Source: Quercus robur
Taxonomy: Eukaryota > Streptophyta > Magnoliopsida > Fagales > Fagaceae
Length of the DNA stretch: 64,000 nucleotides
Reading direction: 5' to 3'
Assembly: GCF_932294415.1 (NCBI RefSeq)
Contig: NC_065536.1
Coordinates: forward strand, 11,397,974 to 11,461,973
In this document: piece after piece, positions 1 through 64,000 of the stretch
Position numbering within the stretch: the first letter of the stretch is position 1
Layout: each line of letters begins with the position of its first letter
The notes under the pieces: generated by a model
The model's database searches: none
The model's input: the letters and a program-made list of their open reading frames with translations, nothing else
What the model was told of the DNA's origin: nothing
Made by a program: the position numbers and the translations under genes

Positions 1-338
1 GGTTGGTTAATTCTCTTATTTTTCCATTCCTTGTGAGCTTGTATGTTGTTGATTATTAGGTCTAAGCCCACTTCCCCAATACCTAATGCTGTATGTGCTG
101 TCATTGTACTATTATACTACCAGCTGTACTATACTTATATACCTCTATATTATCTTAACTAGGTTGAGAGCTTATATCCTAAATAGAAGAATTCGAAGAA
201 AGGCACATGTTGCCAATTTGGCTTTTTATTCATAAAAAAAGGTTTCCAGTTTGGTAGTTCCAATAGTATTATAATTATTATCATGAATTTGATCCAATGA
301 TATTAATTAAATTTCAAAACATTTGTGCATATGATTAG

Positions 339-930
339 GTCATGGTGAAGACTACCAAGTTCAACTCGTAGTAGGTCAATGCCCAAGAAGTTGTATCCAT
401 TATGTTACACCTTCACAGAGAATTATCTTAGAGGAACTAATACACAGGTAGATAGTCATATCTCTTACCTTCCTTGAAATCACTGTTGACTGTTGTAGGA
501 AAAAATATTGATACAAATGAACTGTATAGAGTCACTTCACTGTAGTCACACTTGTGAAAGAAATGGAGCTAGCATGTGTTCTTGACTCAGCTTGATTAGT
601 GTATCACCTGCATTTTCATGCTCCATATCTATTTCAGCAAAAAGCCCAGGATAAACATACACTGGTTGGTGTTATGAATAACCTTGATTTGATCACATAT
701 CACTGACACATATACTATCTTACAATTTTGGGATATATCTTATGGTTTCTAACTATGATTTCTATTTCTGGTTTATTTGATATCATAGTATCTTGAGCTC
801 GCCTTATAATTCATCAGCCGATGCAGAATTGCTTTATTCTCTTCTAGTTAAAGCCAAGTTTGAGAACAATTGGTACCAAAAGCCGAAGAAGCAACCCAAA
901 ACTTCAACCCAACATGTTGATTGGTTTTAA
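339..930 (+). CDS. Ferredoxin-domain plastid-type protein, last two exons (copy I, 5' part outside window)
   Basis: Two exons can be read: 339-447 (after an AG at 337-338, before GT at 448) and 798-930, ending in TAA. The first encodes HGEDYQVQL..QCPRSCIHYVTPSQ..ILEEL, whose CPxxCI motif matches the second cysteine cluster of bacterial-type [Fe-S] ferredoxin domains. The second encodes a basic tail ending in STQHVDWF. The phases agree (2+35 codons+2, then completion of a serine codon). This arrangement is known from plant plastid DnaJ-ferredoxin proteins (DJC76/77/82 class), and the nearby PPR gene pieces resemble the neighbour of Arabidopsis At3g05345, but that assignment is from memory. The upstream exons lie before base 1. 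No stop or frameshift is seen in these two exons, so of the three copies this one could still be functional. It is convergent with the DUF1995 gene at 2175-6697. Confidence 0.6.
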
Positions 931-2174
931 CATTTGGATGGTTTCAAATTCATGTGGCCAATCACACCCAGATTATTGGAGAAAATGGAGTGCATGTACA
1001 TTGAAAAGCAATCCTGGGGAATAATTAGTCTACTAAGGAGATGTGTGAAATCCTTTTCTTCCCCCCACACCCCACCCCCCAGGCATGGGAGGAGGGGGTG
1101 TTGATTGGAATTATGTCAATGGCATGTGTATCTAGTTAGAAGTTTACATTTCATTTTTGTTACAAAATCCACCATATTTTTTGAAAGGAAGTTCAATAAA
1201 TACTAAAAATTGATGTGATATCAATTGATTATGCTCTTATGCTCCATAAAACAGTTCTTTGCTTGCTAAACCTACCTTAATTACAAGCTTCTAGTTGGTC
1301 AGCTCCTCATCTACTACAGGATGGGTAACACTAATTTATTTCTATGAGTGAAGTTCTTGTGGTTTCACCACCACATTCAGCACCATGGCATGCCATTCAG
1401 TGAATAAAGGCAGATGAGCAATATATTATGGTTCTCCACAATCCCCACTTTCAGTCTTCAGATGTGGTTCTCATGCTTTTCACAGCATATGAAAGCCAAA
1501 CAAACTTAGAAACTGTAATATGATGCCTAAAGCCATGATGCAGGGCCTTCTTGTAAATTAGTATCCGAGCGACTGAGACCATGCCAAACGATCATGTATT
1601 GCCTGTTTGCGTGTGTGGTGGCTCAACATCTGCTCAGACCAATAATTAAAGACAAAATATTTGTCCCAAGCCACACTTGATACATCATTACTCAATGGGG
1701 AGTTGGGAGAAAATGAATGTAAACATCATTACTCAATGCAGGATCATAGGCTTAGAGTGAAAAAGTAAAGGGATAGGAGAGAGATAGAGGAACACTGATT
1801 GTGCTTTAATTTGGTGCATTTTGCATCAGTTCCTGCTACATCATTGAAGAACAGACACTATTTACCCTCCCAAAAAAAGACAAGGAAGAACAGAAACTTG
1901 ATTGAGATTGTGTAAATTAAATATGGGAAGAAGTCCCGTCAAATAGAGATTTTTTCTTTTGACCATCTTTTGATCGTATTGCAATATATAAGAACCACTA
2001 CTACAAACACTACTATACCCTTGATCATTGAAATATTGAAATCCGAATTATGCGTTATAATATAGAATTCAAGCTACAGAATTTATTGAGTAATATTGTT
2101 GGACTGAAATGTATTGATTATGAACAAATGCAAAGGGCCTTGCTCTATAAAGAGGAAAAGATAAAAACAGAGGA
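931..2174. other. Intergenic stretch between convergent genes
   Basis: This is the shared 3' flank between the ferredoxin-type gene and the DUF1995 gene. It contains a C/G-rich patch near 1062-1100 and is otherwise AT-rich. The same sequence recurs at 15404-16560 and 34852-36122, so it is part of the triplicated block. I see no coding sequence or RNA gene in it. Confidence 0.5.
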
Positions 2175-5100
2175 CTATTTTGAAATGGCCTTCATGAAGC
2201 GATTTAATGAAGAGAAGATGCCCACTACACCATCAATGAAAGATGGACCTTGCCCTGACTTCTCCTTTACATCTCCAAATATTATTTGCATTGATAAGCA
2301 AAAAATAATTTAACTTAAATTGTTTAACAGTCCACTAACACAGGATTTAACAATTCAAATAATAATAATAATAATAATAATAATCCATTGCCATACACAG
2401 TGTATTAATTAATGTAAAGGTAGTTTTTCTTTTTTTTGTTTAACACATGTTAAACCTGCTCTAATGAGACATTCTAAAAATTTAGTAGCAACCTACCTCA
2501 AGGTCCTCAGCATCGAGATGACTTATGAGTTCTTTAGCAAGAAGGTATCTGTTTGGTCTATCCTTGTCATCATAGAACACCTTCCATAATCTTGTAAATG
2601 ATCAGAAAACAGATTCAAAAGTAGAGTTATTAGACATACCCAGAAACATGGGAAATAGGACCCAAAAAAAATTGCTGAGAAGGCCAGCCAGATTGTTTGA
2701 CTTAGCCCCATTTGAAGGTGAGACTGGTAAAATCAAGAACTTGGGCTCTGTTCAAACTTCAAAGATTTAATGCTTAAATTTGGTCAACCATTTGACTTTG
2801 AATTATTTTGTGGCCTTCATCTATCATTTTATGATCACATGAAAGAATCACATAGCAATGCAGGGATCATAACATATGGTTATTTAGAAAAAAAAAAAAA
2901 AAAAAAAAAAAAAATCTAAACTATAAAGTCTAATTCAAATCATATCAATTTTTTCCTTTTTGAAATATCACCAACGAATAAATTCCTTTTCTTGATTTGG
3001 GATTGCCTGATCAATCCTTAGTCTAAAAGGTAGATCGGTTTGTATTCAACTCCCATCAGATTGGTGTCTCAGTGTCTGGACTTGGAAAAGTTCATGTGCA
3101 AGTCACTGGTGTTGCAGTTAGCCAAGCACAGTGTAGTCTGGAAGTAACTATTCACTAAAGGTGCCCATGAGATGTACAGAAGTTAGTAAGATGCAAAATG
3201 GCCCTTACCCTGAATAACACCTAAACAATGCACCGGATGGCAAAGGTCTCATTGAGTATACTGTTGTAAAAGTTCTGCACAAAAAAATGATAAGAGTTGG
3301 TAATTTGATACGATTCTAAACATGTAGACAATTGATACAAAAGTTTAATACACACAATTTATGTAATGCTACTAATGCTTTAAACAATTCAATTTGTCCC
3401 TAAAATGGGCTTAACTAAAGGAAGAGCACTAAAAGGAAAACTGTGAGCTAGTTTGAAATGTTGAGAGAAAGCAAAACATACTGTAAAAAAAACTCCTTAA
3501 CTTCCGAACGTTAAAACCAACTCCAACATCTTCGCTGATGAGACGTGGGTTCCACATGATGAGAGGCCTTGGCTGCCAATATATAATATACTGTGAGGAA
3601 AAATTCTTTCTAGCTTGAGGGAGACGTAATGAAAACCATGACAGTTTCCTAATGATGGTATTAGAGAATCTTTCTGAAAGTACAACATTTAAGCAAATTC
3701 CATCACCATATAATTGAAATATGAGCAACTTAGCTGATGCAATGAAATCAAATATTCCTAGATTAAAAGAATAAAAAGAGAAATGAAGTAATATTATATT
3801 AGAATACACCCTAAGCCATAGTACAAAACAAATACAAAGGTTGGACAAAATGTTACCACAATAATCTAAAAGAGTCAAACAAACTACGTAGAGAATTGCA
3901 GTTGCTACAGTTTGAGCACAAACAATTCATTTTATCTGATGTTCATAATCAGATATCATCAAAGACACATATGGATAGGACCTTTCAGTTCAACACTGTT
4001 AGAAGCCATGACATGAAACATTGTTTGTTGTATAGATATGTGTCAACAATGTAATTCAGATACTACCAATCTAGAATTGTTTGTACATGAGGATCATGCT
4101 AATAACAGAAATGAGGTGTATGGTGACCACCACTTCTAATAAAGGACTGAGGAGATCAATTCAGTACCGGATCATCTGAGAGGTCAGATGCAATTCTCTC
4201 TACATATTCCAACATCTGGTAGTCAGGAACAACCATAACCACAATTTCGTCTTCACTTTCTACAGTCTTCCTATCACTTAAGCTGGATAAAATAAAAAAA
4301 ATATTGCATGGCTGAGTCATGAAGTTCAATTAATCAATAATCAAGTAATTCAGTGGAATTTCATAAGTGCAATCAGCACAAAAATCAATAGAAGGTGAAA
4401 TATGAACAACAAAGTGCCAGATTTGTTTGGAAAAGGATGGCTAGCCAAGCTACCAATCATGCTCAAAGGAATTTCAATAGGGAGGTCAACATTACCTGGC
4501 AAATTCAAAAGTGGCATCTTTCCACCGGTATTTTAGAAGGGCAGCAGCACCAAGCATCTGGAAATATGGCTTTAATTCTCTACAAATTAAATTTATAGAA
4601 TCAAGTAACTGAGATCATAATTATTAAATAGTAAAACTAAAATTTCAAATTACATAAAAGCAATGGACAATACATTATTAACCAATATAACATTGCGAAT
4701 TGTAATCAATTCCTTAAGATAGCTTGCTTACACAAGGAGTGCTACTCTAAATATAGAAGCATCACCAGTCATATGTCCCTAGGACGAGTGAAACTAAGAC
4801 CAGTTTTTACTTTTCTTCTTGTTACCTACTGGAATTTCCAACTCCAGAATAAAAGTTAGGTAAAATTAAGTTAGATCCTCCTTCACATATTAATTCATTC
4901 TCTCATACTATGTGGTTCCAGTAAGTCAATCCCAAAGTTTCTTAACTTCAAGCGAAACTTTGAAATAACCTGACATCCTGTCTCTTCAATTAGTGTATCC
5001 AAGAAAATCCTTGATAGATCCCAGAGCTCAGCTTGTGCACCTTCATCATCTAGAAACTGCAACTGAGGAATTAGGAGCTCAACCTGTAAAAAAATGACCA

Positions 5101-6697
5101 AGCTGTAAGAACAAAAGAAAAGTGCAGACAAGCAACTGAAGTGGACTAACCGAGCACAAGCTTTTTCCATCTCTGCTGTGATTATCTTTCCCTTTCAAGA
5201 AAAATGCTCAAAATTTTAATACTATTTTACATTTCAAAGATCAAATATTAATCTTGCCCTCAGACAGGTTTAAGCTAAATTTTTTGCAACTATTATTTGG
5301 AAACAAGGTTTAATTGGTTGATATTTTGGATAAGCCAGCATTAGAACTCAGAAAACGGTATGCTAAAATTTTTTACTTTTTTTCACCTTTAGAGACTATT
5401 ATTTCATTAATATCCTTATTTAAAACTCCACAATTGCTTTTGATGCCGAGTCTCCAATAGAAAAGAAAAACTAACATCTCACTTGGGCAGGACTGCTTTT
5501 TAAAAATTTGAAATATTTCTTTACTTTTCTCTTCATTTGCCTCATTTAAGCTTCTGACTGATGGCCATGGAAAAAACCAAAACAAAGAACTGCTTCCATT
5601 TCAAATCAATAAAGCTAAAATTTTGTTGCCACCTACTATGGCTCTCATTCCTCCAGAAGACAGAAATAGGCCACTTGCTTGACTTGATTGCCGGACTGCT
5701 CCTTCCAAGTCAGGAGGCAAGCAACTGAAACATAAAATAAATCATAAGTGATTTTCCTTTCACTTATCACCTTCAACGCCAAGAAACAAGAAGTTAAGTA
5801 ATCCAAAAATGACAATTTATCTACTCTAGTCTCCACTCAACCAAACATAAATAAATAAAAAATATTAACATAAAGGCTAAGGGCTTTTGCATTATCGATG
5901 TTACACTAAACCCAAAACTTTAAAATTATTACCTAGTATAATGGTAGACAACCTCCTAGGCTAATAGACAAGCCTACCAGTTTGATCATGAACCACTTGA
6001 GCCTAGATAAGCTGCTCAGCCTTTCCAAAGGCTAATTACCACCCAAAGAGATGAAATTATTTCCCACTTTCCTTTATATCCAATTTGATCATTGGACATG
6101 TTAAGTAAATTATCACCATACTCTCCAAATTATCACTATAAAGATGAAAATAGACTGGTGTACCAAAATCTGAAATTGACAGCCTCTGACTACATATTAA
6201 AGACACAAAATGATTATGGTGAGATCAGCACAATTAAACCAATTTCAAATGTCTAATAAACACAACCAAATGGTTTATTCTCTCCAAAGGCCCCAAATTT
6301 GGCTGTTTATCTAACCATGCATGGTCACTCAACTCTGAGAGAAGGAAACATGAAACCCAAAAAGAGGCAATACCCAGATAAGCTAAGTAGCTGTAAGTGT
6401 CTACAAGAAACAAAACCTGTCATCTTCTTCTAATTCTTCTTGAACTGGGTGTGGCTGTGCTGGCAAAGTAGAGGGCGTGACTGTTTCAACTTCAAGACTG
6501 TCTAGGGGAGGCTCACCTTGGAACTTGTCACATATCCTTGAGCTAGGCCGAGCTTTGGTAAGTGAAACTCCATAGTGCCCATTAAGGATAGAGTGAGAAA
6601 AAGATAAGGAAAAGTGTGTGGTGGAGGATGAGTTGGGCAGTGATGCGAAGGAGCAACAGTTGAAGAAACAGCAACTTGAATAATTTGAAGAAGCCAT
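2175..6697 (-). pseudogene. DUF1995-type plastid protein gene, nine exons, with three lesions (copy I)
   Basis: Nine minus-strand exons can be assembled: 6417-6697, 5637-5724, 4970-5083, 4496-4579, 4168-4282, 3482-3572, 3209-3274, 2497-2590 and 2175-2285, giving about 347 residues. The N-terminus (MASSNYSSCC.., serine-rich) looks like a transit peptide. The body contains LPPDLEGAVRQS, VELLIPQLQFLDDEGAQAEL, LLKYRWKDATFEF, IVVMVVPDYQMLEYVERIA, RPLIMWNPRLISEDVGVGF, TTVYSMRPLPSGALFRCY, LWKVFYDDKDRPNRYLLAKEL and FSSLNRFMKAISK before TAG. I recognise this as the plant DUF1995 family (LPA3-like; family assignment from memory, biochemical role unclear). Three defects are visible: one extra T after FPDA in exon 4, a T-run one base short at the end of exon 6, and AA instead of AG before the last exon. 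The two shifts would offset each other but garble exon 5. Either the gene is decaying or the assembly has homopolymer errors. Confidence 0.6.
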
Positions 6698-6914
6698 GAA
6701 GTTTGCTAGAGCTACTCCAGTGCCAAAGCCATAGAAAACAACATACTGAAACTGGTTTTTTATCAAAATTTTGTTGGTTGTTGTTTGATTTTGACTGTTA
6801 ATTGTCATGGACAAAAGGCTTTTGTAGTTTTAGTATGCATTTGGTGTGTGGTTAGAAGCTGCCACACCTTTCATAGCAAGAGATCCAACAACTGTCTGCC
6901 ACGTCAACAAGAGG

Positions 6915-6931
6915 CACGTGACTTTCACGTG
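6915..6931. promoter_or_regulatory. Paired G-boxes upstream of the DUF1995 gene
   Basis: Two CACGTG palindromes at 6915-6920 and 6926-6931 lie about 220 bp upstream of the DUF1995-type ATG at 6697. G-boxes bind plant bZIP and bHLH factors and are common in light-responsive promoters, which would suit a gene for a plastid protein. The function is inferred. Confidence 0.45.
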
Positions 6932-6954
6932 ACAATCGCTTTAGTTATTTACTG

Positions 6955-7160
6955 TTAGTTGATTAACTTATTATGATCTTTGTTTCTTGACTTACCTCGT
7001 CTAAAATAAATGAATTTTGGCTATATAACCCTGGTTAGTTGATTAGGATCTTTAAAGCCCACCCCAATGTAGTTGTAAAAAGTTTTAGCTAAGTTAAATT
7101 GAATTGAGTTGCTCTTAAATATTTTTACTTAAAGACATGAAAGCGTGACTTGTGAAACTA
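6955..7160. repeat. Displaced piece of the PPR-block 3' flank
   Basis: This segment matches about 18305-18500 and 51305-51500 almost base for base (for example the shared TTGACTTACCTCGTCTAAAA). It sits just upstream of the DUF1995 promoter, away from any PPR coding sequence, showing that block B has been broken and moved. Confidence 0.6.
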
Positions 7161-7329
7161 ATTTGTGAAGAATTAGCTAAATATTGTAATCAGATAATTC
7201 AGATAGGATGCTTTCTTAAATGATGCAGCCAGTGAGAATAATTGGCCCCACATGGTTTCATCGATTTTATTATGATTACAAAGAGGGTATATATGCATGG
7301 TACAACACAGTTAGAAAATAGAAGTGCCT

Positions 7330-7483
7330 GAGTTGTTGAGTGTTCTTTGAATATCCAAGTAACAACGGGAGTTGCGGGAAAGTTCTGTTTAGTAGAGCAT
7401 CTTCAGAGTCAACACTTGTCAATCCCTGCTGGATTGCAATATACATTTCCTGAGGTCAGTGATAGCATTCATTATTATGTGAA
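7330..7483. repeat. Displaced piece of the mannosidase-block 3' flank
   Basis: The sequence from TTTGAATATCCAAG to the Helitron junction matches 27963-28120 in the 3' flank of the 27-kb mannosidase relic, including ATACATTTCCTGAGGTCA. The match resumes for a short distance after 13498. It therefore serves as the flank of an occupied Helitron site whose empty counterpart is at about 28118-28140. Confidence 0.55.
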
Positions 7484-10400
7484 CTAGTCGCTAACCCGTG
7501 CAATGCACGGGAAAATACAGAAAAATGTTCAAGAAATTCATTTTTTTTAATTCATCTTCCGCTAGATTGATGAAAGCTATAAGATTTATTCCTAATATTC
7601 ATGTACTTAAACAGCAAGTTTAAATGGTTAAATGTTGCAAGTTTGATGAATCTATAATCATAACCTCTCCATTCCAGAGTTACAAAAGTAAATTTATGAA
7701 TCTTTACTCCTCTTTCGGCAAGCACAATTATTTTCCAATTAAATCTCCTTTCAAATAGTGTTTCTCATTATTGGTACATTTTGTTGTTGGAAAAGAGATA
7801 TGCAAGTCTAATCTTTAGTTCCTATTGCAAAGTTACATGGTACTTATAATTTGTTTCTAAATATTTGGTGATTGATTTATTTAATGAGGCTTGTTATATA
7901 AACTAATTCATTAAAAAAATTTCAAATGTTTCTCGAAAATTTAATTGGTTGAAAACAAAATCGGTGTTATTTAACAAATTTCCACTTTGAATTCATTGAA
8001 TTTTATTAAAATGCAAAACCCCATTTAAGACTAACGGTATTTGCTAAACTATCTAGCCATGCAACTATAAAAGTTGATAGTGTCTATATTGTGTGCAGGA
8101 GTGTGGATATGCATACACAAAACATACAAAATTAAAATACAAATTCTGTGTTCCTACTTCTCTATAAAATCTAAAAGGGAATAAAAACCAACATCATAGT
8201 TGAATACAAATTGTATCTGAAAGCATAATATAAAAGACGTTTCTTATTAACTTATATCCCAAAATTTTAAGGAACATCTCAAATAGTTTAGTAGCTAAAC
8301 ATAACTTTTAGTAACTATAGCATTCAGCAAGAACCTTCAATATCTGGCCTACTTTACAATTTTCTTTTTCAATAAGTAGCCTAATTTACATACATGATAG
8401 CTTAGCAACTGAGAGAAGAATTCCACTGAAATTTCTATGGCACCATCAAACCCCAAACTTGTCAACATGCGCTAATAGCCTTTGAGACATATGTGACACT
8501 TGCTCTCAACCAAAATGCTTCCTCTTTCCTTTAGATTCAATTTTTCCACCATGTTCTATAATAAGTTACATACAATCATCATAGAACTCCTAATCATAAC
8601 TTGAGGCAAGTTTTCAAGAACTCCATAGAACTCCAGTTTATGGTTTTCTTCCATGCTATCTATGTGTGGGAGTGCACCATCAGGTACACAATTCAATGTA
8701 AACATTTCTCTCTAGTCTAGAAAAAAAAGGGCAAATAATCATCAGTTGAATTATTTCCATTTAAAACAGATTTTGGATGCATGTTTGATTCAATAACTTA
8801 GGAAAAAAAATAATTAATAGGAGTTTCTTTGAATAAATTATGTTGAACTTATGACTATAAATAAAATCTAGATAAGATTTCAAAGAAACTATTACGCATT
8901 TACAGCTTAATATAAAGGACAAACCGAAACCTTAACATAAGAAAGAACAAAGGAGAAAAAAAACTTCAAATGCAGTAATTAAATTAAGCTTACTACCAAA
9001 AAGAAATAAGGAAAAAAAATAAACAATGAATAAAGAATCATCTGTAACCCTTGCTTAATGATGTACAACTACAAACATGGAAAAAAAAATGAAAGCATCT
9101 ACAACGAAAGAAGAAGTTATTACGGTTTTCTTCCCATATGAATGATGGTATGAGAGTTCCCAAATATGTTGGATTGAAATAACCAACACAAGTGAAATAG
9201 AATAGAATACCATAGAAACATCTTAGTAGAAATAACATAAAAAATACGTTTATTAGAAGAAAAAAAAACACAAAGCTATAGGTCATTGCTTTGTTAAATC
9301 TCTCTAAAAAGAATACCTACCAAAACGTACAAAGTAATCCACAATTGGCAAATTAACAAAGCAAAATTCATAATTCACAAAGGTATCTAAAAAGAACCTT
9401 CACAATTGATTGTGCTTCCATTTACTTTTGCTTCACTTTTTTTTTCCTCAACACCCAAATAGATGCTCAATTAAAATTGTGAGAAGATAATCCAACATCC
9501 AAAGCCCAGAAAAGTCTCTAAAAATCACATATTTGGTCATCCATATAAAAATATATATAATAAAAAAATAAAATAAAAACTGTTGGATTAAGGACATCAA
9601 AAAATAAAACAAAAACCAAATTATATGAAAAAAAAAAAAAAAAAAATCACCACAAACAACCAAAACAGTCACCAAAAACATTGACAATGATGACAAAATT
9701 AAGGACATCAAACCCACTTAGAATTACCACGTTATGATTTTTTGTTGATGACTCTGATTCTTTCTTGCTTTCATTGGCAAGTAGAACTGGTGCTCATTGC
9801 TTACAACCCCAAACCATAATCCACTCTCCAATATGTCCACTGATATATTTAAAAGCGAAAGAAAAATTAACCCTGAAAAAAATATAAAAACCTCAACTTT
9901 TTTTTTTGATAAGTATACATGATAAGGATGATGTGCCCTTAATTTTATTAAAATACATATAAGAAGGATGTGGAATTAAATCATATGATTTGGGACCAGG
10001 CTCTATCTTTTCAACCGGACACATGATTCAATTGCATTCATTTATTTGTTTATTTTTTATGTTACACAACTTAGTAACTTCTTATTTATCATTCATAAGG
10101 AAATAAATAAATAAAATTAAACATTAGATTACTCTGTAATCATCTTTAAAAAAAAAACTAATAATAAAAAGAGTTCAAATTTGGTAAGGATTTAGTAATA
10201 ATAATAAATAAATAAATCATCCAAATGATAGCTTGGAAGATTGAATAGCTCATTCATGACCAAGAATTTAAACCACTGTGGCTTACTTGTTTGAAGACTG
10301 ATATGCAAAGTACAACTACAGAATGATGGTTTCCAGGTAATTCAGGTGGGCACATACATTGATTGTCGATTAATGGATGAGAGTGTCCGTAAACTAATGA

Positions 10401-11415
10401 TAAATGCAGCATGTATACTTCATACCAATGAGATTTTAATGCTGTAATACTTAAGATTTAAGAACCTTTGCTCCACAAAAACGTACTTGGAAGCATAAGC
10501 ATCGTGTTCATCTCTTGTTTGAATAACTCTAGGCCTTTTTTGTTAGTTTCTCTACTCTATTATCAATTTATCATAGTGAATGTGGCAATACCTAATTACG
10601 TGACAATTGATTAACATATGTAGTTAAGTGACAATTAAATCAATTAGACATTTAAATACATCCAATCAATGCACAATCATCTATATAAAATAGGAAATTA
10701 GTAATATTGATTAAGGTATGGATAAAGGCTTCAGTACAATCCATAATGACCCTCCCACACAACTCAGCAAGTAGCAGAACTACCAAATCGACACTGAAGA
10801 TAGATGTACATTCAACAAAGTCACATGTATTATGACTACAGTCTAAGGTTCAAATGATAAACTATCCATTATAGCGTGATGAGAATAATGTAAACCACAT
10901 ATGGAGATTGACCTGCAAGCTGCAGCTATTCAAAAACAATGAATCTTGATATGTTCTTTCCTCACAGCCTGCACAAGGAAGGTGGATACATTCTTCCTCC
11001 AATCTCCTGAAGTTGTATAACCTTAGCTTCAAATAATCACAGATTGGGGTAATTTTCTTTACCCTAATTTTTGAGCTTTTCTCTACAAACAATGGCAACA
11101 ACTAAAAATTCAAAAAATTGCAGACCATAAACTCAATACCCAAACAGAAAAACACAGAAGAATTAACCCTAAAGATTTTACATATACATTGAAAATAAAA
11201 TTTAAGCAGGGCTGGCTCAATGAATTTGGGGGCCCTAGACGAAAGCTTTAAATGGGGCCTTTTATTATATTTAATTATAAATTCATATATATTTTTCAAT
11301 TAAAATTTATTTTTCTTGCTTTTTGAGAGGCAAAATTACTAATTAAATTTTTGCATTCAAGTTCCGCTAACATTTGCTTTTCAATTAGTAATATGGCTAA
11401 TCTACTTAATCTTTC

Positions 11416-12400
11416 TTATGACATAGTTGATCTTAAATAGGATTTTATTAATTTTAATTTTGAAAAACTTATTTCTGCGGAAGCAACTGCAACAAGTATA
11501 GTTAGTAATATTCTCAAAGCAATACATGCATTTGAAAAAGATTCTAGCCTCTTTATATAATTTAGTACATTAATTGGAGAGTTTTCATTTATTTGCAAAA
11601 CTTCTTTTAAAACTTTTAGTTAGGGGTGTCCATGGGTCAGGCCGGGTCGGGTTTGTGACCAACCCGGAACCGACTCGATTTAGTCGGGTGGATTAAAATT
11701 TGACCCGAAACCGACCCGGACGACTGGCTGGATTTTTCGGTTCAGGTCTTGTCGGTTTCGGGTTGTTTCGGGTCGGTTTCGGGTTTCATCGCCGAAGCCG
11801 AAATCTGGCCGATCCAGCGAGATCTGGCCGAAATTTGGCCGGATCCGGCGAGATCTGGCCGAAATCTGGCCGGATCCGGCGAGATCTGGCCGAAATCTGG
11901 CCTAGATTTCGTCGGATAACGTCGAGATCTCGCCATCTTTGATCTGGTATGCTGAATATTTCGCCGGAAACGTTAAAGGTTTGGAGATTTGGTCTGGGTT
12001 GCTTAATATTTCGCCGAAAATGTTTAAAGGTATCGGAGATTGGTTTGGGTTGCGTAATATTTCGCCGGAAACGTTAAAGGTATCAGTTCGGGTCGAGTTT
12101 CACGGGTTTTGAAATGCAAAACCGCCAACCGACCCGCCGGGGGTCGGGTTTGACAGTTCGGAACCCGCGTCCGACTGCCGGAGTCGTCGGATCGGGTGGT
12201 GGCGGGTCGGAATCGGGCGGGTTGGCCGGGTTGAGCGGGTCACCGGGTTTGCTGGACACCCCTACTTTTAGTTCTGAAAATAAATCTAAGCCATCAATAT
12301 CGGAATTAGTTTCATGTGTGAGAAAATATTCAAGATTAAGACAATTTTTTTTCAAACTATACAATTTTTTTGATGGGATATTATATAATATATTATTACT
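11416..12400 (-). pseudogene. hAT transposase C-terminal remnant, split by a MITE
   Basis: Two minus-strand pieces belong to one hAT transposase tail: ...DIDGLDLFSELKV on the right of the inserted MITE and INENSPINVLNYIKRLES...SFSKLKLIKSYLRSTMS on the left. The second carries the conserved A-S-x-E-x-S-F-S-K-L-K motif of the hAT C-terminal dimerisation region. A stop follows RSTMS, where relatives continue. The reading frame is interrupted by the 644-bp element at 11621-12264. No DDE catalytic core remains. Confidence 0.75.
11621..12264. mobile_element. GC-rich hAT-type MITE nested in the hAT element
   Basis: The ends are perfect 12-bp inverted repeats TAGGGGTGTCCA / TGGACACCCCTA, flanked by the 8-bp direct repeat CTTTTAGT (11613-11620 and 12265-12272). 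The interior is very GC-rich in an AT-rich region, with many GGGTCGGGT-like pentamer arrays and a roughly 31-bp tandem unit (GATCTGGCCGAAATCTGGCC plus GGATCCGGCGA) near 11815-11900. A second direct repeat built on TTTCGCCGGAAA lies at about 11958-12080. The open frames inside it are by-products of this repeat composition. The 8-bp duplication and TAGGGGTG ends place it in the hAT superfamily. Confidence 0.85.
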
Positions 12401-12485
12401 ATTTGGGGGCCCCTTTATCAGTGGGGGCCTTAGAGCACTGCCTAAGTGGCCTATAGCTTCAGCCGGCCTTGAATTTAAGTATACC

Positions 12486-12692
12486 TCAACTTGATATACA
12501 GACCTTGTAGCCAATGTAGATATTGACAGCTCGTACAGAGGAGGCAGCTAACAACTCCTCGCCATTAAAGTTGACGGTGGCCTTGAACTTAGGCCTGTGG
12601 TCGGACCAATTTGCCTCTCGCAAAAGGATACGGATAGGAAACAGAGTGTTGATTGAATTACTGAAATACAAAAGAGAGATCAATGCAGCCAA
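12486..12692 (-). other. Possible captured gene fragment in Helitron 1
   Basis: A minus-strand open frame (MAALISLL..IRILLREANWSDHRPKFKATVNFNGEELLAASSVR) has the look of a conserved protein and lies in the same orientation as the Helitron, as captured exons often do. I do not recognise the family. A second candidate is the minus-strand frame at 10862-11101 (..LKLRLYNFRRLEEECIHLPC). Neither is supported beyond its length and composition. Confidence 0.25.
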
Positions 12693-13497
12693 TAATTGAA
12701 ATTAGCAAAACCCATTACAGGGCTCCAAACCCATCAATCTAAGCTAATCATTCAGAACAAACACTCCCAAACGAAACATGAACAAATGGCCCAGACCTGT
12801 ATGACTAAGAAAATGCAAAGGTGAAATTTTTGATGTAAATACCTGAAGTGAAGTCTATCAGTATTTCTGAGCTCTTCTTTAAATATATTGTTTTCTGATT
12901 CAATTAAATGAGGAGAGGAAGAGACGAAGGAGGGAAGAGAAAGCTACAATTCTGAAGTTTTGAAACCGTGAAAGATAGGAAGAGCAAAAGGAGGGGAAAT
13001 ATTGATGAGGTATGAAGGAGTGATTCACATAAATAAGGAGAGGAAGAGACGAAGGAGGGAAGAGAGAGGTTGGCGTTAGAAAGCCGAAGGTCTGAAGTTT
13101 TGAAACTATATTTGGAGAAGAGAGAGGTTGGCGTTAGTCAATCTAAACGTCTGAAGAAGAAGCAGAAGGAGAAGAAAGGGTTGGCGTTAGAAGAATAATA
13201 AAGGGTTGGGTTTGGGCTTTATGATGGACAGCAATGTAATATTCATGTTTTGGGCTTTATGGTGGACATATTCAAGCTATAAAGATTGGGCTTTTATTGT
13301 GGAGATATGGCTGGAAATATATATATATATTTTTTTATATAGTATTTTGAAATTAGCGAAAAATTTAGTAAAAGTATTTTAAAATTATAAGAGAAATTCA
13401 GAAAAAAAAACATTTGGAAATGACATGGCGGCTGATGTGGCTCAACGGGAGCGTAGCAACATTAAATGCTACGCTTCAGCTTTTAGTAATATATTGA

Positions 13498-14640
13498 TTT
13501 GTGAAGAATTGTCTTCTTTCAGCTTGCTTCTTTCTTAAGCCAACATTCAAAATTTAAGATACTCTAGTTTTACTAAGAAGTTATCAACCATTATGAGCAA
13601 ACTTGTTTTATTCGTAGTATCTTTAGCACAATTTTAAGTCTATGCCCCATTGGATTGCCCTGCGTAGAAAAAAAAAAAAAAAAAAACAAGATTAGACAGG
13701 CTTGGAATTGACATTTAGGAACTAGGCTATGTGAGCTATCTACATCCTTCTTCCCAATTGAGGTGAAGAAGACTTGTCGACTTACATCTTATGCAAACTG
13801 CAATACTTATCATGGAAGTCTGTTTATTAATAGAGATTAAAATAAGGATGTGGTGTAAAAGCCCACATTTACACCCTCCAATGCCAATACGTCACATAAG
13901 ATATTTATGAATAAAAGATTAGGTCCAACCACAAAGAATAATTCTCCCTTTAAACACTAGGACACATGCAGTATCTGTGGGATCAAATTTTGTGCTTTTC
14001 TTCTTCCCACGTAGTTGTCTTCGTTACTTCAACTCACATAGCATCACCTCTTTGGAGTTGTGGTATTTACAGGTTACAACTAGGTCATGCTTTTTGATTT
14101 TGGGTCCAAACTTTAGTGTCTAAGGGTATGTTAGGTTAGATCTCTTTTGATCCTTAGATTGTATCTCATCCTATCTTGGAAAGCATTAGGCTTTGGCATT
14201 TAATAATAGTGAGACTTTTGAGTCTGTGCCATTCGAGCTCATTCACTCTAATGTATGCAAAGAATCTCCTATTTCTACTTTGTTAGTTTTTTTAGTTAAA
14301 ATTTTTCAGAGATAATATTATAATGAGTTTACTAAAATGATTGAAGGTTCTCAAAATCCATTAAAATCTACTGATTTGAAAATGTCCTATAGTACAAACA
14401 ACATGACTTCCTTATGGAATCATTTCTTATATATCTTATTGAAGAACTTTGCAGAAAAATGGTTGAGTAAAATGTAAACTTTGATATATTTTGTTTTCCA
14501 GACTCTCATTCTTTTTGCATCTATTATTGCATCCTTCTCAAGCAAAACTGCACCTGCTGTTATCCATAGAGGAAAATAAATTTTTTTGATTTAATAATAT
14601 AGCCACTTTACAGGATGGTGTTAAGGATATTTTAGAAAAA
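13498..14640. other. Intergenic, no gene recognised
   Basis: This stretch lies between the end of Helitron 1 and the second ferredoxin block. It is AT-rich with a poly(A) run at about 13670-13686. I can find no conserved open frame, inverted repeat or RNA gene in it. Confidence 0.4.
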
Positions 14641-16560
14641 TAAAATAGAAGAATTTGAAGAAAGACACAAGTTGCCAGTTTGGCTTTTTATTCATAAAAA
14701 AGGTTTCCAATTTGGTAGTTCCAATAGTATTATAACTACTATTAACATGAATTTGATCCAATGATATTAATTAAAAATTTCAGCTTTAAAACATCTGTGC
14801 ATATGATCAGATTAGGTCATGGTGAGGACTACAAATTTCAGCTCGCAGTACGTCAATGCCCAAAAAGTTGTATTCATTACATTACACCTTCGCAGAGATT
14901 TATCTTAGAGGAGCTACTAGACAGGTATATAGTCATATCTCTTACCTTCCAGAAATCACTGTTGACTGTTGTAGGTGCAAAAATTGATACAAATTAACTG
15001 TATAGAATCACTTCACTGTAGCCACACTTGTGAAGAAATGGAGCTAGCATATTCTTGAGTCAGCTTGATTAGTGTATAACCTACATTCTCATACTCCATA
15101 TAGATTACAGCCAAAAGCCCAGGATAAACATACACTGGTTTGTGCTATGAATAACCTTGATGTGATCACATATCACTGACATAAATAGTATCTTACAATT
15201 TTGGGATATATCTTATGGCTTCTAACTATGGCTTCTATTTATAGTTTCTTTGATATCTTAGAATCTTGAGCATGCCTTATAATTCATCAGCCAAGGCAGA
15301 ATTGCTTTATTCTCTTATAGTTAAAACCATGTTTGAGAACAATCGGTATCAAAAGCTGAAGAAGCAACCTAAAACTTCAACCCAACATGTTGATTGGTTT
15401 TAACATTTGGATGGCTTCAAACTCATGTGGCCAATCACACCCAGATTATTGGAGAAAATGGAAGCTGATACTGCTTATATATGCCTCCAATCATCTATGT
15501 GAATACTGAATGTTGGTGATGTCAATTTAACTCATCGGGTTGATTGGATTTATGTCAATGGCATATGTAGTTAGAAGTTTACCTTTCATTTTTGTTATTG
15601 TTACAGAATCTACCATAATTTTCGAAAGGAAGTTCAATAAATACTAAAAATTGTTGTGACATCAATTGATTATGCCCATATGCTCCATGAAACAGTTCTT
15701 TGCTTGCTAAACCTACCTTAATTACAAGCTTCTAGTTGTTCAGCTCCTAATCTGCTATAGGAAGGGTAGCACTAATTTGTTTCTGAGTGAAATTCTTGTG
15801 GTTCCACCACCACATTCAGCACCATGGCATGCCATTCAGTGAATAAAAGCGGATGATCAAGATCATATGGTTCTCCACAATCCTCACTATCAATTTTCAG
15901 ATGTGTTTACAGCATATGAGAGCCAAATAAACCTAGAAACTGCAATATGATGTCTAAAGCCATGATGCTGAGCCTTCTTGTAGATTAGCATCCGAGCAAC
16001 TAAGACCATGCCAAACGATTGTGTATTGTGTCTGCATGTGCAGGTTTGCATGTGTGGTGGTTCAACATCTGCTCTGACCAATAATTAAAGACAAAATATT
16101 TGTCCCAAGCCACATTTGATACAGCATTACTCAATGGAGAGTTGGGAGAAAATGAATATAAATATCATTACTCAATAAAGGATTATAGGCTTAGAGGGAA
16201 AAAATGAAGGGATGGGAGAGAGTTATAGAGAAAGAGGAACACTGATTGTGCTTTAATTTTGTGCATCTTGCAGCATTTCCTGCTTTATCATTGAAGAACA
16301 GACACTATTTACACCCCCCCCCCCCCAACAAAAAAAAAAAGAAGAGACATCGAACAACAAACACTTGATTGAGATTGTGTAATTTAAACAGGGGAAGAAG
16401 TCCTGTCAAATAGAGATTTTTTTTTTCTTTAGACCATCTTTGATTGTATTACAATATATAAGAACCACTACTATAAATAATATTTATAGTCTGCACCCTT
16501 GATTGTGAAATATTGAAATCCGAATCATGCATTATAATATAGAATTCAAGCTACAGAATT
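14641..16560. repeat. Ferredoxin/DUF1995 block, copy II
   Basis: Collinear with about 186-2090 and 34110-36130, with scattered substitutions and small indels. It ends at the AAGCTACAGAATT motif, precisely where copy III carries a MITE insertion. A run of C at about 16313-16326 followed by a poly(A) run is specific to this copy. Confidence 0.75.
14816..15403 (+). pseudogene. Ferredoxin-domain gene, last two exons (copy II)
   Basis: Exon pieces 14816-14924 and 15271-15403 have exactly the lengths of copy I (109 and 133 bp). They encode HGEDYKFQLAVRQCPKSCIHYITPSQRFILEELLDR and then SMPYNSSAKAELLYSLIVK...STQHVDWF followed by TAA. The CPxxCI ferredoxin motif is kept and there is no stop, but no upstream exons are present: similarity to the other copies begins abruptly at about 14641, inside the preceding intron. 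It is therefore a 5'-truncated duplicate. Downstream, similarity to the block ends at about 16560, before the DUF1995 coding exons, where mannosidase intron-1 sequence begins. Confidence 0.6.
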
Positions 16561-16574
16561 TCTCAATCCCATAG

Positions 16575-17000
16575 CTCAGATTGGTTAAACTTATTGGGTT
16601 TTGTAAGTTATGTGTTGGGTTGGGTAGGAGGAATGCATTTTGGCTTCACAAATCAAAATTTTCAACAATACATTTTGGTTTCTACGCTGCTCATCACAAT
16701 TTTTGTTAAGTAAAAAAAAATGTGTTTGTTAAGGTAGGAACCGAAATGTATTGATGGAATGTTTGAAATGTGAAGCCATGCGTATTGATGTCGTCTTTTG
16801 TGCTTGAAAGATTAAATTATATTCAGAATTTGAATGAGATTCAGGTCTCAAATTTGTGTATTTGAGTAAGTTTTTTTTATTGCCTGGTTCATTTTTACCA
16901 TAAATGACATTAATTTTACAGGTTTGGATTCTAATGATGGTTGTAATTGCATAAGTTTGGTCTTGATATTTCATTGAAATTCATGAAATTTTCATGTAAA
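16575..17000. repeat. Mannosidase intron-1-like segment
   Basis: It matches 26539-26760, which follows the mannosidase first-exon relic, beginning at GGTTAAACTTATTGGGTTTT. The copy here has additional sequence (16700-16900) missing at 26.7 kb. No mannosidase exon precedes it, so this is an orphan intron fragment joined to the end of block A copy II. Confidence 0.55.
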
Positions 17001-17608
17001 TCTCACCAATAGAAACAAAAAAGTATATAATTGGTTACACATATTTAGGTTTATTATTTATGTTTGGTTACCTGCAATGTGAAATGTATGTCGTAATATT
17101 TGAAATGTAAAGCCTTGCATATTGCAGTAAAATTAAAAAATAGATGATATTAAGAAATTTTGAATGAGGTTTATTAGTTGTTCAATACATAGACTGTCAA
17201 GCATGAAGTTGATTGACCTGTGTAGTTTCTGCCGTTTGCTGAGTTAAGCATGGGATATAGCTGTTTTAGTTACCTCATAAACATTTACTTTGGAGTTAGC
17301 TGTTTTAGCTGTGTTTTGGTAACTTTGGTGGAGAACAAAGTCATTCCTGATCCTTTCTAAGGGCTACAAAGTGAGACAATTATAGATATTGCTGATTCTG
17401 GGGGAGAGTATTACACATTCTGGTTTTTTACAACTTTTCAGAGTAAGCTGTTGAAAAATTTATTAATATGAAATATGTGTGCTGGGTGTCTTGGTGACAA
17501 AAATGGACCAAAGCACTGGGTGAATTGCTGAAGGTAAGTTTGAAGATTAGATGTGCTTTACAAAGGCTTGGGAAATGCTGGATTGAAATAGTTGATGCAG
17601 TGTTGATG

Positions 17609-17976
17609 GTTCTTGTAGCATTCATGGTGATTTAGAGATGGGAAAATATGCTACAAAGAGCACCATAAAAGCCCAGCACCATATATTTTATTGTCCAATA
17701 TCTATTTTCTTCTAATGGGAGATGGAAAGAGAGAGCAAGGACTATTAAGAGAATGAGGGAAATGGGGTGGCAAAAGAAACGGGTATGAGTTGGATTAAGA
17801 TTGAAAAGAAAGTCCAAAGCTTTGTTGTTGTGGACAGAATGCTTGCACAATATGGAAACATATATGGGGTTTTGGCTGAGTTGTTTAGACACATGACAGA
17901 TGAAGGGTAAGCTCTACATAAAAGGCTCATTCTCGATAACTTGGATCAAGATGGGAAGGGACAGCCATTGGTTTGA
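17609..17976 (+). pseudogene. PPR protein C-terminal (E/E+ region) fragment, decayed
   Basis: The frame reads, with shifts and stops, as the end of a plant PLS-class PPR protein: (C)SIHGDLEMGKYA, then VAKETGMSWIKIEKKVQSFVVVDRM..QYGNIYGVLAELFRHMTDEG and LILDNLDQDGKGQPLV before TGA. These are the conserved E and E+ segments after the last PPR repeats. Upstream PPR repeats are missing and the central part (17650-17740) is out of frame. It is a near copy of 50590-50976, so both derive from one ancestral gene. Confidence 0.7.
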
Positions 17977-19227
17977 TATACTAACAACTCAAATATTTCT
18001 AATATTCTGTGTTTGGTCGGATAATCTCTCAATGTAATTGGATGTTTGGATTATTAGCTTGTTCTTGATTTAAAAGCTGGTTGAACTTCTACTTGGTTTT
18101 GCCTACTTTGCAAACTTGGTAGATAAGGGCCAAATAGGGAGGGAAAGAAGTTAGCAGATGGTGTGTACCACATTATCTTTTAAGACCTAGAGTTGATTAA
18201 CAAATTTTCACCTTTTTGTACCAGTTCTCTTTGTCCGCTTGTCAAACTAAAAGGATATGTTGGTTTTCTATGAGCATCAATTGGTTATAGACCCACAAGT
18301 GCGCATATGATTAGCTTATTATGATTCTTGTTTCTTGACTTACCTCGTCTAAAATAAATGAATTTGGCTATATAACCCTTGTTAGTTGATTAGGATCTTT
18401 AGAGCTCACCCCAATGTAGTTGTAAAAAGGTTTTGCTAAGTTAAATTGAGTTGAGTTGCTCTTTTAATATTTTTATGTAAAGACATGAAAGCGTGCCTTG
18501 TTCAACTAATGTAACTCTTTCTCTTTATAATTTTATGACATTGTTTCTTCTCACCGATTAGCTGCTCAAGTAGTGCAATCAATATCAATGATTGTCTGTA
18601 ACTTCAACTGTATCCTTAGCAATCATCAACTTGTTTCACTAAGATGGTTGAATTACATGGAAATTTTCCGTTTATCATCTTTTTCATCCTTCATTAAGAA
18701 TTCTCATCAAACCAAATTGTGAAATGCTTCTTGCTAACAAGTCCAATTCCTTGTAAACAGAATATGGACAGGGGATTGGAGAGGAGGCTTGATCAATGGA
18801 AATGGGATGGCTTTTGCATTTCCTAAACATATTATGGATGCTCTGGTTGCCTCATTAAAGCAGGAGGTGTATTAAGAATTTAGGGGGCTCAAGTTGTTAT
18901 TTACAAAGGCTTGGGCAATGCTGCATTTAAATATATACTTGATGCAGCGTTAATGTGCACAGGAGAGAATCCACAAAAATGGCCATCTATGTCTTTGGTA
19001 AGGCTGAAGAATGCAGTTTTGTATGAGGTTATTTTTTGACTGAGGTGTTTTCCTCGTGTTGTTGTAACTTCTTTACCGTGCAGCTAATTTTTGCTGCTTT
19101 TGTAATCCATGTTTTACTTATTGAAATAAAATAACTGCCTTTCTTATAATTATTATAAAAAAATAAAAAATTCTTTAGGCCTTTGAAAAATTGAGATAAC
19201 CCTTTTTTAGTTGGCATTTAATTAATA
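17977..19227. repeat. PPR-block 3' flank, left half (copy 1)
   Basis: Collinear with 50977-52220 at high identity. The matching run is interrupted at 19227/22632 by Helitron 2 and resumes afterwards to about 23225. A conserved segment near 18760-19020 (..INGNGMAFAFPKHIMDALVASLKQE..) may be a fragment of another gene, but I do not recognise it and the frame is interrupted. Confidence 0.7.
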
Positions 19228-19653
19228 CTAGTCGCATACCCGCACGTTGCGTGCGGTAATTTTTTTAGGATGGTCTCATTAAATATTTTATTAATACTAT
19301 AATTTTAGTTATTAACCATTTGATTTTCATTAGTTTTTAAGTTAACAAAAACCTTAAATATACCTTCTTCTTCTTTTTTTCTTTTTTTTTTTTATTACCT
19401 TTACACACACACATATAGTGAATCTTTACACATACCTTTAAAAAAACTCTATATATTCCACTTTTTTGATTGCGTAAAATTATAGATTACTACTCCATAA
19501 TGATAGTGGCTAATTAATTTTATATTCTTTTTTAGTGATCTCATTTGTAATGCTTCTTACCATTATCATATATTTACTAACTGATGATTTGCATAACAAA
19601 GACGATAAATGAGAGGTAGCATTGTTCATTAGATTTTCAAAAGTAATAGTGCA

Positions 19654-19694
<41 letters not shown>

Positions 19695-21360
19695 ATAAGG
19701 TTAAATGAAATGTCAAAAAATGGATTTTTAAATTTTCTAACTTTATTTCTTACTCAATTTCTACTACTATCTGAGAACATCTCTTTTTTAGTTATGATTA
19801 ATATGGTTTCCATAGTTAGAATTTGATTAGTTTTAAATTTAAATTTAGTACTATGATTGTATTGAATTGTTGATTGTTGATTTAATTTTTTAAGTGAATT
19901 AAACGGTTTATGTTACTACACTGTAAAGTTTTTAATGTTCTCTACACGTTAATCTCTATTTTATTTTTTACTTCTCCTAACAACCTCTTTGTTTTCCAAT
20001 CAACGATTACTAATTGATGTTTGTTTTTTTTTTCTTTATCTACTCTTTATTACTTTGTATTGGTTTTTTTTCTATACCATCTCTCTCTCTCTCTCTCTCT
20101 CCATTGGCAACCTATCGTTTTCCAAAATTTGATGATGATTCTATGACATTAAATATGCATTATTAGTTTTTTTTTTTTTTTTTTAATTTAGTGTTTCTAA
20201 CTTGATTTGTTTTGTATTTCATTCTTCCTTTGATGCATTGGGTGTGAGAATGAGTGTTTCCCTATCATTACTCCACTTAATGTGGACAATTTTATTTATT
20301 TAATTTAGGCAAAATATTATATTTAAAATTTTTAAAAATAAAAAAGGAGTGGAAATATAAATAATTTAATGATATATATGAGGATGTGGTTGAATTTAAA
20401 TGTTAAATAAAATGATATGAGAAAAAAAATAAAAATAAAATACATAACAATAAACACTAACTTATTCAAATAATTCTATGTAATATAATAATAGTACATT
20501 CTTATATACTATTTTTAATTATTTATAATGAAATATGATAATATTTAACAATCAAAGACATAAAAAATAAATAAAAAAACTTAAAACACAAAGCTAAATC
20601 CCATAAACCAAAATAGAGCTCTAAAGAATACAAAACTTTATCAAGCTAAAATAGAGATGCAAGAAAAATAAAAATAAAAATCTACCAAAAAATTGAGGGA
20701 GAAAGAGTGGGAAATAACCACTTTTCTGTGAGATAAAATTATGTAAAGAATAGAAGAGTGAATGATAAATTTATACTAAGAGGATGATAATATAAAAAAA
20801 CAAAATAAAGGAAGATAAAAGGAAAGAGGAAGAGTGATATCAAGGTAGAATTTTTGGGGAGATGAAAAGGTAAAGAGAATGAGAAAGGTTGAAGAAAGTG
20901 TAAATGTTAAAAAAAAATGAGTACAATTTGATGAGCACAATTTTCTTTTATTTGAATTTAAGTAAAATATTACATTTTTTATTTTTTAAAACAAAAAGAG
21001 AGAAAATATAAATAATTTAATGATAAGGAGGATGTGGTTGAATTTCAATATTGAGTAAAATGGAAGATAAGAAAAATTAAAAGATATAACAATAAACACT
21101 AAATTATCCAAATTATGTTATGTAATGGAATACTATTTTATTTTTATCTACTATCTTTAATTTTTTATAATGTAATCGGATAAAATTTAACAATCAAAGA
21201 GCAAAATAGTAATAATAATAATAACTTAAAACACAAAACTAAATCGTATCAACATAAATTAGAGTTCTTAAAAATACAAAATTTTATCAACCTAAAGTGG
21301 AGATGCAATAAAAAATAAAAATCCACCAAAACATTGAGAGAGATAAAAATCCACCAAAAC

Positions 21361-21418
<58 letters not shown>

Positions 21419-21703
21419 CCTTTTTGTAAGAGAAAACTATGCAAAGAATGGAAAAGAGTGACAAATTTATAGTAAGAGGGAAGAGATAAGAAGAGACAAA
21501 TAAAGGAAGATGAAGAGAAGGATGAATAGCAATATTAAAGTAGAGGGTAGTGGGGAGATGAAAAGGTGAGGGAAGAAGAAAGGTTGAAGAAAATGTAAAT
21601 ATTTAAAAAAATAAGTGAATGTAAAAAAAAAATTATAGGAAAATTGGAAATAAAAAAGAAATATATAGAGATGTTAAAATCGACAAAGATAAATATGTAA
21701 AGT

Positions 21704-21740
<37 letters not shown>

Positions 21741-22151
21741 AAAAAAAAAAAAAGGAATAAATATTAATTATGTGGCGAATGACGTGGTGATGAGGTGGCG
21801 CAACAGGAGCTCAGCAGCTATAAATGCCACGCTTCAGCTTTTAGTAATATATTGATTGATGAGTAAAATGGAAGATAAGAAAAAAATAAGAAAAATTAAA
21901 AGATATAACAATAAACACTAAATTATCCAAATTATGTTATGTAATGGAATACTATTTTATTTTTATCTACTATCTTTAATTTTTTATAATGTAATCGGAT
22001 AAAATTTAACAATCAAAGAGCAAAATAGTAATAATAATAATAACTTAAAACACAAAACTAAATCGTATCAACATAAATTAGAGTTCTTAAAAATACAAAA
22101 TTTTATCAACCTAAAGTGAAGATGCAATAAAAAATAAAAATCCACCAAAAC

Positions 22152-22183
<32 letters not shown>

Positions 22184-22468
22184 CCTTTTTGTAAGAGAAA
22201 ACTATGCAAAGAATGGAAAAGAGTGACAAATTTATAGTAAGAGGGAAGAGATAAGAAGAGACAAATAAAGGAAGATGAAGAGAAGGATGAATAGCAATAT
22301 TAAAGTAGAGGGTAGTGGGGAGATGAAAAGGTGAGGGAAGAAGAAAGGTTGAAGAAAATGTAAATATTTAAAAAAATAAGTGAATGTAAAAAAAAAATTA
22401 TAGGAAAATTGGAAATAAAAAAGAAATATATATAGATGTTAAAATCGACAAAGATAAATATGTAAAGT

Positions 22469-22505
<37 letters not shown>

Positions 22506-22631
22506 AAAAAAAAAAAAGGAATAAATATTAATTATGTGGCGAATGACGTGGTGATGAGGTGGCGCAACAGGAGCTCAGCAGCTATAAATGCCACGCTTCA
22601 GCTTTTAGTAATATATTGATTGATTGATTGA
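19228..22631 (-). mobile_element. Non-autonomous Helitron 2 (3.4 kb)
   Basis: On the minus strand the 3' end shows the stem CCGCACG..CGTGCGG (19240-19256), then TATGCGA and terminal CTAG followed by T. The 5' end is TCAATCAATCAATCAATATATTACTAAAAGC preceded by A. The paralog at about 52213-52235 reads straight across (AATTAATA then TTCTAGGAG), an exact empty site with no target duplication. The 5' terminal sequence matches that of Helitron 1, so both belong to related families. The interior is AT-rich with no RepHel gene. It contains three tandem versions of an internal unit, two of them nearly identical. Confidence 0.85.
21052..22620. repeat. Tandem duplication of the Helitron 2 5' end
   Basis: Two nearly identical units of about 0.8 kb, 21052-21856 and 21857-22620, each run from GAGTAAAATGGAAGATAAG through an (AG)n tract and an (AT)n tract to the Helitron 5' terminus CTTTTAGTAATATATTGATTGAT. 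They differ mainly in the microsatellites (the AG tract is about 50 bp in the first, about 27 bp in the second). A third, more diverged unit without the terminus is visible at about 20397-20930. Confidence 0.85.
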
Positions 22632-23225
22632 TTCTAGGAGATCATGCTTGGATTGTGTTATCTAAATTCCCAACTAGCTATTATATTTTGTTTAGTGTGT
22701 AATGAATTGGCCACTGCCTTTATGAGCACAGAGATTCAGTCGTATCTCGTATGATTAATGTAATAGAAATTTTTTAACAAGGGGTGCAAAATGACTTGTG
22801 AGAAAATAGAGTGAAAGAACTTCCTAATTATGTACAAAATAGACTTTCTAATTTCAGTTACAGCGCCAATTGACTTCAAATTAAATTTTTTTTTTTAATT
22901 TTTAATTAATTATTTCGAGAAGTCTTCCAATTGAAATCAAGAAGATTTATTTTCAGTGAATCCAGCTTAGAAAATTTCCCATTTTCTCGAGTAGACCTAG
23001 TGGTACATTTGTACAAAGGAAAGACGAAACATAAATTGAAATAACATTACAAAATCAATTGTGATATATTTACTAAAATAATTGTTGGCTCCACGCCATA
23101 AAACCTGTCATTGTGGTGAAGTGCAAACCAACATGAGTACTACATACATGCACATAGAACCCCAAGGCATGTGATCTCCTCAGGAATTATTAAGCAATAT
23201 GCATAGCTAAACCAATGATCATACT
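22632..23225. repeat. PPR-block 3' flank, right half (copy 1)
   Basis: Matches 52222-52652 and 53856-54000; the partner is interrupted by a Mutator-like element. The shared sequence ends at AAACCAATGATCATACT in both copies. Non-coding as far as I can see. Confidence 0.75.
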
Positions 23226-23519
23226 AGTTCATGCCATTGCATCTTTTTTTGCATTTTCCTAAAAATCTTCCGAGCAATTATTGCATCTCTAATTTTGGCA
23301 TAGATATTTTTTTACCATTTTTACTTTTTAACTTTAACTTTTTTACACTTTTTAAAAAAAATTTTATTCAAGGGTTGAACTTGAAAATTGTTTTTTTTTT
23401 TTCAACTATCAATCTCAACCCTTTGGTATTGCACTTGATCTTGATCCTAGATTTCTACTAGACAAATCCCAGTAACAATACCCACACCATACTAAAAAAA
23501 ATAATATTACCCATACAAA

Positions 23520-23780
23520 AATTCCAGCAATCAGCATAGCAAAGAACAAACATAGTGCTTCCTCAACCCTGCCATATCGATTATAAGCACCAATCATAGA
23601 ATGAAATGCCACCAAATTTCTTTGGGGAAGTTTGATGAGCAGTTCCCTTGCATATCTGAAGAAGTCACATTTTGCATACATACCTATAATAGCAATTGCA
23701 ATTATCATATTGAAATTTATATTTGAATCAGTAGAATCATATCCAAGCTGGTAGACAACCACGCATATTCCACAAGTATG
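23520..23780 (-). pseudogene. PPR repeat fragment
   Basis: The minus-strand frame contains IIGMYAKCDFFRYARELLIKLPQRNLVAFHSMIGAYNRYGRVEEALCLFFAMLIAG. This is one PPR L/S-type repeat pair (pattern ..MYAKCG...AR.LFD.MP.RN.V.WNSMI.AY...G...EAL.LF..M). Only about two repeats are present, surrounded by non-coding sequence with no continuing PPR frame, so it is a relic. It could come from the same PPR gene as the block B fragments, but it has the opposite orientation. Confidence 0.6.
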
Positions 23781-23795
23781 GTAATCGTTAAACAT

Positions 23796-26200
23796 CTCTT
23801 TAGCCTAGCTAGCCCAACTGTCATTTACTTTCTCAACAATCAAACTAGTCCTAGCCACCACATTCCACTTTGAAATAAAGTCAATTGCTTTTCAATTTTG
23901 TAGCTTCCAATCTGAACATGACAGATAAATAGGAGGAAACCAACTTATCAAAAAAATAAAAAGGAGTAAACCAGTAGAAGCATACACATCCAATTAAAAC
24001 TCAATTTTCACAATGGGATTATGAACATCCATAATTTGTGTAAGTAACTTTTGAACTTGCTTTTAAAAAAATTTGTGGCAAAGAGGTACTTGCATAATTG
24101 AGGTCTTAGTGTAAAAAAAAATTGCACAAAAATCAATTAGCCTGTTCAAAGAATTACATTTTTTATAACTGATGTAGTGATCATCAGCCCATGTACTTGT
24201 TTTAACTCAGATGGTTTTACATTTCTCTAACAAAGTAAGGATAGAGTTACATGATTTCTTTGGTTTTACATTTCTCTAACAAAGTAAAGATAGAGTTATA
24301 CAGTTTCTTTAGGGGCTCAAGTAAGGAGATATTACATGACTAGACTGGAAATTTGGAAGGTATTTGGGGCATATTGCATAACAAGATTGGATTTAACCAA
24401 TAAGTATAAAATAACTTTATGCTTTGCTAGTCCTAAAGAAAGCTTCAATGGACATTGAACAACTTTTTCTTTTTCTTTTTTTTTTCTTTGTGTGTGTGTG
24501 TGCGCGCGCGTGCGTGCTAGTCCTAAAGAAAGCTTCAATGGACATTGAACAACTTTTTCTTTTTCTTTTTCTTTTTTCTTTGTGTGTGGAGAAAAGGACC
24601 TTGAACAGCTTTATTCTTTGCTTGAGATTAGAATTATGCAAACTCCCTTTATAAAAGAGCAAGATTGAATAAGTGATTTTGTAGGAAACATTATGGATTC
24701 TATCTCAAACAAAATACTAATATACAAACCATACTCAAAATTAGCACTCACTACTATCTTTATGTCAATATTTCTCTAAAGATTGACATTGCTATTGCAC
24801 ATTAAGGGGGAAAAAATTGAATCTATGCAATTCATCAAATTGATGCTACACTTAGGATGCAAATAAATGTGGAGAAATTTGGTCAGAAATTTAGGTTGTA
24901 AACTAGCTGAGCCTAATTCAAACTCAACTCAACAACAAATGTAAAATATTCAAATTTGGTTTAAGCTTAAACCAAGCTTACAAATTATATATGAGTTTGA
25001 GCTCATAAGAAAGTCTAAAAACTTGAGCTTAGCTTGACTTGACTTAATTCATTAATCAAGCCATACTCAAGTTCAAACTCAAGCACAATCCAATACAAGT
25101 ATATTATGAAGCCCATTTAATTTGGAGATGTGGTCCAAACTCTCAATTAATGAAAGATTTAAAAAAATATGAGTTTGTTTTTCAAGCTAATTACTAAGGT
25201 CATCAACCAACCTAAGCTCAGATTGTTTTAGGCTTATATAGGGCTCGTTTGGTTATAGAGTTCAAAAATTATTGTTTAAAAAGATGTGAAAACTGTAGTT
25301 TAAAAAGTGTTATTGAAATACATGTTTTTAGTGTTTATAAAAAAAAAAAATGTGTTTGGTATCATGGTTTAAATAACATGTTTCAGTGTTCAAAAACATA
25401 AAATATGTGTTTGGTATGTGTGTGTTAGATGGTAAAAAAAAGCTGAACAAAGTACAAAATAAATATTTTTTAAATCAGCAAAGTACAAAATAAATATAAA
25501 ATATTTTTTAAATGCTGCCGGGTTGTGTCTGTGTGGGTGAGACCATTCTTTCAAAAAGCTGACAGGTGGGCCTTAATACTGTTCAACTTAATTACAAAAG
25601 TGCCACTCAACAATAGTTTTTGTTGTTCAAAATCAGTCTAAAGGTGATTTCAAAAACTATTGTTTTAAATATATGTTTTGAGCAATATTTTTCAAACACC
25701 CCTGTTCTGGAATGGTCTACCAAACGTATTTTTTTTGTTTTTGAACAATATTGTTCAGTGTTTAAACACTAAACAATATGTTTTGAAATCAATGACCAAA
25801 CACCCTTATAAGGTCCGTTTGTTAGTCATTTTGAGAGCTTAAAAATTAAAAGAATATTTTTAAAACTCAAAAATCTGTTTTGAAATCACAACTCATCATA
25901 ATTTTATTACAATTGCTTATTTTAAATTCAAAATACTGTTTCCTAACAGTTTATACAAACACACCAATAGAGTTGAAATGCTCCCACATTAAAATTGAGT
26001 AATATCATCTTTATAATTATCGGTTACCTCTTGTTGTTAGAATTTCTATTAATGGAAAATTCAAATTTTATTACACACGTGTTTTTAAAAACTGTGATAT
26101 TTTTATCCAAAAAAAAAAAAAAAAAACTAGAAAAGAGGTCTGTTTGGGGATATTTGTAAACAAACATTTGGGGCAGACGCAAGTAAAAGTTTAAAACACA
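23796..26200. other. AT-rich stretch with short tandem duplications and a possible MITE
   Basis: No gene is recognised. There is a 49-bp tandem duplication at 24213-24311 and a 90-bp tandem duplication at 24431-24590, the latter with alternating TG/CG dinucleotides at 24489-24515. A MITE-like segment at about 25242-25803 has ends related to GGG(CTC)GTTTGGT inverted. Open frames here come from the low-complexity repeats. Confidence 0.4.
25242..25803. mobile_element. Possible MITE with GTTTGG ends
   Basis: The left end GGGCTCGTTTGGTTAT and the right end ATGACCAAACACCC are roughly inverted. The interior repeats TTCAAAAA..ATTGTTTAAA motifs in both orientations, as in many plant MITEs. No clean target duplication could be fixed (TTATA is possible), so the boundaries are approximate. 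Confidence 0.3.
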
Positions 26201-26205
26201 TCGTC

Positions 26206-26211
26206 CACGTG
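26206..26211. promoter_or_regulatory. G-box upstream of the mannosidase first-exon relic
   Basis: A CACGTG palindrome about 150 bp upstream of ATG 26362, followed by a pyrimidine-rich CTCTCTC leader. It probably represents the surviving promoter region of the ancestral mannosidase gene. Confidence 0.35.
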
Positions 26212-26361
26212 GCTGTCCGGCCCCACCTCCGACTTTCAAATTACCAAAACTACCCCTGTTCTTTCTCTCGTCTCTCTCTCACACACCGACAGACTCAAAA
26301 GAATCACACACTGACTCTGATCACTCTCTCATTTGTGAGCGAGTATGACTCAGTTGGCTTA

Positions 26362-27601
26362 AATGGCGAGTACAAGAAAGACTCGGGCTGACTCGCAGCG
26401 ATGTCCACAGAGGTTAACTTGAGTAGTGGAACTCACCACCTTCCCTTGGCTAAACGCCGTCGTTCCCGGAACGTAAATTTATCTTTCACTCTCTTCAATC
26501 TTTATTAATTAATTTAACATTTTGCAATTGCTTGTGAATTTTGGTTAAACTTATTGGGTTTTGTAAGTTATGTGTTGGGTAGGGTAGGAAGAATGCATTT
26601 CGGCTTCGCAAATCAAAATTTTCAATAATACATTTTGGTTTCTACCCTGCTCATTACAATTTTGACCATATATGCCATTAATTTTACAGGGTTGGATTCT
26701 AATGATGGTTGTATTTGCATAAGTTTGGTCTTGATATTTCATTCAAATTCATATACAGTGGAATCATTAAATATAAATAATGTTTTATCCTTCAAAATTC
26801 CAAGCATTTTTCTATTTCTTAGATCCTAATATGAGTGGTTATCAGCTTCAAGACAGTTTTCTATTTCTGATTTCGATGCTTGATCTTTGTAATTATCAGT
26901 GTATCTCTTGCATACTCCCCTTGTACATGGGTTGCACCTCTGCTCTTTATTGAATTATTTACTCATAAAGAAAAGGGTTTTGAAAGGGAGAGTCACAGTA
27001 TGCTAGAACTTCTGTATGCATCCTCCCGTGATAAAGGAAAGGAAATTCCACGGACATTCACTTCTTATTGTGTCTTTTACATTTAAGAATGTGTTTTCGT
27101 TTTATTGTAACCTATCCATATGTTCTATTGCCAGTTGAATGAACCATATATTTGTAGAATATATCAAAGGGTCCAATTTTGAAATTGAAATGCATGTTGG
27201 AAATGTGGCCAAGAAAGCTAACTAGAAATTTAACATATATGAACAATTTCATGGTTAGGCGAGGAAATGGTGATTTTGATATGGCCTCAGGAGAACTTGC
27301 AACTAGTGGGACAGATGAAAAACATGAGGTTGATTTGTTCTAGAAGATTTGCAGATTTTTCACAAATGAAAATGATAGTTTGAAGGTTACCAAAGTAAAT
27401 GGGGTTAATATAGGAGTTGCTTTCTTCTTTCATTTTTCTATTCATGCTTTGAAGACAGATCACAAGGAAGGAGAGGACATGAGAGTTCTTCCTGTTCATT
27501 ACTCAAACAACTATTTTTCACTGGTGCCCAGCGAGGTTATGCCCATTAAGATCACTTTTAAGGTCCCTCCAGGTGTCACTGGTAGGCATACTGTTCATTG
27601 A
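26362..27601 (+). pseudogene. Mannosylglycoprotein endo-beta-mannosidase relic (first and last exons)
   Basis: The first part (26362-26473) reads, with indels, like the start of plant endo-beta-mannosidase: DSG(stop)LAAMSTEVNLSSGT, where relatives have DSGWLAARSTEVNL.GTQ. The tryptophan codon is now TGA. Intron-1-like sequence follows, then the last exon from about 27165 (GSNFEIEMHVGNVAKKAN...) through [40 protein letters not shown] to GRHTVH and TGA at 27599. Inside the last exon there is a TAG after DLF at about 27340, and residues before GRHTVH are deleted. All middle exons with the catalytic residues are absent. It is clearly a pseudogene, related to the 55-57 kb copy. Confidence 0.7.
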
Positions 27602-28140
27602 GCTGGGTAAACATATGCTTTTAATGCTGTTTGCAACCATGTGGTAATATAAACTCTATCGAGGTCAAGTTTTACAGAGGAGATGATAACCACAAATTCC
27701 GGGAATGCTGGAATATAATTCCAACTTTTACTTGCTTATTTGTCCTGTTTTGCTTTGAGAAACATTTGTTACTTAGTTTCACCAGTGATATGAGGAATAA
27801 AGGAAGTTAAACAAATTGACAGAAACTTCAAATTTTCTGCCAATGTTAACTAGTTCTTCTTAAGTGAAATTCCTTCAAATTTATCATATACAGTGTTTAA
27901 GTGTTGACTCCATGTCACTATCTATAAAGGGTAGTGTTTACTGTTTGTTAAAGGGTAGTATTATTTGAATATCCAAGCAATAATGGGAATCGAGGGAAAC
28001 ATTTGTTAAGTAAAATATCTTCACTCTTCTGATTTAACATGTGTCGATCCCTGCTAGATCTTGAGTGCAAATTGTGCAATATACATTTCCTGAGGTCAAT
28101 GATAGCATGCATTTTTATGTTACTTTGTGGAGAATACAGT

Positions 28141-30369
28141 TTTTCTTGAAAATATCCTGCATGTCAGTCATTCATAAAGGAATTAAAACATGTATCTATT
28201 CATTTGAATTGCATGCAGTTTTTATGGTGAGCATGTGACGGGAGATATTTTCTATAACCCGAGAGGGGGAAAATTTGTAAACAATTTTATAATAGTGAAA
28301 TTTCCGGATAACCTTTAATGGTTTGTTACCTATGTAACTCAGCATTTTTTTTAATTTAATTTTATTGTTGAGAATGATGAATTGCATGTCTTTATGTTAT
28401 CTTTTAGTTACTACTTCATAACTGTTTAGTGAGCTTTGAAGATGCCAAAGCTGATGAAAATTGAAATAGTAGTGCAACTGGAGGATTCATTTTATAACCC
28501 TATTCTGTTGCAACAATTAAGGTTGAATTTAAAGACTTCTTCAACCATCAATTCTTGCTTTTCAATTTGGATGTTTATGGATAACAATAATGAGTTATTC
28601 ATGGTCTATTATTTGGCTAAGATGTTGGCACTTAATATGGACAATTGAAGCATGGGATAGATTATGATCAAAATTGCTTGAAGCACAATGCTTTGAAGAG
28701 AGAACAAAAAAATCTTATATGGGATCTGATGTGGTTGATCAACACAGGAATAATGGAGAAAAAGATCCATAATTCTCTTAAGTGTATCCACTTGGCACAG
28801 AATCTTCAAGTTTGGATGCTATAATACCTATCAAAAAAAAAAAAAGATTGGATGCTAGAATAACTTGGATAATTAAAGGTTAGCTTTGTGGGAGAGTGAT
28901 GAAGATGGGTTGTATTTTGATGGAAACATTAAAGATGGTGGAATTGGATAACAATTTAAGAAATAATGGTGCAGATCCTTACTTAGCAATGAGTTATAGC
29001 TCAATTTAGTGGTTGCTTCTCAATGCTCCCATAATGAGACATGACATTGTGGCTGGCAATGAGTTCTAAGATGCTACACTTATATTGGGACCCATTCTTT
29101 GTTTCTTTTGTTTTCTTCCCAACTGCTTGTACTTAATTGAACTTATTCATGTAAAGGCTTCCTGTGTCATGTCAACTTGTAGGTCACTAGACTCACTACT
29201 CTAAACATTAGTAGACGCAGATTTATCATTAGTCATGGAAATTCTAATTTTTGGACTAAGTTTTAGCTTGCTCCAGATAATTCTATATCTCCTGAGCCTT
29301 TACTTTATTTTTAAGCCATTATTTATAGTCTTTGAGAGATTGGGAGAGGTTAAGGAACCAATTGGCCTTCATTTGGAGCACCAGCTATAGTATATGATCA
29401 CAGTACAAACTTTCTGTTGGTCATACCTATGTTACCAAGCTTTAGGGGGTGGTTTTTGGGTTATGCATTTGTACAAATTTAGAATTTCATTCTGCCTCCA
29501 TATTGTAATTTCCTTTTGGTCATATTCAAATCAATTTTCCTTCCTTTTGGGTTACACTCTTCCTTTTTTCACAGATATGCAGATGCAGATAGTCTTTTAT
29601 TCTCCCGCGGGTTCATTAACAGCATTTTAATATAATGGGTGGAAATTTAGAGAAGCAATGTTTTCAAAATCTTATTGTCAGGTACCTTCATTCTTACACT
29701 CTTATGTTCTTTACGAAATCTTGTTCTCTTTTATTTACTTATTTTTAATTTTTTGGGGTTTTTCACTTTTGAAGTTAAATCTCTTTATTGTGTTATTGTT
29801 TGTTCATTTTCTTGCTTATACACAATCAATACAAGTTCAACTTTTAACTTAGGCACAGGACAATGGTTACAAAAGATAATGGGAACATATTCTTGTAATA
29901 AATATGGAGATTATTTCCTTAGAAGATCAAATTTACTCATGGTATTAAAAAAAAATGCAGCCAATTCTTTTTAACTCCAAAAAACATTATTTTGTTTAGA
30001 ATAACTAAAAATGTGATGGGTGCATGTGAGTCAATCCGCCTCTGTTTTATAGTTGTGCGAATTGTAGATTCTTTCTTCAAAAATCCTTTGTTAAATTACC
30101 TAGAAAAAGCAACACCCACTCACCCATCTCCCAAAGAAACTATAGGGATCAGTTGTTTTGGTGTCATTGAATAAATGAAACTAAATGCTTGATTAAATGT
30201 GCTCCCTGTGGCAAAAAAATCAGTTTCTTGCAATTCTCTACACCTTCTCAAGATTGGTTTATGGATGAAAATCAATTCTAAATTATTGAATATTCTAGAA
30301 AGAAGAATTGTTTCCATGTAGTAGCAATATTGTTTTCCAGATCTCTTGGTTAAGAATAATGGAGACCTC

Positions 30370-30409
<40 letters not shown>

Positions 30410-30543
30410 ATAATGGAGACAATGAAAGTGGTTATGATGTGAGCTTTGTTTTAAGTGTGTAGAATCTTATGTTTCCAGCAAACCCACACCAAAGATATTT
30501 TCTGTTGGAAGATTTATAGATGGTTATCTTATGCTGGTTGTAG
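28141..30543. other. Intergenic, no gene recognised
   Basis: A few open frames of 60-100 codons occur but none shows a family motif. The segment near 28935-29060 (GGAATTGGATAACAATTTAA...CTCAATGCTCCCATA) resembles 46677-46770, pointing to a shared unknown repeat or gene relic. A long poly(A) run lies at about 30373-30407. Confidence 0.35.
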
Positions 30544-31370
30544 GGGATGAAAACCTTAGTGCAAAAAGTTCTCATTCACTTGCAGAAGCAATGCCAGAAG
30601 ATGCTCGGTATTGTGATAACAACCTCTATGGAGCCATTGACATTTATCTCAAGGTACAGAAGATTTTTCGTTCCTAGTGATCATTACTTTATCTGAAAAT
30701 TGAGCTACTGAGACCTGCAAAATCATAAAAATTAAGATTTAATTTGACTAAGAATCATTGTAATATCAAATTTGTGTTGTTTATTGAATATGTTAAAGCT
30801 TAGTGGCTATTAATCTTCTTAGATAAACTTCAAAGCTTAGCCCTCCATTTGAATGACATACATTTTGATGGACTTTAAGAACGTGTAACCTCACATTTTG
30901 ACCAGTCATAGAAGCAGTAAAATTTAAGTTGCAAATGACCATTCTTTATGTAGGCACACCCTAGCATGAGTGAAGAAGAAAAAGTGCTTATCAAAAAAAG
31001 AAGAAAAAGTAAGTGTATGTAGAACCCTGGAATACCATAGACTATCAAAAGAAGCACGTGAGCATGTGATGAAGAATGATCAATTGCCCTTGAAAATAAC
31101 AACATGATTCATCTTTTTAGACCGAGGTAACATGACAAGGTCAATGACAGATTTTGGATCAAACTGCCAAGAACAAAGACTCAGGTAATTATCAGAGTTT
31201 CTAAAGGTATAAAAGAGGAAGGGATGAATTCGCAAAAAGAGTTAAAGATAGTGTAGAAAGAGGTTGACACAATGAAAGTGCAACTGATTGAATTACAAAT
31301 GTGTAAGCTAAAGCTGCAAAGACAAGTGAAGAAATCCAGTCAAACCAGAAGGGAAAACGCAGCTTTGTAA
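30544..31370 (+). pseudogene. NPH3-domain (BTB/POZ-NPH3) protein, C-terminal part
   Basis: Exon 30544-30653 encodes DENLSAKSSHSLAEAMPEDARYCDNNLYGAIDIYLK and ends at a GT donor. The next exon starts at 30954 with AHPSMSEEEKV and continues VCRTLEYHRLSKEAREHVMKNDQLPLKITT, RGNMTRSMTDFGSN, and a coiled-coil-like tail ending LQMCKLKLQRQVKKSS before TAA. This is the end of the NPH3 domain (..LYRAIDIYLKAHP.., ..EAREH...N..LPL..) of phototropism/auxin-transport adaptor proteins. Lesions: a short duplicated insertion after EEEKV (30987-31008), TGA at 31105, a frameshift near 31190 and TAG at 31254. The BTB domain and N-terminus are absent. Non-functional. Confidence 0.8.
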
Positions 31371-31570
31371 AGAAAATAAGTTCTGGTTCAAAATCTGATT
31401 TTGCTTTGTTGAAATTGAAGTGTGCCTTGTTAGTTTTTAGGATTTTTTTTTTTTTGAGAAAATAGAAAAGTTATTTTTTTAGGAAAATGAAATTATATAT
31501 TTGCCTCCTAATTTTTTGCAGTGAAAAAAAGAGAGGAATTTTTCAGCACCATGGCCAAGCTATTTATCAT

Positions 31571-31737
31571 GGTTTAAAAAACCGGACCGGAGGCAAAACC
31601 AGATTTGCCTCCGGTTCCCCGTTTTTACCAAAATTTGACCAGTTTTTGCTGACTTTAGATATTTTTTTAAACCAGACTGGTCTCCAATTCCCGGTTCAAC
31701 TGGTCAGACCGTTCGGTCTGGTCCAATTTTTAAAACC
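31571..31737. mobile_element. Small palindromic element with AACCGG ends
   Basis: It begins GGTTTAAAAAACCGGACCGG and ends GGTCTGGTCCAATTTTTAAAACC, an imperfect inverted repeat of about 25 bp. Inside is a further inverted pair (GGAGGCAAA..TTTGCCTCC). This resembles plant MITEs with AACCGGACCGG termini. I could not define a target duplication. Confidence 0.4.
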
Positions 31738-32262
31738 TTGTAATAGGTCATATTCCTTAGGATGGTTACGTTATGTTAGAGAACTCTCTTCTGTTCCTGT
31801 CTCCAAGACTAGTCAATTAAGTTGTATCATTAAATTTTTTGTGTGTGGATGATTGGTATTAAATTTGTCAATGATATTTCTATTTTTATGTTCTGGCAAT
31901 GTGGGTTGGCAGCCGTCACTTGTACTTAAAAGATTTGACCCAACTGTTTTCCATTGTAATGCAACTTTGACAATTCATTGTTGTAGTGTATCAAGAAAAG
32001 AAACCAAATCAAATTTATGAAACTTTTTTTCTTTTCTATAACATGGAACCTCTTCAATTCATTGTTGGACTATTATTCAATTCTTTCTACAAAAAAACAT
32101 GGGTTGGAAGCACTTTTAACCCTTAAAATTTGAAATTATTTATATTTTGGTCGTTTATGTTTGATTATGTTTTCATATTGGTCGTGTTTTATATTTTCTT
32201 TAGTAATCCAACTGTTCATATTTGTTTCTTTTTCTTTAAGAATGACTTTCCTGTGTTCCACG

Positions 32263-32299
32263 TATTATCTGGATTTAATCTTGTTAAATCCAGATAATA
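32263..32299. repeat. Perfect 16-bp inverted repeat
   Basis: TATTATCTGGATTTAA and its exact complement are separated by the 5-base loop TCTTG. There is no GC-rich stem or U-run of a bacterial-type terminator, and no adjacent gene. It may be a small foldback relic. Confidence 0.5.
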
Positions 32300-33181
32300 T
32301 GGATAAGTTTATAGATTTCATTATTGGTTTTGGAATCCCACATATTTTAGAAAAATAACAAGGAGTTAGACATCAAAGATTTGTCCTGTGTTTAATGTGA
32401 GCGATTGTGAGAAGTATGGATGTATGGTTGTCATCTTGTTTTAAGTAATTTTGCATTAGCAATTGCTATATTTTATGGATAAAACTTAGGTACGATACCT
32501 TAGATGCATTACATTAGATTCTCAAATTTAAATGCAACTGCTCATAAAAAAAAATTCAATGCAACCAAGTGTTTTACTACTAAGGTATGTTATTTGCAGT
32601 ATCCTTTATAATTTTTAATTACTTCTACAATACTTGTCACTACTGATTATATATAGTGATTGTTTTGGCTAAAAATATGTGCAGATATTATCAAACTACA
32701 GCCGATCAAAGATTATTCAGAGGTAAACCAGTTGCTATGTTTCTTGAATTTTAGCAGTGATGTGTTAAGCTGTGCTAACAATTATTTTTTCATTTTAATT
32801 TATTCTTCCTTTTTTCTTTGCCCAAGCTATATCCATTCAGTTGTTGATTAGGAATGATTAATTGCTGTTTGCTACAAGTGCTCAAGCATTCTAACGAAAC
32901 TGCCAACTTTCTGAACAGTTATTGATAAAATATTGTTCTTTACTTTTGTAATGTATCTGGGTATACTGTATTGAGTATTAACTGATGCGTGGTATTTCAT
33001 TAGCCCAGCTCGCACGCAAATACATATTTCATAATAATTGAGTAAAATGACTTTCTATGAATCATAATTATTTCACTTGGGAACTTAATGATGTAATCTA
33101 TATGTACTTCATTATTTACCTGTTGTTTCTTTCATTGTACAATTTATCTTCTGTTCTTACCATTGAGGTTCCATTTTGTAG

Positions 33182-34851
33182 GGAATGTTTAGAGCCATTC
33201 GAAAAGCCAGAATGTGAAGCATTTGATATCTTTGTTAATGAGGTTCTCTGTGTTGGCAAAAGTACTGCTGCATTCATTTTATTCTAAAATACACTTGATG
33301 GATCTACTCTTACCATATTGCTTGCACATACCTACCACCAAAAGGGACACTCCTGGTCATTATCATGTGCACAAAGTACTCTTTTGCTATTCTACCTATT
33401 TTTGAAGATCATAAGCTACTCCCTCTATTGAGGACCTGTTCAGGCTGAGGGTTTAAAAAAAAAAAAAAAAAAATACTCAGCACTAACATCTGCGCAATTT
33501 GAAACACATAAGCCGCTTACTGGAAATATCCAATGAAATTTTAGAAATATAACCTCTTTTCATGTCTCTTAATTTTGTGCTATTATGCAAATTTGGTTAA
33601 CTGAGAAATGCCTGTTCAATCTTATGACCATATTCTAAAATTTTTAATAATTAAAAAATTACTACATCAAATGATTATCAACCTTTCAGGATGAGTGTAC
33701 AGCCATATTTGTGAAAATCACTTTATAAAAATAATTTTCCATTTGATGGTTATCATTTAACTTATTTTTCCAATCAAAATGTGAAATCTTTTGTTTTTCT
33801 TCTCCCACTCATCTATGCAATTTTTGAATCATCTGCAGGGTGTCCATAATCCATGTTCATGTGTAAAAAGGGCACTTCATTCCTTTTCATTTGCTTCTAC
33901 TGGAAGTGCTAGGGTGTCTTCACAAGGTTGGTTAATTCTCTTATTTTTCCATTCTTTCTGAGCTTGTATGTTGTTGAGTATTAGGTCTAGGCCCACTTCC
34001 CCAATACCTAATACTATATGTACTGTCATTGTACTATTATACTACCAGCTGTACTATACTTATATACCTCTATATTATCTTAACTAGGTTGAGAGCTTAT
34101 ATCCTAAATAGAAGAATTCGAAGAAAGGCACATGTTGCCAGTTTGGCTTTTTTTCATAAAAAAAAGTTTCCAGTTTGGTAGTTCCAATAGTATTATAATT
34201 ATTATCATGAATTTGATCCACTGATATTAATTAAATTTCAAAACATCTGTGCATATGACTAGGTCATGGTGAAAACTACCAAGTTCAGCTTGCAGTAGGT
34301 CAGTGCCCAAGAAGTTGTATCCATTATGTTACGCCTTCGCAGTGATATCTTGGAGGAACTACTACACAGGTAGATAGTCATATCTCTTACCTTCCTTGAA
34401 ATCACTATTGACTGTTGTAGGCAAAAATATTGACACAAATGAACGGTATAGAGTCACTAAACTGTAGTCACACTTGTGAAAGAAATGGAGCTAGCATGTG
34501 TTCTTGACTCAGCTTGATTAGTGTATCACCTGCATTTTCATGCTCCATATCTATTACAGCCAAATCCCAGGATAAGCATACACTGGTTGGTGCTATGAAT
34601 AACCTTGATATGGTCACATATCACTGACACATGTACTATCTTACAATTTTGGGATATATCTTATGGCTTCTAACTATGGTTTCTATTTCTGGTTTCTTTG
34701 ATATCATAGTATCTTGAGCATGCCTTATAATTCATCAGCCGAGGCAAAATTGCTTTATTCTTTTATAGTTAAAGCCAAGTTTGAGAACAATCGGTACCTA
34801 AAGCTGAAGAAGCAACCCAAAACTTCAACCCAACATGTTGATTGGTTTTAA
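33182..34851 (+). pseudogene. Ferredoxin-domain gene, last four exons (copy III), broken
   Basis: Exons are visible at 33182-33265 (ECLEPFEKPECEAFDIFVNEVLCVGK), 33839-33926 (..CSCVKRALHSFSFASTGSARVSSQ), 34263-34369 (HGENYQVQLAVGQCPRSCIHYVTPSQ) and 34719-34851 (SMPYNSSAEAKLLYS...STQHVDWF, TAA). This copy shows the ferredoxin half missing from copies I and II: FVNEVLCVGK is the first cysteine cluster region and CPRSCI the second. The cluster spacing after CVGK is disturbed, and a short deletion right after TPSQ gives TGA in the third exon. The 5' end of the gene is not recognisable; the NPH3 relic lies upstream instead. It is a pseudogene. Confidence 0.65.
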
Positions 34852-36131
34852 CATTTGAATGGCTGCAAACTCATGGCCAATCACACCTAGATTATTGGAG
34901 AAAATGGAAGCTGATGTTGCTTATATATGCCTCCAATCATCTATGTGAATGCTGAATATTGGTGGTGATTATTTAACTCATCATTGATCTGACTCGCTGC
35001 TTGGAGGTGCCTTCTTGTAAAGTGCATGCACATTGAAAAACAATCCTAGGTAATAATTTGTCTGCTAAGGAGATGCGTAAAATCCTTTTCTTCCCCCCAC
35101 ACCTCCACCCATTGGGAGCTGGGGGAGGGGGCGTTGATTGGATTTATGTTAATGGCATGTGTATGTAGATAGAAGTTCACATTATATTTTTGTTATTGTT
35201 ACAGAATCTACCATATTTTTCGAAAGGAAGTTCAGTAAATACTAAATATTGCTGTGATATCAATTGATTATGCTCCTATGCTCCATAAAACAGTTCTTCG
35301 CTTACTAAACCTACCTTAATTACAAGCTTCTAGTTGGTCAGCTTCTCATCTGCTACAGGAAGGGTAACACTAATTTGTTTCTATGAGTGAAGTTCTTGTG
35401 GTTCCACCACCACATTCAGCACCATGGCATGCCATTCAGTGAATTAAAGTAGATGAACAAGATCTTATGGTTCTCCACAATCTCCACTTTCAGTTTTCAG
35501 ATGTGGTTCTTATGCTTTTTACAACATGTGAAAGCCAAACAAACCTAGAAACTGTAATATGATGCTTAAAGCCACGATGCATAGCCTTCTTGTGGATTAG
35601 TATCCGAGCGACAGAGACCATGCCAAACGATCATGTATTGTCTGTCTGCATGCGTGGTAGTTCAACATCTGCTCAGACCAATAATTAAAGAAAAAATATT
35701 TTTCCCCAGCCACATTTGATACATTATTACTCAATGGAGAGTTGGGAGAAAATGAATGTAAACATTATTGCTCAATACAGGATCATAGGCTTAGAGGGAA
35801 AAAGTAGAGGAATAGGGGAGAGATATAGAGAGAGATGAAAACGAGTTGCGCTTTAATTGGGTGCATCTTGCATCATTTCCTGCTATATTATTGAAGAACA
35901 GACACTATTTACCCTCTCATAAAAAGAAATCGAAGAACAAAAACTTGATTGAGATTGTGTAAATTAAATACGGGAAGAAGTCCTGTCAAATAAAGATTTT
36001 TTCTTTTGACCATCTTTTGATTGTATTACAATGTATAAGAACCACCACTACAAATAGTACTATACCCTTGATTGTGTGAAATATTCAAATCCGAATTATG
36101 CATTATAATATAGAATTCAAGCCACAGAATT

Positions 36132-36603
36132 GGCCAAAATGGCCCATTAGCATTAATTTTTGAAATATTTAGCAACAGAGCACTGTTTCGGAAATAATTA
36201 GGGAAATACCACATTTTCTGGTACTCGAGCATGGTGAGCTCGAGTACCATCTTTTCATTGGTCAAACATCTTCTCAAAAAAAAAAAAAAACGCCGTTATA
36301 GGGCCCAAAAACGTCACTATAGGGCTTAAAAACGCCACTATAGGGCCCCTTGAACCTGTTATGGGGATTTATAAAAAAAATTTTGCAGGAAAACGCCGCT
36401 ATAGGGCCCGAAAACGTCACTATAGGGCTTAAAAACGCCACTATAGGGCTCCTTGAATATGGGGCGACAGTGGATTAAAAAAACATGGTACTCGAGCTCA
36501 CCAAGCTCGAGTACCAGAAAAATTGGTATTTCCCTAATTATTTCCGAAACAGTGCTCTGTTGCTAAATATTTCAAAAATTAATGCTAATGGGCCTTTTTG
36601 GCC
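36132..36603. mobile_element. Foldback Mutator-like MITE (472 bp)
   Basis: Nearly perfect inverted repeats of about 100 bp run from GGCCAAAATGGCCCATTAGC inward to GGTACTCGAGC. A 9-bp target duplication CACAGAATT lies at 36123-36131 and 36604-36612. The other copies of the block (near 2070 and 16545) show the uninterrupted site CTACAGAATT. The 9-bp duplication and long inverted repeats are typical of Mutator-like elements. The interior has two direct copies (36288-36353 and 36391-36455) of a unit built from GCC(G/A)CTATAGGGC repeats. No protein is encoded. Confidence 0.88.
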
Positions 36604-36721
36604 CACAGAATTTATTGAGTAATATTGTTGGATTGAAATATATTGATTATGAAAAATTGCAAAGGGCCTTACTCTATATAGAAGAAAAGATAAAAACAGA
36701 GGGCCATTTTGAAATGGCCTT

Positions 36722-37120
36722 CATGAAGCGATTTAATGAAGAGAAGATGCCCACTGCACTATCAATGAAGGATGGACCTTGCCCTGACTTCTCCTCTACA
36801 TCTTCAAATATTATTTGCATTGATAGGCAAAAAATATTTTAACTTAAATTTTTTTAATAGTCCACTCACGTAGGATTTATATTTAAAAAATAAAAATAAT
36901 ATGAATCCATTGCCATACACAGTGTGTTAGTTAATGTAAAGGTATATATATATTTTTTGTTTAACACATGTTAAACCTGTTCTAATGAAAAATTCTATAA
37001 ATTTAGTAGCAACCTACTAGAAGTTCCTCAGCATTGGGACGACTTATGAGTTCTTTAGCAAGAAGGTATCTGTTTGACCTATCTTTATCATCTTAGAAGA
37101 CCTTCCATAATCTTGTAAAT
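36722..37120 (-). pseudogene. DUF1995-type gene remnant, last two exons (copy III)
   Basis: The minus strand keeps exon 8 (about 37027-37118: LWKVF, stop, DDKDRSNRYLLAKELISRPNAEEL) and the last exon (36722-36834 region: IIFEDVEEKSG..GPSFID..). The in-frame TAA in exon 8 and the change of the normal stop TAG to TGG make it non-functional. All upstream exons are absent. As in copy I, the base before the last exon is AA rather than AG, so that lesion predates the duplication. Confidence 0.6.
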
Positions 37121-37490
37121 GATCAAAAAACAGTTTCAGAAGTAGAGTTACTAGACATACCCAGCAACATGGGAAATAGGACCAAAAATAAAACTCTTGA
37201 GAAGGCCAACCAGATTGGCTTTAGCCCCAGTTGAAGGTAGGACTAGAAAAACTAAGAACTTGGGCTTTGTTTAAAGACTTATTAATGCTTGAATTTGGTC
37301 AACCATTTGACTTTCAATTTATTTAGTGGCCTTCATCAGCTATCATTTTATGATCACATGAAAGAGTCACATAGCAATACATGAATCATAGCATATGGTT
37401 ATTTATAGAGAACCAGATAAAAAGCAGAATCTAAATTGTAATTCAAATCATATCAATTTTATCCTTTATGAAATATCACCAAAAATTAAA

Positions 37491-37852
37491 TTTTGGTAAA
37501 TTTTGTTACCTAGGCTCCTACTGTGTCGTTCATTACAAGGATTTCTCATTTATCGAAATGAAAAAATGTACAAGCTCTGCCTTATATATAATGTTAACCA
37601 CCTTAACCGACTCTACTAAGGAAAAAAGAATAACCAATTGATGAATGACACATGTACAAAGAAATTTAAATACAAATAGAACACTTAAACAAAACGCTGT
37701 CGTGCTATGCTTCCTTAGTTAATGAAACGCTGCGTTTTGTGTTGGGTGTCTGTAGTAAGTGAAACGCTGCGTTTAGTCGCTCTGTTACAAATAGTCAGAC
37801 ACAGAGTAGCACTGGGAATACCACAACTACATGGTATTTTACATATAGAGAC
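37491..37852. other. Junction segment, possibly LTR-like
   Basis: It lies between block A copy III and the mannosidase stub. It contains two direct copies of GAAACGCTGCGTTT 45 bp apart (near 37726 and 37761), a motif type seen in plant LTR sequences. Short terminal TG/CA pairs and a target duplication could not be established. Confidence 0.25.
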
Positions 37853-38090
37853 TAGAGAGTAGTAATAAGAGTTGTAATTTATGAGTTTGGATTGGATTTT
37901 TAAATTCAATGAATATATTTCAGGTTTCTTAAACCAAACAATATTTCAAAAGGGAGAACATATGAAAGAGTACCAAAGGGTCCACTTAAAGTTTCTCCAA
38001 TGAAACCGGGAATGAAGCAGCTAAACAACTTGAGAGAACCTTCCAAATTTCTGCCAATGTTATCTAGTTCTTCTTAGGTGAAATACCTTC
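37853..38090 (+). pseudogene. Mannosidase gene stub (intron plus 3' flank, exon deleted)
   Basis: The first 110 bp match the mannosidase intron at 56185-56490. The sequence AAAGGGTCCACTTA then matches the last exon at about 56920, and continues directly into AAAGTTTC..CCGGGAATGAAGCAG, which at the other copy lies past the stop codon (57547). About 620 bp carrying most of the last exon have thus been lost between two ACTTA motifs. No coding capacity remains. Confidence 0.65.
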
Positions 38091-41000
38091 AAATTTATAA
38101 TATATGGTGTTAACTCCATGTGTAAATAATTTGCAGATATGGACCCTTTTTATCATTTGCTTGCTTTTTATGTGTGTTTTCTCAATGCTTAATGTCATTA
38201 TATGTCTTGATTAAGGGAGTGATGGAATGAAGGAAAGATACAAAGAGAAGGGTGATTATTCAATTAAAAGTTTAAACTATACAAATAACAAGCTGCCTAG
38301 TTGCATTTCACAGATTAAATTGGATTGGCTTTGTACTAAGCTTCCCTGCACGGATTGGCTTTCAGCTGGAGGTTTTTTTGGATTGAATTTGTTGTTTTGA
38401 GTTGCATTGGCTTACCCAGGATAAGTGAAAAATGTGCATTAAGAATTAAAACCAGCAAACACTAAAGCAAGCTTAGCCACACTCTTTACATGATATAAAC
38501 TTGTTTTTTTATGTGTAAAATGAAACTTGAACTTCAATAGGAATCTCAGTTTCTTGTTCTTTTAGTAAAATGATTAAGTAGATTGTACGCAAAGAAACAA
38601 AGAAGTGTGCTTCTTCAAAATATCTTTGTCTTGATATTGTAATCTTATTTTCTTTGTTATTATAAAAAAATCTGAAGGGACGGTAACAAATATTGAAGTT
38701 GTGGCATATTTTCTTAGTTATTAGAAAAGAATTTCAAGAGATGGTAAGAATAATTGATGTTGTTTCTTATTTTCTCTTCTTTAGTTATTAGGAAAGAATC
38801 TAAAAGATAGTAAGAATTATTATAGACCTAGATTTCATTTTCTTTTTTTTTCCTTGGTTTTTTTTTTTTCCTTTATCTAATGTTTCTGAATAAAGGAATG
38901 ATAGTCTTATCATAATTTTATGAAAGAGTATCAAGATATTTAATCACTTTTCTTTTCTACATCAATCTAATACTTGTAATTTTGGAAAAGAAAGAAAATG
39001 GAAAGAGGAAACAAAAGACAAAAAAGGGAAAACAAGCTAAAGTAGTATTTGTTCTGCCTTTAAAAACGAAGCCCAATTGTGTTAAAACAAAATTCTTAAA
39101 TGTACTAATATGTTCAAGTGGCCAATTAACTATAGTTACTAATCTACTTTCTAAAAGAAACTAGTTAAATTAACTAATAATAAACATCTTTATCGACATT
39201 TATAAATTAATATCATAAAAAGATGATTAAAGAAAGTCAAGTAATTATGTATATCTCTTAAGTAATCAAAATAGAATCACACAAAATAATTTAATATAAC
39301 CTTTTGAATATAAGATATAATTAGCATTTGACTGTCTTATTACAAGTTTTATGTTAAGATGCCATTGGTGTACTAAACTTATTGGGAGCAAAACAATTTC
39401 TTTAGAGGAAATGCAAGTTATCTCGCACAAAAGGCACAACATAATTAAAACCAACGAAAATTATGCTTTGTTCTATTGCATCGTATGCTAATACCAAAAA
39501 AAAAAAAAAAAAAAGGTTTAAAAATTAAATATATTTTTGTCAAGATTTGGTGGCTCAATGCAAATGGTAGGTCGGCAAAACATGATAAAAAATTAAAATA
39601 AAAGCTTACAAAAAATATCTTTTACAAGCTTGAATTTATGACTCACATAGAAAGAGAAGAAATACTACAACAATAGGGATCTTTCTTGATGATGACTCCT
39701 ACCTAATGAAAATGATCTTCCAACAATTTAGGTCAAATGTTTTGAGGATGGACCTTTTCAAGTCTAATGTAAAATAGTTAGGCAAATTCATATACGAACA
39801 CAATTGTCAATAGATTCTATACTAGAAAATGTGTGTATATATTATTTGAAAAGTAAGGATGCTATTGAAGAAGGTACTGGATTTTATTTTTAATGTAAGC
39901 GTATAGATGATTCTTGAATGGATTGGGTCACACGAAAGATAACTTCCAAGTTTAGAATATATATATATATATATATATATATGAAGCAAAGATTAAAAAG
40001 AAAATATTCATTCACTTAACTTCTTATTGTCATTTATTATTTTCTTCCAAATCAAGAAAGAGTTACAAAAGATGCAAAGAAATATTCAAAATGTAAACAA
40101 TAATGTAATAAGAATAAAGAAAAAGAAAAAGTAATGGGATGAGTGAAAGACATGCATATGAATTTAGTTTGTTTAGCAAGCCGAAGAATGCTTTGAAATC
40201 CAAAGTATAAAATTCTTCCCATAAAAAAAAGTATAAAATTCTATAGAATTTTTGAAGTGTCCTCTCTTGTTAACATAAACAATAGAAATCAATATTAGTA
40301 ATTTCAAAAGTTAAATTTTGAGTAAATTCTAGCTCAAAATTCATCATTTAAATGTAACACGAGATAAAATTTCATTTGTGTATATCCTAGATATAACCTA
40401 AATAGAGATGCATATATAAATCTTATAAATGAATGAGAAAATTAAATGTTAGTATGGACATGTTTGGAAACACAAAAGGAAAAAAAATAGAAAATGTTAC
40501 TATGAAGTATTTAAGTCTAAGTTGGCAAGCAAGCATATGCCTTGCCTACTTGCCTACTTCTTCCTTTATTCTTTCTTTCTTTCTTTTGTTTTCTTTGTTT
40601 TGGAGCAAGTATCTATTCATGGACACAATGGCATGAAATCCTATATATAGTAGATGTTATATAGGGATTTCATATGAAGTTAGACTTAAAAAAAAAAAAA
40701 TTGAAATTGAGGATAATTTGGAAGCTTCCTTAAGTGTATTTTGAAGCCAAAATTGGATTCTTATTGATGTAAGTATTGATAGCTGCCTTTGTATATTTGT
40801 TCACATGTATATGTGTTTTTCTTTTGGTATTTATAAACAATAGATTACTTTTCTTACTTAAAATTTGTCATATAGATGTTAAATGTAATAAGATTTTGTT
40901 GCACTTGACACTATATTTTTGTGAGATATATTACTTCTAGATGGTTTGATATGTTACATTTAATGTAGTTTGGATAAATGGTATATCACTCAATTATTTT

Positions 41001-42631
41001 TCATAAATCAATTTTTTCTTGAATCACATTTTTATTTAATATCTATTATAGGTTAATCACACACAAAATTTCAAAATAATTAATTGCCATTAAATTTATA
41101 AAGTTTTTCATTTATTGTATTTAAGTATACAATATATATATATATATATAAAATCACTGTTCATAGATAAGTGAGTTTTTAATGTCTAATCACCTTGATA
41201 TTTAGAAAGAATAATAGATCTCCTTAATATTTAATAAGCATGATAATTGGAGGAAAGAAATTGAGTCTAATAATGGGATTACAAACTATTGTTATGGAAA
41301 AATGGAATTGAGGAATATAATTTCTATAGAAGGTAATTATCCAAAAAATAAAAAAGAAATAAATAAAACTCCGGTAAAAGTTACCCAGAAGTTTTACCCG
41401 AACATATCTCTATTAAATATTCATTTTATCCCATATTAATAGTAAGATAGTTCACATTCACTCTCAAACATTACCAAATCTTTGTTTTTTTTCTTTTTTT
41501 CATTTTTCTCTTATTTATCACATATGGGTAAGAGAGAATTTCAACCTAAATAAATAAAAATCAAGGGAGTGATAGACTCAACATTAAAAAAAATGTTTTT
41601 ATTAATAACAAAATTTCTATACTGCATTTCTCATTGTAAAAATGGATTAGCATTGAACCAAGCTCGCTTATGTGAAACTCTAAAAGATTTTTCTCTTTCA
41701 TTTTGAATCCCCAAATTACAATTACTAGTGAACTTCTTTTAGAGGTATTGTTGGATTAGCTTTGTTGTTTTGACTTTTGAGTTGTATTGGCTAAATTGGA
41801 GTAAGGAAAAACTTGCGTAAAGAATTGATCATATCAATATAAATACAAACTTTTTTTTTTTTTTGAGAGAAGAATATAAAGACAAACTTAGTTGCACTCT
41901 TTATTTATATATTGAATAAAGGCAAACTTAAACTTGTGGTAAATGATTTTAAATAAATGATAACGATTGACATAAACAAAAGAAAAAAAAAGTAAAAAAC
42001 AAATTGTATTTATCTAATCACAAGAATGGAGGATCAATTAAAAACATATTTTGAATTTTTGTTGCACAAGCATTCTTACTATGTATATTCATAACTATTT
42101 AGGTGCATTCCCTTTCACTAAAAAAAATTACGTTCATTATTAATGAAAATAAATTAAAAAAAAAAAATCCATTCCATAGTACAAGAGAAGATTTTACGCC
42201 TTCCACAGTGTTACATTAAAAAATTGAAAATATCCACAGGCCACACTCAACCCAAGCAAGCCCTTTAAAGTTAAAACATTCACATCTAATATTCATTAAC
42301 TCCAACGGCCTCCGTTACTTAACAGAACAGGGCTGGGTTTGAATGAATGAATATTTGTTAAATAAAACCACACCTTCTTCCAAATCCCTCTTTTTTCACT
42401 TTTACTCTTTACAATTCTAAAATTCAGCTCTAAAAGTTAAAACCCACCAATTCTCTCTCACTCTCACGCACTCTCTCTTTCTCTCTGTTTTTTTTTTTTA
42501 TTTCTCTCTCTAAACAAATTTGATGTTGTCCATGACTGTCACTGTTACTTTGCATGTGATAGAAAGAAGAAGATGGAGCAGCAGCAGCAGCAGCTTCTAC
42601 ATTTTTGCGATTCAAAGCATCCCTTGGTCTT
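38000..42631. repeat. Segmental duplication: mannosidase 3' flank to DC1 gene start (copy 1)
   Basis: Collinear with 57560-62507 at high identity, including the promoter and first 59 bases of the DC1 coding sequence. Differences: a 390-bp foreign insert in the other copy (59992-60383), different microsatellite lengths, and about 49 bp of leader present only here (near 42379-42415). I see no gene inside it. Confidence 0.85.
42351..42572 (+). promoter_or_regulatory. DC1 gene promoter/leader region
   Basis: A TATA-like TTAAATAAAA (about 42359-42366) lies 210 bp before the DC1 ATG, followed by a CT-rich leader. An ATG at 42523 opens a 96-codon frame that overlaps the DC1 start out of frame. Its context is weak (T before, T after), while the DC1 ATG has A at -3 and G at +4, so leaky scanning is plausible. 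Confidence 0.4.
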
Positions 42632-44231
42632 CCAACAATATGGTGGAGGTACTTGTTGTGGGTGCCAAGAATCAATTAATGGTCCTCACTACTGGTGTAA
42701 AGAATTCGGATGCCCTTACTACAGACATCATAAATCATGTGCGGAATTGCCGCTTGGGTTGCACCATCCCTTGCACCCAATCCATCCTCTTATTCTCTCT
42801 CCTGAACAGATAGATTATGGCAAAAACATACAATTTAGCAAATGCGTACTCTGCAATGAATCTCGCAACCAATACACTTATCGGTGTTCCCGCTGCGACT
42901 TTAGTCTTCACTTCAAATGCGATTCTTTACCTCCCACCATGGAGGCTGAAGTCCACGAACACCCTTTGACCCCTGTTTGGAAGTGGATCACCTTCACATG
43001 TGACCTTTGTGGCGTAGAAGACAAAGGTTTGCCCTTTCTGTGTAATTCATGTTGTTTCTTGATTCATAGAAAATGTGCTTATCAATACCCACGCAGAGTC
43101 AAAGTTGTGCGTCACAAGCACCTCCTCCACCTCACCCTTTCTTCTCTTGAATTCCATCAACCCGACTCCCGATTTTGTCAAATATGTGTTCGTAAAGTGG
43201 ACACACGTTATGGGCTTTACTATTGCTCCAGATGCAATTTCGTTGCCCACCTTGATTGTGCTATAGCCAAGGAAAACAGGGAGGATATAGATTTGTCAAA
43301 ATTTAAAGATGAGGATTCAGAGGTCGATGAGTCCATTGACTCAGCAGCACCTTACGAAGTCAAAAAATTCAATGTGGGGGAGGACAAAACTCAAATAGAC
43401 ACAGAAATTGCACACTTTAGTCACGAGCATGATTTAAATCTTACTGATGAGGTTCAAAATAGCCAAAAATGCAATGGGTGCTCACGAGCCATTGTCCCTC
43501 CCTTTTATAGTTGTGCCAAGTGTAGCTTCTTTCTTCATAAATCTTGTGCTAATTTACCCAAGAAAAAGCGACATCCACTTCATCAACACCCACTCACCCT
43601 CGTCCCAATGAAACCAAGTGGGTTTTTTTGGTGTGGTGCCTGTAAGCGGGTTTGTAATGGCTTCTCCTATAAATGTGAAGGATGTGATTTTGATCTTGAT
43701 GTTCAGTGTAGTTTGCTCTCAGACATCCTTGTCCACGAAGGTCATGAGCACCAACTTATTCTCTCCAGCACAACATATCAACAAAATTGCACTAGTTGTA
43801 ATTTTAAAAGTAACCAAATATTTCGTTGTACTGTTTGTGAATTTGCTCTCGACTTCAAATGTGCTACGCTACCATATACCACAAGGTACAGACAACATGA
43901 GCATCCCCTCAGTCTTAGTTATGCTGTTGAAGATGACTCTAATGAGTATTATTGTGATATCTGTGAAGAAGAACGAGATCCAAAACATTGGTTCTATTAC
44001 TGTGAAAATTGCAGTTATCCTGCTCATCCCAATTGCATTTTTGGGATATACACAAATATTAGGTCTGGAGATGTTTTCACATCTAACTGTCACTCACACC
44101 CCCTTACCTTCACTGTGGAAACTGAAGACGGTCCTCAATGCCACAGTTGTGGTGATCCTTGTAGAGAGTTTATCTTACAATGTGCCTCGTGTAATTTTTA
44201 CATCCACGATAAATGTTTATGGAAAAGATGA
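42573..44231 (+). CDS. DC1 (cysteine/histidine-rich C1-like) domain protein, 552 aa
   Basis: A single-exon gene encoding about nine DC1 modules, at roughly residues 16-60, 67-120, 128-173, 181-232, 283-329, 337-381, 391-434, 441-492 and 507-549. Each follows the pattern H-x-H-x-L ... C-x2-C ... Y/F-x-C-x2-C-x-F-x-[LI]-H-x2-C, predicted to bind two zinc ions like the protein kinase C C1 domain, but plant-specific. An acidic linker (about 233-282) separates modules 4 and 5. There is no signal peptide, membrane segment or kinase domain. The start ATGGAGCAG has a good plant context (A at -3, G at +4) and a five-Gln run. Intron-less genes of this size are usual in the large DC1 family, which is linked to stress, hormone and defence responses; no specific role can be given. 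It shares promoter and leader with the chimeric gene at 62.4 kb. Confidence 0.9.
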   Translation: MEQQQQQLLHFCDSKHPLVFQQYGGGTCCGCQESINGPHYWCKEFGCPYYRHHKSCAELPLGLHHPLHPIHPLILSPEQIDYGKNIQFSKCVLCNESRNQYTYRCSRCDFSLHFKCDSLPPTMEAEVHEHPLTPVWKWITFTCDLCGVEDKGLPFLCNSCCFLIHRKCAYQYPRRVKVVRHKHLLHLTLSSLEFHQPDSRFCQICVRKVDTRYGLYYCSRCNFVAHLDCAIAKENREDIDLSKFKDEDSEVDESIDSAAPYEVKKFNVGEDKTQIDTEIAHFSHEHDLNLTDEVQNSQKCNGCSRAIVPPFYSCAKCSFFLHKSCANLPKKKRHPLHQHPLTLVPMKPSGFFWCGACKRVCNGFSYKCEGCDFDLDVQCSLLSDILVHEGHEHQLILSSTTYQQNCTSCNFKSNQIFRCTVCEFALDFKCATLPYTTRYRQHEHPLSLSYAVEDDSNEYYCDICEEERDPKHWFYYCENCSYPAHPNCIFGIYTNIRSGDVFTSNCHSHPLTFTVETEDGPQCHSCGDPCREFILQCASCNFYIHDKCLWKR

Positions 44232-44407
44232 ATGTAATTTTAATTTTTATATTTATATTTTCTTCTTTGATTGAGCCTTCGTTTTTATTATTAAATCTAA
44301 TGTGTTATTACAGCTTTATAAAATGGGTCTTGCTTACCTTTTATAACATTAAGTGGAATGTTAATGTGATTTTCTATTATTATTCAATCAAATCATATTT
44401 CCATTTT

Positions 44408-45970
44408 ATTCTTGATATTACTTACCCCATTAAATTTGTTAAAAAATAAAACTGAGACCTCAGACTTGAGTCTTATTGTGATTTGAGTCTAATTTTCTAC
44501 AATAATATCATCAAGCCTAAAATTTGATTGACTGATCACATGTTTTTGCAAACACTTGTAGTCAATCTGCTGGTCTAGTAGTAGGAAAAATGCTGCATTC
44601 TAAAGCTTCTGTTATATTTGACCCTTTGTAATTTAAGGTTTTATTTTACACATGATTGTTTGAATAGTGTTTATATATCTGCTCTTATATTTTACCTTTT
44701 ATAGGATCATGTATATATCATGAAGCTTCTCCTATGATGTATCTTTCTCATGTTTTAACGATAGAGTTGCTAAGTATCGTTCCAAGTGATTGTTTGACTT
44801 GGAGCAGTTTGTTGTTGCAGCATAGAAGAGACTAGTTGGTTTTTAGGAGTTGTACTTGTAAATCGAACCCTTCCATTGTATGGACGGCATATCAAGATCA
44901 AAAATGATTTATTGATCGCACTGACATTTCTCTTCAATGTATATGTATTGTAATGAAATGGCTAGTTGAGTTATCTAGTTGAATTGAATGTACTCTAAGG
45001 TTATCTTTAAAACCTTGCCAGGCAAAGAGACTACTTCAAATTATGCTTGATAAGTTCTGGGCTTAGTTTAAAATGTTAGTTGGACCTTTCTTGCTTTGAA
45101 CAGTGTCATTGTTATGTAGCACTTATAAATTTTCAAGGGAGAAACATTTTCTGTTACCTGTGTACTTGTGTTTAAAAACCATGCTTTTGTTTCTTTTCCC
45201 TCAATTAATTTTTAAGCATTCTAGTTCTGTGATTTCTGTCCAGTTGTGTTCTTATTATTATCTTAAATGATACTATGTTTATATTCCTGTTCTGATCCTC
45301 TAAATCTGTCCACTTTTTTCACTACCCAATTCTTATGTTAGTTGTTTCAGTCTCTTGATGACTCTTCAATTACCATAGCTGGCATTATTCGCCACCATAA
45401 GACAAAGTGCTTGACATCTCTTGAGCTTCCCTATACTCCTTTTTTTCTTCTTAAATGACTTATGTTCATTTTTCAGAAGTCCTTTACTAACATTTATAAT
45501 TGGCATTTTATTCTTGATAACTTACCACATTAACTTTATTAAAAAATAAAACCGAGATCTTAGAGTCTTTTTGAGAACTGAGTTTAAATTTACTACAATA
45601 TATCATCAAACCTAGAATTAAGGTGATTGATCATATGTTTTTAAAAAACACCTATACTCTGCACCTTTAGTAATAAGAAAAATGCAGCATTTAAGCTATA
45701 TAAAAGTATTCATTCCTGCGTTCTAAACTTCCCTATTATAATTGATCCTTTGTATATTAATGTTTTATATTACTCATGATTCTTTGAATAGGGTTTCCTT
45801 ATCTGCTCTTCTATTTCACCTTTTAAAAATCCCTATTATAGCTTCTCTTATGAAGTATCTTTATCATATTTTATTAATGAAGTTCATAGTTTGATTAAGT
45901 ACTGCTCCAAGTGATTGTTTTATTTGGAGCAGTCTATTGTTGCAGCATAGAAGAGATTAGTTGGTTTTTA
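44408..45970. repeat. Direct repeat in the DC1 3' flank
   Basis: About 460 bp (44408-44870) recur in diverged form at 45512-45970, from CTTGATA..TTACC..ATTAA to GCAGCATAGAAGAGA(C/T)TAGTTGG. No coding sequence is recognised in the repeat or in the 640 bp between. Confidence 0.6.
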
Positions 45971-45971
45971 A

Positions 45972-45994
45972 GGTTTAGGGTTTAGGGTTTAGGG
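45972..45994. repeat. Short telomere-like repeat
   Basis: About three units of the plant telomere repeat TTTAGGG stand at the end of the second direct-repeat copy. The first copy lacks them at the matching position (TTTTTAGGAGTTG). They are too few for a telomere; either a telo-box or repair-inserted telomere DNA. Confidence 0.5.
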
Positions 45995-45999
45995 TCAAG

Positions 46000-47829
46000 A
46001 ACTATTTATTGGTAGCATTGGCATTTCTCCCCAAGATATATGTATTTTTAATGAGATTTCATGTTATATGGGAATTTCTGGCACCTTGTATGTTGTTTGG
46101 TGATTCTCATCATGTATGGTTTAATATGGTACTAATAAAGGGGTCTTGTTAATTAGATGTCCTTTTAGAATGCCTATGACGTTTGAGGATTTTTTCTTTA
46201 TCTGAGTTGGGAAAATTGCATCAGTTAAGTTTGATCCATGTTAGAATTGGATGAGGTTACAAATTGCAACTTTTAATTAACTGGATGAGTCTGATTGTGG
46301 CTGATTTGCTTTGAACGGTGCGTTTGAGTGTTTTGAACAACATTAGCTAGTTGTTGGCGCACGTGTGTTTGGTTGTTGGGCATTGGGTAGTTGCCAATGA
46401 TATGACTCTTTTGGGTCATGTATGGGGTGTATCCTACTGGTACCAGTTTGACACAAGGTCTTAGAAACATTGTCTTTAGTTGCATAAATTGCATAATAAT
46501 TCCAATTTTATTAGAAAATTTTAAAATTCCAAGTTTATTTTTCTGGTAAATTTGCTTATTATTTTGTTGCAACCATAGTTTTAGTTATGCCTAAATTAAA
46601 AATTCTTTGAAGGAATATGATATTTATTTGAAATAATTGTATGTGAAAATGTAAAGCTGGACTTTTCTTCTAAAGATGGAGTTGGATAACAATGCTAAAG
46701 ACTTTTGCTTGGCAAAGACTTATAGCTCAATTTTAGCGGTAGATAGATGTCCTTCTCAATGCTCCCATAGAGGCACAGGACACAGCAGTTGGCCGAGTGC
46801 ATTCTTGCATAGCTTAATTATTGTTTTGTTACTCATGGACTTACCCACGGTCTGGATCACCGCAAGGCAAACCACATCATTTCCTAGCAATTGTTCTTGC
46901 AAAAATAGTAATATCTTTGGACTCAAACTATATCTCCTGCATTTTGCACAAATGAATTCCAAGCCTCTTCATTTAAAAAATCTGCCCTAACAATTTCATT
47001 GGTCATTATTTGACCATATGTTTTCAAAGATTTTATTGTTAGTAGGATTTTACAGTTAGTTTTTTCATCGCCTTTTGGAATATCCATGGTTTTGAAATCA
47101 ATCTTGCAGGGGCAGAATCTGCAAAAATTCACAATGGTCCTTGAATGCTAGTAGAAACCAAGGGCTTTGTAAATAATAATGACAGCCCAAAATTGAGACA
47201 CAGATTGAGGTTGCAAATAATAGAGAACTTAAAAACGGAGACTCAACTTAAGTTTGCCAAGAGTAAGTGAGTAACAAAGAAGACCCGAAAATGGAGAATC
47301 ATTTTGAGAATGAAAGTGGTGAGCTTGATTAGATTTAGAGGTATGTTGGTTTTTGGTTTAAATGGTAAGCTGGATATCAAAGATGAAGTTCTTGAGCTTG
47401 TTAGTATAGATTGGCTTAGTATTAGGTGAAATTTTCAAATTGAATGAAGAGGCAACATAAATTTTTGCTATTAGTAAGCACTTTCAAAAGTGATACTATA
47501 GTTGTTTGACACTTAAAATACTTGAATGCTATTTGCACACCTTATTGTACACCTGTTTTTAACACCTGACCTTTAGAGCATCATTTCAAATTGAAATAGA
47601 GATCAAATTTCCATGAAATTCAAAACTGCTATCATTTTTCCTGTGTTACTCAAAGTCTGTTGTTGAGGTGAGTTGAAGAGCCTCTAATCTTAGCTTATTT
47701 TGTAATGACTTGGAACTTAGATTATGTCATGATCAAGTACACATGCTATAAGATGATACACTTATTTATACTTGGAAAAACAAGCATTTTTTAAAGCTCC
47801 AATACCCAATCTCGAACTCAAGATGCTGT
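46000..47829. other. Intergenic, unknown gene relic near 46.7-47.1 kb
   Basis: Overlapping open frames of 70-104 codons occur at 46676-47132 on both strands (minus: ..LNEEAWNSFVQNAGDIV; ..NDVVCLAVIQTVGKSM). Part resembles 28935-29060. I do not recognise the family or the correct strand. The remainder is AT-rich with nothing visible. Confidence 0.3.
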
Positions 47830-49468
47830 CTCCACTTTCTTGGGTGTCCCCACTACCCAAAGATATGAGCACTATTTGGGGTTGCCTTCACTAGTTGGTT
47901 GAGCAAAAAAGAAGTCATTTAGTATCATCAAGGAGAGAATATGGAAGAAATTGAAGGGCTGGAAAGAGAAACTTTTATCACAAGCAGGAAGGGAGATTCT
48001 TGTCAAGGTAGTTATACAAGCAATTCCAAATTGCCTAAAGGTCTCATCAATGATATTGAGTCACTCATTAGGAAGTTTTGGTGGGGATATCGCGGTGAAC
48101 AAAGGAAAATACACTGGGCTAGCTGGGAGAAGATGTGCCGGCCTAAGGGTGAGGGAGGGATGGGGTTCAGAGAGCTAAGTAAGTTCAATGATTCACTTTT
48201 AGCTAAACAGATCTGGCATCTTGCCAATAATGAGAAGTGCCTTTTCCATAAAGTATTTAAGGTGAAGTTTTTCCCTAATCGTTCTATCATGGAGTGTGAG
48301 AACTTAAATAAAGGGTCGTATGTGTGGAATAGCATCATTCAAGCCAAACATGTTATTGAAGTTGGCAGGATTTGGAGAGTTGGAAATGGTGAATCCATTC
48401 AGATCCGAGGGGATAAGTGGCTTCCAAAAGTTTCGGGTTCCAAAGTTATATCAACAGTATCGGGTTTGCCCTTGGACTCAAGGGTATGTGACATTATTGA
48501 CCAAGATTTGCATATATGGAAATCTGCCTTGATCGACCAAAAATTTATGCCTCATGAAGCCACTATGATAAAAGACATTCCCTTGAGCTGGCACAACACT
48601 CAAGATAAGCAAGTGTGGCTGCCCTCAAAACATGGGGAATATACAACCCGATCAGCCTACCAGTTATTAGCACAGAAGAACAGAAACTTGCTGTCAGGTA
48701 GCTCTTCAGATGGAGGGAACAAACGTTTTTGGAAGTGTATTTGGAGTCTGCAGGTACCACACAAGGTAAAGCATCTGGTTTGGAGAGCAGCGAATGAAGC
48801 ATTGCCAACACTTCATAACCTGTTATGCAGAAAGGTGGTTAATTCAAGTTACTGTCCAAATTGTAAGTCTAATGGTGAAGATACGGGTCATGCTTATGGA
48901 GTTGCCGGAGGCTACTTGTGATGAAGAGCTGATGAAACTCACTAGACAGAAGTTTATGGTTTTTGCTGATCTCTTGGCTGTGTTGTTCATGAGGAAGGAT
49001 AGGGTGGATGTAGACCTATTGGCCATGATCTGGTGGCTTATTTGGAGTAGAAGAAATGCTGCACAAGTGGGCGAACCTGTCTTCCAATTCCATCAGCTAC
49101 GGGCAAGGGCAGAGCAGTACCTGTTGGAGTTCAAGTCTGCCAAGGTGCGTGTCAGCAGGGGCATGGCAGATACTGTAAGGGTTGCTAGATGGGTACCTCC
49201 CATACCCAATCAGAACAACATCAATTTTGACGGGGCTGTCTTCTCCGATGTGGATGCAGTGGGTCTAGGTGTGGTAATTCGTGATGCTTGTGGACAGGTA
49301 ATTGGATCATTGGCAGAGCACATCCCAATCCCAAATTCAGCAGCAACTGTTGAAGCTCTAGCTTGCAGAAGAGCTTTGCTCTTTGCGAAAGAACTGAGTA
49401 TCTTTGATACTGTGTGTGACCCTACTATCACTTTTTGTAACCCATTGTGGTTGAAAAACGAGGCGTAA
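47830..49468 (+). pseudogene. LINE (L1-type) reverse transcriptase/RNase H remnant
   Basis: It starts within the region after the reverse transcriptase core: QRYEHYLGLPSLVG, then KKKSFSIIKERIWKKLKGWKEKLLSQAGREIL. A small deletion shifts frame to KLPKGLINDIESLIRKFWWGYRGEQRKIHWASW..KGEGGMGFREL. Next comes a zinc-finger reverse transcriptase (zf-RVT) domain (WKCIWSLQVPHKVKHLVWRAANEALPT.. C..C) and an RNase H domain (NINFDGAVFSD..GLGVVIRDACGQVI..AATVEALACRRAL). A TGA follows SLVG; a frameshift occurs near 48880; the RNase H is cut off near FDT. The 5' UTR, ORF1, endonuclease and catalytic RT core are missing, as in 5'-truncated LINE copies. Confidence 0.85.
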
Positions 49469-50114
49469 CAGCAGCCAAAGATGTAGGAATTAAGCTATAA
49501 TCCTTCCACATTGATCCTACTATCACTTTTTGTTGATTACTCTCCCCGCATCCCCCCTCTTTACCTGGATCCCCAAGACAAAATGATCTTACTGTTATTA
49601 ACTTATTATTATTGTTTGCTTCCACAAGCAAGATACAATATTTGTTTGATTTCTGTGGCGTTTTATAGTTAGTAGGTTTTGTGATAGGCTGATATCCTTT
49701 GTTTTTTTTTTTTTTTTCATTAGCCATCTATCCAGGTTCTAACTTCTAAGTCCTCTATTAAATATAAGTGCAATGCAGGATCTTTGATGGAACAAGAGAC
49801 TGCATAAGAACTTGGCATTGGAAAGTGAACAGTTGCTGAAGTAGTGAGTTCCTTCCTGTATATACCCTTATGTATTTTGAGTATGTGAATTCTTTTTAGA
49901 TTTGGCTTCTTGCCTTATCTTTTTCCTCTTTTCTTATTTTAGGTTGCAGTGGGTTTTGTCCTCAGTCGTTAGAGTTTCTCACCTCAATTTTTGTTGCACT
50001 GTACAATTCTGTTTATTCAGAGACATGTACAGCAGAAAGGGGTTGCATTTGATTATCATTTCTGATGTTTGTGGAGAATGTTGCCAACTTTATAATAGTA
50101 ATTATGTATAACTA
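49469..50114. other. Intergenic, nothing recognised
   Basis: The stretch includes a short duplication CCTACTATCACTTTTTGT (49422-49439 and about 49518-49535) straddling the end of the LINE remnant, and a T run near 49702-49718. No gene is recognised. Confidence 0.35.
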
Positions 50115-50976
50115 ACAAGACAAAGATTGAGGTTGTGGAGAAAGAAGTATTCATGCTTATCAAATAGAACTTTAGTGATTATACTTTTGTCAGGAATGGA
50201 ATTATAAACATTTACTCCAAGTGCAGGGATTTGGAGGATTTGATCAAAGTCTTCAGTTGGATGTCTCAAAGGAACTCAGTCTCATGGAACTCCTTAATTG
50301 CATCTTTTGTCCTTTGTGGGCTGGCTCCAAGGCACTACAAATGTATGAAGAGATGAGATTGGAATGCATACAGCCAACTGATGTTACATTGCTGTCCTTG
50401 CTCCATGCTTGCTGGCTTAGTTGAAAGGGGCATGGAGCTATTGGAATCCATGGCTAAAGATCGTGGGTTGAGTCCAAGATCGGAACACTATGCTTGTGTT
50501 GTTGACTTGTTGGGTTGGGCAGGACTTCTTACCAAAGCAAAACATATTATTGATGGATTACCAGAGAATTGGCAAGCATTCCTTGGTTCTTGTAGCATTC
50601 ATGGTGATTCAGAGATGGGAATATATGCTGCAGATCAGTTTTTTTTTTTTTTTTTCAGCGGCACCTAAAAACCTAACACCCTATATTTTATTGTCCGCTA
50701 TCTATTTTCTTCTAAAGGGAGATGGAAAGAGAGAGCAAGGACTATTAAGAGAATGAGGGAAATGAGGTGGCAAAAGAAACAGGTATGAGTTGGATTGAGA
50801 TTGAAAAGAAAGTCCAAAGCTTTGTTGTTGTGGACAGAATGCATGCACAATATGGAAACATATATGGGGTTTTGGCTGAGTTGTTTAGACACATGACAGA
50901 TGAAGGATAAGTTCTACATAAGAGGCTCATTCTCTATAACTTGGATCTAGATGGGAAGGGACAGTCATTGGTTTGA
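50115..50976 (+). pseudogene. PPR protein C-terminal part (last repeats plus E/E+ domain), frameshifted
   Basis: Pieces in different frames give [146 protein letters not shown], and KETGMSWIEIEKKVQSFVVVDRMHAQYGNIYGVLAELFRHMTDEG. This is a typical PLS-class PPR end (organellar RNA editing/processing family) with E and E+ segments. At least three frameshifts, a T-run insertion (50640-50656) and loss of all upstream repeats make it a pseudogene. It is the longer of the two block B copies. Confidence 0.8.
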
Positions 50977-52652
50977 TTTACTAACCACTCAAATATTTCT
51001 AATGTTCTGTGTTTGGTCGGATAATCTCTCAATGTAATTGGATGTTTGGATTATTAGCTTGTTCTTGATTTAAAAGCTAGTTGAACTTCTAAGTGGTTTT
51101 GCCTACTTTGCAAACTTTGTAGGTAAGGGCCAAATAGGGAGGGAAAGAAGTTAGCAGATGGTGTGTACTGCATTATCTTTTAAGACATAGAGTTGATTAA
51201 CAAAATGTTCCCCTTTTTGTACCAGTTCTCTATGTCTGCTTGTCAAACTAAAAGGATATGTTGGTTTTCTATGAGCATCATTGGTTATATACACACAGCT
51301 GTGCATATGATTAGCTTATTATGATTCTTGTTTCTTGACATACCTTGTCTAAAATAAATGAATTTGGCTATATAACCCTTGTTAGTTAATTAGGATCTTT
51401 AGAGCCCAACCCAATGTAGTTGTAAAAAGGTTTAGCTGAGTTAAATTGAGTTGAATTGCTCTTAAATATTTTTACGTAAAGACATGTAAGCGTGCCTTGT
51501 GCAACTAATGTAACTCTTTCTCTTTATAATTTTATGACATTGTTTCTTCTCACTGATTAGCTGCTCAAGTAGTGCAATCAATATCAATGATTGTCTGTAA
51601 CTTCAACTTTATCCTTAGCAATCATCAACTTGTTTCACTAAGATGGTTGAATTACATGGAAATTTTTTATCATCTTTTTCATCCTTCATTAAGAATTCTG
51701 ATTAAACCAAAATGTGAAATGCTTCTGGCTAACAAGTCCAATTCCTTGTAAACAGAATATGGACAGGGGATTGGAGAGGAGGCTTGATCAATGGAAATGG
51801 TGTGGCTTTTGCATTTCCTAAACATATTATGGATGTTCTGGTTGCCTCATTAAAGCAGGAGGTGTATTCAGATTTATGGGGGCTTAAGTTGTTCTTTTCA
51901 AAGGCTTGGGCAATGCTGCATTTAAATATATACTTGATGCAGCATTAATGTGCACAGGAGAGAATCCACAAAAATGGCCATCCATGTCTTTGGTAAGGCT
52001 GAAGAATGCAGCTTTGGATGAGGTTATTGTTTGATTGATATGTTTTCCTTGTGTTGTTGTAACTTCTTTACCGTGCAGCTACTTTTTGCTGCTTTTGTTA
52101 TCCATGTTTCACTTATTGAAATAAAATTAATGCCTTTCTTATAATTTAAAAAAAAAAAAAAAAAAATTCTTTAGGCCTTTGAAAAATTGAGATAACCCAT
52201 TTTTCGTTGGCATTTAATTAATATTCTAGGAGATCATGCTTGGATTGTGTTATCTAAATTCCCAACTAGCTATTATATTTTGTTTAGTGTGTAATGAATT
52301 GGCCATTGCCTTTATGAGCAAAGAGAATCAGTCGTAAGATTAATGCAATAGAAATTTTTTAACAAGGGGTGAAAAATGACTTGTGAGAAAATAGAGTTGA
52401 AGAACTTCCTAATTTTGTACGAAATAGACTTTCTAATTTCAGTTACAGCGCCAATTGACTTCAAATTAAAATCTTTTTTTTTTTTTTTTCCTCGAGAAGT
52501 CTTCCAACTGAAATCAAGTAGATTTATTTGCAGTGAATCCAGCTTAGAAAATTTCCAATTTTCTCGAGTAGACCTAGTGGTACACTTGTACAAAAGAATG
52601 ATGAAACATAAATTGAAATAACGTTACAAAATCAATTGTGATATATTTATTA

Positions 52653-53846
52653 GGAAAAAATGCCAAGAGACCCCTCAAACTTTGAGGCAGTGGCCAAAAT
52701 ACCCCTAAAATTTTGGTGCAGCCAATTTGCTCCTTAAACTATACAACCTTGCCAAATAAAGCCATCTGTTAGTCTTTCTGCAAAGTGACTAACGGAACAC
52801 AATGCACACGTGCATTTCATTTAAATCAAAGAAAAAAAATCCCCCACATTCTGATTTGTATAGAGAGTGCATCGCCTGAGTTTATGGTTCTGCCGCCATT
52901 TATATTTTCTGCCACCTATCGTTGTCTTTAAACCTGTAGCCATTATTGCCATCTATGGGTAAGAGGAAAGAGAGTATATGCGAGCTTGAGAGAGAAATCC
53001 AGATTGGAGAAATCTATGGATTAATTTTAAGAGAGGGAGAGAGAGTTTGAGATATGGGGATTAGATTTGGGATTAGTTCTAACTTCTGACAGGCTAGAGC
53101 TTGAGAGTTTTTGGCTAGAGAGAGAAAATTGAAAGAGAAAGAAGTTGCATAAAGAAGCTTTGGTTTGAGCTTTGAGACTTTGCCAAAAACCCAGGATGGT
53201 ACCTGTCGAACATGATCCGAGGGTGGTGCATACCTCCGCCGATACCGTAACCTCTTGGATGCTTCCTGTGCTTGCCAATACAGCCATATCTGGCGCTCAC
53301 TATTTATGGCCTCAAACAAGTTTACATCATTTGAAACTCTCTTTTCTTTCAGCAATAGAACAATTGAAAAAGAAACTCAATTCTGGGAAGTGATATAAAT
53401 AATTTTAAAGTAGCCATGACAGAATGATTAGAAGCTTATGATGAAGAAAGGAGTGACGATGAACATGTTGAAAACACATCTATATAGTGTCTTCACAAAT
53501 GTGCTTGTCTTTTGACTTTAATGAAGAAGCTAGTAGTTATGATGATGGTTATATTGCTAAGGTAGGTGAACTCAGCGTTGAAGATGATGTGACGAGTCCG
53601 TGCTTCTTCGTATTCCTCTTCAAACGTGTCGCCATTGTTGGGATCTCTCAATCCGTTTCAAATTTTTTTTTTATTTATTTAATAAATGAAATGCACGTGA
53701 GTTCCGTTAGTCACTTAACAAACAGACTAACGGATGGCTTTATTTGGCAGGCTTGTATATTCAAGGTGCAAAATTGGCTAAAATAAAAGTTTAGGAGTAT
53801 TCTGTCCACTACTTCAAAATTTAGGGGGTCTTTTGGTATTTTACCC
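52653..53846. mobile_element. Mutator-like element carrying a ribosomal protein gene fragment (Pack-MULE)
   Basis: It is flanked by a 9-bp target duplication TATTTATTA (52644-52652 and 53847-53855). The terminal inverted repeats are about 155-165 bp long and roughly 75-80% alike by eye, starting GGaAAAAATGCCAAGAGACC / GGGTAAAATACCAAAAGACC. The paralogous site near 23070 (ATATATTTACTAAAATAA) is empty. The interior holds an L27a fragment instead of a transposase. Long inverted repeats, a 9-bp duplication and captured host coding sequence define a Pack-MULE. Confidence 0.87.
53175..53300 (-). pseudogene. Captured ribosomal protein L27a (uL15) fragment
   Basis: The minus-strand frame reads [18 protein letters not shown] and continues [22 protein letters not shown]. 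This corresponds to the highly conserved eukaryotic L27a segment ..GR(I)GKHRKHPGGRG..GGMHHHRI.FDKYHPGYFGK. Only about 42 residues are present, in the same reading frame without a stop, with several substitutions at normally invariant positions. It lies inside the Mutator-like element at 52653-53846, so it was captured and is not a functional ribosomal gene. Confidence 0.8.
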
Positions 53847-54000
53847 TATTTATTAAAATAAGTTGGCTCCACGATAAACCTGTCATTGTGGTGAAGTGCA
53901 AGCCAACATGAATACTACATACATGCACATAGAACCCCAAGGCATGTGATCTCCTCAGGAATTATTAAGCAATATGCATAGCTAAACCAATGATCATACT

Positions 54001-55180
54001 GAGTTGGCTATGATTATTAATAATATTTTTTTGTTGCCTATCAAAAAAAAAAAAAAAAAACTGCAGTACTTTCCCGAGAATGATGGTAATCATGTAACTA
54101 TATAAGTTACGTAACTATATAAGTTGATGGTAATTTAATCACTGAAATCAGTCCCATGATGAAAATTACCATAAATTTATGGCATTGTTGATTTTTATAA
54201 TGCTTTTCAAAATGATTAGGGTATTAGTTTTCTCTGACCAAAATTGTCTACAAAGCTTTTTCCTTAAGTTGTAGAGTACTGACAAAGTGGCAATAGTGTG
54301 TCACAAGCAAAATTTATTTCCATTTTTTGAAGTGTCAAAAGTTGATTTAAAAATAAGCATAACTGATGTTGTGGGAACAATTTAAGACATGAGCAAGACT
54401 ATGCTTGTGAGAAAATTCTTAATTTTCTTTGGTACAACTCAACACTGCTTGATTTCTAATTTCTCAGGTCTGCAACTTGGATTATTATCATAATCATTTG
54501 ACCTTGACCTCTATTTCAGGCTACACACTCTGTTAGACAATTGTCTATTTTATCTTTTCTGACTGCCTCTGCCTTAGATCTTATATATTTCTAGCCACCT
54601 CTTGTTCTCGAATGCTTTGAAACTTAAATAAAGAACTCCTTACCAGTCAGCACAGTGGTCTTTGTTTACATAATTAAAAACTGTCTTAATCAAATTTTCT
54701 ATATCTTGTCCTCAAAGTTATGTCTAGATTTTAGTTAATGCATTCATTCTGTATTCTATCTTTTATTGCCATTATCAATGATTTTAACTAAATTACTTAG
54801 GATAATGGCTTTGTTGAGTTCAGTTGTATTTTTTAATTGCGATTAACCTATTTTGGCATTGTTTTTCTCAAAAAATTTAGTTGACATTGTCTACTGTTTG
54901 GTATGTTGCAGTAGGAGTCTTGGTACTTTTAATTTTGGTACACTTGGTTATTTTGTAACTGAAGCTTTAAAAATGTTACCACCAGAGTGAATTCTGCATT
55001 GCATTATTTTGAATGTTTCATCCTTTTGAGACCCAAACCTGTCTACAGGGTTAAATATGGCTTGGGGCTAACCAAACCTCAGGATTCCAATATGCTAATT
55101 TGGATTTAATATTCTAAGTTATTGTACGATTAAATTACTCTAGTATAACTTGTTCCATATGGTTGATTTGATTTTTGTAG
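54001..55180. other. Mannosidase intron sequence without upstream exon
   Basis: AT-rich, with a poly(A) run at 54042-54060, ending in a good acceptor (TTTTTGTAG at 55172-55180). I find no mannosidase exon in it. The 5' half of the gene was therefore cut off at about 54000 by the joining of block B. Confidence 0.5.
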
Positions 55181-57389
55181 GTGTGGCAAGAGTTTTGGAT
55201 TACTGGAGATGTTGACGGACGGGGTGACCCAGTATCAAATCCAAATGGTCCCCAGGATCATGATCTTTTCTTGATATGTGCAAGAGACACTGTCGAGCTT
55301 CTAAGGAACCATCCAAGTCTTGCTCTTTGGGTAGGTGGAAATGAGCAAGTTCCACCAGATGACATCAACAAAGCTTTGAAAAATGACCTGAGACTCCATC
55401 CTTATTTTGAAAACTCCAATGAAATCAGCAAATCTTCTGAAGATTTATCTGCAGTGCCAAAAGATCCTAGCCAATATCTTGATGGTACACGTGTTTACAT
55501 CCAAGGATCCTTGTGGGATGGGTTTGCAGATGGAAAGGGGGGCTTCACTGATGGCCCTTATGAAATCCAAAATCCCGAAGCATTTTTTAAAAATGACTTT
55601 TACAGCCATGGATTCAATCCTGAGGTTGGTTCTGTTGGAACACCTGTTGCAGAGACTATCAGAGCAACTATGCCTGAAGAAGGCTGGCAGATTCCATTGA
55701 TTAAGAAGCTTCCAAATGGCTACACGGAAGAAGTTCCAAACCCCATATGGGAATACCATAAATACATTCCCTATTCGAAGCCACAAAAATGTGTTAATCA
55801 GATTGAACTTTATGGAACCCCAAAGGATCTTGATGATTTTTGTTTAAAGGTGAATCAAATTTTTCCACAGCAATTCTATATGCCTTGCATTTTTTTTTCT
55901 TTTTTTGTGATGACCTAACTTGAAATGATCATCAGGCTCAACTGGCTAACTACATTCAATATAGAGCTCTGCTGGAGGGCTGGACTTCCCGTATGTGGAG
56001 TAAATACACTGGCGTCCTGATTTGGAAGACACAGAACCCTTGGACTGGTCTTAGAGGTCAATTTTATGATCATCTCCTAGACCAAACGGCTGGTTTCTAT
56101 GGCTGTCGCTGTGCTGCAGAACCAATCCATGTCCAGCTGAATCTGGCTACATATTTTATAGAGGTAATTTCTACACTAGTAAGAGTTAAAATTTATGAGT
56201 TTGAATTGGATTTTGAAATTCAATGAATATTTAATATTCGATGAAGTGTTTTCATAGGACACTTATTGAGCCTGAATAATCTTTTGAATTCAATAAAACT
56301 GATGTTTTCTTTTTGACAGAGCAAAATAATAGGTTAATAAAAAAAATCTTGCAAATTTTCTCGTAGCTGATTTTCCTTTTTGTTTTTTTATGTGTGGGTT
56401 GACAAGACCAGAGGGGTGGCTGTAATCCTTAAGTTTGTGTTTCTTAAACTAAAGAATATTTCAGAAGAGGGCATATATGAAACTAATGCATTTTACTAGA
56501 AGACATTCTTCGTACTTGATACTATTTAAAATAATCCCATCCACAGATGGTATGTAACTTCACAATTGTTTTCTGATCCTGCCACAAGCAGGTTGTCAAT
56601 ACTACGTCTGAGGAACTATCCAACATAGCTATTGAAGCCTCAGTCTGGGATCTAGAAGGTACATGTCCGTACTACAAAGTTTTTGAAAATCTCTCTGCTC
56701 CAGCCAAAAAAACAGTACCCATAGTTGAGATGAAGTATCCAAAGTCTAAAAACCCAAAGCTGGTCTTCTTCCTTCTCCTCAAACTCTACCACACATCAGA
56801 CTTTGGTATTTTATCTAGGAACTTTTACTGGTTGCATCTGTCTGGTGGAGATTACAAGCTTCTGGAGCCATATAGAAGGAAAAAAATACCCCTCAAGATT
56901 ACATCCAAGGTTTTCATCAAAGGGTCCACTTATGAAATTGAAATGCATGTTGAAAACGTGGCCAAGAGAGCTGACTCTAGAAGTTTAACATATATGAACA
57001 ATTTTACAGCCAAGCAAGGTAATGGTGATTTTGATATGGCCTCAGTGGAACCTGCAACTAGTGGGACAGACGAAAAACATGAGGTTGGTTTGTTCCAGAG
57101 GATTTTCAGATGTTTCACAAAGGAAAATGGTAGTTTGAAGGTTACCGAAGTAAATGGGGCCGATGTAGGAGTTGCTTTCTTCCTTCACTTTTCTGTTCAT
57201 GCATTGAAGACAGACCACAAGGAAGGAGAGGACACAAGAATTCTTCCTGTTCATTACTCGGACAACTATTTCTCACTAGTGCCTGGAGAGGTTATGCCCA
57301 TTAAGATCACCTTTAAGGTCCCTCTGGGTGTCACGCCTCGAGTTGCGCTGCATGGCTGGAATTACCATGGTAGGCATACTGTCCATTGA
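55181..57389 (+). CDS. Mannosylglycoprotein endo-beta-mannosidase (GH2), C-terminal three exons, 5' truncated
   Basis: Exons 55181-55849 (223 codons), 55936-56163 (76) and 56592-57389 (265 plus TGA) join in phase 0 with GT-AG borders and no stop, giving 564 residues of a protein normally near 940-950. The enzyme cleaves the Man-beta-1,4-GlcNAc bond in the core of N-glycans during plant glycoprotein turnover. The GH2 core is visible: [24 protein letters not shown] with the acid/base Glu (fragment residue 55) and [11 protein letters not shown] with the likely nucleophile Glu (residue 148); then [22 protein letters not shown] and the C-terminal beta domains to [12 protein letters not shown]. The N-terminal sugar-binding domains are absent: upstream of 54000 the sequence belongs to another block. 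The exons look under recent constraint, but the gene as placed cannot give a complete enzyme. Confidence 0.85.
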
Positions 57390-57559
57390 ACTGGGTAAAG
57401 AATACTCTTTTAATTTTGTTTGCAACCTTGTGGAAGTATAAAATCTATTGAGGTCAAGTTTTACAGAGGAAATCATTATCACAAGTTCCTGGAATGCTGG
57501 AAATATACTTATTGTCCTCTTCTGCTCTGAGAAACATTTGTCACTTAAAGTTTCACCAA

Positions 57560-59384
57560 TGATACCGGGAATGAAGCAGATAAACAAATTGAGAGAACCT
57601 TCCAAATTTCTGCCAATGTTATCTAGTTCTTCTTAGGTGAAATACCTTCAAATTTATAATATATGGTGTTAAGTGTTAACTCCATGTGTAAATAATTTGC
57701 AGATATGGACCTTTTCACCATTTGCTTGCTTTTTATGTGTGTTTTCTCTGTACTTTATGTCATTATATGTCTTGATTAAGAGAGTGATGGAATGAAAGAA
57801 AGATACAGAGGGGAAGGGTGTTTATTCAATTAAAAGTTAAAACTATACAAATAAGAAGCTGCCTTGTTGCATTTCACAGATTAAATTGGATTGGCTTTTC
57901 CCTGCCTGGATTGGCTTTCAGCTGGAGGTTTTGTTGGATTGAATTTGTTGTTTTGAGTTGCATTGGCTTACCTAGGTTAAGTGAAAAATGTGCATTAAGA
58001 ATTAAAACCAGCAAACACTTAAGCAAGCTTAGCTACACTCTTTACTTGATATCAACTTGTTTTTTTTGTGTAAAATGAAACTTGAACTCCAATAGGAATC
58101 TCAGTTTCTTTTTCTATTATTAAAATGATTGAGTAGATTGTACGTAAAGAAACAAAGATGTGTGTTTCTTCAAAGTATCTTTGTCTTGATATTGTAATCT
58201 TGTTTTCTTGGTTATTAGAAAAGAATTTGAAGGGACGGTAGCAAATTTTGATGTTGTGGCATATTTTCTTAGTTATTAGAAAAGAATTTCAAGAGATGGT
58301 AAGAATAATTGATGTTGTTTCTTATTTTCCTTTTTTTGGTTATTAGGAAAGAATCTAAAAGATGGTAAGAATTGTTATCAACCTAGATTTCATTTTCTTT
58401 TTTTTTCCTTTGTTTTTTTCCTTTATCTAATGTTTTTGAATAAAGGAATGATAATCTTATTATAATTTTATGAATGAGTATCATGATATTTAATGACTTT
58501 CCTTTTTCTTTTCTACATCAATCTAGTACTTGTAATTTTGGAAAAGAAAGAAAATGGAAAGAGGAAACAAAAGGCAAAAAAGGGAAAACAAGCTTAAGTA
58601 GTATTTGTTCTGCCTTTAAAATTGAAGACCAATTGTGTTAAAGCTAAATTCTTAAATGTACTAATATGTTCAAGTGGCCAATTAACTATAGTTACTAATC
58701 TACTTTCTAAAAGAAACTAGTTAAATTAACTAATAATAAACATCTTTATCGACATTTATAAATTAAGAAAAAAGATGATAAAAGAAAGTCAAGTAATTAT
58801 GTATATCTCTTAGGTAATCACAATAGAATCACATAAAATAATTTAATATAACCTTTTGAATATAAGATATAATTAGCATTTGACTGTCTTATTACAAGTT
58901 TTATGTTAAGATGCCATTGGTGTACTAAACTTATTAGGAGCAAAACAACTTCTTTAGAGGAAATGCAAGTTATCTTGCGCAAAAGGCACAACAGAATTAA
59001 AACTAACGAAAATTATGCTACGTTCTATTGCATCATATGTTAATACAAACCAAAAAAAAAAAAAGTGTTTAAAAATCAAACATATTTTTGTCAAGATTTG
59101 GTGGCTCAATGCAAATGGAAGGTTGGCAAAACATGATAAAAAAATTAAAATAAAAGCTTAAAATAAATAACTTTTACAAGCTTGAATTTATGACTCACAT
59201 AGAAAGAGAAGAAATACTACAACAATAGGGATCTTTCTTGGTGATGACTCCTAACTAATGAAAATGATCTTCCAACAATTTAGGTCAAATGTTTTGAGGA
59301 TGGACCTTTTCAAGTCTAATGTAAAATAGTTAGGCAAATTCATATATGAACACAATTGTTAATAGATTCTATAGTAGAAAAAGA

Positions 59385-59416
<32 letters not shown>

Positions 59417-61011
59417 TGAAAAATAAGGATACTATTGAAGAAGGTACTAGAATTTTTTTTAAATGTAAGCATAGAGATGATTCTTGAATGGATTGGGTCA
59501 CACAAAAGATAACTTCCAAGTTTAGAATATGTATATGAAGGAATAATAAAAAAATAAAAAAAATAAAATTTATTCATTCACTTAACTTCTTAATGTCATT
59601 TATTATTTTCTTCCAAATCAAGAAAGAATTGCAAAATATGCAAAGAAATATTCAAAATGTAAACAATAAGGCGATAAGAATAAAGAAAAAGAAAAGGTAA
59701 TGGGATGAGTGAAAGAAGTGCATATGAACTTAGCTCGTTTAGCAAGCCAAAGAATGCTTTGAAATCAAAAGTATAAAATTCTTCCTATAAAAAAAGTATA
59801 AAATTCTATAGAATTTTTGAGTTGTCCTTTCTTGTTAACCTAAACAATAGAAATCAGTATTAGTAATTTCAAAAGTTAAATTTTCAGTAAATTCTATCTC
59901 AAAATTCATCATTTAAATGTAACACAAGAGATAAAATTTCTTTTGTGGATAACCTAGATAGAGACGCATATATAAATCTTATAAATGAATGAGCGAATGA
60001 GTCACAAATCTTTACTGGTGGTATCAATAATTTCATTCCATGCTGTGATTTCCCATGCCATGACAAAATAGCGTAAATAAATCACTCGTATAGTGTTGTG
60101 GGTGCACCAATCACTCAATGTACCAAAGTGCCGCATAAATCTTTCTATGTCCCGCGTCAAGAAGTGAAATGGAAGCCGTATCAATCATAGCGATGCCCCA
60201 ATAGAGAACTCCCACGTAAGGATCCTGCTGATCCAAAATAAGAAGCGCTGGAAACAAGTTAACGAACGGGTGGTGACAGGTTGCCATACGAATATAAAAG
60301 AGAAAGCATATGGAAGATGAAGCTATGGCTTGTCGATAGCAGTCCCACTTTATGGGTTCCAGATACTGTAGCACCCATTGTAGGAAACACAAAATGAAAA
60401 GAAAAAGGAAATGTTACAATGAAGTATTTAAGTCTAAGTTGGCAAGCAAGCATATGCCTTGCCTACTTGCCTACTTCTTCCTTTATTCTTTATTTCTTTC
60501 TTTTGTTTTCTTTGTTTTGGAGCAAGCATCTATTCATGGACACAATGGCATGAAATCCTATATATAGTAGATGTTATATAGGGATTTCATATGAAGTTAG
60601 ACTTAAAAAAAAAAAATTGAAATAGAGGATAATTTGGAAGCTTCCTTAAGTGTATTTTGAAGCCAAAATTGGATTCTTATTGATGTAAGTATTGATAGCT
60701 GCCTTTGTATATTTGTTCACATGTATATGTGTTTTTCTTTTGGTATTTATAAACAATAGATTACTTTTCTTACTTTAAATTTGTCATATAGATGTTAAAT
60801 GTAATAAGATTTTGTTGCACTTGACACTATATTTTTGTGAGATATATTACTTCTAGATGGTTTGGTATGTTACATTTAATGTAGTTTGGATAAATGGTAT
60901 ATCACTCAATTATTTTTCATAAATCAATTTTTTCTTGAATCACATTTTTATTTAATATCTATTACAGGTTAATCACACACAAAATTTCAAAATAATTAAG
61001 TATTTAAGTAT

Positions 61012-61051
<40 letters not shown>

Positions 61052-61384
61052 CACTCTTCATAGATAAGTGAGTTTTTAATGTCTAATCACCTTGATATTT
61101 AGAAAGAATAATAGATCTCCTTAATATTTAATAAGCATGATAATTGGAGGAAAGAAATTGAGTCTAATAATGGGATTACAAGCGATTGTTATGGAAAAAT
61201 GGTATTGAGGAATATAATTTCTATAGAAGATAATTATCCAAAAAAGAAAAAAGAAATAAATAAAACTTTGGTAAAAGTTACCCAAAAGTCAAACCTAAAC
61301 ATATCTCTATTAAATATTCATTTTATCTCATATTAATAGTAAGATAGTTTACATTCACTCTCAAACAAGACCAAATCTTTGTTT

Positions 61385-61424
<40 letters not shown>

Positions 61425-62507
61425 CATATGGGTAAGAGAGAATTTCAACCTAAATAAATAAAAATTAAGGGAGTGATAGACTCAACATTAAAAAAAATGT
61501 TTTTATTAATAACAAAATTTCTATACTGCATTTCTCATTGTAAAAATGGATTAGCATTGAACCAAGCTCGCTTATGTGAAACTCTAAAAGATTTTGCTCT
61601 TTCATTTTGAATCCCCAAACTACAATTACTAGTGAACTTCTTTTAGAGGTATTGTTGGATTAGCTTTGTTGTTTTGACTTTTGAGTTGTATTGGCTAAAT
61701 TGGAGTAAGGAAAAACTTGCACAAAGAATTGATCATATCAATATAAATACAAACTTTTTTTTTTTTGAGAAGAATATAAAGACAAACTTAGTTGCACTCT
61801 TTATTTATATATTGAATAAAGGCAAACTTAGACTTGTATTAAATGATTTTAAATAAATGATAACGATTGACATAAACAAAAGAAAAAAAAAAGTAAAAAA
61901 CAAATTGTATTTCTCTAATCACAAGAATGGAGGATCAATTAAAAACATATTTTGAATTTTTGTTGCACAAGCATTCTTACTATATATATATTCATAACTA
62001 TTTAGGTGCATTCCCTTTCACTAAAAAATTTACGTTCATTATTAATGAAAATAAATTATAAAAAAAAAAAAAAAAATCCATTCCATAGTACCATAGAAGA
62101 TTTTACGCCTTCCACAGTGTTACATTAAAAAATTGAAAATACCCACAGGCCACACCCAACCCAAGCAAGCCCTTTAAAGTTAAAACATTCACATCTAATA
62201 TTCATTAACTCCAACGGCCTCCGTTACTTAACAGAACAGGCTGGGTTTGAATGAATGAATATTTGTTAAATAAAACCACACCTTCTTCCAGTTCTAAAAT
62301 TCAGCTCTAAAAGTTAAAACCCACCAATTCTCTTCTCTCGCTCTCACGCACTCTCTCTTTCTCTCTGTTTCTTAAATTTCTCTCTCTAAACAAATTTGAT
62401 GTTGTCCGTGACTGTCACTGTTACTTTGCATGTTATAGAAAGAAGACGATGGAGCAGCAGCAGCAGCAGCTTCTACATTTTTCCCATTCAAAGCATCCCT
62501 TGGTCTT
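57560..62507. repeat. Segmental duplication: mannosidase 3' flank to DC1 gene start (copy 2)
   Basis: Partner of 38000-42631. It links the mannosidase copy to the chimeric DC1 locus in the same order as the first copy, so the unit duplicated was mannosidase plus DC1. It carries (AT)n tracts near 59384 and 61016, a (TC)n tract near 61390 and an insert at 59992-60383. No gene is seen in the shared sequence. Confidence 0.85.
59992..60383 (-). other. Foreign insert of unknown origin in copy 2 of the duplication
   Basis: In place of about 25 bp at 40435-40460 of the other copy stand about 390 bp of visibly higher GC content. The minus strand gives YLEPIKWDCYRQAIASSSICF..PALLILDQQDPYVGVLYWGIAMIDTAS and, in another frame, FHFLTRDIERFMRHFGTLSDW..AWEITAWNEII. 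It looks like protein-coding or organellar-type sequence. I do not recognise it. No inverted repeats or target duplication are seen at its ends. Confidence 0.4.
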
Positions 62508-64000
62508 TTATCCCCGAAGTCATTTTTAGATTATCTAGATTAGAAGAGATTTACATACGTAATTGTAAGGAGCTTCGGGAAATTCAAATTCCAAGGCTTC
62601 CACAATCTATTAGAGAAGTGATGATAGAACAATGCCCATCGTTGCTTCCACAATCATCAAGTAGATTATTGAATCAGGTGAGGTCTCTCTCTTTGATAAT
62701 TAAGTAGTAAAGATTCAATTTTTTTGTTAACTTCTTTCACAAACTTCAATTTCTTGTTTTTGTTTAATGCAAGCAGTTTGGAAAAATTCTAGGGATTCTA
62801 TCGAATAGAGTTCGTGAAGGTGCAAGAAGCGACATATTAATGGATCTCTTTGACGACTCTGAATCTGAATCTGACTCTGAAATTGAGTATAGGTTTATTT
62901 TACTACCAGAAACTGAGATTCCAAAGTCACTTAAATTCAATCATCAGAGTTTTGGAAATTCCATATCATTCAAGGTTGGTTGCAAATTTCCAAAATTGGT
63001 CGTCTGTGTTGCTTTTCGTTCTGCGGAGGCACATATGGGTTGTCGATGCTTTGGGGCTCACGTTTCCATCAATGGTTGTAAGCAGTATTCCGAATATAGA
63101 CCCACAAAAGAAAGCTACGAGGAACTGTGGTTATTTTCTAAATCTCTAGGGCAGTTGAATAAACCAAATCTATCTGAACAGAATCAGGTGGAGGTTGAGG
63201 TTAGTTGTGTAATTGGCCCTCGTTATGAATCAGTTTATGGTCCTGCCTACTGGTGTCAAAGAGGTGGATACCGGCATTGGATAGACACCATTCATCATAA
63301 ATCATGTGCGGAATTGCCGCTTGGGTTGCACCATCCCTTGCACCCAATCCATCCTCTTATTCTCTCTCCCGAACAGATAGATTATGGCAAAGACATTCAA
63401 TTTAGCAATTGCCTACTCTGCAATGAATCTCGCAACCAATACACTTATCGGTGTTTCCGCTGTGACTTCAACCTTCACTTCACATGCGCTTCTTTACCGG
63501 CCACCACCATGGAACCTGAATTCCACGACCACCCATTGACCCCCATTTTGAAGTCGTTCACATTCACTTGCGACCTTTGCGGCAAAGAAGGCAAAGGTAC
63601 GCCCTACCTGTGCCATCTATGTAGTTTCTGGGTTCATGGAAGATGTGCTTCTTTCCCACGCGTGGTCAAAGTTGTGCGTGACAGGCACCTCCTCCACCTC
63701 ACCCATTCTTCTCTTGAATTCCATCAACTCGACTCCCGATTTTGTCAAATCTGTGTTCAAAAAGTGGACACACGCTATGGGCTTTACTATTGCTCTAGAT
63801 GCAATTTCGTTGCTCACCTCAATTGTGCTCTCGACACCAGAAACAGGGAGTACATAAATTTGAAGGAATTTAAAGATGTGGATGAAGTTCCAGAGCTGAA
63901 TGAATCGGCTGACTCAGCAACTTACGAAGTCAAAAAATCCAATATGAAGGAAGACGGAACTCAAATATTCGAAGAAATTAAACACATCAGTCACGAGCAT
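62399..64000 (+). CDS. Chimeric gene: TIR-NBS-LRR tail (LRR plus C-JID) fused in frame to DC1 modules (3' end outside window)
   Basis: Exon 1 (62399-62677) starts at an ATG in the shared DC1 leader and reads MLSVTVTVTLHVIERRRW(S)6, then IPEVIFRLSRLEEIYIRNCKELREIQIPRLPQSIREVMIEQCPSLLPQSSSRLLNQ, a last LRR as in TIR-NBS-LRR (TNL) proteins. A 99-bp GT-AG intron (62678-62776, phase 0) leads to FGKILGILSNRV.., the C-JID domain (LPETEIPKSLKFNHQSFGNSISFKVGCKFPKLVVCVAF.., ending VYGPAYWCQRGGYRHWID), and at 63293 directly into DC1 sequence (HHKSCAELPLGLHHPLHPIHPL..). At least three DC1 modules follow. No stop occurs between 62777 and 64000. TIR and NB-ARC are absent. The native DC1 ATG (62449) is left with a 26-codon dead frame. 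Expression is not shown; it may be a new gene or a neutral fusion. Confidence 0.75.
62508..63292 (+). repeat. TNL-derived segment replacing 94 bp of the DC1 first module
   Basis: Alignment with the intact paralog breaks after TTGGTCTT (62507 / 42631) and resumes at CATCATAAATCATG (63293 / 42726). The 785 bp between are TNL 3' coding sequence with its intron still present, so the transfer was DNA-based, not through mRNA. No inverted repeats or target duplication are visible at the borders. Confidence 0.8.

Follow-up and report, generated by a model that had tools for sequence, protein, structure and literature searches.

An oak DC1 gene carrying the 3' end of a TNL receptor gene: a probable young chimera

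The window, by which we mean the whole 64,000-nucleotide stretch of Quercus robur DNA analyzed here, corresponds to C3:11397974-11461973, and the genome searched comprised 785.7 Mb in 42 contigs. The window contains an intact DC1 gene (copy 1) and, at its right end, a second DC1 gene in which part of the first module is replaced by the 3' end of a TNL receptor gene (Table 1). Elsewhere it carries retroelement remains at 47941-49468, with frames matching zf-RVT and RVT_3, and a frame at 56730-57389 that matches the exo-beta-glucosaminidase Ig-fold (PF18368). The segment at 56916-57687 has a partial duplicate at 27163-27915, and another segment is present in three whole or partial copies, 84-94% alike, at 1-2984, 14643-16561 and 33926-37492.

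Table 1. Features of the fused gene and its intact paralog, in window coordinates
Feature	Position	Strand	Basis or remark
Copy 1, intact DC1 paralog, 552 aa, no insert	42573..44231	+	
Shared 5' flank, leader and first DC1 codons	60383..62507	+	alike to the DC1 copy at 40466-42632
Exon 1, read from the upstream ATG	62399..62677	+	translation, 93 codons
DC1 leader and 5' end, read in another frame	exon 1, residues 1-37	+	
TNL LRR end	exon 1, residues 38-93	+	TNL similarity from 62510
Native DC1 ATG and its frame	62449..62529	+	A at -3, G at +4; 26-codon frame, stops inside the insert
Captured TNL 3' fragment, ~718 bp	62509..63226	+	93% to C6:53376130-53376849 over query 2-705
Left junction, TATCC, apparent microhomology of 4-5 bp	62509..62513	+	DC1 paralogs and TNL relatives
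Native TNL intron, GT-AG, 99 bp	62678..62776	+	between LRR and post-LRR exons
Exon 2	62777..64000, on past the window to the native DC1 stop	+	674 codons
C-JID-like post-LRR domain, truncated	62891..63214	+	last strand, KWxxVxVxC, missing
Right junction, TNL/DC1, within a few bp	63226..63227	+	DC1 similarity from 63227, L033-like TNL up to ~63226
Remaining half of DC1 module 1	63227..63319	+	alignment with P0034 and paralogs
DC1 modules 2-4 and linker	63320..64000	+	modules run on past the window to 64798

Translation confirmed the proposal of the initial annotation that a single frame leads from the ATG at 62399 over an intron to the end of the window. Exon 2 is open and in frame from 62777 onward, and in the genome sequence it reaches the native DC1 stop at window coordinates 64799-64801, which excludes a stop just past 64000, an outcome that the annotation had considered fatal to the fusion. 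The predicted product of the joined frame is 767 amino acids long and ends in NMHEFCALKG, as does the DC1 protein P0034; its 2301 nt contain no stop or frameshift. By reasoning rather than computation, the openness inside the TNL and DC1 parts was inherited, and the coincidence needed was a 3' joint in frame (1 in 3) or, if the upstream ATG is required, a match at both joints (1 in 9).

The intron had been described as canonical and 99 bp long, and it is both. The proteins of TNL relatives are continuous over the splice site (LLNQ before it, FGKILG after it), and genomic TNL relatives carry the same intron. Thus, the intron is the receptor's own.

The boundaries of the insert differ from those first given. 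The junction had been set at 63292/63293 and the length at 785 bp; we rejected that position because DC1 homology begins already at 63227, and the insert measures ~718 bp. It takes the place of ~37 bp of DC1 module 1, a length judged from paralogs (the stretch missing between the junctions is 37 bp in both copy 1 and L023). No clear microhomology was found at the right joint. At the left joint, TNL relatives align from 62509 onward, and the DC1 alignment to the fusion reaches 62513 in 9 of 14 loci (L023, L029, L020, L025, L021, L004, L019, L022 and L018) and ends at 62506-62507 in the other five (L005, which is copy 1, L024, L027, L014 and L006). TATCC is found at this joint in L023, and ATCC in L029, L020, L025, L021, L004, L019 and L018. 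The two parents thus share an apparent microhomology, a judgement for which paralogs stand in for the sequence that the recipient itself has lost.

A search of the same genome with the insert gave 48 matches, with 40 of 130 candidates scored, and the top match was the window itself. The best other match listed, C6:53376130-53376849 (L031), shows 93% DNA identity and has an open TNL tail, interrupted by the same intron; further listed matches lie at C6:53322562 (89%), at C6:53353514 (85%) and, two of them, at C2:21.58-21.59 Mb (80-81%). No other match among the 48 listed reached 95%. Up to 63199, the insert departs from L031 at 32 of 686 sites: 13 of 164 in the part belonging to the LRR exon, 2 of 99 intron sites and 17 of 423 in the exon that follows. 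From 63200 to 63226, 13 of 23 sites differ from L031, and L033 fits better (6 of 27). Because this last stretch resembles L033 more than L031, and the exact donor was not found among the genome matches listed, the true donor would be an unsampled or recombined member of the TNL cluster on C6. Donor-type genes of this cluster occupy C6:53.32-53.38 Mb, on another chromosome than the fusion.

The captured fragment brings less of a receptor than was at first proposed. The initial annotation spoke of an LRR and a C-JID; the C-terminal end of the LRR and most of a C-JID-like domain are present, but the rest of the LRR and the last strand of the domain are not. LRR sequence is limited to residues 38-93, the end of the relatives' LRR, and LRR models match it only below cut-off. 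Searches of the 501 aa encoded in the window (E up to 1) and of the whole exon 2 product (E up to 0.1) matched neither a TIR nor an NB-ARC domain. The fusion therefore has neither the TIR and NB-ARC domains nor the LRR array of a TNL receptor.

The missing strand, K-W-x-x-V-x-V-x-C, is conserved in 90% or more of 14 aligned relatives; a truncated Q. suber relative within that alignment (P0160) also lacks it. We have taken it as the TNL relatives' counterpart of the fourth, Cys-Gly C-JID motif. In a low-confidence model of the relative P0158, it would correspond to residues 136-146, the part absent from the fusion. By eye, the residues invariant in the C-JID-like part of the 14 relatives are kept in the fusion up to the junction. 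Of the motifs defined in PMC8813719, the first, P-x-[Y/E/W]-F, which follows the LRR, is represented by a deviating IPKSLKF at residue 141, as in several relatives, and the second, a conserved Cys with hydrophobics, is fitted by VCVAF at residue 169. The profile search suggested for this part, PF20160 against 62777-63226, gave no match at E up to 10, a weak test for these TNLs, in which intact relatives match below threshold (P0158 at 13 and P0017 at 15.1 bits, against a cut-off of 24.1) or not at all (P0001, P0002 and P0004). According to PMC12787737, the C-JID is specifically associated with TNLs.

Downstream of the joint, the DC1 modules announced by the initial annotation were borne out. 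PF03107 matched the exon 2 product in 8 stretches with an E value of 9.2e-65 (profile search), and the full product contains 16 CxxC pairs, by count two per module for eight modules; a strict zinc pattern fits six of them. The product thus has the tandem C1_2 modules with zinc ligands that define the DC1 family, with an incomplete first module. The core of that module had been reported as lost: the half with the first His and CxxC is indeed replaced, but the second half remains. Module 1 lacks the first His and the first CxxC, and in its second pair the second Cys is missing as well.

The recipient had been called a duplicated DC1 gene, a description that suits only its 5' flank. There, the fusion and copy 1 differ by 78 substitutions in 2105 aligned sites nearest the gene (3.7%) and by 156 differences in 2417 sites further upstream (6.5%), and 60383-62200 is 95.7% alike to a DC1 locus left of the window (L014). 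The shared flank appears to be either a recent duplicate or a converted tract. Between the DC1 tails of the fusion and copy 1, on the other hand, dN is 0.20-0.21 and dS 0.25-0.32 over 518 codons, and the tails fall in different branches of a DC1 tree of 37 sequences in which several supports are moderate. Because the tails are far more diverged than the flanks, the recipient was an old DC1 gene, with a 5' flank that underwent recent homogenisation or duplication. An insertion that simply hit a fresh duplicate is ruled out, since the tails belong to old paralogs.

Among the proteins listed, the nearest full-tail relative is ACB092_03G051300 (P0034) of Castanea dentata, with 86.5% identity over 526 columns and an intact first DC1 module; among the oak DC1 loci compared, L019 is the best full-tail match, with 82.4% at the DNA level. 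A tree of the first 261 amino acids had pointed to a Castanea chromosome-2-like lineage as the source of the tail, an idea that we dropped because the full tail is closest to ACB092_03G051300. In three DC1 genes (the fusion, copy 1 and L014), the 5' flanks are ~96% alike and the coding tails only ~81-82%, and to judge by these values, homogenisation or recent duplication seems to have acted on the 5' ends separately from the coding parts. The database protein P0147 (430 aa), a 100% match to 42939-44228, begins at an internal Met and is shorter than the intact 552-aa frame of copy 1, which starts at 42573. DC1 modules are very numerous in this genome and clustered, at C3 10.2-11.8 Mb and 67.0-67.4 Mb and also on C1, C5, C38 and C40; the count of at least 150 matches is a lower bound, with 150 of 823 candidates scored. 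Tomato has 21 DC1 genes (PMC10707348).

Translation could begin at more than one place. The LRR piece is in frame with the upstream ATG at 62399 and not with the native DC1 ATG at 62449, as initially reported; the native frame ends after 26 codons. The upstream ATG has a weak context (T at -3 and T at +4), and the next ATG in frame, at 62621, has G at -3. A counterpart of the ATG at 62399 is found in copy 1, L014 and L019, three insert-free paralogs, and TTTGATGA, similar to this start, is found in L020 and L029. Since it is present in paralogs that lack the insert, this ATG is older than the fusion and is an old leader feature rather than a start recruited by the fusion.

The dN/dS comparison that had been proposed gave no sign of constraint on the insert side. 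Against L031, the closest donor relative, dN was 0.057 and dS 0.058, with 18 nonsynonymous and 5 synonymous differences in 199 codons. With dN equal to dS, we see no sign of purifying selection in this comparison, a weak test for TNL paralogs, which diversify fast. Against L032, dN was 0.119 and dS 0.044. Against L033, the values were 0.167 and 0.094, and the differences from L032 and L033 are mostly nonsynonymous. This excess is as expected for fast-diversifying receptors. The branch of the fusion in the TNL tree measures 0.16 and is among the shorter ones of 26. The divergence between the insert and L031 lies within the values seen for the 5' flanks that the fusion and copy 1 share (3.7% and 6.5%). 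We simulated neutral decay of the 2301-nt frame at the divergence rate of the flanks in 1500 runs. At flank age, the frame was still open in ~1% of runs at 1.5 frameshifts per kb and in 5% at 0.7 per kb; at about half and about a quarter of that age, 11% and 33% remained open. According to this model, the frame would postdate the divergence of the flanks or else be under mild constraint.

We next consider how widespread the fusion is. Three protein searches yielded 200 proteins (in two of them, the best 120 of 131 and the best 120 of 121), of which 42 matched the TNL part and 157 the DC1 part; none had both. The insert was present in 1 of 29 loci compared, that of the window itself. The initial annotation had suggested looking for the same junction in related genomes; it was found neither in a second species nor in a second copy among the listed proteins and genome matches. 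Absence from protein sets is weak evidence, because receptor genes in oaks are strongly under-annotated: in haplotype A of Q. alba, 111 were annotated and 1042 found (PMC11883056). In the literature searched, no paper paired the C-JID with a DC1 domain or an integrated domain and NLR with DC1, nothing dealt with DC1-receptor fusions, and in the main text of PMC12787737, 'DC1' does not occur and 'C1_2' occurs once. A TNL end joined to DC1 modules without TIR or NB-ARC is thus, as had been claimed, a make-up not described in the 200 listed proteins or the literature searched.

Taken together, these findings are probably best explained by a young chimeric gene that arose in an oak DC1 cluster through repair with a foreign template. 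The same genome contains both parental gene types, as TNLs at C6:53.32-53.38 Mb and as the DC1 cluster around the window; the intron is retained, and the left breakpoint bears apparent microhomology, as in chimeras formed by DNA-mediated capture. Retention of the TNL intron argues for capture at the DNA level and against retroposition or a spliced cDNA. The anatomy of the joints (intron kept, apparent left microhomology, no inverted repeat longer than 4 bp or direct repeat longer than 5 bp in the 40-bp edges) fits break repair with a foreign template. Ectopic recombination of this kind is discussed for the formation of NLR-IDs in PMC5819176. The repair step itself is one that we infer. A DNA break would have hit an old DC1 gene within its first module, and the repair would have brought in a TNL 3' end comprising the end of the LRR, the intron and most of the C-JID-like domain. 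The outcome is a single open frame of 767 codons that can be spliced, carries eight further DC1 modules and ends at the native stop. Provided that the inherited DC1 promoter drives its transcription, the gene would encode a DC1 protein with a TNL-derived N-terminal extension, translated weakly from 62399 or, after the 26-codon frame of the native start, from 62621. Any activity would reside in the DC1 array, as the sensor piece is probably too incomplete to recognise effectors, and the joined gene may well decay.

Three observations sit less easily with a young chimera formed by repair. The frame stayed open in only ~1-5% of simulated runs at flank age, which hints at a later event or some constraint. 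The donor is approximate, and an unsampled or recombined paralog is needed. Finally, the microhomology is judged from paralogs, and 5 of 14 DC1 loci stop short of 62513.

The strongest alternative, which we regard as possible though unlikely, is a nascent pseudogene: the insertion would have destroyed the DC1 start, leaving a transcript mostly untranslated or degraded. The well-placed native ATG, with its 26-codon frame, is consistent with this, as is the equality of dN and dS against L031; moreover, no listed protein is 90% or more identical to the DC1 tail (best 86.5%), though other Q. robur DC1 proteins are listed. However, the 2301 nt without stop or frameshift argue against a pseudogene, as do the in-frame ATG at 62621 with G at -3 and the presence of the same upstream ATG in insert-free paralogs, including copy 1 with its intact frame of 552 aa.

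We consider it improbable that the gene encodes a working decoy or adaptor, in which an effector or a partner TNL would still be bound by the LRR/C-JID fragment, with relay or anchoring left to the DC1 array. In its favor are the continuous 767-aa frame with eight further DC1 modules, the low chance, in the simulation, of neutral persistence for a fusion of the same age as the flanks, the invariant C-JID-like residues kept up to the junction, and pepper CaDC1, which is cited as required for defence and cell death (PMC10707348). Weighing against it are the reduction of the LRR to its end, the weak start context at 62399, the restriction of the junction to a single copy among the listed proteins and matches, and a dN equal to dS against L031. 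In addition, flax P2, RPS4 and N are reported to lose their function when the C-JID is truncated or mutated (review PMC8813719). The C-JID as the sensing domain of a decoy or adaptor, as initially envisaged, is thus unsupported: its last strand is cut off, PF20160 gave no match (in a weak test), and no constraint is visible. A related reading, which we hold to be quite improbable, is a new accessory protein that displays a TNL surface (LRR end and truncated C-JID) on a multi-module DC1 scaffold, is expressed from a DC1 promoter and acts as an immune decoy or adaptor; it would have originated when a receptor donated a fragment to a non-receptor gene, the converse of an NLR-ID.

Capture by a Pack-MULE- or Helitron-like transposon instead of break repair is very improbable. 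Transposition is among the mechanisms discussed for receptor fusions (PMC5819176), but DC1 sequence was lost here rather than duplicated, and the 40-bp stretches at the insert edges share no inverted repeat longer than 4 bp and no direct repeat longer than 5 bp; a short check of these edges revealed no transposon ends. Least credible of all is a false assembly join of two loci: the region is clustered and repetitive, but none of the other matches scored in the assembly (40 of 130 candidates) is identical to the insert, the best reaching 93%, so that it is not a misplaced copy of any of them, DC1 sequence lies on both sides, and one contig runs through the whole gene.

The young chimeric gene can be set beside several known systems. 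Multi-module DC1 proteins of Fagaceae (C1_2, PF03107), such as ACB092_03G051300, have the same array and the same C-terminal end, with 86.5% identity over the whole tail; the fusion differs in that its first module is half replaced, it has a TNL-derived N-terminal extension and its native start is out of frame. TNLs similar to the TMV resistance protein N (Q. robur P0001; C6:53.32-53.38 Mb) share the LRR end, the intron and most of the post-LRR domain, whereas the fusion lacks TIR, NB-ARC, nearly all of the LRR, the last C-JID strand and the C-terminal tail. Chimeric DC1 models of Fagaceae (P0071 with PF00733, P0152 with PF00078) also combine DC1 with foreign domains, but these are unverified models with other partners. 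In the models P0071, P0152, P0170, P0095 and P0096, DC1 is joined to the Pfam domains PF00733, PF00078, PF14392 and PF00083. DC1 clusters may often yield chimeras, or may often be misannotated.

NLR-IDs resemble the fusion in combining receptor sequence with an unrelated domain, probably at the DNA level (compare PMC5819176). In NLR-IDs, receptors take up foreign domains; here, the polarity is opposite, and a receptor fragment moved into a non-receptor gene of a tandem DC1 family, a family reported to be linked to defence in pepper and tobacco (PMC10707348). Without NB-ARC, the fusion is not an NLR. Both parents still have close relatives in the genome, and the rearrangement can therefore be read. 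If expressed, the gene would be a datable case of receptor pieces seeding new genes; otherwise, it clearly illustrates how a chimeric frame can be open and yet should not be called a new receptor class.
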